From assembly GCF_005239225.2 (NCBI RefSeq), contig NC_133300.1:4059875-4123874 (forward strand): a stretch of DNA of 64,000 nucleotides, read 5' to 3'. The notes beneath the pieces were generated by a model, which made no database searches, was not told where the DNA came from, and worked only from the letters and a program-made list of their open reading frames with translations. Numbering within the stretch: the first letter of the stretch is position 1; the number at the start of each line of letters is the position of its first letter. This document shows, piece by piece, positions 1 through 64,000 of this stretch. This DNA comes from Populus alba. Lineage: Eukaryota; Streptophyta; Magnoliopsida; Malpighiales; Salicaceae. The translations under genes and the position numbers were made by a program.

Positions 1-1
1 A

Positions 2-1302
2 GACAACCAAGGTTGGGTTGATAAATTAGAAGGTTTACCCAATAGCGATTTTAAATGGAGAGCCCCATGGGTAACAACAGTAAAGGTCCTAATGAGTTGT
101 GGACAAAGGCGTTGGGTACCATTGGTGGGGATTACGGGTTATGTGAGTTATGCTCCGGCTTTAGTGGTAAGACAACTTGGGGGCATGCAGTTTGTTCCCA
201 GGACTATGGGAATTGCTCAATTCTTTGGTCTGTTCAAAGATCCCATGGCAGAAGAAGTTTTGGAGATCATCAAGCAAGATTGGAAGCATCTCGTGTTGGT
301 GGAGATAGAAGGTTTGAGAGATCCAAGTGTGAGCGAACGATACGTAAAATGGAGAGCCTCAGCTGCTTCAGCCATGCCTTGCGTAGAAGCAAAATCTCCG
401 CAAGCTGTAGAGGAGCCTATTAAGAGAAAAAGGGTTAATATTGAAGATGATTCAGCTGCTCCAGCCATGCCTCGTGTAGAAGTCAGATCTCCTCAAACTG
501 TAGAGGAACCTATTAAGAGAAAGAGGGTTAACAATGAAGAAGACTTGAGAAGGCAAGTGGAGAAACTACGAATAGAATTGAGCAAGAGCAGAAAAGACAA
601 AGCGATGTTGGAAGAAATGATGCTAGAACAGGATAAAATGAGAACATTTCTAGATGAGCAAATACAGTCTAGAGACATGAAAATAACAAAGCTTGAGTCA
701 AAACTGGGTGAGGAGAAGATTGCTAGGGAAAGAAGTGAGAAGGAGCTAAAAGGGGTGAACTTGAAGCAATGGAGATGGACTTTAGCGATTGCCAAGAAAG
801 TGCAGAATATTACCAAGAGAAATTTGTGCAAGTGCAATTCGAACTAATGGATAGGATTGGGAAGTACGAGGATTTGAATAAGAGATATATGGAGTTGGAA
901 AACGAAAGGGGAGGTTTCGAGGATGTTAAAGCAGAGTTGGTGGTGAAGAAGAATGAGATAAAAGTTATGAGGATAAAGCTTGACAAAGAACGCGAAAAGG
1001 TGAAGTATTTAGACGAGAAGCTAGTAGCAATGGAAAAGCACAAGGATCAAATCGACGCCAACAACACGGCTTTGAACAGAACCAACATGTTGCTCATAGA
1101 AAAAATGACCAAAATAGATGAGCAAATGGACGAAGCTGCCGCACACTCTCGAATTATTAGAATCAATACACATCATGTGGGAGGAGACATCATTCGCTAT
1201 CGCCGAAGCCTAGCTGAAACCGATGCCTTTCTAGGGAAGATTGAGAACCGCGGTTTTGCTTTCTTACCGTTGGCTAAAGAGTTTAGGGAGGAGAGGGATT
1301 AG
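2..1302 (+). pseudogene. Tat/Ogre extra ORF (DUF7745-like), frameshifted, 5' end off window
   Basis: The frame is open from base 2, so the start lies left of the window. The first ~75 residues (motifs VPLVGITGYVSYAPALV and RQLGG, then FVPRT) look like the C-terminal part of a plant DUF7745/mobile-domain-like protein. That family is often found as the extra ORF upstream of gag in Tat-lineage elements; this is from memory of the family. The rest is a charged Lys/Glu-rich coiled coil. A duplicated stretch near residues 92-110 and 126-145 (SAAPAMPRVE and EEPIKRKRVN) is visible. Near base 765-770 the frame shifts: coding character leaves frame 2 and resumes in frame 1 (DFSDCQESAEYYQEKF onward), stopping at 1300-1302. 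The protein has no proven function. The frameshift makes this copy defective unless it is a sequencing error. Confidence 0.72.
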
Positions 1303-1621
1303 CAATATTGTATTTCTTTTATTTCTAATGTATTTTTATCCAAGCGTTAATGAAAAGGGCGTTGACCCACCTTCTTATGCAAAATCTGTCTCTTGGTGAA
1401 CATGATTCAAGCAAACGACTCGAAAGGCAGAACTCCTATCAAAGCAATGTGACAAGAGAATGCTTATAATAAGATGGTTGTTTTTTTTCGTTCACAATCA
1501 TACATCACAATCATGCATCCATCACCATCATACATTTTTCTCATACATCTATGCATGCATCTGCAGATCGTGAAACATAGGTCCCACATCCAGAATACAC
1601 CAAACCCGGTCTAGATCAAGA
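1303..1621 (+). other. Non-coding spacer between extra ORF and gag
   Basis: This stretch has no ORF. It holds a run of CATACATC/CATGCATC-like short repeats (about 1497-1562) directly upstream of the gag start. A similar CATACATTTATCATGCATG stretch precedes the gag relic at 13679, which links the two internal regions. Confidence 0.5.
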
Positions 1622-2776
1622 ATGGAAAACGAAGAAAGAGCTCAGTTAGAGTCACACTACCAGACCGAGTTGGAATCTGTGAAAAATGAAGTTTCTCGGC
1701 TAACCAATCTGCTTGAGCAACTTTTAAGAGCCAAGAACGGGGAGGGAACATCCACCCAACCACCTATAGGAGCACCGTTAGTCCATGTCCCGGGGTTATC
1801 TCAGAACTTGGGGGCAGATTCAGTGACGGGGCAGCACTTTGCACCTGCTATTCCCATTCAGCCCCCTCAAGCTCATATCACTGTAGATTTAACAGCCGAG
1901 GGGCCTTCCGATAATAGGTCCACTGGTTTTGTGAATGATGACAAGATATCAGCATTAGAAGAAAGGTTAAGAGCACTCGAGGGAAATGATTGGTTTGACC
2001 CCATGCGAGCGTCGGAAATATGCTTGGTACCTAACCTCACGGTACCAAAAGATTTTAGGATACCAGAGTTTATAAGGTACACTGGGTTGGAATGCCCAAA
2101 CACTCACCTTCGATCTTATTGCAATAAGATGGCTGAAGTGATTCACGACGATAAGTTAATGATCTACTTTTTCCAAGACAGTCTATCGGGATCTGCGCTA
2201 AGTTGGTACATGAGGCTGGATAATGTCAAGATTAAGAAATGGAAGGACTTAGTAGAGGCTTTCCTAAGGCAATACAAGTTCAATTTGGAAATTTCTCCAG
2301 ATCGAACGAGCCTCATGTCAATGGAAAAGAGAAGCCAAGAGTCAGTGAGGGCTTATGCGCAAAGATGGAGGGACGAGGCCACGCACGTGCAGCCCCCTTT
2401 GATAGAAACGGAGATGGTGACTTTGTTCGCCAATACATTCAAGGCACCTTACTATGAGCATTTAATGGGTAGCTCATCTCAACATTTCTATGATGTTGTA
2501 CGTGTGACGGAAAGGATAGAGCAAGGAATTAAAGCAGGGCGCATAGCGGAGCCTTTAGAGAAGAAAGGTTTTATGGGAAGGAAAAGAGAAGGGGACGTTA
2601 ACAATTTGGAAGGCGGGTACAAAGGCAAAAAAGTAAATTTCCACAGCCCACAAGCACCTACCTCTCAATTCCCACGCGTAAACTTTAACCAATCTTTTTC
2701 ACCTAACCGAACAAATAACCAACCAAACTACCAAAATCACTACCAAAGACCCCACTCAGGATACACTTCAGAATAA
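1622..2776 (+). pseudogene. gag: Ty3 gag, N-terminal part, ends at in-frame TAA
   Basis: The ORF encodes 384 residues. An N-terminal coiled coil (MENEERAQLESHYQTELESV) precedes a retrotransposon gag (capsid-like) domain at about residues 170-300, with the typical LSGSALSWYMRL and WKDLVEAFLRQY stretches and a VRAYAQRWRDEA segment. Such domains form the virus-like particle that packages element RNA. The tail is Asn/Gln/Pro-rich. The TAA at 2774-2776 is in the same frame as the following ORF, which continues without an indel, so this is a single nonsense change or a natural stop rather than a gene boundary. Tat elements usually encode gag and protease in one frame, so I read it as a lesion. Confidence 0.88.
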
Positions 2777-4924
2777 CTGTCGTCGTTACCCATGCCTTTG
2801 AAGGACATGTATGCCAAACTTTTGAGCATTGGACAAGTAGCTCCTATCCCTACACTACCACTACAACCACCATTCCCAATTTGGTACAAGCCCGATTTGA
2901 CTTGCGAGTACCATGGGGGTAATCCCGGGCATGGGATTGAAACCTGCTATGCATTCAAGAAGAGGTTATTGGAGCTTATTAAGTTGGGTTGGGTATCCTT
3001 CGAAGACAAGCCCAATGTTAATTCAAACCCATTGCCTAAACATGCTCCAAATAGTGGTGGAATAGGCATGATCGAAGTGGGAAATCAAGGCAAGGTGTTG
3101 AAGGTGCCGAAGAAAAGGTTGTACGACATGTTAGTACAATCAGGATTTCTAGAGGCAAAGGTGGTAAGGCAATTGGAGAGAGATGACTACTGTGAGTTTC
3201 ACGGAAGAGATGGACATCACATTGAGGATTGCGCCGAGTTTTGCGAAAAGATCGCAAAAATGTTGAAGATGGGACAATTGAGGATTGAACCCATGGAGAG
3301 CAAGTGTGAGGTGAGCATGATGGAAGGTGAAGATGAGATGGTAGGAGTTTGCAGGGTCCAACAGACTGCTAATGGGCCCCCAAGGCTTATCTTGATTAAA
3401 CCGTCTTGCACAAAAGAGAATCACAATGCCATGCCGTATAATTATGGGTATGCATCTAACATTCGAGCGCCTCTTCCTTTGTTCCAGACAGAGATAGGTG
3501 GTTTGACCAGGAGTGGTCGTTGCTTTACGCCTGAAGAATGGAGGAAGGAAAAGGGTAAAGAAGTGGTCGATCTGGACAAAGCACCAGAAGTTAATAAGCC
3601 GGTAACAGAAGAGGAGTCGAATGAGTTTTTAAAGTTGATCAAGCATAGCGAATATTGCATAGTGGATCAACTAAAAAAGACTCCAGCTCGGATCTCCCTT
3701 ATGTCTCTGATACTCAGCTCTGAGCCGCATCGAAATGCCTTGCAAAAGGTATTGAATGAGGCATATGTACCCCAGGACATTGAGCACAAAACCATGGAGC
3801 ATTTAGTGGGGAGGATCCATGCAACTAATTACCTCTACTTCACGGCTGATGAGCTTGATGCTGAAGGTACCGGACACAACAAGCCTTTATACATTACTGT
3901 TAGGTGCAAAGACTGCCTCATAGGGAAGGTGCTCATCGATAATGGCTCGTCCCTCAACGTGTTGCCAAAGCACATTCTGGAGGAAATGTCAATTGATGAA
4001 TCCCATATGAAGCCAAGTACTATGATAGCCAGAGCATATGATGGCTCACCTAGGCCAATACTTGGGACTTTAGAAGTGGAGCTATATGTGGGACCACAAA
4101 TGTTCCTAGTGACACTTCAGGTTATGGATATCCACCCTTCCTATAGCATGTTGTTGGGAAGACCTTGGATCCACGCAGCGGGGGCAGTAGCTTCATCATT
4201 GCACCAATGTTTGAAGTACATCATGAATGGGATGTTAGTAACCGTCAAGGCTGAGGAGGCAATATCCATGATAAAGAATGTGGTTGTGCCTTTCATCGAA
4301 GCGGAGGATTGCAAGGATAACAATATCCATGCTTTTGAGATCGTGAACACCGACTGGGTGCCGGAGAACACCGTGCTAAGAAGGCCAAGAATCTCAGAAG
4401 CAACAAGGATGGCAAGTCTATGTTTCTTGAACCGTGGGGTCCCACGTCGATATAACCTCGCTTGCGGAATACCAGAAGGGGCTAATCCGACAAGGAAGAG
4501 AAAAGTTGATCAAAGATTTGGGCTAGGATATCAACTTAACCAGGAGGATTATCGTTGGGCTGCTGATCGGAGAAGGACAAGAAGGATGGCTAGAATTAAA
4601 GGAAGAGATCTTGAAGAAGAACAGCTGGAAATCCCTCCCCTTAGCGTATCATTCCCAAAAGTTGCATACATAGTGCAACATGATAAGGGAGCTGAAAGCC
4701 TGGGTCTAGAGCTGGCAAGTATGAGCATAAACACCTTGGAGGGAAAGGAGAAGGAAAAAGGTGTCGCGAAAGCAATGGCGGGAAAAGAAGATGAAGTGCT
4801 GCCACAACTGACGATCCATACCCTAGAAGAAGTCTCCGCCAAGACCTTTGTGCGCAAGTTGGCTCAAGGCGAAAAGTTCCAGAATTGGGTGACCCAAGAA
4901 GCTCCAGTGGTTTTCAAAATGTAA
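2777..4924 (+). pseudogene. pro: Ty3 gag C-terminus and aspartic protease
   Basis: This continues the gag frame after the 2774 stop; the first ATG is at 2792. Two Cys/His clusters (CEYHGG near 2902; CEFHGRDGHHIEDC near 3190) resemble gag zinc knuckles. The retropepsin-like protease has its active-site signature as IDNGSSLNVLP near 3935-3967, followed by the flap region and LLGRPWIHAAGA near 4150. Protease cleaves the polyprotein. DNG replaces the more common DSG/DTG, though Asp-Asn-Gly is seen in plant Tat elements as I recall them. Unspliced, the frame ends at TAA 4922-4924. The last codon overlaps a good 5' splice site at 4921, so the natural continuation may be by splicing into pol. Confidence 0.85.
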
Positions 4925-5131
4925 ACCAACTTTGTTTGCCTTAAAATGTTTTTGTCATTGCTTATGTTTGCTTTTATTTTCTCTAGTCGACAATCGAGGC
5001 TCATGATGTCAGCTAGATTCTATGTTTGTCATGAAGCCTACCTTTTCCTTTGAATGAATATGAGATCATGCACTTTTTTTCAAAAATTGTTTCTTATATA
5101 TGCATTTACACCAAGCACTTCCCGCTTTCAG
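4921..5131 (+). other. Ogre-type intron between protease and RT (211 bp)
   Basis: The stretch begins GTAAAC at 4921 and ends CGCTTTCAG at 5131 after a T-rich tract. Removing it joins the second base of the protease frame's last codon to the G at 5132. This leads directly into the frame (positions divisible by 3) used by RT. A spliced intron at exactly this place is a known hallmark of Ogre elements. Splicing itself is inferred. Confidence 0.7.
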
Positions 5132-8100
5132 GAATCCTGAAAGCGGATCTCCTACAACATCACATACATCTAACATCAAGAATAAATGGCCAAACTTGAA
5201 CGAGCATGTAATATCTATGGAAGAAGAAGAGTGGGATGAAAGCAATATCAGTGAATTCACCAAGCTAGTAGAACAATAGGAACAGACTTGGAAGGCTGCC
5301 GCCGAGGAACTCGTAACCATCAATGTGGGCAATGGTCAACTCAAGAAAGAATTGAAAATAGGTACCCTAATTACTTCTGAACAAAGGATGAAAATGATCA
5401 CCCTACTACATGAATATTCAGATGTCTTTGCTTGGTCCTATGAAGATATGCCCGGTTTGGATACAAGCATTGTAGAACACAAGATACCGTTGGAAGAAGG
5501 TTATAAGCCAGTCAAGCAGAAACTGAGGAGGGCCCACCCGGACGTCTGGATCAAGGTCAAGGCAGAACTCGAAAAGCAATGGGATGCTAGTTTTTTAGAA
5601 GTAGTTAGATATCCACAATGGGTATCTAACATTGTTGTGGTGCCTAAGAAAGAAGGGAAGATTAGAGTTTGTGTGGATTTTCGGAATTTGAATAGAGCTA
5701 GCCCTAAGGATGATTTTCCTCTACCACACATAGATGTTTTAGTGGATAATGCGGCCCGAAGTTCCACTTATTCCTTTATGGACGGTTTTTCATGATACAA
5801 TCAAATAAAAATGGCTCCAGAGGATAAGGCGAAAACAACTTTTGTCACACCTTGGGGGACCTACTGCTACAAGGTCATGCCATTTGGGTTAAAGAACGCA
5901 GGTGCAACATATCAAAGAGCAATGGTGACTCTATTCCACGACATGATGCACAAAGAAATTGAGGTGTATGTAGATGATATGATTGCCAAGTCTAAAAGGG
6001 GACAGGATCATGTGGAAGTTTTGAGGAAGTTATTCGAGAGGTTGAGGAAGTATGAACTAAGGCTTAATCCTGCAAAATGTTCATTCGGAGTTAAATCGGG
6101 CAAGCTGTTGGGATTTGTGGTAAGCGATAGAGGTATAGAGGTGGATCCAGATAAAGTGAGGGCCATTCAAGCTATGTCATCCCCTAAGACGGAGAAAGAA
6201 GTAAGAGGATTCTTGGGAAGGTTGAATTACATTGCTCGATTTATAGCTCAGCTAACAACAACATGCGAGCCTATATTCCGACTGCTAAGGAAAAAGAATC
6301 ATGGAACCTGGAATGAGGAGTGTGAGGAGGCATTCAATAAAATCAAGCATTATTTACAAAATCCACCTTTACTGGTGCCTCCTGTATCAGGGAAACCTCT
6401 AGTATTATATCTAACCGTAACTGAAGTAGCCATGGGATGTGTATTGGGTCAGCATGATGAAACCGGAAGGAAGGAAAGAGCTATTTATTACTTGAGTAAG
6501 AAATTCACTGAATGTGAGTCCAGATACACGGAGATAGAAAAACTTTGTTGTGCGTTGGTGTGGGCGGCAAAGAGGTTGCGACATTACATGTTATACTATA
6601 CCACTTGGTTGATTTCAAAATTGGATCCCCTGAGGTATATTTGTAACAAGCCTTTTCTCTCAAGTCGAATTGCGAGGTGGCAGGTTTTATTAGCAGAATA
6701 TGACATAGTGTACATGACAAGGAAAGCCGTAAAAGGGAGTGCAATCGCAGACCATCTGGCCGATAATGCTATTGAAGATTACGAACCTTTGGATTTTGAT
6801 TTCCCTGATGAAGATATATTGTCAATAGAAAAGGAAGAAGAGAAGACAGATTGGTGGACCATGTTTTTTGACGGGGCAGTAAATGTATATGGTAACGGGG
6901 TAGGGGCGGTAATAATCTCTACTAATAAGAAACAATACCTAGTTTCGGTCAAACTACATTTCGAGTGCACCAACAATACAGCTGAGTATGAAGCTTGTAT
7001 ACTCGGTTTAGAAGCGGCATTGGAGTTAAAGATAAAGAAGATAGATGTATATGGGGATTCAATGTTGATCATCTGCCAGGTCAAAGGGGAATGGCAAACC
7101 AAAGAAGAAAAGTTGAGGCCGTACCAGGAATACCTGTCCATGCTAGCAAAGGAATTTGAAGAAATTAGATTCACCCATCTGGGAAGGGAGGGGAACCATT
7201 TTGCGGATGCTTTGGCTACACTAGCTGCTATGACTACCATTGACCTCAAGTGCAAGGTACAACCGGTACACATTGATATTAGAAACGATCCAGCGCACTG
7301 TTGTTTAGTTGAAGGAGAGATGGACGGACAACCGTGGTATTACGATATCAAGAATCTTGTGCAGAATCAGGAATATCCGGTGGGAGCTTCTAAAACGGAT
7401 AAGAAAACCTTGAGAAGGTTGGCTATAGGCTTCTATTTAGATGGAGAGATTTTGTATAAAAGATCATTTGATGGAACCCTGTTAAGGTGTTTGGATGAGG
7501 CAGATGCTAGAAAGGCATTAAGAGAGGTCCATGAGGGGATTTGCTCAACCCATGCTAGCGGGCATATGATGGCAAGGAAAATCCAAAGGGCTGGTTATTT
7601 TTGGATGACACTAGAAAAAGATTGTATCGACTATGTCAGAAAATGTCACAAATGTCAAATTTACAGTGACAAGGTCAATATGCCACCAGCTCCTCTGTTT
7701 AACTTAACATCTCCATGGCCCTTCGCAATGTGGGGAATTGATGTGATTGGACCTGTAAACCCAAAAGCGAGCAATGGTCATAGATTTATCCTCGTGACTA
7801 TTGACTACTTCACAAAATGGGTAGAAGCCGGGTCATTTGCTCATGTGACACAAAAAGTGGTGAAGAGATTTATTGAGAGAGATTTGATATGTCGGTATGG
7901 TCCACCAGAAAAGATTATAACTGATAATGCCCAGAATTTCAACGGCAAGATGATAATAGAGCTCTGCACTAAATGGAAAATCAAGCATTCCAATTCTTCG
8001 CCATATAGACCAAAGATGAATGGGGCGGTAGAAGCCGCTAACAAGAATGTCAAAAAGATTATTCAGAAGATGGTAGTCACCTATAAGGATTGGCATGAGA

Positions 8101-8582
8101 TGTTACCATTCGCCCTTCATGCATATCGCACCGCAGTTCGAACTTCGACAGGGACTACCCCATATTCTTTGGTGTACGGTATGGAGGCAGTGATGCCTTT
8201 GGAAGTGGAAATCCCGTCGTTAAGAGTGTTAATAGATTCTGAGTTAAAAGAGGCCGAGTGGGCCAGAGTGAGACACGAGCAACTGAACCTGATCAGTGAA
8301 ATGAGGATGGCCGCAATATGTCATCACCAACTTTACCAGAAACGAATGGCTAAGGCGTATGATAAGAAGGTTAGACCGCGGTTGTTTCAAGAAGGGGATC
8401 TAGTATTGAAGAAAATATTGTCATTACCCGGAGATGATCAAAGCAAATGGGCACCAAATTATGAGGGTCCTTATATAGTAACAAAGGCATTCTCAGGAGG
8501 AGCGTTGAAGTTAGCTAGAATGGATGGAGAAGACCTAGCTCGACCTGTGAATTCTGACTCTGTAAAAAGATATTACGCTTGA
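5132..8582 (+). pseudogene. pol: Ty3 pol: RT, RNase H, second RNase H, integrase; two in-frame stops
   Basis: One frame runs from 5132 to the TGA at 8580-8582, broken by TAG 5277-5279 and TGA 5793-5795. The second stop lies inside RT, just after SFMDGFS. RT motifs include VVPKKEGKIRVCVDFRNLN, MPFGLKNAGATYQR and the catalytic YVDD at 5967-5978. RNase H follows (IYYLSKKFTE, about 6485). A second RNase H sits at about 6850-7230 (FFDGAVNVYGNGVGAV, NNTAEYEA, GNHFADALA); this dual RNase H marks the Tat lineage. Integrase has an HHCC finger (7530-7660) and D,D35,E residues in DVIGP (7741), TDNAQNF (7921) and NGAVEAANK (8020). These enzymes copy element RNA and insert the DNA. Most motifs are intact, so decay is recent, but this copy cannot encode the full enzyme. 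Confidence 0.92.
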
Positions 8583-9238
8583 TGTAGTTCCCTGAATCAA
8601 TAAAGCAAAGTTTGGCCATTGATTTCTTTCTTTTTGTGCATTGATCTCACAACAATCATTTTTGTGCATCTCATCACTCATTTAAAAAGTTTAGCATCGA
8701 CTGAACGAATTTCTTCTCTAATATAAAAGCTCAAGCTAGGATCACACCCCTACACTGGGGGCAATACAAGATGTTTTATGAAAAGTTTTATGGAAGCCTA
8801 TAGATTTGAAAACCAAGCTAAAGCATTTGACAAAAGCATGACATAAAGGCAATAACAAATCTTACATTTTGAGAAAAGGACTACTGGAGGAAAGTCAAAT
8901 ACTTCTTCTCCAAGAATATGATAAGTAAAAAAGGCAACACGAGAGATGAATCCAACATACGACTTCAAAAGCAAGCTCATGTTACGAGGGAGTCTCATGA
9001 ACTAGAAAAGAGGATGGGGGCCTATGTTTCAAAACCAGGTACGAATGCATGCATTGCATCTAATCATAAAGTCATTGCATGTATGTTTTTATCGTTACAG
9101 GAGGAGATCTTAGTGCATTCCAACCAGTTTGTGGACGAGGAAAGAATCATTGAGTTGAGTCTAGAACAACAAGAAGAGAAGATAATATTTTTCAAATCCT
9201 GCCAACAGGAAGAACGACATCGATAACAATCGGTAAAA
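8583..9238 (+). other. 3' non-coding region after pol
   Basis: No conserved coding sequence is seen. It includes GGATCACACCCCTACACTGGGGGC (spanning about 8738-8762; G-rich core 8755-8761), which recurs with small changes at about 15985-16010 in the second unit. A 102-residue ORF at 8918-9226 shows no recognisable domain and reads into the repeat array. Confidence 0.5.
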
Positions 9239-10242
9239 GGGAATCGTCAGATGGGATTCCAAGTTGTTTGGTTAAAAGAGATCGCCAGAAGGGATCTCGT
9301 ATTTCGATGAAGGTCACCAGAAGGGACTTCATATTTCGGCTTTGAATAAAAGGAATCGCCAGATGGGATTCCAAGTTGTTTGAGATCGCCAGAAGGGATC
9401 TCATGTTTCACTATTTGGGGGTCGCCAGATGGGACCTCGTATTTCATATTGAATAAAAGGAATCACCAGATGGGATTCCAAGTTGATTGAGATCGCCAGA
9501 AGGGATCTCGTGTTTCGCTATTTGGAGGTCGCCAGATGGGACCTCGTATTTCATGTTGGTTAAAAGGAATCGCCAGATAGGATTCCAGGTTGTTTGAGAT
9601 CGCCAGAAGGGATCTCGCGTTTCACTATTATGGAGGTCGCCAGATGGGACCTCACACTTCATGTTGTTTAAAAGGAATCGCCAGATAGGATTCCAAGTTG
9701 TTTGAGATCGCCAGAAGGGATCTCGTGTTTCACTATTTGGGGGTCGCCAGATGGGACCTCGTATTTCATATTGAATAAAAGGAATCGCCAGATGGGATTC
9801 CAAGTTGATTGAGATCGCCAGAAGGGATCTCGTGTTTTGCTATTTGGAGGTCGCCAGATGGGACCTCGTATTTCATGTTGGTTAAAAGGAATCGCCAGAT
9901 GGGATTCCAGGTTGTTTGAGATCGCCAGAAGGGATCTCGCGTTTCACTATTATGGAGGTCACCAGATGGGACCTCACACTTCATGTTGTTTAAAAGGAAT
10001 CGCCAGATGGGATTCCAGGTTGTTTGAGATCGCCAGAAGGGATCTCGTGTTTCACTATTTTAGAGGTCGCCAGATGGGACCTCGTACTTCATGTTTGTTA
10101 ATAGGAATCGCTAGATGGGATTCCAAGTTGAGTAAAGGAGATCGCCAGAAGAGATCTCATATTTCAATATTTGTCAAAGGAGGTCGCTAGAAGGGACCTC
10201 ATATTTCATTTTCGTTAAAGGGAATTGCCAGATGGGATTCCG
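9239..10242 (+). repeat. Tandem hairpin array, 28 modules, ~107-bp higher-order unit
   Basis: By eye there are 28 modules spaced 30-40 bp, arranged in triplets of about 107-108 bp. Each has a 6-bp inverted repeat around a GCCAGATGG or GCCAGAAGG core. The three stem types are GGAATC/GATTCC, GAGATC/GATCTC and GAGGTC/GACCTC. The stretch from about 9411 recurs at 9733 (offset 322 bp, three units) with few changes, so the array grew recently. Minus-strand ORFs of up to 119 codons here are products of the repeat. 3'-UTR tandem repeats are known in Tat/Ogre elements; the alternating stem types are the notable part. Confidence 0.95.
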
Positions 10243-10375
10243 ATGGCCGAAGAGGATTGTTGTAAAGAAAGAGTTTCAGATCGATCAAGCTTCGACCAGA
10301 TCAGTTTCGGGAGTTTAGTTTGGATTATCTTTATAAAACTTACTGCGCAAAACCTTTGCTCCGTAAGCTCTATAA

Positions 10376-10387
10376 ATAGGGGGCATC
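10376..10387 (+). promoter_or_regulatory. Polypurine tract next to LTR A
   Basis: AATAGGGGGCATC lies immediately before the TGTTG start of LTR A, where plus-strand DNA synthesis would be primed. The equivalent at LTR B is TTGGGGCATC (21155-21164). Confidence 0.6.
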
Positions 10388-11405
10388 TGTTGTAACCCTT
10401 TTTTTTGGGTCCCCGCAAAAATTAAATAAATAGCCAAAGAAGGCTAGAAAAATAACAGGAGGCAGAAACGCTCAGAAAATGGTCAGAAAATTGGTCAAGG
10501 AGTATAAAAATACAAAGATTGGATTTTTGGCAGTATATTCTTGAAGGATGAGGGCCAGGTTTAGAAAGGAATTTTGAATTTTTGAGGAGAAAAGCCCAAA
10601 TTTGGATGTTTATGGACTTAATTGAATTTTTAATTGGATTTATAGGGGATTTGATTGCAAGAAAAATTGATTTTTAAGTCAATTTGGGCTTTAAATAAAA
10701 TAAATTTAAGTTCTGGGGCCAAATTATATTTTTTAGGATTTTATTAAGTCAAATCAGGGGCTCAATTGCATAAATATTGAAGTTTAATGGCCAATTAGAG
10801 GTTTAATTGTTGAAAATCCGAAACCAGGGACCAATTTGAAAAAGGCACAAAGATAGGGGGCTGTTTGGAATTGATTGAGGGGTCTAATTGAAGAAATTGG
10901 AAGTTTATTGATAAATTGAGGGCTAAATTGCATAAATTAGAGGCCAAGGACTAAAGTGGAAAAGGCAGCCAACTAGGCGAACGAGACCGAAATTAGCAGG
11001 GACGCAATTGAAAGGAACAAAAATAATTGGGGGACTGATGTGAACGTTGGCGCGTTTCTGGCGCCACATTTGAATGAAACGACGCGTTTTCTCCAAAACG
11101 ACGCCGTTTCATGCGTTTAAAAAAAAAAAAAAGAATAGAGACCAAACGGTGCCGTTTTGAACGGCACTGTTTCTCTTCTTCTTCCCCCACGCAAGCGTAG
11201 CAGAGAAGAGGAAAACCGGGGTTTTTGTCCCCGCCTCTCTCCTCACGTGCCATGGCCCGACGCTCCACACCTTGGGACCCCCGAAACCGAAGCCACTGGC
11301 CGACCACCCGCCGCGCCACCGAAACCGAGAGAAGCACCTCGGCAGCGACGCCTGCCGCCCGACCGACCAGCACGCCTCGTTCCCCCATGCATGCCCCGAT
11401 ATGCC

Positions 11406-11413
11406 TATAAATA
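11406..11413 (+). promoter_or_regulatory. TATA box of LTR A
   Basis: TATAAATA sits after a GC-rich stretch and before a purine-rich region; it is the likely element promoter. Transcription would start about 30 bp downstream. Confidence 0.6.
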
Positions 11414-11779
11414 GAGAAGAAGCAGAGTGAGAAGAAGGAGGAGGAGACGAACGAAAAAGGGACCCGAAAAAGGAAAAAAAACCGAGACAGTGAGAGAGAG
11501 AGAGACCGAAGGAGAGAGAAACCACAGAACTTAAGAAACAGCGACCGAAAACCAGAGTGGAGAAGCTTGGGATAGTTTGAAACCGAGAGGGGACTCAAGA
11601 GGTTGAAACAGGAGCAAGCGAACCGAAGGTGTGGTTTCGGTCCACTTTGAAACCACGTGAGCCAAGCCGCTGCCACCGCCTCCACCGCAGCCCCCGCCAG
11701 CAAGCCGCCGCCTCCGCTGCGCCAAGTACACTATCCTTACCCCGTGTATTCTTTTCTGTTGAAGGCTGGCATAGGTTGG

Positions 11780-12022
11780 CCTCCTGCATGCAGAATCGTT
11801 CTGCATGCAGGAGGCATACGGGGGGGGAATAATTCCCCCCCCGTTCATTTCTTTTTCTTCTGTTGGGCCAGACAGGGTCTGGCCCATGATATGCGTCTGG
11901 GCCGTCCGGCCCAGATTGCGGTCTGGGCCGGTCCGGCCCAGATCAAGACAAGATGCTGTTGGGCCGAGTCCGGCCCAACGTTTTTGGGGTTGGAGTCCGG
12001 CCCAGTTAGTTGGGCCGGCCCA
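11780..12022 (+). repeat. Cluster of seven perfect hairpins with TGGGCC cores in LTR A
   Basis: Perfect inverted repeats follow one another: 11780-11814 (16-bp arms, loop TCG), 11820-11842 (11-bp arms, G8/C8), 11864-11886 (10 bp), 11896-11915 (8 bp), 11922-11942 (10 bp), 11958-11979 (9 bp) and 11997-12018 (8 bp). The last five share TGGGCC/GGCCCA but differ in flanking stem bases. They lie 370-600 bp downstream of the TATA box, so they would be in the transcript leader. Confidence 0.92.
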
Positions 12023-13678
12023 GCCCACTTGATATTAATATTATATTATATTATTATATATTGTATGTATATATATTTTATTTTTAAAAAAATAAAATAA
12101 AAAAAAAATTTCTGAAAAGTCTAAAAAAAATATATATTTTGTTGTTTGCTTTCATATATATATATATATATATATATTTTGGTTTTTATATATACTTTGA
12201 TTTGTATTTTTATACTATGGGGTACAATTTCAGTGTTTAAAAACACCCGTTTTCGTCAAAAAAAAAAAATTGTTTCTTGCGTGTTGCATACGGCCAATAC
12301 TCTAACATGTTTTGAATTTTTTTTATATACAAAAAAAAAAATATTGAAAGCTTTGAAGGTGTGTTTTCGCATGGATTTCTTAAACACAAATTATTTTCTT
12401 GCATTTGTGGATTTTACAACATGTTTGTAAAACTCCAAAGGGTATTGGCCAATATTCCAAAAAACTATAGAAATCTTATTTTGGGAGGAGAAATCGTATT
12501 TATTATTCACCGCTAATGTTTGGATGAAGAGATCTTTAAAAGGATGAACATCCAAAATATTTTTGGAGTAATAAATCTATACACATGTTTGAAAGAAGCT
12601 TTTATTACTCCACGGTTTACGAGTCGTGAAAGATAAAATTGTTTTTTTTTTAGAGTTGTGAAATTTTCTTCGTTCCTTTTTGTTTTTCCTGTTCCTTGCG
12701 ATTTACGAGTCGCCAACTCCTGAAATACTAAGGAAAAATGAGCTTTCAAAGCACATGGAATCTCCTTAGGTTTCTATCCAAAATAATTGACGGGTTTAGA
12801 AGACACCAACACCATAGACTATAGAGCAAACCAAACACCAAGCAGCTTACCTTAGGTAGGGCGTACTAGGGGTGCTAGTACCTTCCCTTTACGCAACCAG
12901 TCCCTTGCCTTAGAATCTCTGAAAGACCAGTTAGGGTTCCTAGTGACAAAATACTAGGTGGCGACTCCAAAGAACCAAATCATTAGAACACAATGAAAAT
13001 CGCCAGCCGATGCCGCGCGCCTTTAGATTTTTGAGGGGTGTGACATGTATGTTTTTGCATTTTTGTCTTATTTTATTTTTGTTTTATCCATGTATTTTGT
13101 AGAATTGTCTCATGCATCATATAGTGTAATTTTTTTTTTTAAAAGCACACACAAGCTTCAGGTTAGGAGGGGGACTAGCAGGTTACCTTACGACTTTTAG
13201 TCAAGGTTTAAGTTTGTGTAAACCCGAACTCTTCGTTGAGTGCTTAGACTAGTAACGGTTGGTACACGTACCATCTCATTGCCTACAAGCCCCCATATTG
13301 CCTCCACGAGGGCGATCACTGGGACAACGAGAGACCCTTTTTAGAGACCAAATAGTAAGCCTACCTTTTGTCTCACTTAAAAAGATTAGAACCTGTCTTT
13401 AGGATGTATGGTCCGTATACATTGTTTTGCATCCGAGCAAGCTCTTCTTGAAGCATCTTGAACTCCAGACTTATGTGTGACACAATGACCGTCGCTCAAA
13501 AAATTTTCATTATAGAGTTTGAGCAAGAATCAAGATTCTTGTTTCATCATACAAGAGTTGCGACCATATGTCACCCCTCGAAGGGCAAGTTCGTCATATA
13601 GATTACATATTCATACATTTATCATGCATGTACCGGGTTGAAAGGTAGGTCCCCCCACACAAGCTGTGCTGCACGTGA

Positions 13679-13981
13679 TTGAAGAAAGAGGATGGAAGTG
13701 AAGAAAGGTGTCAAATAGAGGCTTATTATCATATTAAGCTTGAGAGCATCAAAGGTGAAGTAGCTGACTCAGCTTTGCTCGAACAAGTGTTGAGCATCAA
13801 ATGGAAAGAGAATGTCTACACAGTCTTCTATGGGAACACTGTTTGGTCACGTTCAATTGAAGCTATACCTCTTCTTTTCAGTAATGAACAACAACAACAA
13901 TGTCGTCAGTCATCAACTAATGACAACTCTAGTTCTTGTCCAGTTGCACTGTTAAGTGTTCATCGCCTCCACATCATCTAA
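13679..13981 (+). pseudogene. Relic of gag N-terminus
   Basis: The 100-codon frame contains EERCQIEAYYHIKLESIKGE followed by LLEQVLSIK. This aligns by eye with the start of the first unit's gag (EERAQLESHYQTELESVKNE, LLEQLLRAK). After about 45 residues the similarity ends and the frame becomes Gln/Ser-rich. No capsid domain follows. The start here (ATTG; no ATG) is not a true initiation site. Confidence 0.65.
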
Positions 13982-14059
13982 TGGAACCAAACAACTACTA
14001 ACCTCTTGTACATGGTGCATTAGTCTTCTTTGAAGTTACCCCAATTATGAGCTCAATTC

Positions 14060-14600
14060 CAGTTCAGCAGCACAAGATGTTGGTCTGAAAAAACATGATT
14101 AGACACTGAATTTCTATGTGGTAAAGCTCTCTCTGTAGAGATTTATTTGTGGATCTGCCAATGGGAAATGCAAAAGGGGATGTATTAATTACATATGCTT
14201 TGAAACTTTTTCCCACCAGTGGCACGAGCAAAACATTGTACTAGGCAGAGGAGTCAGGCCTGGTCTGAAAATATGAGTAGTCGTCGAACTTCAACGTGGC
14301 AGAGCTCTCTCTACGAAAACCTGTTTGTGATGCTGCAAGTTGAGAGTGCAAGAGAGGATTTACTAATTGCAAATGTTATAAATATTTCTCTCATCAGTTT
14401 CAGCACGAAGAAACTGTAGCATGTTGAAGAGCCAGATTTGGTTTGAAAAACGTTACGCAGACATCAAGCTTCAACGTTGTAGAGATCTCTCAGCAGGAAT
14501 CTATTTGTGGATCTGTAAATGGGAAATCCAAGAAGGGATGCAGTGGTTTCAGATTGTCCACAATTTTCGCCTACTAGTATTGGCATTAAAACGCAAAAGT
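14060..14600 (+). repeat. Three diverged ~180-bp tandem copies
   Basis: The anchor TGGTCTGAAA recurs at 14081, 14261 and (as TGGTTTGAAA) 14439. Further shared blocks are CTTCAACGT, AGAGCTCTCTCT and GTGGATCTG with AATGGGAAAT. Copies differ by many substitutions. Confidence 0.75.
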
Positions 14601-14979
14601 GGTTGTTTGCTGCACCGTCAGTGAGGAATCAAAGAGGAAATAGAGGAGTTGTGGATTCATCAGTTTCTCTTCCAATTTTGCCAATAAATGATTCCATACA
14701 TTTTTGTTTTTGCGCACTGCCAAGATTACCTAGATATTGAGAGGTTTCCAACAGTCCTAAAACAACAACAACAACAACAACATTGGAAGGTTGACATGAA
14801 GTTGTATGGATTGCCAAAAATTGAACAAGCTATGAGGAGAGGAAAGATTAAAGGATCTTCCATGGATTCCAGAACAATAATGAGAGGTGAATTATAAGAA
14901 TCTGACGATGGAAAACCTTAATTATGTTGGTCTAACCAAGTCTTGTTGTATCATCGACTACTCCAATGTCTTTTAACAG

Positions 14980-15310
14980 AATCTGCCAGATTTTAGACTT
15001 TTGCTAGACTCCGACAAATCCCATGCAACTACCATTTTCTATGCGGTATAATCCAGACAAGAGATGTGATGTCATGGTGGGGTCCTTGGCCATTTCAATG
15101 GAATAGTTGCAAGAATTTCAATTGAATAGTTGTCATGTGAGTTTATTTGCCAGCATCTGCTAGATTCCAGTCTTTTACCTGACTCCGACAAATCCCATGC
15201 AACCACCATTTCTAGGTGGTTTAATCCAACAAGAATGTGATTCATGATGGGGTCTCAACCATTTCAATTGCAGCAATTTGCAAGAATTTTCAAGAAGCGA
15301 GTCTAAAAGT
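14980..15310 (+). repeat. Two diverged ~173-bp tandem copies
   Basis: GACTCCGACAAATCCCATGC occurs at 15008 and 15181. Each is preceded by a variant of ATCTGCCAGATTTTAG and followed by CACCATTTCTA-like text and ATGGTGGGGTC. Confidence 0.8.
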
Positions 15311-17404
15311 TGGTGAGAAAGGGACAGTGGAGCTTGCAAAGGAGGGTGTCATTGGCTATATTGTCCCCCGAACATCTTCAAAATGACATGTGATCGAAAG
15401 TGCTTGGCAAAACATAGATATTGCCAGAAAAGCTTATTCAAGAATGGTGATGAACTGTCAATCATATTGTTATGGAATTCTGCATTTTGTTTTGGGGATC
15501 ACATCTCATCCTTCAACGAAACATGCCTTGCTTTTGTCTCTTTGTTTTTTTTTAAATCAATAGATGTTTAGCATTTTATTCTGACAAAAATATTTTGATC
15601 AAACTCCAACATGCGATAAAGGTTAATCAATCCGGAAGATTAAAAGTGTTTTGATTACAGAAATGACTTGATGCTTGAAAAATGATATGAGGTGACCTAA
15701 ACCAATTTTGAACTCATACCTCCTGAAACTGAACCACACATCATATAGCTAAGTTTTAGCATTATGCATAATGACATGTAGTGGATTCGGTAGTTATGGA
15801 CTCGTGAATCATGATTCTTACAAGTCCAAATCATTACACCGGATGGGGTCAAAATTTATCGGTTCTAACCGACCTTGCTTGAAATGAGAAAAGGCCATCT
15901 TTGATATCCCTTCACTTTCTAAAGATTATATCCCTTGTAGTCCCATTTTGAGCTTAATAGAATATTTTTTATGAAAACCCTGACTAGGATCACACCCCAC
16001 ACTAGGGGCAAATGATATATTTTGAAACATTGATATGATTAATGGATAAAGAGGAAGCTTAGAACAAAAAGTCCAATGATTGAGAGAAAGCTAGAAGAAA
16101 GACACATAGACTGGGGGCATATAAGAAAGTTTTGAGGAAGGCTATAAAAAAAAAATGAAAAAAAGGAAGTTGAAATTGCCTTCACTTAAATACAAGTCAA
16201 AGATAAAGGATGGAGAACGCCTATCATGTCTATGAAAAGCAAAAGAAATTTCAATCAAGGAGGGACACAACAAAAGTCAATACTAGAAAAAAAAAAACTA
16301 AGCTATAAACGTGACTTTTGGTTTCTATTATAAAGCCTATGATGTTATCAGATGATTGAGGTTGGTTATTCATCAAGGAAAGGGGGATTTGTATTATGAC
16401 TTATGTTAAGAAAAGTCTGAACTTTGAGGTTAACAAGGTTATATGTCGTTTCCTCTACAAAGACAACAATAGAAAACAAGTTGATGAATAGTTGATGTTG
16501 ATCCTAGGTCTTTGAAACCCTCAAACACCTTTTGAGCCTTTGAAATTCCTTTCTTTCATAGCCATGAACCATAGCCTGCATTACATGCTTTTAAAAGCCC
16601 TTTTTAATCAAGTAAGCAATTTGAACCGATAAATGACGCTCTCAAAATTTGAAGAGTTTTTCCATAAGGGTCGTGACTTCATGAATTAAGCTATTGGTTA
16701 TTATGCATGCTGATAAAACAAGTGCTAAGAAAAGAAATAACCTTTCTTGATAAAGCCTAAGTGTTGACTTGGGTGCCTTGCTTTTGAAATTCACGCAAAG
16801 GTCACCTCATCATAGACTATCAAATGATATACCTAATATCAAGGATTCAAATTGATACAAAGAACCATGGAAAAAGCCATTAGTTGATGTTGAACCATGG
16901 AAAAAAGCCATTGGGGTCAATTTCTGTTTTCAAAATACGAGACAATCAAAAGACTGTGTATTTCGAATAACGTGTGTTGGGTCTTTGATCAAAAAGCTTG
17001 ATTTTCAAAAGATTTTCAAAAAGGACATCTCTGATTTCATTTCAACAAACTAGACTTTGAATAGACATGATCTTTGAAATGTGAGAGTTGATTCTAGAAC
17101 AAGGAAGATTATCAAACACAAAAGAACATTGATCGAGTATGCAAAATCGTTGATAGAAATGACATTGAAGTCCTCGACACTCCTTGAAAAGTTGAGTAGC
17201 TGGGGGCAATACAGTAGACCTTGAAAAGGAAAAACAAGCAGTGCTTAGATCAGCTATGAGGCAATGATTAAATGATGAATCAGTGAACTGAAGACAATGA
17301 TGTTCAAAGACAAATAAATCAAATGAACGAGCACATTCAGATCATATTGGGGGCAATGTCATTCCAAAATGGCTCATGCTCCAGTGAACCCTGTCGGTAA
17401 TGGA
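15311..17404 (+). other. Non-coding body of the second unit
   Basis: No conserved coding sequence is seen in either strand. Several G-rich CTGGGGGCA-like motifs occur (about 16003, 16122, 17202). The pair AACCATGGAAAAAGCCATT at about 16863 and 16891 is a short local duplication. Confidence 0.5.
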
Positions 17405-17660
17405 GAAACAAGGATGTACTTGAAGGACACTTTCATATCATCATCTTTTGAAACATGGTTAGCAATCGATGAAGATACACAGATGAATGTAATTGAATGG
17501 TGAAAAGATGCACACCACCAAGACTGACTGTGGAACAATGCTGCACTTAAAGGACAATCTCATATTGTCATTCTTTGAAACATGGTTATAGACAGATGTT
17601 ATCACACAACTACACTGAATGAATGTCGGAAAGGCACCCACATCGAAGACTGATTGTGGG
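17405..17660 (+). repeat. Two ~127-bp tandem copies
   Basis: TTTGAAACATGGTTA occurs at 17447 and 17574. Flanking blocks GTACTTGAAGGACA / GCACTTAAAGGACA and AAGACTGACTGTGG / AAGACTGATTGTGG repeat in the same order. Confidence 0.75.
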
Positions 17661-18639
17661 ACAACTTGTTCTGAAGCCAGATGAGCGCTTTACCGCATGA
17701 GTATGGGTGATAAAAAGCAGCATCATTGATGAGGCTGAGACATTTCTTTTCACAATCTGATTAGAAGAGTTGAAAGGAATCTATGAGAAGAGCATTGAGC
17801 ATACAACCATGAGCCTTTGTACTGCAAGCTATGAGATGCATGTCTGGATGACTGGATGAGTTCCAAGAAGGCTGATGATAACATGTACTTGAAGAGTACT
17901 GTTTCAACTAGAGTCAAGTTCATGACTGATTAACAATCTTGATGGGTATTGACATGATGCACACAATCAATCAGAGGATAATTCTTAGAAGAAGCCAGGA
18001 GAGAAAATCCTTCATGATGAATCAAGCAGTACCACACTTGGGGGCAGGGTCAAGCTTGATGAACGATGCAAGCAGTAATTGTCGAAGACAGCCCGGGATG
18101 GGCACTGCATTTACAGCTGAGTGGATGGCTAGCACATGAATGAGCCAATGCATCAGAAGAACAAAAGAAAGCTTTGGGATAACAAACAAGGGCACCTATG
18201 ACGATGGAGCATCGAAGAGGGGGGGACCTATATTTCAATATCAGGGTAAGGATGCATGCCAATATCATCTAACCTCAAAAAAAAAAAAAACACCATTTTG
18301 CACATATTTTTGAATTGTTACAGGAAAATCCTTAATGAGGTCCAGCAAGATGGTGGAAAAAGAAAGAAGCATTGTGGTGATGATAATAAAGAATCGATTT
18401 TGATCATGGAATAAAAGGACGATGGGATGAACCCTGCCATTAGGAAAATCCCAAAGAAATGAAGAGATCAACCTTGCAATCGGGAAGCCTCGAGTTTTCA
18501 ACTCTTGCAGTCAGGAAACACCGAGTTGTCAAATCCTATGATAGGGAATTATCAGGAAGCACCAAGTTTTCCAGCCCTTTTTCTGTCATCCCCTCAAAGA
18601 CTTCGCCAGGTAAGTCCTATTTTTCACACTTGTCATATC

Positions 18640-18935
18640 ACATCTTCCATTTGGGTTGGTCACCCATGACAATGAGACCGCACTTCACATTCTTTCTATT
18701 TTGGGTAGGTCGCCCATCACAACGAGACCACTTCATCATATTTTGTCCATCCGGGTAGGTCACCCATGACAATGAGACCGCCCTTCATCATATTATTTCC
18801 ATTTGGGTAGGTCACCCATTATAATATGACCACACTTCATATTCTTTCCATCTGGGTAGGTCACCCATCATAATGATACCATTTTTCATATTCTTTCCAC
18901 CTGGGTAGGTCACCCATTACAATAAGACCTTTTTT
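18640..18935 (+). repeat. Hairpin-type array a: GGTC-CCCAT-GACC units
   Basis: At least six units of about 50-60 bp occur, each with GGGTAGGTCRCCCAT followed after 8-12 bases by GAGACC. GGTC and GACC form a short inverted repeat in most units; later units are damaged (ATGACC, GATACC). Confidence 0.8.
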
Positions 18936-18958
18936 TTTTTACATTCTTTTGTTTTGGT

Positions 18959-20560
18959 TAAATGAGGTCGCCAGATGGGATCTCATGTAGCTTTGGTTAA
19001 AGGGAATCGCCAGATGTGATTTCAGGTTGACTGAGCTACACACAGTTTTTAGTTCCAGTAATGAGGTCGCCATATGGGATCTCATGTAGCTTTGGTTAAA
19101 GGGAATCTCCATACGGAATTTCAGGTTGACCGAGCCACACACAGGTTTTTGGTTCTGGTTAGAGGGGATTGCCGAATGGAATCTCAGTCTATCCCAACCA
19201 CACACAGGTTTTTGGTTCTGGTTAGAGGGGATTGCCGAAAGGAATCTCAGTCTAGCACAACCATACATATGATTTTGGTTTTGGTTAGAGGGGATTGCCG
19301 AATGGAATCTCAGTCTATCCCAACCACACAGACGTTGGTTCTGGTTGAAGGGGATCCATGAAGCAGGTCTCAGTTTCAGCCAACCACATAATATTTTGGT
19401 TTTGGTTGAAGGGATCGGCGAAGGAATTCTCAGTTCAGCCCAACCACACAGATTTTGGTTCTGTTTGAAGGGGGTCGGCGAAGGGGTCTTAGTTCAGCCC
19501 AACCACACATTCTTTGGTTATGGTAAAGGGGATCGGCAAAGGGATCTTATTAGTTAACCTAATTGAAAGGATTTTCGTTTGGTTGAAGGGGATCAGCAAG
19601 GATCTCAGTTAGCTACTCACACATTCCTTGGTTATGGTTAAAGGGGATCGCGAAGGGATCTCAGTTTAACCTAATTGGAAAGGATTTTGGTTCTGGTTAG
19701 AGGGATGCCGCAAAAGGAATTCTCAGTCTAGCCCAACCCTACACATTCCTTGGTTATGGTTAAAGGGAATTGGCAAAGGGATCTCAGTTTAACTAATTGG
19801 AAAGGATTTTGGTTCTGGTTAGAGGGGATTGCCGAAAAGGAATCTCAGTCTAGCCCAACCCTACACATTCCTTGGTTATGGTAAAGGGGATCGCGAGGGA
19901 TCTCAGTTTAACCTAATTGGAAAGGATGTTGGTTCTGGTTATAGGGATTGCCGAAAGGATCTCAGTCTAGCCTAACCCTACACATTCCTTGGTTATGGTT
20001 AAAGGGGATCGGACGAAGGGATCTCAGTTTAACCATTTAGTTACTGTTGGTTCCTAATTGGAAAGGAATTCTTATATGGTTCTGGTTATTTTTTAATTCG
20101 ACCAAGAGTCGTTTACACCTAAAATTTGGAAATCATTTTCGGCTTCTGGGTTTGACTTCCCGAAAGGAATCTCAGTCTAGCCCCAACCCTACACATTCCT
20201 TGGTTATGGTTAAAAGGGGATCGACGACAAGGATCTCAGTTTAACCTAAATTGGAAAGGATTTTGGTTCTGGTTAGAGGGGATTGCCGAAAGGAATCTCA
20301 GTCTAGCCCACCCTACACATTCCTTGGTTATGGTTAAAGGAGATCGACAAGGGATCTCAGTTTAACCAATTGGAAAGGATTTGTTTCTGGTTGAAGGGGA
20401 TCGGCGAAGGGATCTCAGTTCAGTCTAACCACACATACCTTGGTTATGGTTAAAGGGATCAGGCAAAGGGATACTCAGTTTAAGCCTAATCAACGCACAA
20501 TCACTAGATGGGATTTCAGGTTGATCGAGCTACACCACCGATTTTTGTTCTTGTTAGCAT
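18959..20560 (+). repeat. Hairpin-type array b: irregular ~100-bp units
   Basis: More than 20 modules carry GAGGTCGCCAGATGGGATCT, GGGATTGCCGAAAGGAATCT or GGGATCGGCGAAGGGATCTC, separated by TTTGGTTCTGGTT, TTCCTTGGTTATGGT and CAACCACACA spacers. Stems read GGGATT/AATCTC or GGGATC/GATCTC, with one G-T position. Many single-base insertions and losses show that the array is old or poorly sequenced. Confidence 0.85.
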
Positions 20561-20589
20561 CACCATATTGGGATCTCAGGTAAACCAGG

Positions 20590-21030
20590 GGCAATGGGAG
20601 ACGGGCAAAAGGGAAGGTCGCCCCTGAAAACAGGTTTTCTCACCAGCGTGTGGAGTGTATAGGGCAGGATCGCCGACCCTGAAAAAAACAGTGTGACTGA
20701 AAACAGACAATGTGAGGTGTGGGATATCGGTCGCACCTGAAAATAGACCAGAGTGAGTATGTGTGGCAGAAAGTCGCCCTGAAAACAGACCAGTGTGAGA
20801 GTGTTGGGTCGGTCGCCCCTGAAAACAGACCAGTAGTGAGTATGTGTGGGCAAGTCACTCGTGAAAGTAGACTAGAGTGAGTATGTGTGGGCAGGTCGCC
20901 GGGAAAAATAGACTAGTGTGAGTGTGTGGGCAGGTCGCCCACTGAAAATAGACCACTTTGAGTATGTGTGGGCAGGTCGCGCCGTGAAAGTAGACTAGAT
21001 GTGATTGTGTGGGCCGGTCACCCCTGAGAA
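20590..21030 (+). repeat. Hairpin-type array c: GGTCGCCCCTGAAAACAGACC units
   Basis: About nine units of 40-60 bp occur, each with RGGTCGCC...TGAAAATAGACC followed by AGTGTGAGTATGTGTGGGC. GGTC and GACC (some units GTC/GAC) are complementary again. The array stops about 135 bp before LTR B. Confidence 0.85.
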
Positions 21031-21166
21031 ATAGACCACTTTTCTTCAAAAGGGGCATGTTCGCCCAAGATAATAAGATCATTTTCTTTTCTATATCTTT
21101 ACATAAAAGTTGCAAAACATTGAGTAGTTTTGCTGTTAAGCATTGTAAGAAGAGTTGGGGCATCTG

Positions 21167-23240
21167 TGTTGTTACCCAAATTTTGACCCCACCTTTTTTA
21201 ATAAATTTTTCAAAAAAATCCAAAAAAATAGTGAAGACAAAACACAAAATTCCAATCCAAAAAATATGTTTTTAATATATTTGCAATTGTTTTTAGCATT
21301 TTCAACGTCTTCTAAAAAGAAGTTTAATTTTCAATTGTTTTTTTGAAACGCGTTCGACTTTTCACGCGTCATTTTAAAATCATTATTTCTCTCATAGAAT
21401 TGATGTTGATTTTTGCTCCATTTTTTTAAAAATACAAGAAAAAAAAACAAGAAAAATCAAATTTACAAAAAAAAGAAAGTTGAGGGACCAATTTTGATTT
21501 ACGGCCGGGCAACATTTTACCTATAAATATAGGTCAAAAAACTCATTTTTAAGGGGGGTCATTTGGTAATTTTCAGGAGAGGGAACCCAAAAAAACAAAA
21601 AAAACCCTAGGAGCCAAATTTTTCCCCCCTCGTAGAAGAGGCAGCCACCCTTTCCTACCCAAAAAAAAAAAAAACACAGCAGCTCCCCGGGTTCAAAATT
21701 TTTTCTCTCTCCGACAGATCCGGCCAAAGGGTCTTCTCCCTCACCCATCCGGAGCCGCCCCTCCCCGGTTCTGGTATCATTTAGCTCCCACAGCCCTCTA
21801 ATTTTCAGCTCTCCATCGTCTTCCCTGCATCAAAGACAGCCAGTCATTTTTTTCTCCACAAACCCAGCCTTCTCCCCTCAGCCGAAGCCTCCCTTTCCCT
21901 GTTGAAGACAGCTGCTGCCTCCTCCCAGCTTGGATCCGTGGGGTTAGTCTCCTTCCCCACCGGCAACGGCTGCTCCCCCTTTGGTTTCCTTCCCCAGCGG
22001 TGGCCGAACCACAGCTCCACCGTCAAACTCGGAGCGATCCACCTTCTTCCTCCAGCAACGTCTGCAAATCTACCTCCAGCGGCAAAAAACCCCCACGGCG
22101 ACACCCACAGATCGAGCGCCATTTCGAGCGGAGCCCGATGATCATCCATTCGTCCATTCCCTCACCGCCGACCACTTCAGCAGTCACGAACAGCAGCTGA
22201 GACACGGCGCCCACAGACCCATCGCCGGATTTGTAACCAGCAAAGGAAGAGAAACGGAGCTGAAAGAGAGAAGCAGATTTGAAAAAAAAACGAGAAAAAA
22301 AAAAAAACAAAGAACAAAAATTAAAATCGACTGGTGTGCGTTCTTTGCTTGATCTGCAGGTCGGCGCCGGCGAGGAAAGAAAGGGGGAGGAGGTCGTTGC
22401 AGACCCCCCTGTTTTGGGTTGTTTTTCATTGCGGTGCGTGGACCCACGCGCCGCCAGTGGCGGTGGTGCGTGAGATCCACGTGCCACCACTGTTCCAGCT
22501 CTCAAAACTCTGCTGAACACTGTTCCGGCAACTCTAGAAGTCCATTTGCCACTGTTCTGAATAGTTTTAGATTGTTTTGTAATTTTCATTGTAATATTTG
22601 GTTAATTTTGTGGGTTTTTTTTTAGTTTGTATTTTATGTAAATGTGGATGTAAAAGAAAAAATGAATTTAATTTATATGCACAAATATCTAAAGGACAGA
22701 TAAAAATCATGTTGTATTTTCCATAAAAATGTAGAACATGTATCTACATATATTCTGGGAACTAATAACTGATTTATCAAAGCCTTAGAATTTGGCTAAA
22801 ATTTTATTTTTAAAATTATATCAAGTCCACGAAACTTGAAATATGTGGTGTGTATTTTGTTTATGAATGATTTTTTTTATGATAAAATTGCAAGAATAAA
22901 GAAGAATTTAATATTCTGATTTGATCACAGATAAAGAATTATGAACTTACATGTAAGTTGTATTTTTCTAAAATTCGATGAAAGAACCGAATTTTTTAAA
23001 ACTTCTTTTAACACATCAAGTCCACAAAGCAGCTTACCTCAGGTAAGGTGTGTTAGGGGTGTTAATACCTTCCCTAACCATAACCAGTCCCTTACTCGCG
23101 ATCTCTGACAAGACCAGTACATCAGGTTTCCTAGTAGCCCTCAATGAATTACTAGGTGGCGACTCTAAATAACCAAATCAGCAAAACAGAATGAAAAATC
23201 GCCAGCCGATGCTGCACGCGGATTTTTTTGACGTGCGACA
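21167..23240 (+). repeat. LTR B (about 2.07 kb)
   Basis: It starts TGTTGTTACCC (21167; 21165 is possible) after TTGGGGCATC and ends GACGTGCGACA at 23240. It has a TATA box at 21522. A CT/GC-rich segment with many short ORFs (21800-22500) is followed by an A/T-rich U5. The segment 23027-23220 matches LTR A 12838-13020 closely. ORFs of up to 188 codons on both strands show no domains and are taken as chance. The next bases, CGATT, would be half of a target duplication if this is the right end of the compound element. Confidence 0.72.
21522..21529 (+). promoter_or_regulatory. TATA box of LTR B
   Basis: TATAAATA within ACCTATAAATATAGG lies about 355 bp from the LTR start, against about 1,020 bp in LTR A. 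U3 is therefore much shorter here. Confidence 0.55.
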
Positions 23241-24086
23241 CGATTAAACCGAAAAAAACTGAGAAAACATTAACTAAAAAAACCAAACCGATAGAAAAAA
23301 CAGAATAAACTGATTAAAAAATTAAAAAAAAAAACCACCTGGTCCGGTCCGGTTCTGGTTTAAAAAGGCTTAAACCGATTAAACCAGATCAAACCGGACC
23401 GGTTTAATTGAATCTAAAAAAATATATAAAAGGAAACATCCTAAACCTAAATAATAAATACCCTAACCCTACATTTCCAGCCGCCCCCCCAAACCTTTCC
23501 AGCTGCTCCCCCTCCCCCTTCCCTTTTTCCCCCTTCCCCCTTCCTTTTCTAGCAAACCCCACCCATCCCTCCTTCCCCGCTTCTCTCTCCCCCTTCCCCT
23601 TTTCCAATGGCCCTACCCCCTCCCTCTCTCCCTCTCCCCTCTCCTCTGTGCACAAGGAAGGCTTAAAGCAACTCATTTTCTCTTATATTGTTGCCTTTCT
23701 ACTCTCTACTTTATGGGATGCTATTGAAATCTTTGTTAAAATGTAGTTGTGCTAATATGGATAGATCTAGTGATTGTGATTCAATTAAGGAGATCTTTCA
23801 GATCTCAACCGAAGAGCTTGGATTCAAAGTTTTCAACAAGGATTTTTTTGAATGTGATTCGGCCAAGTTTGTCCAATGATTGTGATTCGGCCAAGTTTTC
23901 TCTTATTTAATTGATTTCGGTTTTTCTAGTTTCTAAGGCTAAAAAACCGAACCGAACCGAACAAAACCGGTTAGGTTTGAACCGGTTCTCGGTTCGGTTC
24001 GGGTTATATTAACAAGAAATAGTATTTTCCGGTTTGGTTGAATTTTTATGTTAAAACCGGACCGAACCGGACCGTGAACACCCCTA
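23241..24086 (-). mobile_element. Right part of a hAT-like non-autonomous element rich in AACCGG
   Basis: The segment ends ...GTGAACACCCCTA at 24086; read on the minus strand this is TAGGGGTG, a common hAT terminal motif. The next 8 bases, ATAGAGTG (24087-24094), would be the target duplication. The body is full of AACCGG/GGTCCGG/GAACCGAACC words at both sides (23336-23404 and 23940-24070), around a CT-rich stretch (23460-23640). The duplicated GATTGTGATTCGGCCAAGTT is at about 23856 and 23880. The left end with CAGGGGTG/TAGGGGTG is not present. It may lie beyond the retrotransposon block, which would then have inserted into this element. Confidence 0.55.
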
Positions 24087-24317
24087 ATAGAGTGACCATC
24101 TAGAGACATAGAAACTGAGCAAAGTCTTCGATCCACTACCTTCTTGTACTATCTTCTATTTTTCATCTTTTCTGCTCATGAACAATTACATGCCCATATT
24201 TATTAAATCTGTCAGGTTTTATACAATCAATTTTCCTCTTGTTTAATACTTGAACTTTTTTTAAAAATCTTTTTAATGTAAGGTATTAAACCTTAAAATG
24301 TCTATAATAAGTGTTAT
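24087..24317. other. Short unassigned stretch
   Basis: AT-rich sequence between the hAT-like end and the first recognisable copia codons. Nothing else was recognised. Confidence 0.4.
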
Positions 24318-24627
24318 GTTTAATAGAATGTTGTTACTAAACATAAAGATGGATGTACCTAAATATCTAAATGCATATGTGAAGGATGAGACTTGGCTTT
24401 GACATGTGAGATTTGGGCATATAAATTTTGATAGCTTGAAGATGATGGCACAAAACAAGATGTTGAAGGGTCTACCATCCATTATACACCCAAATCAGTT
24501 ATGTGAAGGATGTTTAAAGGGTAAGCATTTCATAAGAGTTTTTCCGAATGAGGTTACCATTCAAGAGCAAGTCAACCCCTACAAGAAATATGTATCGATG
24601 TTTGTGGTCCCATCAAGCTATATACTG
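24318..24627 (+). pseudogene. Ty1/copia gag pre-integrase fragment
   Basis: The frame reads LLNIKMDVPKYLNAYVKDET, then WL, a TGA stop, then H-x-RFGHINFDSLKMMAQ and LCEGCLKGKHF. This is the His/Cys pre-integrase domain of copia polyproteins (W-H-x-R-[FL]-G-H, C-x2-C). A frameshift follows: the integrase start (DVCGPIK) is in another frame near 24598. Similarity ends near 24627, where unrelated DNA begins. Confidence 0.8.
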
Positions 24628-26781
24628 AAATTTCAGCAAAAGTCTCCTCTATACCAGGAGATTCCACATTATCGACTAGAACTTGTTCTCAATTTAACAA
24701 TCATCAAAACACAACTTAAAACATCATCCAATCATCTTGGACATTCTTGTATCAATGGAATTAAAATAACATTCAATCCCATATTCCAACACTTCCATCA
24801 TTGTAATTTATTTATCATATAAATTTATAAATAAATATACAGATTATCATAAAAACATCATAAAGTTAATTATATACATTCATAATTTTGTCATAACAAA
24901 TAGTTTATAAATCATAAAATTGATTAACATGTTCTAATTTAAAATAGTTAGTAGGAAAAAAAAAGATTCACGTTTCTTACATGCCAAGTAGATATTACAA
25001 AAAGAAATATAGATTACATAATTATTAATTTTAACAAAATAAGATCCTATATATTTATTCAATTTGCTCAAAGGGGAAGTACCTTTAATTTAATTCAACA
25101 TAAATATGGCAAAGTTACTTAATAAACAAAACAAACAGCCTTAAATTTTGCTTTCATTGCAACTATATTATTTCATTGTCAATTATTTCTTTTACAAACC
25201 AATTAATCTTAATTAATTCAATACAAATTGTAGTCACCCTTAACCCTGAGTTACCGACCCATTTTTGGGTCTTCGCTCACGCATTTGGATATTTATTTTC
25301 ATCCTTCATATCTAGGAGATAATCTGTCGTCGGGCAATTAAGTCTCTCTACCTATTTTTTGGGTGCTAGTTTCCTCACTAGTTAATTAGTTCCTCCACCC
25401 ATTACCGGATATTAGTTTCATTTCTGAGAAACTATCTCCCATGCTTATTATTGAGCACGAGTCCCCTTACCGGGAAGCTAGTTCCTTAGCTCATTATCGT
25501 AGTTCCATTACCAGGAAGCTGGTTCCTTTGCTTATTAGTGAGCACTTAGTCCCATTACCGGAAAGCTAACTCTTTATCTTTAATTTTTTTCCACATGAAA
25601 TTAAAATTCTACATTGATAATTGATTTACTTTTAAAAACTTGATAAATAAAAGAATTAAAGTGTTAAACACCAACCTATTGTTGAAGCTCTTGGCACGTC
25701 CCCCTGCTGCTAAAGTTATAAAAATAAATGTACCACTGTTAATATTAAGACCTCTCCTGTACCAACAGGTATACATCATTATATTTCATTTCACTCTTAC
25801 TACCTTAACAATTTAGTTCTAATATTACGACAACTCTTAAACAAAAATAAATGTTAGCCAACCCCGATCAATCTATCTTAACCATTTAAAACACTGTTTC
25901 TTATTATAATTGTAACTAAAGTTATAAAAATTCAGTTTTGGGCATGACTTGTTTCTTATGAAAGCTAAGATTTGAAATTGTCCATTACAATTTCCAGCTT
26001 GACCTCCCCTCAGATTTTGATCTATATTTGGATTTTTAGAGTTCCAAATTAAGCAATGTCAATCCTGCTGGAAAACTAACACTTCAGGTTATAACTCCTA
26101 TGAAGAAAAGTATCTTAAATTTTATCATTTTCATGCCTTAATCTACTTTATACTTTAAAAGACAAGGTTGTCCAGTTTTCCTTTATATGGCTTTACAATA
26201 AACCGAACATTCTTATTCAATTTCTCACCATTCAAAACAATCCTTACCATGTTATTTACATTATAACATCATTAAATACAACTTTATAAAACTTTATCAA
26301 CCCAGCTCATATTTATTTAAAAATAATCAAAAACTATTTCAAGAAAAAAACATGCTTATGGTAGGAATCCATACCAAATTTACATTCCACAATATTAGCA
26401 TAGTCGTATATACTTCCAATTCATCACAAACATTTATCATAATTCACACTAACAATAGTAGTGTAATGAGATAAAAATGTATTTTTCCATTAATTTACCC
26501 CTTATATGCAAAATCAACCAATCACAATGATTCTCATTCTCTAAGTTCTACGACCATTTTCAAGGTCTCAATTCACAATGAAATTAACCCCATCTTTCAT
26601 TTAATTCTCAATTCCCCCCCCCCCCCATGATTTTCTAATTGATTTCTCCTCTTATCATTTCATTTCAATTTTTTCCCTTGTCATTAAGTTTTAATTCCCT
26701 CAATTTTTAATTTAACTCATTTTATTTTCAGGTTAAAATTTTTAAACATTTCATAAAGAATTTAATCGAGAGTTTATATTA
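24628..26781. other. AT-rich insertion separating the two copia fragments
   Basis: No coding domain was seen. The segment replaces most of the integrase and RT expected between the copia fragments. It contains the degenerate repeats at 25236-25570 and a C13 run near 26615. ACTCCT/CTCCTGTACCA-like text at about 24645 and 25750 may hint at an LTR of another element, but I could not establish one. Confidence 0.45.
25236..25570. repeat. Degenerate short repeats, CATTACCGGGAAGCTAGTTCC type
   Basis: Variants of CCATTACCGG(G/A)AAGCTRGTTCC with GCTTATTAGTGAGCAC-like text recur about five times (near 25400, 25470, 25505, 25550), spaced roughly 40-75 bp. No known family was assigned. Confidence 0.65.
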
Positions 26782-27234
26782 AAGTTGAACAACGCCTTGT
26801 ATAGATTGAAACAAGCCCCGCGGGATGGCTTTTTTTTTAAAAGAATATACTTGTTAAATGCCTTTATAAATATGCTATCTATGTGAAGATAAAAAATAAA
26901 AAAGTAATGATACTCTTATTGTATATTTGTATGTTGATGATTTGATCTTTACAAGAAACAATCCAAAGATGTTTGGAGACTTCAAACAAGCAAGAAATCC
27001 AAAGATGTTTGGAGACTTCAAACAAGCAAGAAATCCAGTATTTCATGATAAAAGAAAGCATATTGACAGAAGATTTCATTATATACAAGATTACATTGCA
27101 AACAAGAAAGTTAAAGTCAAGAACGTGAAAACACAAAACCAAGTAACAGATATATTCACAAAGTCACTCAAATATGATGTTTTTATCAAGATAAAAGATA
27201 TGTTGGGAGTTATGAAGAAATCAAGTTTAATGGG
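26782..27234 (+). pseudogene. Ty1/copia RT and RNase H remnant
   Basis: LNNALYRLKQAPRDG (26783-26827) is the copia RT motif. After a gap, LYVDDLIFTRNNPKMF (about 26927) carries the YVDD catalytic motif. A 36-bp tandem duplication is followed directly by the RNase H end (HDKRKHIDRRFHYIQD, then DIFTKSLKYDVF), so most of RT and RNase H is deleted. The final bases AAGTTTAATGGG form a polypurine tract next to the LTR. Translation continues open to 27298 but the part beyond 27234 is LTR. This is a dead element. Confidence 0.88.
26961..27032 (+). repeat. 36-bp perfect tandem duplication
   Basis: Two identical 36-bp units (26961-26996 and 26997-27032) encode NPKMFGDFKQAR twice in frame. Confidence 0.95.
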
Positions 27235-27560
27235 TGTTGAAAATAAATCAGATTTTGGTTTTGAAAAAAAAAAGGAACCGGTCCACCGGTTAGAATAAGT
27301 TCAAATGGTTGACCATTTCAATTAGCAAAATATATTTTTTATTCAGATTATGATTTTTTTTATATTAGTTTAATTCTTTGATTGACTATGATTTTTATGT
27401 CTATAAAAAGGCTTGTAATTTAACATTAGAAAGCAACATAAAAAAAGTGAGAGAATAACTTAATAAAAATATACATTCCTCTCAATCTTCTTTTTGTTCT
27501 TGAATTTTTGAATTTGCATTATTATTTTGATCTTATACCACACATGTTCTTCTTCCAACA
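27235..27560 (+). repeat. Copia 3' LTR (326 bp)
   Basis: It begins TGTTGAAAATAA right after the polypurine tract and ends CTTCCAACA, giving the TGTTG...CAACA ends typical of copia LTRs. TATAAAAAGG near 27401 is a likely TATA box. The next bases are AAAAT. No matching 5' LTR is present in the window. Confidence 0.75.
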
Positions 27561-29433
27561 AAAATCAAACATTTAATTTGAACAATTTAAAATTATAATA
27601 CTTTTACTTGACAAATCACCCCATGTTGGTAGATGTCTACACAGTTCCAATCCAGGAAGCAAGAATTGGTTTTGTCAAGTAATTAAACATTGTATAAACT
27701 GAATGATACTTAGTTTTTTCTTTTTAATATTATTAAATTAAGTAATAACTTTACTATGTTTTGCTAGACGTAGTTTATCGGCGTTACATTATGAGCCCTG
27801 CTCTCTCTACGTTGCTTTCCAGCTGAGTCTGCGTGGTGGCCAAAAGGAGTGACCCTGCGTCGTGCAGTCTGTGCTCAACAAAGCATGTGTGAATAGTGAA
27901 GCAGTAGATAAGGCAGTGAAGGAGATAATGCCAGGTGAGAAAGCTGTTGAAGATGGAGGCTCATCTTATGATGATTCTTGTCCGGTGGATTTTACGAGTG
28001 ATATAGGGAGACGATCTGTAATTCATCCATATGTTCTTAAAATGTCTCATCCACCAAAAATACCATCCTGAATGGCAAATGGAATTGGTAGCAGTCTTGA
28101 GGCTCTCTTCCTGAACAGATTGAATCACGGCGGGCTGAGCATCGGCGGACTCTGTACTCCTCCGCTGTAAAATACATAATATGTGCTCAGAGAATGATGA
28201 TCTTCTTCCTTATCTAGACATTTGCAATCTCGGAGTTTTTGCGTTCATTTTACTCTTTCCCGCCCCTTATCTTGGAGTTTTTGCTCTTTTTGTAAATTAT
28301 TTCCTAGCTCAAAAGGGATTCTACTTGCTTGAAAATAATACTAATCAAATCAATTTAGAACTCAGAACTCCTCAAGTCAGAGACCAAGTTCTTCGAGGTT
28401 GAGTTGTTGTCTCCAAGGTTTCTGTCACATATAAAGCCTCTTAAATCTCGACTTTTCTTCTCCTTTTCCTTGGGAAACTCTCTTTGTCCAGTTGCCACAG
28501 AACACTGCCTCTGTTTTCCAACTTATAAAAAATGGAGTTCGATGGTAGTTTTATCTTGTAAATAATTATGATTTGTGAGTGTTTTTATTCTAATCGACTT
28601 GTAGTTTTTAAATAGATTAGAAGATGTTTCGGAGTTAAAAATAAATTTATTGAGATTTTTATAATATTTTAAAAATATTTTTAGATAAAAATATATTAAA
28701 ACTTAGTATTTTAAGATACAAAAACTTTGATAATGAAATATATTATTATAGTATACTTTAGACATAATTTTCAAACCTGATCTAAAATCTTACTAAAAAA
28801 AAAGGTATTGGACATTAGTTCCTAAGTTAACTCATGGGTTATTAAATTATTATTATTAAAACAACATTACTTTTTTTTTTAATCTTGATATTAATGCAGT
28901 CATGTCTATATTAGGTATGACCAAATCAATCCATTCAAGTTAATATCTTTTTATAATTCAACTTAACACTCAGATTGAACTCTCAAATATAAATTTTTCG
29001 AATTAACTCGTTAAAATAAATTATATTTAACAAATGTATTTTTAAAACATCCTAAGAAAATAAAAAATATAAACTAAGTTCATTGAATGCTTGCTTGAGA
29101 TTGTGATAATAATTGCTTTTTAAAATATTTTTTATTTTAAAATAAATTATTTTTTTTAATCTAATTTTAATATCAGCATATCAAAATAATCTAAATATAC
29201 TAAAAACTTAATTAAAAATTTAAATTTTAAGCAAACATATTTTAATCACAATATCAAACACATTCTAATCCCAAAATATGTTCAACAAATTAAGAATATG
29301 TTTAGTACCAGTTCATTATTGTTTTATAAAATTTTAATTTTGTTAATTTTAAATTAATTTTTTTAAAATTTTTTTATATGTTAATTTCAAAAATAAATTT
29401 TAAAAATTAAAAAAATATATTATTTTAATATAT
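27561..29433. other. Mostly AT-rich; one gene-like patch at 27780-28170
   Basis: Positions 27862-28071 read open for 69 codons (KAVKEIMPGEKAVEDGGSSY and HPYVLKMSHPPKIPS), and the same frame continues past a TGA as MANGIGSSLEALFLNRLNHG to about 28168. Codon character is gene-like but no family was recognised. The remainder, 28440-29430, is AT-rich and includes a MITE-like copy at about 29105-29280. Confidence 0.4.
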
Positions 29434-29548
29434 CTGCTAAAATTCACTCTTGAATCGATAGCGAGACAGCATCGTAGACCTGCTAAAATTCACTCTTGAA
29501 TCGATAGCGAGACAGCATCGTAGACCTGCTAAAATTCACTCTTGAATC
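29434..29548. repeat. 46-bp tandem repeat, 2.5 copies
   Basis: Units start at 29434, 29480 and 29526 (CTGCTAAAATTCACTCTTGA...). The first two are identical; the third stops after 23 bp. Confidence 0.95.
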
Positions 29549-30969
29549 CCACGTTAACCAAACGCTAGAATTCAATCTGGGACTCTCCAAAGAGTTCTGC
29601 ATTGACCTCCTAGAAGAAGACCCAAATGACATGTCATGTCATGTAACTGTCCAGCAACGGGTAATGAAAACCGTATAAAAAAGTTTTCTGTGTTTTTTTT
29701 TCAATTATTTGATTAAAGATTTGATTTTTATGCATAAATAATTGAATGGACTGCAGATTCTTTTGATGGGGTCGCTCAATATCCTTTGTATAAAGCGTTT
29801 AGCTTTGTATCATTCTGTAAAGTGTGGTGCTTTATGGAGAACTCATGTGAAGATGATGTTTTGTGATGAAGATAGTAACTTGAAGTAGAAATAAGAGAAT
29901 TGGAATCAGTTGATTAAAGAAAAGGGACTTGAATTGATAAATGTAAGCATTTTCTGTTGGTTATTGAGTGTTTTTAATTAATATTGATTGGTGATTTACG
30001 GGTTTTTCTTTGTCGGGTTTTGGAGGGTGTATTTTGTGAAATTCATGTTCAAGAACCTTACTTTTCACTCTTGAAAGGTGTTGTTTTTGTTTCTTTGATA
30101 TGTGGTTTTTCCATTTTTTTAGTTTTCATTTTTTTAATATATTATCTGCTGTTTATGTGGTTCAAGCCATTTTCTTTTGTAACCTGGGGTTGTGTGTGTA
30201 GATGGGAGCAAAACAGTCGAAGGAAGGTGTGCTACTGGTGATTACATAATGTAGATGGTTTGCCATATGCTTCAAGTACATCATCATGAATATTTGCAAG
30301 TTTATGATTGTGCAACCTTTGAAGAACTCTCTGCAAGAAAGTGGATGAATGTCTTTATTTTCTTATATATTTTTGTAGCTTATATTCAGTTTGTTTTGCT
30401 ATAGAATTGGGCTGGGAGATGTGATACTCATAAACAAAACTGTGGTGAGTTGAGCCCGCATTGTCGAGATATATTCATTCATTTATATTTTCAGTATGGG
30501 CTATATACTTTCATCTGTTTCACAGATATGCTTCATTTTTTAAGATGTTGCAAGCTGAGAGTCTCGAGAAAGTCCTTCCTGGACTTAAAACTGTTGAAGA
30601 AGGTAAACCTAGTTCTGTGTTGATGTTTATGCGTTGCTGTCGAAATGATGTTCTCAGTTGAGACATAGCGAGGATGACTTGCTAGAATAAGCTGTCATAC
30701 CTCGTAACTGCCTATAATGCTGGGAAAATCCAAGATTTTTGTTTGGCTAGTTAGGGATAAGGAGTAGGGTATCTGTTATTTATGCATAACCGTTACTGGG
30801 TTGTAAACTTCTAAATATTTCGGTTTGCATTTGTGCAAGAATCTTTACATTACACTCCTTGCTCCCAGAAATCATTTTAAATCTGTATTGTTTGAAATGA
30901 GAGACTTGTTGAAAACATTGTTACTGGTGATTGCGTTCTTGAATTTATAAGGTCTGAATTGTATAACAG

Positions 30970-33900
30970 GGCAAACCGGGTGTCAAGATTTATAGGAAAT
31001 TATATGCAGAAGAAAAGGAAGTGTCTAATGGTGTCCTGGCAATCTGTGTTTCAAAACTGGCTGCCCAGCCATACCTTTCTCTGGCAAGCATACTGTTTGT
31101 GAGTTCTTCCTGACCCTTTTGATTCCTATGTTTCATGTGTGGGACTTAAGTTTAATTTTATAATGGAGATCTTTGGGATACAGATGTGACATAATATTTA
31201 TCATGTGGATCATGTTTTGAAATAGTCATACCTGTAAAATGGCTTTTAGAGTTGAAAGTTCTGGTTATTTTGGTGTCTCTAGCAGGGATTGAGTTATGGA
31301 GGTGTTCAAAGTCAACTGGGTACTGCAGGTACTGATTGAACAGTTTCTAATGCCCTACCTATTCCAAGATCGACACTTCTCTCATCCTTCTTTTTTCCAT
31401 ATAATCTGAATGTAAGATCATGGTACCTAATGAATTGTTTCATGCCGTAAGCTATCTCAAGAGATTGTTTTTAGCTTTTTTGGGCCCTATGATAAGAAAT
31501 TGGGTTGCATTGAATTGATCTGTTCAAAATTTGGATTCAATAGAAAGTCACAGTAGAGAAAGCTCATAGCAAAATTTACTTATCTATTAAAATGCAAACA
31601 ATGACTATTCTAGGGAGAGCAATCATCTACCTTGTTTTTTCTTAATAACTGATATGTAATCTATTTATCTTGTTCCAATTTAGTCATCCGTGAGAGAATT
31701 ATTTTGTACAAAGGGAACAATTTCTTGCTTGCTGGACTTAATATTCATGTTGCCTTTAGACCCCTCATGTAGTGGCAACCAAGGTTGATTTTCAGCATTC
31801 TTTGTGGGTACATTTCCTACCTTTTTTTCCCTTTTTGTCAAACTGTCAAGGAAGCAGCTGTCTTCTCAGTTCATTATATGTTTGAGCAGGTTTATGCATG
31901 CCAATTGTAGAATTGTTTCAAGCTTGATTTTCTAAATATATTGTGGTTCATGATTCGGAGGTTTTTTATTTATTGGCTTGAGATCAAAGGCAGTGCCTTG
32001 GCGAAGCATGCTGAAAGGAGCAGCGATAGATTTCAGTCCACTAACCTCTTGGGGCGTTCTTGGTGGAAGTGGTGAGTACCTTTTAGGATTTCAGTCCTTG
32101 AACTAGATTTCTTACTTCATTATTCTGTATGGAAGTTATCTTACAACTAACCGCTTTGCAAGACTTGTCATTCATTTCTAGATTTGTCAGTGACACAAAC
32201 ATCGCCCACTCACACTCAACGACCACTGTTACATAGATATTCACTTTCCAATTCCATTTGCAGTACTATGGTTCAATATTATAGTGGTAATCTTAGTGCT
32301 ATAGCTAGGATGTTGTGTTTTAAATAAAAGCCAAAGCATAAGTTTCTCTTGAGGAAATGAAGACGAAACCTCTTTGATATGCATTTGAAAACTCTTTCTG
32401 CAAATTATAAGGTCAAAGGTTTAAACTTTTTCCAACAACCAAACAGCCATAAAACTCTTGCTAAATGCGTCACTTATTATAAGAAAATGGATGTGTCTTG
32501 CAAGTTACATGGTTGTGCAGGGCTATGGTCCTTTGTTAAGGAATTGAGTTTCTCATGACCAAAAAGAACACATGGACTTTTCTTTTGTTGGCCTTACCAT
32601 TGCATGCTTGGTGAATATCTAATATATTATCATCACTTTTATCTTACTAAATTCTACAAAAAAATAGGCTTGCAATGGTTGTCATAAATCGCTTAATAGC
32701 TGCTTCTTGCTGGCAAAACATTCATGCTGTTCCACAACACGGGGCTGTCTTTGGGATAATGGTAGTTGATGGTTATGGAGCAGCACGTTGATCTAAGGAT
32801 GGAACGAAGGTATATTTATGCTATTGTAATGATCCTTGTAACTTCATGTATACTTGCATTGATGGATAACTTGCTAGGAAACAGAAAAACACGTACAGGT
32901 GAATAAGGTTGGCTTAGGCTTAAAACATGCTACATTTTCTAGAAAAACATGAAAGTTATGCTAATTGAGGCCTCCTTTTTCTTGTGGATAAAAGAACAAA
33001 TTCCAAAAATCTGGAGAAGACATCCAAAAGAGAAGGATAAGAGAGAGAGCACCAAAGGCAATGTATAAGGGCACCTAAATCCCATTAAGACCCTATTCTA
33101 TTCTATACTGTTCTCTGTACAATATCTTGGTACGCTGCTGAGTACTCCTAATCTGAGTGCATATAACGATGGATTCCTCATGAAATCGACAGATTGGTGA
33201 ATCCAATCAGCTATCAGAGTAGCTTATTGTGAGATTTGCATGGTTTGTACAAGAGAGTGGAATTAACAATTGACTTTCAGTGTTCTTAAATTGACTACTC
33301 AAAAGTGCCCATATATTATTGAAAAGCATTTTCCATCGGATTATATTATTTGAGCTGAAAATTAAAAGAAGAGGTTCACAGAAATCAGTTGCTATAAGTC
33401 CCTCCACTCATTGACAAACAGTAAGGTAGGCAGTTCCACCATCTAGATTTTGTGGCACGGCCCTCCATTCCCAACTCTCTCGCAGCTGGTTTACTGGTGC
33501 TAATGGTAGTTTTAGGAAAGCATGCATATAACTGTTTCTGTTAGTGCTAAAACCTATTATTGGATTGTAAATTTTGTCCTTAAAAACACGTCCTGTAACA
33601 ATGCAAATATTGTTGGCTTTTTGCTGACACAGAACCTGACCCTGTTATCAATGCCCAAGTTTCAACTCACCCATTGTTTTTGTTCATTTCAGTTCATTTC
33701 ACTCAAAGAAATGGAAGCATTAGTTTGCTTGAGGGGGCATTTCGACTGGCATCCTTGAACTATATACTGTCTCATAGTAATGCCTTAGCCCTACCCTCGC
33801 TTTCCTTTTGTGTCATTTCAGTTTATAGGATTTCTTGAACTACTCATGGAAGATGGTCACTTAAAGGGATTGAAGCATAGTTTGTGTGAGGGGGCATTCC

Positions 33901-34467
33901 TAGTGGTGTCCTTGATCTGTAAAATTGTCATCATGATAGCAACTTGAATACAAAGTTTTCAAAGAAATGATATCTTAATAGCAGTGCTCAGTTCCATCTC
34001 ATGATACTGCCTGGGACTTTAGAGATCATTGATCTTTATTGATGTTCAATCTCTGCTTGATTTAAAACTTGAATAGAAATTATTTCTGAGCTTGGCTGGT
34101 CAGGGGCAATAATCGTTATGGCACTAGCATTGGTTTGGTGGTATCTATGCACATCTTGATGTATCGTATGGGAAAGATATCATAGGTTTGCAATCATTCC
34201 TTAAGTAGCTATCACTCGGTAACATGTCCTGCCTCGTACTCACATGTTCTTTGTTTATGTGACAGATGTATTTATATTAAGGTCGAGAAGCAACCTATAT
34301 AGAGTGTGACATGTCACGGTACAGGTTATTCAGGCAACCTGGAAGAATTTTTGAAAATTTTGATTGATGATGGCACCAAGATTGCATCAATATTATCTCA
34401 AGGCAGTAGCAGATCAAGGGCTGATCGCAGTCGGCAAGCACTTGTGCATATTACAACTGTTAAATGA
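30970..34467 (+). pseudogene. Unrecognised multi-exon gene-like region, probably decayed
   Basis: Exon-shaped stretches with canonical borders are 30970-31098 (GKPGVKIYRKLYAEEKEV..., 43 codons), 31286-31328, 31990-32071 (GSALAKHAERSSDRF) and 32668-32809 (LAMVVINRLIAASCWQ...). These four join in one frame. An in-frame TGA at 32789-32791 (after GYGAAR) stops it. A later stretch 34325-34467 (GNLEEFLKILIDDGTKIASI, ending at its own TGA) has acceptor-like TACAG but does not join in phase with 32809. An upstream stretch at about 30544-30603 (AESLEKVLPGLKTVEE) also fails to join in phase. Gene-like composition and phased introns say it was once a gene. I do not recognise the family. A missed exon is the alternative to decay. 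Confidence 0.4.
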
Positions 34468-35860
34468 ACCATCCTTGTCAACCCCTCCCTCCATTAACAT
34501 TTAGTGTATGTGATTATCTTGGGGACAGTTGATGTTAACATTTTTAAGGATTCTCAAAAGCATGCAACATACACCGGCTCAGGACAATTGATGTTTTCCC
34601 CTCACTTTGTTACTTCTCTCTAATTATCTGAATGGTCGTGCAGTTTGGATTTATTGCTTTAGCACTGTTGATATTTGAAGTTCTTCTATTGTCAATCTAT
34701 TAGCCCCATATGTCTCCTGGTCTAGCATGAATGTCACTCATTTTCTCATGAACACCGTTGGTGTCATGGTTCCATCAATTTCCTTTAGAATAAGGTTGAT
34801 GTGGTTAAATCTCCTTGTGTTTGTAAGTGGTGTTCGTCCTCTTGTTTAAACTTAAATGCGTAGTTGCTACAAGATTTCTAAAAGATACAGAACAATGAGA
34901 GCTGCATGGAGAAGATTGCAAACACAAATACTAGGGTTTCTTTGATCTGACACTGATGTTACCTGCTTTGCACTCCTGTTAGGTGCTTTAGGTAGTCCAT
35001 CGTCGGTCAGTCTCTCCCCGGTCATTGTCGGTGTTGAAGCAAATTACAGTTTACTTTTAGCAGCACTATCTCCAAATTGATCTGCTCTATCGTTTAGTTT
35101 CTGCAGATAAAAACAATTCAGAAAAAGAACTGGTTGCTTTATCATAGAACTTTTGATATTGTCCAGAGAACTTTCTGCATTTGCAGATGATAAATAACTG
35201 AACAGCTTTCGGCGATGCTTTTGTAGCTACCTCTTTGCACGTTAAGCTCCTTTTCTTCTTTTTCAGTGGGAAGGCTAGAAATGCTGCAAGAGCTGTGGAA
35301 ATCTGATGCTTGTCAAGATAGAATCAGCTGGTAGGGCTTTGTGGTGGCTTTTTTTTCACTTGAAATAAGATAACAAGACCATCTTCTTCCCAGTTACCTC
35401 ATTGTGCACTATTATTATAACCTTTAATCGCTTGTTTTTCTTTTGATTCAAGCGGGAGGCTTGATGAGTCTTAGACAATACAATGGGATGGCTATCTCCT
35501 AGGATCCCATATCTCCTCTCCAGGTGGCTTTTTATCTAGGTTTGTTTTTTATTGTATTATTATAATCTCAAACAAATATCTTGATATAAAATTTTTAAAA
35601 GGTACAAAATAATAGGAGGATCCAAGTTTCTGCCCTCATTGATGCATGTTCTACACTCAAACATGATTAATTATGTATTTTTTTATTTTTTAAATAGCTT
35701 GAATGGATAAGTTTTTTCTTCTTGTTGTTGAAAACTCATAACGAATTAATAGCAATTACATTACAAAAATCACAAGAATAGATCCTTTGCCCGCATCATT
35801 ACAGTTAAGTTTTGATCTCGGTGCATCGTCAATACATGACATGTATGATCATCAAGATAA
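34468..35860. other. No recognised gene
   Basis: T-rich sequence with a few short open stretches (for example near 35265-35335, MLQELWKSDACQDRISW) that resemble 3' flank or decayed exon text. No domain was seen. Confidence 0.35.
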
Positions 35861-35865
35861 AGAGC

Positions 35866-36066
35866 GTGTTTGGCAGTGTTGTAATAGTTGTTTTTCAAAT
35901 AACTTTTCGTGCTGAAATGCATATCAATGATTTTTTTTCATTTTTTAAAAATCATTTTTGACATCAACACGTCAAAACGATCCAAAAAGTACAAACTACA
36001 CTTAATTTTAACCAAAAAAAATTAATTTTTTTGGAAACACAGGTTGAACCTCGTTCTCAAACAGCC
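35866..36066. repeat. MITE-like dispersed repeat, family 1
   Basis: It starts near GAGCGTGTTTGGCAGTGTTG and ends near CTCGTTCTCAAACAGCCC, with the body CATTTTTTAAAAATCATTTTTGACATC and CACGTCAAAACGATCC. The best-preserved copy of a family seen repeatedly in this window. Confidence 0.6.
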
Positions 36067-36794
36067 CAAAAGAAAACAAGCTAAATTTACATAATAAAAT
36101 TGAAATTGATGAATTAATGGAGGCATGTAACATCCTCCTACCAAAACTCTACTTTTCCTACGTACGTTATAAATTATTATAACATGCCCCCTGTTGCCTC
36201 TTCAGTTTTATCATCTAATATTATGATTATTATAATTTTTTTTATTAATATTAATATTTGAAATAACTTATACGTACCTCAATTAATTCCAGAGCTCTGA
36301 AATTAAATCATATAAATTTTTAATAATTATTATATTAGAAACTAAAAGGTTGGAATTTAAAAAAACAAAAAAACAAATTTCTTGATCATAAATTTTTATT
36401 ACTAAATTATTTATTAAATAATTAAAACCATAGTTATTATTATTAATAGCGATAATGGTGATGGTCGTCATCTGTATAGATGTTGTTCCTTGAGAATCAA
36501 AATCCAAGAAGATAATTAAATAGTAATGAACGTAAGCAAAACACTAAACTCCCATCACCACTTTAATATCCTTGGAGGAGGAGATTAATGCCTGTATGTT
36601 TGAGCTCATATGAGATTTTTAACTTTATAAAGGTTCCCTCGCACGTTTGAGGTCAGCTTTTTTACTTTTGAGGACTTCTTTCTTATTTTTTTCACTTTTT
36701 TTTCCTTCTTTTTTCTGTCAGACAAGGGGGGGATACAAATTGTTAGACATGTAGAGTTGATCTTTGTGGATAAGTCAGTGAATCAATTTGAAAG

Positions 36795-37012
36795 TTTATT
36801 TAGCAGTGTGGTTGTTATTATTTTTTAAATAATTTTTTATGTTAAAATATGTATTAATAATATTTTTTTATTTTTTAAAAAATTATTTTTATATCTGCAC
36901 ATTAACATAATTTAAAAATACTAAAAATATATTAATTTAAAATTAATAAAAAATTTAAAAAAAATCAAATTTTTTTAAAAATATTTTTAAAACACAAAAA
37001 CAAAACTGTTAC
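36795..37012. repeat. MITE-like dispersed repeat, family 1
   Basis: It shares TTTAGCAGTGTGGTTGTTAT, ATTTTTTAAAAAATTATTTTTAT and the ACATTAACATAATTTAAAAATAC block with the copy at 35866, with AT-rich drift. Confidence 0.5.
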
Positions 37013-37984
37013 CTTTACGATCATCTACTAATCTCACAACCATGAAGTATACTGCTTGGATCAATGAAAAATATTTACCAAAAATATAAAATTTACTGCG
37101 GCACTGGAGAGAGTGTAACGTGTATTGCATTGCCCTTCATCAAATTAGCTAAGAGGAATACTAAACTCGGGGTAAAATGTTGTTTTTTTTCATGTGATTT
37201 ATTTATTATTTTTGTTTTTAAATAGAGGTACAAGGGTTTTTTTTCATTCTTTAGAAAAGTAAAATACTTCCGTTGTCCTTCAAAAAAAAATATTTATAAC
37301 GTGAAGCGTTATCTAGTGGCCTTTTTTAACAAACTCAGGTCTAATAACTATACTCTAACCCTCAAATTAGAAGTGTAGTTTTTAATTTACATAAAGTTCT
37401 TTGCAAATTGAACTTTTATTTAAGCTATGAAAAACCCACTTGCAGACAATGTGGGCTAGAATATCGTGGACCACATGAATGCAATCATCATAAAATTAAA
37501 TCATATATTTTTTTAAGAAAAATAATAATAATAATAATAAAAAAGACTTGAGGCAAAGACATGCACAGTTTCTCCAATGATTGGATGGAGAAACAGCAGC
37601 CTCCCCGCTGTCCTCTTGTTTAATCATTTGTATGGAATAATATGCTTTTAATTAGATACCATTTAATTTTGGTTTTATATATGCACCATTAAAACAAAGT
37701 CATTAATTAAATGTTTTTTTTTAATTTAAATTCTCCAAAAAAAAATCAAGTTAAACTAGTATCGTAGCATTCAAGGTATATGAAGATACCACCTAAGCTC
37801 AGATTAACAAAAATGGATAAAGACAATTTATATTGATTTTGTGTTAGTTTATGTATTTTTTAAAATGTTTTTTAAATTATTTTTCATCTAAAAATATATT
37901 AATTTAATGATTTTAGTTATTGTTTAATAATTTTAAATATTTTTTTAATATATTTTCAATTAAAAAAAAAACTCATTACACCAC

Positions 37985-38826
37985 ATTACTATGCGGCTGT
38001 GTTTCATGGAAAACGCAACGCGCAGCCGTTTGGTTAAAAAAAAAAAAAAATTTATTGTTTACTGGGCCCACTTGAATTTTGCGTTTTTAATGCAGGAAAC
38101 GGAAAGCAGGAATTTTATGCTTTTTTTTTACTGTTCATGCTAATTGCACTGTTCATTATTTTACTGTTCATGTTAATTGCACTGTTAAATGAACAGTGCA
38201 ATTAACATGAACAGTATATAGTGTATACTGTTCATGTGAACAGTGCAGTAGAACTGCACTGTTCACTCAAAACCAGTGAACAGTGCAATTCTCTTGCACT
38301 GTTCACTTGCCTGCGTCTTTTTTTTTTTTTTTTTTTTAGTGTGTGTTATTTTTTTTAGTGTGTTATTTTTTTAACATTTTAAAAAAATAAATTAGTTTAG
38401 AGTGAAATTTATACCTGATAATATTTTATCTAATTTTATTACATGCTAAAAATATTATAAAAAATATAGTTTTTGTTTGATGTATTTCGTATGTAATGAA
38501 ATTGTAAATGGTTTTATGGAATAATAAAAAAATATTTTATATAAAGTATGATTTATTTCATGATAAAATAGCAATAGTTAAATCTACAATATTTAAATTA
38601 AAAATCATAAATACTAATATATATTTTTAAAATTATTTTATAACCTCAATTTTAAAATTATTTTTAACCAAACACATTAAACTACTTTTTCTTTAACTTC
38701 AATTTCAACCACAGTTTTAACCAAACACTTATTTTTTCAAACCAAACTCAACTAAAAGTACTTTTTATAAAACAACTTTTTTTAAATCACAACCATAACA
38801 GCTACCGCAATGCCAAACACACTCTA
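37985..38826. repeat. MITE-like composite containing the hairpin cluster
   Basis: It starts near TATGCGGCTGTGTTTCATGG and ends near GCTACCGCAATGCCAAACACACTC, whose reverse complement (GTGTGTTTGGCATTGCGGTAGC) is the usual start of family 1. Ends do not match each other well, so it may be two elements side by side or nested. Confidence 0.45.
38162..38306. repeat. Cluster of perfect hairpins with ACTGTTCA core
   Basis: Inverted repeats are 38162-38216 (25-bp perfect arms, loop AAATG), ACTGTTCA/TGAACAGT around TG at about 38227-38244, 38236-38266 (14-bp arms, loop AGA) and 38276-38306 (13-bp arms, loop TTCTC). Single copies of ACTGTTCA also occur at 38129-38160. Every arm carries CACTGTTCA or its complement. 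Confidence 0.93.
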
Positions 38827-38829
38827 AAT

Positions 38830-41800
38830 ATACACCGACTTGAGTTCGAAAATTTTCTTAGTTCAAGCGTCCATATTTACTGACATGTCAAACATGATCT
38901 ATTAAAATAAGTTAACTTGTATAATTTTTTTATAAATATAATTTTTTACTATTGTAAAATAAAGGAGAACATGATTTATTTCATTTATTATATTTTATGC
39001 TGAGTTTTCATGTCAGTCATCTCTCTATCTCTCTTTTGCTATGTTTCTTTCTTTTTGCTTTATTTCATGCTTTTTTTTTTCTTACGTACAGTGATGCAAA
39101 AATGTACTTGACAGCTTTAATAAAAACTTCACCAAACTTTAATGGGGTTTGCAAGCTTTAACCTATAGTCGGGTTTAATTTATTTTTGATGTCTCTGCTA
39201 CCTAACAATATTCCTGTGTGCTGACATGAACTTGCCTCTTTAATTAATTACTAATATGATTAATTATAAATATTCCACGAGCTTGGGTCATGGTCTAACA
39301 CATGAATTTCAACAAAGCTGAGAAGGATTGAATTGACATAAAACATTAAGAATTAAGAGAAGACTGTGAAAGAAACATTTTCATGTACTTGAATGTCTTT
39401 TTTGACTTCGGAAATTTAATGTTTAATTAATGTCTTAAAAAAAGTGGAAGATGCGCATGGTTGCTTAATGAATATTATAAGATAAGCTATGCTTAAATTT
39501 TTTAATACAAATCGTGAAAGCAATTTTTAATGAATTTCTTTTAAATGTGTTAGTCTGATTAGTATGATGCAGAGAAATATATCTTTAATATAGCTTAAAA
39601 ATAAATATAATATTAGTGATTATTTTTTTTAGTACTTTTTAAAAATATATTTATCTTAAAAAATATTAAATTAATTGTTTTTAGTATATTTTGATAATTT
39701 TAATGTGCTAATTTTAAAAATAAATAAAAAATTATTTTAATATATTTTCAAGTAAAAAAATATTTTTGTAAAACATTATGCACTTTTAGAGAGTAATATA
39801 AATCATATCTTGGGATCTCATTTAATAGTTTAAGTTTTTAGATGAAATAATATCAGAACTTTGTTGACCAAGCGGTCATGATTTCAAATATTACTATCTC
39901 TATTCTATTTGTTAAAAATTAAGCATAAAATAACATGAATCACATCGATAAATTAAAAAACCCAAATGATATTATATTACATGCTAATTACCTTAAATAA
40001 AGACATTTTAATAGCTGCCATTAGTCATTCATTGGCAAAATCAAGAGTAGTTAGTTTAGTCTTCTAATTAATATACTAATAAAAGTTGGAGCTCTACAAG
40101 TATTTATGACCTAATTCTACAATAATACATAATTGATGATAATTGATTTGAGATTGTGGGTCTAAGAATCGTAGTGCTCAAGTTCAAGCTCCTCAATTCC
40201 TAAGCCAATAATTAAGAAAAGGTAGATGCATCCATGTAGAATTAATGGGAATTAACTTTTTTTTTCTTTTATATAAATATATATTACGTCATGCTGAGCA
40301 TGAATATTCATCATCAATATATAGTAATCACAATAATTATGTTAATGACTCACAGTAATGATATATATAATTGGCAAAAGGTGCAAAAAGTTTTTGGCAA
40401 ATGAAAGACTTTTGAGTATCAGTTGATTTAATTAGTTAAAATCAAGTCGCATTAAAGTCACAATTATTTAGTCTATTTTTAAAGTGCTACTATGCTTTTA
40501 TCATAATCTTCTTGTTTGTGCTAACTGAAAAAAATTATTCTTTGTTATTTTCCCTTTAACACTACTCAGTTGCTATTGAACAGTTATGAGGATTAAATCC
40601 ATGCATAGGGATGTTTTATTTCTGAGAATAAATGTCTTATTCCTTGCCAAAACCATGCATGAGATGATACTGACCTAATTAATTTTTTCCCGGCATTTAA
40701 TGTGTTCGCTGCCCTTAATAGTAATTAGTTTTTTTTCCATTGATTAGCATTTCAAAATAGAAAATTCAAATTAAAAAAAAAGATATAAATGTATTCTGCA
40801 GTGGGCAAGTTGTTTCCAAATGATACTTCAGGAAGCTTATTGTGAAGATCATGATCTTACAGATTGTGTTCTGCTTTCTCTATGGTGCTTTCTTTATGTT
40901 GTTGTTGGGTTGCCTTTTGAATCTCTAGTAGTTTCGTTGAGTTTTGCTGCTGTGAGAGTTTCTAAGGTTTCCTATTTTGCTAACATGGTTCTAACTTCTA
41001 TCTAGTTTCAACTACTGTTTTCTTTATCTCGATAGTTTAATTAGGTTAGGTTAAAGCTGTTAATTTGATGCGATTAGAGTTGTTTTTTAGGTTTTGCTCT
41101 AATTTTGTATGCTAACTTTCTATCCCCTTGCCTACTTTGGCAATAATACATGCGTTAATAAAAAAGTAAAAAATAAAAAATACAAGAAAGTATGGTTTTT
41201 TTTTATTCTTATTGTATCTGTCTCTTCTATCCCTACGCTAGACTTTTAGGTTAAAAAAACTAATATGGCTTTATGCTAAGCTTAATTATTACTATTATGG
41301 TGGCCAAATTGCACCGCTAGACTAGCAAAATAGATTATTGGAATAAGGGGATTGCTTGTTCGGTTAATATTGTTAAATAATATTTATATAGTCTTATTTA
41401 TTAAAGGTAGAATAATACTTTTAGTTTAATTTATATATACTTTATTTGTATTTAAGTTAAGCCTATAAACTTCATAATATACAGATTATTCAGAATTCTA
41501 GCTTTTTTTTATATTTAATCTTAATTATTTCAACAAGTATGACTAGAAAGCTTCTACTTGCACATTTATTAGCAGTCCTCTTGATCAAAATATAAAGTTG
41601 TACCTGGCGAAAAGTTTCTGGTAAATTTTTTGTCTATTTTCTTGTAGGGTATTGCTATGATTTTTCCACCACAAAACATCTTTATGATTTCTGAAAAGTT
41701 CTTAAGTTTTCATCAGGAGATCGCATCCTTCGAAGGTAAATAGTAGAATAGTTTGATGTTCTTGACAATATTATATTAAACTCATGTAATGTTTCTTGTA

Positions 41801-42168
41801 CTCTACCCATAGGCCATGAACAAATCAATATAATTGTGTGTTCAGATACTAAGGAACAAAAAAATTAACCTTAATTTCTAATGACAACATAGAGGTTGCA
41901 TAGGTAAACCATGCACCTAGTAATCACCATAGAGTTTAGCTTAAAACAAATTAAAATACATATAAGAATATTTCAAATATAATACACAAGAAATTATTCA
42001 CATTAACAAAATAGGGATGACTATGACCCCCCACCCCAAGATATAATTATACTATGGATATCTATATCAATATAGCTTTGTACTTGGCCATGTCTGAACT
42101 CAAATGATATTTGAGTTTAGCAAAGGTTCTGCCTCTAGAGTCGTCAAGGGGGGCCTCGCCGATCACCC
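38830..42168. other. Intergenic region upstream of the GRAS gene
   Basis: AT-rich with no recognised gene. A family 1-like repeat is at about 39590-39790. The last 170 bases include CCCCCCACCCC (about 42027) and several TATATA-like words (42045-42080); I cannot single out one TATA box for the GRAS gene. Confidence 0.5.
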
Positions 42169-43494
42169 ATGGACATAACTCTCTTCAGTCCAAAAGACAC
42201 ACTGACACACTTCTTTCCTTCCCACCTGCAAAGCAATGATCAAGTAGCAGCTATAGACATGCAAAGCAATAGCAGCAGCAACAACAATAATCAGCCTCAA
42301 ACTAGCCATACATCAACAAGCCGGTCTTCGGACTCCGGTGAGGCCTGTGGAGGAGGAAACAAGTGGGCATCAAAGCTTCTTAGTGAGTGTGCAAGAGCAA
42401 TCTCAGAGAAGGACTCTAGCAAGATCCACCACCTTCTATGGATGCTAAATGAGCTTGCCTCTCCTTATGGAGATTGTGATCAGAAATTGGCATCTTATTT
42501 CTTGCAAGCTCTATTCTGTAAGGCTACCGAGTCTGGTCAACGGTGTTTCAAAACCCTAACAACAGTAGCTGAAAAGAGCCACTCCTTCGATTCAGCTAGG
42601 AAACTGATACTAAAATTCCAAGAGGTAAGCCCGTGGACTACTTTCGGTCATGTAGCTTCAAATGGTGCAATTTTGGAGGCCTTAGATGGGGAAAGCAAAC
42701 TTCACATAATTGATATCAGCAATACCCTTTGCACACAGTGGCCTACTTTGCTAGAAGCTTTAGCCACAAGAAATGATGAGACGCCGCGATTAAAGCTCAC
42801 CGTTGTGGTAACTGCTAGCATTGTAAGATCAGTCATGAAAGAAATAGGCCAAAGAATGGAGAAGTTTGCTAGGTTAATGGGAGTGCCCTTCGAGTTTAAA
42901 GTAATTAGTGTGCTAAATCATGTAGGAGAGCTCACAAAGGAAGGACTGGGTGTTCAAGAAGATGAAGCAGTCGCGATTAATTGCATTGGGGCATTGAGAA
43001 GAGTTGAAGTAGATGAAAGAAGTTCTGTAATCCAGCTGTTCCGATCACTCAACCCTCGAGTTGTGACAATTGTTGAGGAAGAAGCTGATTTCACCAGCTC
43101 GAGATATGACTTCGTCAAGTGCTTTGAAGAGTGCCTGAGGTATTACACACTATATTTTGAGATGCTAGAGGAGAGCTTTGTCCCAACTAGTAATGAGAGA
43201 TTGATGTTGGAGAGGGAATGTTCAAGGAACATAGTTAGGGTTTTGGCTTGTGATGAAGAAACTGGCGGAGGAGAGTGTGAAAGAAGAGAGCGGGGTGTCC
43301 AGTGGTCTGAAAGGTTAAGGGAGGCGTTTTCCCCCGTTGGATTCAGCGATGATGTTGTCGATGATGTCAAGGCATTGCTTAAGAGATACAAAGCTGGGTG
43401 GGCACTCGTGCTCCCTCAAGGAGATCATGAATCAGGAGTTTACTTAACATGGAAAGAGGAACCTGTAGTATGGGCTTGTGCATGGAAACCCTAA
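42169..43494 (+). CDS. SHR: SHORT-ROOT-type GRAS transcription factor
   Basis: Single-exon gene, 441 residues. SHORT-ROOT is a mobile nuclear regulator of endodermis, vascular and cambial cell identity that acts with SCARECROW. The N-terminal ~60 residues are low-complexity Ser/Asn. The GRAS domain starts at [13 protein letters not shown] (about 65). Motifs in order: LHRI with [25 protein letters not shown] variant LHIIDIS (178-184), [11 protein letters not shown] (191-201), [19 protein letters not shown], the PFYRE-like region ending [16 protein letters not shown], and the SAW domain to the C-terminal [23 protein letters not shown] and [14 protein letters not shown] are SHR-subfamily signatures. 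It is shorter than Arabidopsis SHR (531 aa) mainly at the N-terminus, like the short SHR2-type poplar paralogues as I recall. The start ATG sits in CACCCATGGA. No lesion is seen. Confidence 0.94.
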
Positions 43495-44444
43495 AAAGGT
43501 TATGGCCAGAACACCATCTCCATGCTCAGATTCAAGGCAATTTATTCACAAGATGGGAACGGCGAGCCATGAACACATATTGATAATTAATTATAGAGTA
43601 CTACTACTTTCACTTTTCATTTCTTCTTCTTATTCATGCATATTTGTATCTTATGCACTCCAACTTTTCTTTTCTTATGTTATATGCTTGGGAGTTTGTG
43701 TTGCTTTTCAACAACTCTAGATAATTGTATTTGTTTGAAGGTGTTTGCACTTGTGCCTCTCTTTTGCAGTTCCATGGCATCCCTTTCCCTTTTGGCCTTG
43801 CCTCCTCAATATCTTTCTCTGCAATCCCATAGTGGGCAATTTGTAAGAAACATTAGCAATTCATCCATGTATTCATAGAAAGTGGTGATTTAATCGCATC
43901 CATCATATGATCATCAAGTTCTATCCATCCAAGAATATATAGCAGTTCCTATAAAAAAAAAAAAGAGAGAGAGAATTTTCTGTTAGTCCCTTCCTTTATG
44001 TCCTAATGTATATTGACAAATCCTTAGTGGATTGTTGGTATAATTAAATTAGCTCATAACAGGTAAGCTCAAATATGCATGGGAAGAGTTTGGTGTGTAA
44101 CTTATGTATTATTGCTGTCCTTGTTTTCATCTTCCTGCAACTCCCATGGCAAACACAAGAAACAAATTATGTAGAAGATCCTTCTTCAGTTCTTATTTGA
44201 ATATTTAATGTCTACCAAAACCTAACTCGGTGGTGATGCATATGCCTGACTCATTAAAAATTAATTTGGGAATTCATTATTGATTGCGGGCGGCCTGCAA
44301 GAGCACCCATTTATTAATGCCTAAGCCTCTGATCTATGGATTTGATTTTTTTAAATGAAAAGATAAATGTTTGATTGTTTTATATTTTATTTTTATATAA
44401 AAAAAAATGATCGAATCCAAGATCTCTTGAAGTGCCTGTGAGAG

Positions 44445-44605
44445 CTTTTGTTTTTTAAAATTGTTTTTTATATAAAAAAAATCAAAATAATATTTTTATA
44501 TTTTTTTTTATAGTTTGACATAATAACATAAAAATTAAAAAAAAAAAAATATATATATATATATTATATAAAACACTTTACACAATATTACTAAACACAC
44601 ATAGT
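44445..44605. repeat. MITE-like dispersed repeat, family 1 (diverged)
   Basis: AT-rich body with TTTAAAATTGTTTTTTATAT and a TTGACATAATAACATAAAAAT block followed by an (AT)n run and ACACAATATTACTAAACACA at the end, matching the family pattern of a terminal AAACACA. Confidence 0.4.
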
Positions 44606-45814
44606 CTAATGGAAAAGGATGGTCCCTCGTTAAATAGCTTTAAGATCCAACAAACCTTCTGATGAACCAAAGAAAGTAAGCTACAAGTCAATGGGTTTTA
44701 AGTATGTTAATTGAGGTATAAGATTAAACACCTAAATGAATTATTATTATTATTTTATCTATTTTTTGCACATTAGGGTTAAATATCATTAATGTGATCA
44801 TTTATAAGTTTTAAATAAATGACATCATGATAACGAATCCAAGTACCCTATAGTTTATTGGGTCCAAAAAAGATTAAACTAATAGAACTTATCTGCATGG
44901 TGGCAATGAGCATATCCCTACATCACCAATTTGGAGAGTAGCTAGGAGATGACATTTTCAATGATGCATGAATATACTTAATTTATTAAATTATTTGTCC
45001 CAAAATCAACATAAGAATCTTCTCTTCCCTGTGATGATATTTGATGCTTTGTGGCTACCATGATTGCCATTTGATATTTAATTAGAAACTTTCTTACCCA
45101 ACTCAGGTTATTTTATTGGCAAGTAGATGACAAGTGCTTGTCTTGCTAATGAGAATTAGCCCAGAAATACTATACTAATACGAGATTTCACCAGCTATGC
45201 AAAGGACGGCAGTGTGTGGCCGCAGTCTCTTGAACATCTAAATTAGGTCAGATTTTTTTAATTTCATGTCACTCTTAACCTAATCTATTGCTTGGATTTT
45301 CGATATGCATATCATAAAAACAATTTCTTATCATTTAATGCAAAAGGGTTAGACGGGGGTTCTGTTTTTTTCAGAGAACCTGTTTTCCTTTGTTATTTTC
45401 TGTATGATGAGTCACAAAAATGAAGAGCAACTGTGCTATTGGAAAAGGGATAAAAGAGAGGACATATTTGTGAGGAAATATATGCATAAATTGACATAAA
45501 GGAAGGGAAAAGGGACCAGGAAGAGACCTTGGTGGCAAACAGATGAGAACCAAGCAGATCCCATGTTTGCTTTCATGTCTAGTGATTTGAATAGCATATT
45601 TGCCTTTAAATTGCCATACTTTTGTGTACAAACTTTAGGCCAACATTATATAGTGGAAAACAACTTTTCTTGATTTAGATAGCTAGGACCTCTCCCATTT
45701 TTCACCTTCAACTACTCTCTTCAAGAACCCATTCACACAAATACACTTGCCGTCAAACACGCTTGGACACATAATAAGAACTTCTTCAAATAATTTGCTT
45801 GCTACAGTGTTATT

Positions 45815-46060
45815 GACCTGACTTGATCGATGGATAAATTTGGTAACTCGTTGATTTGACCCGATATCTAATTTAAATTGACTCTCAAATTAAAATTAAT
45901 CCAGTATGACATGGTCAACTCGTAATAAAATCAAATCAGCTAAAATATATTTAATTTTTTAAAAATACAAAATAATATGTCTTTACTTTGAAAAATAAAA
46001 ATACACGGATCGATATGGTTTAACTTATTTTATTTCATAACTCAGAACTTAAACCAGTCA
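45815..46060. repeat. Dispersed repeat, family 2 (GACCCG / GTTGACC type)
   Basis: It carries GACTTGATCGATGGATAAAT, GTTGATTTGACCCGATATC, GACATGGTCAACTCG, an A/T-rich middle and CTCAGAACTTAAACCAGTC. Similar word order occurs at about 48725-48935 and 62985-63235. Confidence 0.45.
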
Positions 46061-48724
46061 TAGGAAGGAATAGGTTTGATAGCTTTGGTTTGCTGATCTT
46101 GCGTGTTGGTTCTCCTAGCTGGATGCTTGGGTTAGCTAGAATCTTTGTCATGGAAAAGATTTAATTAAAACAATAAGTATATATAGCCCCATGCGAATTA
46201 ATCTTGAGTTTCGATATGGACATAGATTCAGTATGGGAACTCGATAGGTATGTTGTATAGGATCAAATGCGTGCGATGATCTCTGTTGAGGAATGGGAAT
46301 TGCCTAATGTAACAAAATTAACTATCACAAAATTAATAAATATAAATAAAAATACCAACAATTTTTTTTTGTTAATATACTATGATAATATTTACCTATC
46401 TAATTTTTTCATTAAAAACCATCGACGGGAATATATTATTGGGATATACTTAGAAAATTATAAAAAAATAAAAAAAAATTAAATAGTATAATAACATTTA
46501 AATTTTTATAAATATAATTACATGGATGATACAATTTATCCATAAATATATTAACAAAAACATTATGTTAATACATACCAATAACATTACGGATCATATC
46601 GTATTAACAGATAAATGGGAATTGCCTAATGTAACAATATTTCATGAAATCCATATATGAGATATTGTATGTTTCAATAAAGATCTTAGGGTTTTTTCAT
46701 AAGAAAAATAATATATTATACATTTGAGATTTCGAGTATCCATGTAAGTTCAATTAACACCATTCTAATACATGCAGATCCGATTGTGGGATTGTGATAG
46801 GCTTTTGACACACTTCTTTTTGTGGAGTCCAATGAATAAAAATAAATGTGTCTTTGAAATAATTTTTTTCTATACTTAAAAAAAATAAAAATATTTATAT
46901 GTTCTTTTTATTTTTATTTTTTTTATTTTAAAATAATAATGTAATGTTATTTTATTAATACCACTTACATGTCAAAGAAAAAGCAGCACTGATGGAATAA
47001 TTTCCTCTCACTTAGTTGATATATAGGGTGAGACTTTTTCATGCCTAGCTAGCTAAAGTAGATTACAATTATAGCTCATGTGTGCTATTTCATTTTTGAA
47101 ACTCTTGATTTATTCTTTCCAAGGAATGTCTCCCTGTCGTGGATACAATGTCGTTTGAACGCTTGGATATTGAAGTTTGAGTACGACTAATTACCAACTA
47201 ATATATAAAAAAAATTTGAAGAATAAAAAAGAATTAAATTTGAAAAAAAAAAAAATATATATAAATAATTTGAATTTGTAGAGATAAATTAAAAAATAAA
47301 AATAAATTTCAGAAAAATAAATTAAAAGAAAAAACCACCCAGAAATAATGAGGACAAAATCTAAAAAAATTAAAAATCTTGATTAAAGGATAAGATTGAA
47401 ATCAATTGAAAGTTTATCAAAAAAAAAAAAAGGCAAGAAAAAATGAATAAAAAAAAAGAACCAAATCAAATTTGAAAAATATAATTCTAAATTGAAGGGT
47501 GCAATTGAAAAAATTAAAAAAAACTTACAAAAAAATCAAGAATAAAAATTAACAAATCAAAAAATAACGAGTACCACAAATACACACAAACAATAAGACT
47601 GTTCTAAATTTTAAATGCCTCACAAGGAAGGAGAGAGCAAAGAGAAAGGAAAAAAAAAAAAAAAAAAGCTTTTTACGGTGACAATTGTTCTACCTAAAAG
47701 CAACATGCTGGAAAAAAAAAAACATTAGTCGTCATATAAAGGTGCACGAGCACCAAAGCGTGGCAACCTCTCCCACGCACATGATAGCTTCTATTTTTTT
47801 ATTTTTAAATTACTTTAAAAGATCAATTTAACTATTAACTAACGTGCTTATAATTAAAAAAAAAAAACTATGTGGAAACACAAAACTAATTGCCCCTAAA
47901 CAAAGCCTAAATAAATTCTAAAATAAGGTTGGTTTCATGATTTTACGGTGCTGAGAATAATGAAAATATATATGAAAATGCTTCCAAAACAAGGCTTAAT
48001 TAATTGTGGCATAAAGGGTAAGTCAGTAATTAAACTGTACAAAACACATGATTCTAAAAAAAAAAAACCCTAGTAACCAAATATATGAATTTTTTTCTTT
48101 TAAGGACAATAGAGGTTTTTCATTAAAAAAAAAAAGATGAAAATATGTTTGTAGTTCGTACCCTCACTAAAAAAATAATAATAAATAAATCATAGAAAAA
48201 ACTATTTTACCCTAAACTTAATCTTTTGACTTAATTTGAAGAAGGTTTAAAAATATTTTTTTATTATTATAATTCACAGTAATTTTTTTATGCTATAGCA
48301 AATATTCACGTCATATATATTTTTTTATAAATATAAAAATTCACTTAAAATATATCGATTATTGAATCCACCAAAATAAAAAGGTTGTCAATGTGAATGC
48401 GTGTCTAATCTTTTTTCTAATCAGCCCCCGCACGGACCACTACCCATCTCTTGTCAAAAGAGATGTTTTCAAAGTTTTTCTTTCACAATCATTCACCAAA
48501 TTAATCGGAGGCAAATTGAAAGTGAAGGTTAGAGACATGCATCTATATTTCATGGATGAATAGGAAAATATATTGCAATTATTGGCCCCTAGATTTCTTC
48601 ACTTCACATAATTCATATTCATATATATTATGAATAAATAGAAAAAAATTATTGCAATTATTTGCCCCTAGATTTCTATCACTTCACATTATTCATATTC
48701 ATTCATAATAACTAAAATTATCAA

Positions 48725-48935
48725 ACACGGTTTACCCTCAATCTTTATCAGGACTCAAGTTATAAATTAGATAGATTGATGCAGATTAACTCGAGTCCAA
48801 TAAAACAACGTTACTTTAATTTTTAAAATTTAAAGAATAAAAATTTTAAAATCAAACTAGATTTTAAAAAGGTCAACAAGATTAACTCTAAGTTGATTTT
48901 ATTATAAAACTTGAGTTGGGTTAAGAGTCAAAATA
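48725..48935. repeat. Dispersed repeat, family 2
   Basis: CACGGTTTACCCTC, GCAGATTAACTCGAGTCC, AAACAACGTTACTTTAATTT and GGTCAACAAGATTAACTC, then ACTTGAGTTGGGTTAAGAGT, match the family 2 layout. Confidence 0.45.
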
Positions 48936-49740
48936 ATTAAAAAGCATACATTATCAAAAGGAACATATACATAATAACAAATTACAATTTTGTACATGCA
49001 CATTTGATTAGACAAGTATACCACACTACCAAAACAAGAGAAAAATGACACACAAGATCCTATCCTAAATTTTATCATCTTAACTATAAAAAGAAGCTAA
49101 TAATATCATAATATATAGATAAAGTGAAAGCTAATAATATTATAAGAATTTCAAAATATTTGACAAAAAAAAAAAAGCATGCTTATGAACAACTTGGGGA
49201 TTCATGTTAAGTTTTAGTAAAGGATTAAAAATCTAAGATTTTTTTGTCAAATTTTTTACAATATTTGTGTGATTTCATGGTATCTCAATTATTCATCAAT
49301 CAAATCCGGTCAATGGCACATTTTTCCTTTTCACTCTGTTTTCTTATGGATTGTATCCCTATCTCCTGATCAATTATTCATGATTACATTCTATCTTTTA
49401 ATTTCTTTTTTTTTTTCATGTATTATATTTTAAGAAAAGTTATATATAAATTCTCTCCTCTTTTTTTTTTTAATTCCATGATGTTTTTTATTAGTCTGGG
49501 TTTTCTAATTCAACTTTTTTTTTTTTTTATTTCTTAGACAATGATATTATCAATCAATATTTATATTTTTAATACGTGTAATATGATTTAACAAAATTAA
49601 AAACTGCATGGATATAGATTAGGGCACAAAAGCCCATCCTCCCCTTAATCTCTATCTGGTCGGGTAAAATTAAGATATTTGGAGCGGACCAGAACCGGTT
49701 TCCTTCGGATCCCTACTCAACACCTCGTAATGTTTTTTAT

Positions 49741-50025
49741 TATTAAGTTTGGGCCTACAATTCAACTACTTAAAGCCTTTGGGTCAGACGGCAGAGGCCT
49801 AGTAAGTTAGAAGCCCGAAAGTATAACCACTGGCGTAATAAAATCAACTGTACAGGGCCAAAACAGTCCACAAACACAATAAATTTTCTAGGGTTTAAAG
49901 GCAAGTGATAATTGTAACTCACCATATATATATTTATATCTATCCACCTTAACAGAGCTAGGGTTTGGGGAGTGCTGAGACTTCAGCAAAGACGAAGAGC
50001 TCTCAGAGACTCTGAAAAACTCAAA
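49741..50025 (+). promoter_or_regulatory. eL38 promoter and 5' UTR with telo-box and site II motifs
   Basis: TTTGGGCC (site II-type, 49749-49755), CTAGGGTTTA (telo-box-like, 49888-49897) and CTAGGGTTT (49958-49966) precede the ATG. Telo-boxes paired with TGGGCY site II elements are typical of plant ribosomal protein promoters. ATATATATATTTATAT at about 49924-49939 may act as TATA. Confidence 0.65.
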
Positions 50026-51616
<1,591 letters not shown>

Positions 51617-51896
51617 AAGATAGCTGTCCGGTCCACGCTTGTCGGCTGATTTCTAGGAGAGATATGAACAAGAATTTTCCTATTTTGTGTTCTATTTTCA
51701 TGGTTAAAATACTTAGTATTGGATTTTGGCTTGGCGCTTCATTATGATAAAGTTTCTGTGGATCATTTGGTAGTTAATGTCACCCTGAGATTTTTCCAAA
51801 CGTTTGTAGTTTTTTCTTTCAATTTTGTTCAATCACCAGTTCCGTGTTTCAAGTGCTTCACATAGCATAATCTGGGGTGATACTTTTCCGAGGGAA

Positions 51897-52600
51897 TGTC
51901 AATTTCGGGTAATAACTTGCTATTAAACCAAACTCTAAACGGCGTGGCCAAAACTTTAATGTTGAAAAAAAAAATTCATTTTGATTCTAATTTTTTTTTT
52001 TTTTAAGCGTCATTGTATATTTTTCCAGTAAGGTCGATTTGTTAATGAGGAATAAAAAAAATTTAAAAATAAATGGAAAAGATATGTCATTTAGTCATTG
52101 TTAATGTTTTTTTTCATGTGACATGTGTTTAAAAATTAACAAAAATAAGAAAATCCTACAAATTAAATTTTTTACTAAAAAATACAACCCATTATAAATC
52201 ACATGTTAAATAGCTAGTATTAACACTTACTTTCAAGTATCATTTTTGTGTGCAAAGACCAATTTCAGATGGCAACACTGATTTCGAGTTATTGCATGGC
52301 TTGTACATGCGATTTTTGGGTAAATAACTTGCGTGGAGGCACAGATTTCAGGGGGGGAAAACAGTTTGCCGATTTCGGGTAAAAACTTGCGATGTTTGGG
52401 TCATAACCTGTCACGACTTGGCCAGTGAACACCCATTTCGGGTAATTACTTTTCAAGTTCGGGCAATAACCTAGCATTTTCGGGTAATAACTCGACTTGG
52501 AAACACCAACTTTGGGTACAAACAAGCACTAACTCGGGTATCACTTTGGGGTTGCATGGTAACGCCAATTTCGGGTGATAGCTTCATGTGCAAAAACTAA
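51897..52600. repeat. Degenerate repeats of a TTTCGGGTAATAACTTG core
   Basis: The core or variants occur at about 51902, 52270, 52315, 52374, 52396, 52436, 52458, 52477, 52512, 52535 and 52570, often linked by GAACACC or AACACCAA. An AT-rich ~300-bp stretch (51960-52260) separates the first copy from the rest. An A17 run follows at 52622. The spacing is irregular, 20-60 bp. Confidence 0.75.
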
Positions 52601-55600
52601 CATCGATTTCTGGGTTCTGAGAAAAAAAAAAAAAAAAAATAAAAAAATCAGAACATGAACTGAAATCGGGCTGTGAGTTGGTGCCCCCAAGTTCGGGTTG
52701 GAGTTGGTCGGGTTAGAACTTGCAGGCAAAGGGTCAAAAGTTGTGTCATGTTTTGCAAACAGCAAATGAGGATAGAGGTTGGAGATTGGACTGTAATAGG
52801 AGTGGAAGGGCCTTAAGACATGGAGGATTTATTCATGGATAATGTGTAGAAACCCTGAGGCCTTAAGGGATAAAATTCACTTCAAAAAACCATAACCATA
52901 GTTGTGTGGATTAATAAGTCAATCTAAACTATAATTTAAAAAAAAAAACATATCGTTTTAATATTCAAAGTGAAACCTGATTTAAATTAAATTTTGGATT
53001 AATAGTTCATGATTTACAGTCACATCAAGCTACTCGATATCTAAAATAAATAAAAAATACTACTACTAAGTACTAATAATAATAATAGAAAAAAGAGCTC
53101 TTGTTCATGAAAGGAGTGTGAGAAATGGAGAGACTTCTTCCGTAGTGCTATTTTACAGGAAAAAGTAAGAAGAATAAACTATTGAAAGTATATTATGAAC
53201 TATCCAATGATTTGATTAATGTGGAGTTAATAATGGGTTTGACAAGGAGTTCTTGCTACCTTTGCTTGTTATTCGTTTCTGTTATAAAAAACCCATCATT
53301 GCCTTGATACAAGGTTTCATATTTTAGCTCGAAGGAATTAAACTTGGTGTGTTTTGATGTGGGGTTGAATTATTTTATTTTTTAAAAAATGAGATTTAGG
53401 TTTTGAAATGATATAAAAAGTTATTATAAAAATACAAAAATATCTCTCAAATGCCAAGTTTTGTTTTTTTTTTTTCCAATGATATTCTAGTTATTTTACT
53501 GTGTAATTAAAATGAAAAAATATTTTCTTATTCCTAGTCAATTTAAAAATAACAAATAAGTTATGTGAAAAGATTTCAATATCCTTAAAAATTATAAAAG
53601 AGTAAAAATAAAATCATTTTTATTCTGTTTAAGTGAATTGTATTTTTTTGCATAGAGTTATAATGTTTTATTAAGGGGTTTTAGTTTTGGTTAATGAGTT
53701 TTCTACACTTACTAGGAGTTTATCAATTTCAAATCCTCCTTCTAAAATAAATTAAGTTTAAAAAATACTTCATCGTTAGAGAAGGATAGAGTAATTGCTC
53801 GTTTTTACAGTGATATACAATGGTATTATGATTATTATGTCTCTTTAACTACTAATTATTAATAATAACTCTATGATTATCATATCATTATTTTAAAAAA
53901 TAATAATTTTTAATCAATTTTTAACTCTACCATCTCATTAATAAGAAAAATGAAGACAGATATTTAACTTAATAAGAAAATTGAAACTCTCATTAAATTT
54001 CTTTGTATCAAAACGAAATGAATTTTTTTTTTAATATATTGTTTGAAACCAAATTATTTGTTGAATTGAATGCAATTCATAAAAGATTTTTTAAAATTCA
54101 ATTTTTATTATAATTCAATTCAATTATGGTGTTTAATTTGAATTCAATTGAATTTCACATGTTTGATGAAAGAAAACTTGATTTATTTTATTTTCTATAA
54201 TAATTAACATTATCTTTTTTTTTATTCTAAGAGGTTCTCTCAAAAAAGTATTTTGAGGAAGCTAATTAACAAAAAAAACTATATCATGTTGTGAAAAAAT
54301 TGTTCATTCATACTCATGCAATCGTGGATTCTAACATTTACTTCAACTTGTATACTCTTTTTTTTGGTTTGTGCATTATTAAATAAGTAGGGTAGTACCC
54401 TTTCTTTAGCCTGTATTTGTTGTCAATTTGTGCATTAAATAAGTGGGCAGTGACATCATTAATAACACATGTTTACTATTACAATTGGCCTCTCTACAAT
54501 ATTGGAAGAGCTGTTGTGGTTTGCTTGAGAAATAGTGTCACGTTTGTTAGAGATAATATTCTGCACTTTTTGCATGTGATCCATTGTGAAACAATTATGC
54601 TCTGTTTTTTGTCTGACCAAAAATTAAAATTTCCCTATTCCTTTTTAGTTCACAACCAAATGCCTTTTCTTTTACTTTATCTATCTCAATGCATGTGATG
54701 GACTTCTACTAGAGATGTTTTTGGAATTTTTTTTGGCTATTTTTTAGCGGTGAAATGATCATTTCTAAAGAGTTACATGGCAATTGTATTTCTTGCAGGT
54801 GGGTTTCGAGGTTTCCAATAGGTTATTGAATTTCTTTTTTTGTTTCTCTTATATTAAAGTCTGTTCATTTATTTGGCCATTGGATGTTGCACTCTTTTTT
54901 TTTTTTCCCTACATTGCTCTCTTGCTGGTTGTTGCACCATCAATTTAGTCTTTTTTTCTCTCTGTCCATTGCCTTTCTTGTTATCTTTGTTTAGTTTTTT
55001 TTTCGGATGTATTTTTTGGGGTGTTATTTCATTCAGATTCTATATGTTTTTAAATGTTGCATGTGTGGCATATTTTGTGTTGAACTTGTTGCCCTTCAGT
55101 TAGATTATTTCTATTACCAAGGTTAGCTCATGTTTTTGTCATTCTTTTGTTTAGTTGTTTTTAACATTCATGTCGCAGTGCTTTTCATACACAACTTCTA
55201 CATTAATGTTGGTTTTTTCTGCAAGATTTAGTTGGTGTTTAATGTTATTTTATGTTGGAATTTGCATTTGTTTCTTTCATTATTTGCAGGGTGGCTAGCC
55301 TTATTTTTATCTTTCCTTGCGTTTCATTGTACTTTTACTTGTATACGTTACTCTATTTGCTTTGCTTTGTTTTTTTTCCCTTCTTGCATTGTATTGTCAC
55401 CATACTTAATTTGTGTGTTGCCTCTGTTTTTAGCAAATTTGTTGAGCTTTTCTAGGCTTTTTTTTTTGGTTGGGTTGTTACGTTGTTGAGATTAAAACTT
55501 GCTTGCTTTACTCTGCTTGTATGTGTAAGTATTTATGATCTGGAAGATTAATGGTTTTCTCTTTTTTGCTTTGTTGGATTGTGTGACCAGCTTCTCTGTT

Positions 55601-57450
55601 TTTTCATTTGTTTTGAAAATTGTTCCTGCTGTGTTTTTTTCTTTTTTTATGGTCATCAAATTTGTGCTTTAAATTCCCATATTTATGTATTTGGCCAATT
55701 TGTGTTGCAATTTACATTTGTTCTTTTCATAGCTTACCCTTTTGATTTCAATCATTCATTTAGTGCAACATGGAATGTTTTTTTAAGTTTAACGCATTGC
55801 TTTGAATGATTGGTTGGTTAAGTTAAACATTTTGTTATTCCTTTACTAACCAAGATTGCACTTTAGGTGCTACCAAGATGCAAAGAGCATAAGGGTTCTG
55901 AAGTTTAAAAGATGGCCAATCAAAGATGACCAAAGGCTCTTGTGGAACACATGAACAACAAATAAAATTGGCCTCAAAAAACAAATGGCAAACCAATTAA
56001 ACAATCAATTATAACTGAACTGACAGTGCAATTAACAAAGACCAAAGCTTGAAAGAAAAGAGAATATGAACCTTGCAAAAAACAATTATGAACAGATCAA
56101 ATCACTTTAACCTTGCTCTAGGAAGACCCTTAGTGGTGTTTAAGTGGCCTTTAAGTTCAGAATATGCGCAAAGACCTTAAAAGCAAAACAAAAATCCACA
56201 GCAAAACCATCTAACAATGATGTATCAAGATTTTTTACTTTATCCAAATCACACCTACCCATGCACGTTTCCCAGAAGCCACCCTCCCCAAACATGAAAG
56301 CGTAACATATTTGGACACAACTAATTGCATGCTTTGGTCTAAATCCACATAGCACACAAGTAGTAATAGAATCCCCTACAACAGCAAAGCAATAATAAAA
56401 ACAAAAATACCAGCAGCAAATAACCTTAAAAGCAACATATCGTAGATAGACAAAATAGAAGCCAACAACACGAATATAAAACTAATCCCTATTACAACAA
56501 CATAAAAGTGTTCACCCCAAACACCATCAACATGGAATGCCGCCCAACACAAATATCATAAAGCAATAAGAAATTTTTAAAAACTTGTTTTTGTATTAAA
56601 TTTTGTAGTAAATTAAAAGGTTGATTTCTAATTTATTTTTGCTCCTATTCTTAAAGATTAAATTATATTTGGTATTCAATTTTTGACTAATTCTAAACAA
56701 TGAAATTTCATTAAAAATTTCAAATTGAATTTAATTTGGAGAGTTCTAAATAGTCTATAAAAAATTTGAATTTAATTAATAACTTATTATAATTTTTTTA
56801 TTTGGAATAAAATATTAAATAATATAATTGAAGTCAATTATACTCTTTAAAATACATATATAAATAAATTAAATTAGCAATCTTAACTATTTTTTTGCTT
56901 AAGTTAGAAATCATTCTTGTTACGTAAATATTTTTCTTCGTTATAAAAAAAAAATATTTATTTAAAATGATATAAAAAAGAAATGTTTAATAACATACCT
57001 TAAAAAAAAAAAAAAAAAAAAAAAAAACAAGAATGTCTTGACAGTGATTGATGCAGGTCGAGAATGAAAGGATATTCTATGTCAAAAGTTTTTGGAAGGA
57101 AAAAAAAAAAAAAAGGTATGCTAAAGACAAAATAAAAATAAAAGTTTGTGTTAATATCTGAATATTTTTAAAATATCGTTTTCAAACATTAATTTTATGA
57201 GATATTACTATAGCAAACATTAATTTTTAAAATTTTATTTAATTATTTAAAATTACTTTTTTATATGTGTAGATTGTTTTAAAATGTTAATATTAAAAAT
57301 AAAATTTAAAGAATAAAAAAATATTATTTTAATATATTTATATATAAAAAAAAATGCAGCAGAATACTTTGAAAACAAATCTTCATGCGAATCAAACGTT
57401 TCTCTCTTTTTCCACATGTTTGAATAACATATACTCCTGTTGTCTCTTTG
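52601..57450. other. Intergenic region between eL38 and TGD2
   Basis: No gene was recognised. 54830-55800 is strongly T-rich, which yields long hydrophobic Phe/Leu frames with no domain. 55900-56560 is A/C-rich on the + strand, roughly the complement in composition. A26 and A16 runs are at about 57001 and 57100. A family 1-like copy is at about 57160-57385. Confidence 0.5.
57160..57385. repeat. MITE-like dispersed repeat, family 1 (diverged)
   Basis: TTTTAAAATATCGTTTTCAAAC, AAAATTACTTTTTTATATG, TTGTTTTAAAATGTTAATAT and AAATATTATTTTAATATATTT occur in the family order. It lies about 80-100 bp upstream of the inferred TGD2 5' exon. Confidence 0.4.
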
Positions 57451-57459
57451 ATCTAATCT

Positions 57460-58155
57460 CTTTCTCTCTCACTTCAGATTCTTATAATATCAGTAAAAAG
57501 AAAAACCCAGCTCTCTAAGGTAAGTTGTTTTCCTTCTTTAATTTTGTGTGTGTATATACCCGCCTTGCTTTTATCAATATGTGCACTAGTCTTTGGTGAC
57601 TGAGAAAATGCTTTGACTTGTAAAGGAAAGTTGAAATTTTGAATCATGGGTTTTGTTTAACTGGTTGAAATTTGAATAACTCAGTTTGTGATTTTTCAAA
57701 TTGAGAATTTATTCTATTATTCTTTTGTAGTGGAATCTTACGTTGAGTGTATGGTTGGTGAAGATGTAGTTATGAAGAGAATGATCAGTGCTTAAGATTG
57801 GTAATTGAATGGCTATATCTGTTTGGCTGCTGAGAGAAAGTGGGAAATGAAAAGAAAGGGTTTCTCTATGAGTTGAAGACTAGAACTTTGCTTTGTTGTT
57901 TTGGTATTTTAGTTTACTCGAATAGAAATTTGCAAAATTTATGATTGATTATTTATTTCTGGGAAACACATAAAAGGGTTTTGTTTTGTAGTTGCCTTAA
58001 TTGGACTGGTGGAGATTTCAGCTACTGAAGAATGTTATGAGAGTAAATTTTAGTTCAAAACTTGGTTAAAGGATAAGTCTTTGTTGAGGATATCAACTCG
58101 TACCATTGTTGTGGGGCATTGTCATAAAAGCTTTCATTGAGCTGTGATTGTGCAG
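57460..58155 (+). other. TGD2 5' UTR exon and 5' UTR intron
   Basis: A CT-rich leader ending CTCTCTAAG|GTAAGT (exon end 57519) pairs with TTGTGCAG|AAAGATGG (acceptor 58155). The start codon follows four bases into the next exon. The transcription start is not visible and 57460 is approximate. Confidence 0.6.
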
Positions 58156-58159
58156 AAAG

Positions 58160-60528
58160 ATGGTTGGGAAGTCATTAGTCCAGGTTTCAAACTGTCCTCC
58201 TATGCTATCTTCGTCATCATTGATTAATGTATCTCATAGTTCTTCAAACTTGTTGCCTTTTCTTCCGGCAAGACCACAAAAGAAATTCATGGGGGTGCGA
58301 GCTAAGTCAGCAGATACAGGACATAGCCAACAACCACCCTCTTCTTCGGAGAAAATGAATGCACTTGCAGTTATTTTGGAGGTTCCTCGTAATATCTGGA
58401 GGCAAACATTGAAGCCATTAAGTGATTTTGGGTTTGGTCGGAGGAGCATTTGGGAAAGTGGTGTTGGGTTGTTTCTTGTGTCTGGTGCAGTGCTTGTTGC
58501 ACTCAGTTTGGCTTGGTTGAGGGGGTTTCTATTGCGGTCTAAATTCAGGAAGTACACGGCTGTGCTTGAATTTGCTCAAGCTAGTGGTATTTGCACAGGA
58601 ACACAGGTTAGGATTAGAGGGGTCGCTGTTGGTGAAGTTATCCGTGTTAATCCTTCCTTGAAGAGTATAGAGGCTGTTGTGGAGGTTAGATTAATGATTT
58701 TTATTTTTATTTTTATTTTTGTGTTTCTTCCTGACATATAAATGCTGAGGTTTGTGGTTTTGTTTTTAGTCAAATGTGTTCCCTTGTATTTTTCAGGTTG
58801 AGGATGATAAAATTTTCATACCTAAAAATTCACTGATTGAGGTGAACCAGTCTGGTCTTCTCATGGAAACGATGATTGATATCACTCCTCGTGATCCAAT
58901 TCCAACACCTTCTGTTGGACCTCTTGATGCTGAATGTGTTAAAGAAGGTCTAATTGTTTGTGATAGGCAAAAATTAAAGGGACATCAAGGGGTGAGTTTG
59001 GATGCCTTGGTTGGGATATTCACTCGTATTGGACGAGAAGTAGAGGAAATTGGTGTTGCCAAGAGCTATTCATTGGCTGAGCGTGCTGCTGCTGTTATTG
59101 AAGAGACAAAGCCACTGCTTACAAAGGTTTGATGTGCCCTACCTATGCTTTGTTCTAGTTTCGATGGATAACATATTGTCATGAATGCACTTTTTAATTA
59201 AATAACTGTCTCAGTTTTGCAATCATCAACATGGTTCTTATGAAAGTGAAGGCTTTCTTCTCATACTAGTTAAATTTCACCTGCTGTCTAGTGAAATTTC
59301 TGCAGACCTCATTTGTCTTAATAAAATATGCTGCATGAGAGCCAATCCGTTCAAAGAATTTGCTGGGGCACCCTTAGGACCCAAAGAAGTGCATAATTGA
59401 TGATAATATTTCACTACTTAAAATTTTGATGAAAAGAAAGAAGGATTTAACTTGAGCATTGGGTTTGTAAAACTTTTAAGAAACTTCATTTACAGTTTAG
59501 GTGTTCAGGAACCATCTAGTTTCTTGCTTGTTCATTTGAATGATCAAATAGAATCCTGTGAATGACAACGCTATTCAGGTTTACAGTTGTCGGCCATTAA
59601 TTTGTAATTACCCTGTAAATGAGTGAACTACATTATGGAATGTGAGAGTGCAACATTTCATCTAACCAGAAAACTTAAAGATGAACTCATTCCATATCAC
59701 TGAAACTCCTGCATGATTGTCATATATGCCTTATGATCTTTGACAGGTAGGCAATTTGGACATTGATTGGTATAAGGTAGTGCATGTATCCTGTGCATGT
59801 ACTTTGCCTTCTGCGTGATTGAAATTGTTCCATGTTTGTTGTCAACGTTTAACTTTTATCCATGCATGCTTTGATTTTGATGTAGTGATGTCTCAGATTA
59901 AAGCCATGACTGAAGATATTCATCCTTTGCTGTCTGAGGTTCGTGATAGTGGCCTGCTAAAGGAAGTTGAGGATTTAACCAGAAACTTATCACAAGCCTC
60001 TGAAGATTTAAGGTAAATTGTCCCAAACACTTTTCCTTAGAATGTTTATTGATGTCTCACGTTTACCATTTTAACACTCAAATATGATGGCGACCTACAT
60101 GAAAAATCCAAATATGACCCAAAAGAAACAAAGTGGTGGTGTTTTTTTTTTTTTTTATATGGAAATCTAGGTTTGCTGCATCTTTATCCTACTTTTTTTC
60201 GCTAGCTCATAATTTTAGACCTTCTTTTTTCCTCAGAAGGGCACATACATCCATTATGACACCAGAGAACACTGAGTTGATTCAAAAGTCCATTTACAGT
60301 TTGATTTTCACTATGAAAAACATTGAGGTGAGATCTTAATCTGAAACTTATTCCGTTTTCCGATAATGCAGAAATCATGAGTGCTGTTGTCTAATTATTT
60401 TTATCCCTGTTCTGTGTATTCTTCAACCATATCAGAATATAAGCTCTGATATTCTGGGATTCACGGGTGATGAGGCTACAAGACGTAACTTGAAAGCACT
60501 TATAAAGTCCCTCAGCAGGTTATTATAA
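58160..60528 (+). CDS. TGD2: TGD2-like chloroplast lipid transfer protein (MCE domain)
   Basis: Coding exons: 58160-58684, 58797-59126, 59897-60012, 60237-60327 and 60436-60528. All have GT-AG borders and join in frame to 384 residues (Arabidopsis TGD2 is about 381). TGD2 is the phosphatidic acid-binding substrate protein of the TGD1-2-3 ABC importer at the inner chloroplast envelope, bringing ER lipid into plastids. The first ~50 residues are Ser-rich and basic, like a transit peptide. A membrane helix (GVGLFLVSGAVLVALSLAWL) is at about 101-120. The MCE domain follows (KYTAVLEFAQASGICTGTQV to SGLLMETMIDITP). The helical C-terminus contains SEVRDSGLLKEVEDLTRNLS. Exon 4's acceptor was set at 59896 because it alone keeps phase. 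No lesion is seen. Confidence 0.95.
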
Positions 60529-60786
60529 AAGCCAATGAACCGCGAAAATGGTATGGCTATCTTCAACAGCTGATTAGATGGCCTGAAACGGTTCCCTCAT
60601 TGTGTTAGCATTATTGATGTAGAAGGGCTCATTCTAGACTACTTGTTGAATGTTCTCCCATGGCCTACCTAGAAGTGACAAGAGAATGCTTTTTAGAGGA
60701 AAGCATTTTTGTTATACGAGATCATTGATTGGCATTCTGAATATTTTCAAATTTTTTTCCGTGGGATTTTACTTCCCAACCAAGAA

Positions 60787-61590
60787 ACTTAGTCCATATT
60801 AGAAGAAATAGAATACATCATCAAGAATTCCTCGTCCATAATTCTTTCTTTTCTTGTCATTTAGCTCTCTTCTTGAAAGGATCAAGATGTTTATTCAAAG
60901 AATCAGAAATTTCCACGTGTATCTTGGAGTAAATGTGAATAGAACAAGTCTAACTAAGTCCATATTAGAAGAAATAGAATGCATCATCAAGAATTCCTCG
61001 TCCATAATTCTTTCTTTTCTTGTCATTTAGCTCTCTTCTTGAAAGGATCAAGATGTTTATTCAAAGAATCAGAAATTTCCACGTGTATCTTGGAGTAAAT
61101 GTGAATAGAACAAGTCTAAACACCACCCCAAAACTAAGTCCATATTAGAAGAAATAGAATGCATCATCAAGAATTCCTCGTCCATAATTCTGTCTTTTCT
61201 TGCCATTTAGCTCTCTTCTTGAAAGAATCAAGATGTTTATTCAAAGAATCAGAAATTTCCACGTGTATCTTGGAGTAAATGTGAATAGAACAAGTCTCTA
61301 AGTCCATATTAGAAGAAATAGAATGCATCATCAAGAATTCCTCGTCCATAATTCTTTCTTTTCTTGTCATTTAGCTCTCTTCTTGAAAGGATCAAGATGT
61401 TTATTCAAAGAATCAGAAATTTCCACGTGTATCTTGGAGTAAATGTGAATAACTAAGTCCATATTAGAAGAAATAGAATGCATCATCAAGAATTCCTCGT
61501 CCATAATTCTTTCTTTTCTTGCCATTTAGCTCTCTTCTTGAAAGAATCAAATGTGAAGAGAACAAGTCTAAACACCACCCCAAAATGTAA
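60787..61590 (+). repeat. Five-copy 155-180-bp tandem array downstream of TGD2
   Basis: AGTCCATATTAGAAGAAATA starts copies at 60791, 60957, 61137, 61301 and 61456. Each full copy holds AAGAATTCCTCGTCCATAAT, CTCTCTTCTTGAAAG and TTCCACGTGTATCTTGGAG (ACGTG core). Copies differ by a few substitutions and by presence or absence of AACACCACCCCAAA. The last copy is truncated internally. It starts about 260 bp after the TGD2 stop. Confidence 0.95.
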
Positions 61591-64000
61591 TCCTCGAACT
61601 GCAATCTCAAAAAATAATAAGCGAGGAGACCAATCATCTTCGGATTCTCAGCCTTAATTTTGGATTTTATTTTTTTTATCTTATATATTTAAGAATTCTG
61701 ATTCTTCTTTCGGTTTCAAACCTATTTCAAAAGCTGTAATCGTTTTTGGAGAAAGAGACTATTCGAGAGGGATTATTCAGTAATAAAAACCAGAATTAGG
61801 GTTCTTATTGAGAGATTGTCTTCCTTGATTTGTGATTCTTAATTTGTCAAGGTTGGCTACATAAAAAAAAATGAAAAAAAAGGGGGGCTTTTATTTACAC
61901 CAATCAACTTGTAGTCTATTAGTAATCATAAAACATAGTATAAAGTTCAAATTCAAGTCCTAATCTTGGATTTAGCTACTCGTATGCTTCTAAGAACCTG
62001 ATACGATATCTTCCTTGATCTTTATTATTGAATTCAAAATCAATGGTTAAAATAAAAATTATAAATGTTGATTTTAAAATTAATGATTTAAATTTGAAGA
62101 ATATGATATGTTATATTTTTTAGAATATAAAAGATATAAGTTTATGCTTTTTTAATTTTTTTTTTGTATGAAAAAAATCAAATTAATGCTTTTAAAATAT
62201 TTTTTTATGGTTTAATGTGTCAATGCTAAAAATAAAAAAAAAAATTAATTTAATGTATTTTCAATTTAAAAAACATTGTACACCATATTAATCAACTCTA
62301 ATATCAATCCAAAAGACTTAAAAAAAAATCATGCATACATCACCCATCAAATTTGAATTTACTTTTAAGACACCTTGAACCACATTATCAAATAACATTA
62401 ATGGATTAAAATTAATATTATATTTATTTTTTTTTTTTAAAATGCTTTTAAAATTATTTTTCATCTAAAAAAAATCAAGTTAATATATATATTTTTTAAG
62501 TATTTCTCAATAATTTTGAAATGCTAATATTTAAAATAAAAAAATATAATTTTAATATTAAAAAATCACTTTTTAGAAACTCTTCCAGCACAATAATAAA
62601 TACACAGAAAATACAAGTGTATATAATTATTTGTTTCGCAAGTGAAAGTCGGTGTAGTTACAAATATTCACATGCTATCCGTTGAAGAGGTGGTAGCCAG
62701 CACTGCAGCACCATTTCTCTGACCATGCAACCGATCAATGTCCAAGTCTATGCGTATTTATTTGACTATATTGCCCTTTTTTCTTCCGTTGATTTCTTTC
62801 ATTTTGTAGTGTTCTAAGTTTTAGCTTCCTTTCACGTTTATCTTGCTGTGTTTTTTCGTTAATTACTTGCAAATTTATGGTGAATTTTTTTAGAAACATA
62901 AATGTCTGATTTTTGAAGCAAAATGCTACACAACAAATGAGGGATTTTCTTATTGCGTGTTTTTTTTTTTTTTTGTCATAATTATTAAATTCAGTTCGGT
63001 ATAATAAATCGATTTGGAACTCGGTTTTTAATCTTGGTTGAGTTTAAAAAAAAAAATTAGATTAAAAGATTGACTCAACATGTTAATCATGACCCGATCA
63101 AATCTATTTGGTATTAAAAAAAAAATTTTTTTTTTTAAATAATATTATTTTAATTTTTAAAATAAAATTAAAAAAATATTATTCTGATTGATTCAATGAG
63201 TTCTGATTGATTTAGATTAACTCGATCGTCTCGAGTGTCTTGGTAGAATTAATAACTTTGCTTTCCTTTTTGCATTTTCACTCACACTTCTAATTACAAT
63301 ATGAAATGAAGATTTTGCTTTTACATAATGCATAGGAACTTAATAAAAAATAAATTCACTAGTAACTTAAACAAAATCTTACAGATTACTGGAAGATTTT
63401 GTCTTCATTTTGACCTCGCAATGGTTTATATATTTAATCGATGGAGTGTTAATTAGAGCAAAAAAATGAAGAAAATGTCATTTTACTTCTTAATCTATAC
63501 TTATAAAAATTTTTAATTATATGTCAAGTAAATGATTATTGATTAGGCTCACCAACCTTTGGATTTGTCTTGTCTGAAACCTTAATGAGATTTGATCTCA
63601 AATCTTTAAGAGGATGTCAACTTCTTTTTATTGTTGTTGGTGTTATTATTATTATTTTGATAATTAAATTGTTCATAAGAAATATTTGTATAAATAGTTT
63701 AATGAGCCATTATTGCCTAACTTTAGTGCTGCTGTAATAAGAGGATGCCTCAGCTGGTGGGGGGCGATGGTGATGTTTCTGCAAAATGAACACAAAATTA
63801 GCCATGCGTGGTCAATGTGCCTTCCCAAAAATAATTGGTAGGGACTTCTCCATATGTCATCATCATTATTTTTTTTTCTAGGTGTTAAGAATATATCCAT
63901 ATTCTTTGGAATTAGAATTTGAGATGATAATATAAAAAAATACAATTTTTCTTAGCGTTTGATTACTATCTTACGACAAAATAGATGAAATTAATGAGAA
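61591..64000. other. Intergenic region, no recognised gene
   Basis: AT-rich. Diverged family 1-like repeats at about 62150-62300 and 62430-62600, and a family 2 repeat at about 62985-63235. 62640-62760 is less AT-rich but carries no clear frame. Confidence 0.5.
62985..63235. repeat. Dispersed repeat, family 2
   Basis: AATTCAGTTCGGTATAAT, GATTGACTCAACATGTTAATC, ATGACCCGATCAAATC, an A/T-rich middle and GATTAACTCGATCGTCTCG repeat the family 2 layout seen near 45815 and 48725. Confidence 0.45.

Follow-up and report, generated by a model that had tools for sequence, protein, structure and literature searches.

Genomic setting of the array and classification of the element

The window analyzed here is a 64,000-nucleotide stretch of the Populus alba genome, the first 13 kb of which hold most of one Ty3/gypsy element. 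Its parts, all read on the forward strand, are a DUF7745 ORF upstream of gag (92..847), a gag ORF with a Retrotrans_gag domain (1622..2776), an ORF following gag (2792..4924), a pol ORF (5811..8582), an array of 28 hairpin modules located between pol and the 3′ LTR (9240..10241), and the 3′ LTR itself (10388..13045). The ORF that follows gag did not match any Pfam entry; in our own reading it contains two C-X2-H-X4/5-H-X4-C stretches, which are candidate zinc knuckles. Within the pol product, part of a reverse transcriptase was recognized, together with an RNase H (RT_RNaseH, residues 194-297), a second RNase H (RVT_3, residues 353-471), and an integrase (rve, residues 637-734), and thus the second RNase H sits between the first one and the integrase.

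Directly 5′ of the 3′ LTR lies GGGGGCATC (10379..10387), presumed from its sequence to be the polypurine tract. The LTR begins with TGTTGTAACCC, its outer end is not settled, and it shares 96% identity over 2.68 kb with an upstream copy (L009:5895-8521). Inside this LTR (11876-11943) a 27-bp unit is repeated 2.5 times and holds a G+C-rich inverted repeat (GGCCCAGA...TCTGGGCC). Elsewhere in the window there are a GRAS gene (42169-43494), a 46-bp unit present in 2.5 identical copies (29434-29548; 100% matches), perhaps a recent expansion, and a 166-bp tandem repeat of 4.6 copies with 91% matches (60786-61554).

An extra sense-orientation ORF upstream of gag is a feature of Ogre elements, and the DUF7745 ORF (92-847) occupies this place. 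According to PMC6317226, a second RNase H between RNase H and integrase is a trait of Ogre and Retand; this order is present in the pol of the window element (RVT_3 between RT_RNaseH and rve), which places it in one of these two groups. The element also has tandem repeats in the interval from pol to the 3′ LTR, which PMC7004042 calls common in Tat elements. For Retand, PMC11963269 gives antisense coding regions between pol and the 3′ LTR in all cases, and TRP28 in 97% of clusters. No intact ORF of at least 150 aa was found on either strand between 8582 and 10388 of this copy. Since there is an ORF before gag and no long antisense ORF after pol, Ogre is favored over Retand, and the window element is, judging by its domain order and ORFs, an Ogre-like Tat element of the Ty3/gypsy group. 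Five candidate primer-site patterns gave no match, and the end of the 5′ LTR is not settled.

Structure of the array

A recount confirmed the array of 28 mini-hairpin modules reported at this site by the initial annotation. Each module in 9240-10241 consists of a 6-bp stem around the 9-nt core GCCAGAWGG. The three stems described there, the exceptions GGGGTC/GACCTC and GGAATT/GATTCC, and the core were all found as described, the last with slight variants (GTCAGATGG, ACCAGAAGG, ACCAGATGG, GCCAGATAG, GCCAGAAGA, GCTAGATGG, and GCTAGAAGG). Six Watson-Crick pairs can be formed in 24 of the 28 modules; three others have one G.U pair, and the last one (AAGGTC/GACTTC at 9310) combines one G.U with one A.C. 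The layout is mostly a 107-bp A-B-C triplet, where A is GGAATC/GATTCC, B is GAGATC/GATCTC, and C is GAGGTC/GACCTC. Three module types, already matched in both arms, were multiplied as this triplet, and this arrangement implies that the matched stem differences of the window for the most part go back to three inherited types that were copied. The matched changes at stem positions 2-4, on which the annotation had built its case for selection, are therefore real, but within the window they mostly reflect old types multiplied as a unit.

A coding role of the array was rejected, as no ORF of at least 150 aa covers it and its period of 107 bp is not divisible by 3. Screening with the Rfam 15 covariance models gave no match in 9239-10242 at E values up to 1, and a known RNA family was on this basis ruled out as the identity of the array; in the rest of 8500-22000 there were four matches, all under their gathering scores.

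Distribution of the modules and sister modules

The modules recur in the genome far beyond chance. Allowing at most one mismatch, the B-type core GATCGCCAGAWGGGATC was found at 1834 + 1835 sites of the 416-Mb genome, against 0 + 0 when the same pattern was read backwards. The polypurine tract/LTR junction pattern was found at 304 + 323 places genome-wide, and the junction loci were drawn from the first 100 of these listed, all on a single contig (C1). From the first 54 junctions, 40 loci were fetched (L030-L069), 12 lay already within loci chosen by the motif, and two were skipped; from the next 46, 12 were fetched as 1.6-kb pieces and formed a replicate set. All sampled loci lie on contig C1 of one genome, with the exception of the window and L009. 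Nine loci that overlap others (L001-L008 and L029) were left out of the module counts, L001 having entered an earlier survey of stem types.

Among the 40 junction loci (L030-L069), which were picked regardless of modules, 36 have an A-, B-, or C-type module within 3 kb upstream of the junction. Three of the remaining four carry 10-12 sites resembling the E and F modules described below, and L051 has none. It is worth mentioning that L051 contains, at 3635-3775 and ahead of its junction at 4002, three units similar to GATCGACGAAGGGATCTC whose core is different; they may represent another module type.

The stems of A, B, and C dominate in the sampled loci. Other element families carry the variants A2 (GGAATC/GATTTC), B2 (GAGGTC/GATCTC), and D (GGGATT/AATCTC, core GCCGAAAGG), in which one G.U pair is the rule (58 of 62, 46 of 59, and seven of eight modules, respectively). 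Furthermore, there are sister modules, i.e., E (GGTCACCC...GACC), F (GGTCGCCC...GACC), and E2, a derivative of E with a stem of three to four pairs. Several of these types are combined in a second element of the window, whose pre-LTR region (18645..21038, forward strand) holds E modules (GGTCACCCAT...GACC) from 18645 (18645-18929), A2/B2 and D modules (18961-20489), and F modules (GGTCGCCC...GACC; 20729-21038), and whose 3′ LTR presumably starts at about 21165, as placed from the junction motif alone. Several element families of this genome carry the modules ahead of the 3′ LTR.

In the viral contigs searched for relatives, there was no match to the module pattern. Viral relatives were also sought via a pol peptide pattern; two stretches matched, and neither was confirmed by tblastn.

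Covariation of the stem positions

For the covariation analysis, 734 modules were reduced to 406 unique 41-mers, and substitutions were reshuffled on a tree (60 replicates, 820 column pairs). Pair 3 ranked first of 820 (E 0.067), pair 4 ranked fourth (E 2.1), and pair 2 ranked 20th (E 32); under the same null and for the same 406 unique modules, pairs 1, 5, and 6 gave no covariation signal. Phylogeny-aware covariation therefore supports, marginally, pair 3 alone, and of the covariation expected by the annotation at positions 2-4 this one position stood, whereas positions 2 and 4 did not.

A few newly matched stems were found: GAAATC/GGTTTC (one G.U) in four loci, GGGATT/AATCTC (one G.U) in two loci, GGGGTC/GACCCC in two loci, and GAGATT/AATCTC in one locus. 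A counterexample, AAGATC/GACTTC with two A.C pairs, occurs in eight loci.

Such a picture would suit three ancestral palindromic units that were duplicated neutrally, with paired changes of old date and decay accounting for the rest. Three stems dominate, the covariation test is mostly not significant, and exact copies are many (406 unique 41-mers in 734 modules). Covariation no higher than that of three multiplied ancestral units had been named in advance as evidence against selection, and the data come close to it, with pair 3 alone standing out. What speaks against this explanation is the ratio of departures from pairing presented below.

Departures from pairing are strand-specific

A transition in one arm of a stem leaves G.U, still a pair in RNA, or A.C, which is not one, and each outcome is the mirror image of the other when the opposite DNA strand is read. 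As the arms are inverted repeats, they share the same in-stem sequence context, and hence neutral mutation should yield G.U and A.C in about equal numbers. Pairs 2-5 were scored and pair 1 served as a control; pair 6 (30 G.U to 5 A.C) was left out because its C lies in a CpG. Modules were assigned to classes from core and spacers, with the stem letters unused. The raw counts omit pair 2 of A2 and pair 4 of B2, where the majority pair is itself G.U, although both were kept in the per-class table. The test was conceived before the 12 replicate loci were fetched and analyzed.

Departures at pairs 2-5 favor G.U over A.C in the sense strand. Raw counts were 113 G.U to 25 A.C (734 modules, from the 57 of 61 sources that contain modules); G.U exceeded A.C in 38 of these 57 sources, the reverse was true in two, and 17 were tied or had neither. 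A bootstrap over loci placed the G.U fraction at 0.75-0.88. The replicate set gave 21 to 4 (141 modules, in 10 of the 12 loci), and 8 to 1 among its 62 modules with a new 41-mer. Parsimony counts of events on trees of 462 unique 41-nt modules amounted to 54 G.U to 17.6 A.C on the tree built from spacer and core (binomial p 1.7e-4) and 43 to 16.3 on the tree built from all columns (p 0.0037), p values that assume independent events, which is only roughly true, several loci having near-identical arrays. Decay after neutral duplication predicts a ratio of about 1.15-1.22, the control value obtained from unpaired positions, and the observed excess is more lopsided still on internal branches (15 to 1.6 and 16 to 3.4 on the two trees). 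Despite the dominance of three stems, we consider neutral duplication alone unlikely.

In the tree events, each of pairs 2, 3, 4, and 5 leans to G.U. The outermost pair shows no bias (events 23 to 21 and 20 to 17.4; raw 34 to 48, replicate 9 to 9). Among single classes there are exceptions (G.U:A.C), namely pair 2 of A (4:4) and of B (2:2), pair 4 of B (0:2) and of C (4:7), and pair 5 of A2 (0:2) and of B2 (0:2).

The sister modules differ: E agrees with the bias, F is mixed, and E2 leans the opposite way. The E stem GGTC/GACC has 21 G.U to 5.3 A.C events (raw 78 to 11 in the 61 sources, replicate 22 to 1), although part of the signal of its outermost pair may stem from a CpG beside the stem. 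Two other possible stems of E served as a negative control (17.6 to 23 and 11 to 14.6 events). The F stem, also GGTC/GACC, has 13 to 3 events and raw counts of 58 to 26 (61 sources), with 2 G.U to 4 A.C in the replicate; for E2 there are 2 to 6.1 events.

The G.U/A.C test supports RNA structure, and more sharply than covariation does. Because the excess is strand-specific, it suggests that the genomic or messenger RNA is concerned, and not DNA sites or antisense RNA. The claim of the initial annotation that pairing is under selection is accordingly upheld for sense RNA, by the preference of G.U over A.C at pairs 2-5 and by the few newly matched stems (pairs 2, 3, and 6), while strict covariation remains weak. 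That the inverted repeats are double-stranded DNA sites for a dimeric protein would suit their dyad symmetry and high copy number, and the repeated motifs of Sireviruses, according to PMC2829016, are likewise palindromic and proposed to be regulatory; since G.T and A.C, each being the other on the opposite strand, should fare alike in such sites, this explanation is highly improbable.

Predicted folds

Predicted folds of several modules consist of 6 bp, a bulged G, 2 bp, and a 4-nt loop, which we take to be the layout of the MS2 coat-protein hairpin; the comparison is one of predicted layout, and a point of difference is that the upper 2-bp stem of the module lacks substitution support. These two additional C-G pairs in the core, proposed by the annotation, appear in the folds of some modules and were not borne out: the first has no bias (5 changes from Watson-Crick to G.U, 9 to A.C), and the second, with 27.8 to 12 toward G.U, was discounted because its C was judged to be in a CHG methylation context.

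An H-type pseudoknot in E and F, with GGGT/ACCC crossing GGTC/GACC, was also rejected. For GGGT/ACCC, E modules show 17.6 G.U to 23 A.C events and F modules 9 to 7; the raw counts of E were 65 G.U to 46 A.C in the first set, with 0 G.U to 15 A.C in the replicate. Matched forms of this stem, GGGT/ACCC and GGGC/GCCC, do occur in E/F modules (window 18645-18929 and 20729-21038; L042, L044, and L057), with the bias favoring the GGTC/GACC stem alone.

The minimum-energy fold of 9236-9540 has some modules paired with remote ones and not folded on their own. Fold energies of this segment did not distinguish the strands (z -3.0 for sense, -6.0 for antisense).

Comparison with known systems

Hypervariable tandem repeats in the 3′ UTR of Tat/Ogre retrotransposons were reportedly described by Macas et al. 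in 2009 (cited in PMC7004042). Tat elements are well known to carry tandem repeats downstream of pol and ahead of the 3′ LTR (PMC7004042, PMC3305785, and PMC11963269), and minisatellites in such arrays are mentioned for soybean Gmr9/GmOgre in PMC3305785. The array of the window resembles the Tat/Ogre repeats in lineage features, in its position between pol and the 3′ LTR, and in its interleaved short units of variable number, and differs in that a small inverted repeat, biased toward G.U in the sense strand, is present in its units. The words "hairpin" and "secondary structure" have no occurrences in the main texts of PMC3305785, PMC7004042, and PMC11963269, and "palindrom" occurs in PMC11963269 in a reference title only. 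Among the matches listed in a search of mostly open-access literature, no paper addressed, by its title or the start of its abstract, hairpin modules or RNA-level constraint in Tat arrays. Tandem repeats at this place are thus already known, and the hairpin units with the sense-strand bias appear to be the new part.

In Sireviruses, a stem-loop has been proposed at the polypurine tract (PMC2829016); their palindromic motifs and polypurine tract inverted repeat, as presented there, resemble the modules as conserved motifs with dyad symmetry that are repeated in non-coding regions of a plant LTR retrotransposon. The RNA transport elements of mouse IAP and MusD are, according to PMC12786077, structured RNA in mobile elements. 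On that account they, and the MS2 hairpin as well, are similar to the modules in being structured RNA within mobile-element or viral RNA.

Putative role of the array

Two classes of causes fit the sense bias, i.e., a function of the folded RNA, and preferential amplification of folded units in reverse transcription. In the latter, hairpins would stall the reverse transcriptase, strand transfer would follow, and well-folded units would multiply, giving structure without function for the element. The arrays are indeed tandem and hypervariable, and such amplification would likewise produce a sense-strand G.U excess. The low-copy class B3 (median of one per locus, 40 modules) nevertheless has 19 G.U and 0 A.C at pairs 2-5, which favors function over amplification. 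Some caution is due here, as B2 may be the origin of 12 of the 19 (those at pair 4), and the remaining seven, at pair 2, were contributed by two loci. The presence of modules ahead of 36 of the 40 junctions also speaks against structure-driven amplification, and we regard it as a rather unlikely cause.

We prefer, at a probability of roughly 0.6, to read the array as the poly-hairpin 3′ UTR of an Ogre-like Tat retrotransposon, its stems kept by folding of the sense RNA, perhaps as a platform for Gag. The stems would be maintained because folding of the sense (genomic) RNA is required at this site, and the many near-identical hairpins in each RNA might then form a multivalent binding platform. 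The likeliest binder could be the element's own Gag, which may in this way pick out or condense the genomic RNA. Gag binding is ranked first, in view of the multivalence of the array and of the two candidate zinc knuckles encoded after gag; RNA export and, after it, RNA stability would be nearly as likely. Some Ogre elements contain an intron, as stated in PMC12786077, and for this reason full-length Ogre RNA may need export. The roles in packaging, dimerization, and RNA export suggested by the annotation are thus conjectural.

It is possible, and we put this forward tentatively, that Ogre-like 3′ UTR arrays in general are functional, multivalent structured RNA, with tens of hairpins per genomic RNA binding Gag or a host export factor and kept by selection on pairing amid sequence drift. 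Such arrays have so far been described mainly as a source of satellites, and a repeated hairpin whose substitutions carry a strand-specific signature would be a concrete candidate for a packaging signal. Moreover, the comparison of G.U with A.C departures offers a cheap probe of RNA-level constraint in those other retrotransposon repeats for which ordinary covariation has little power.
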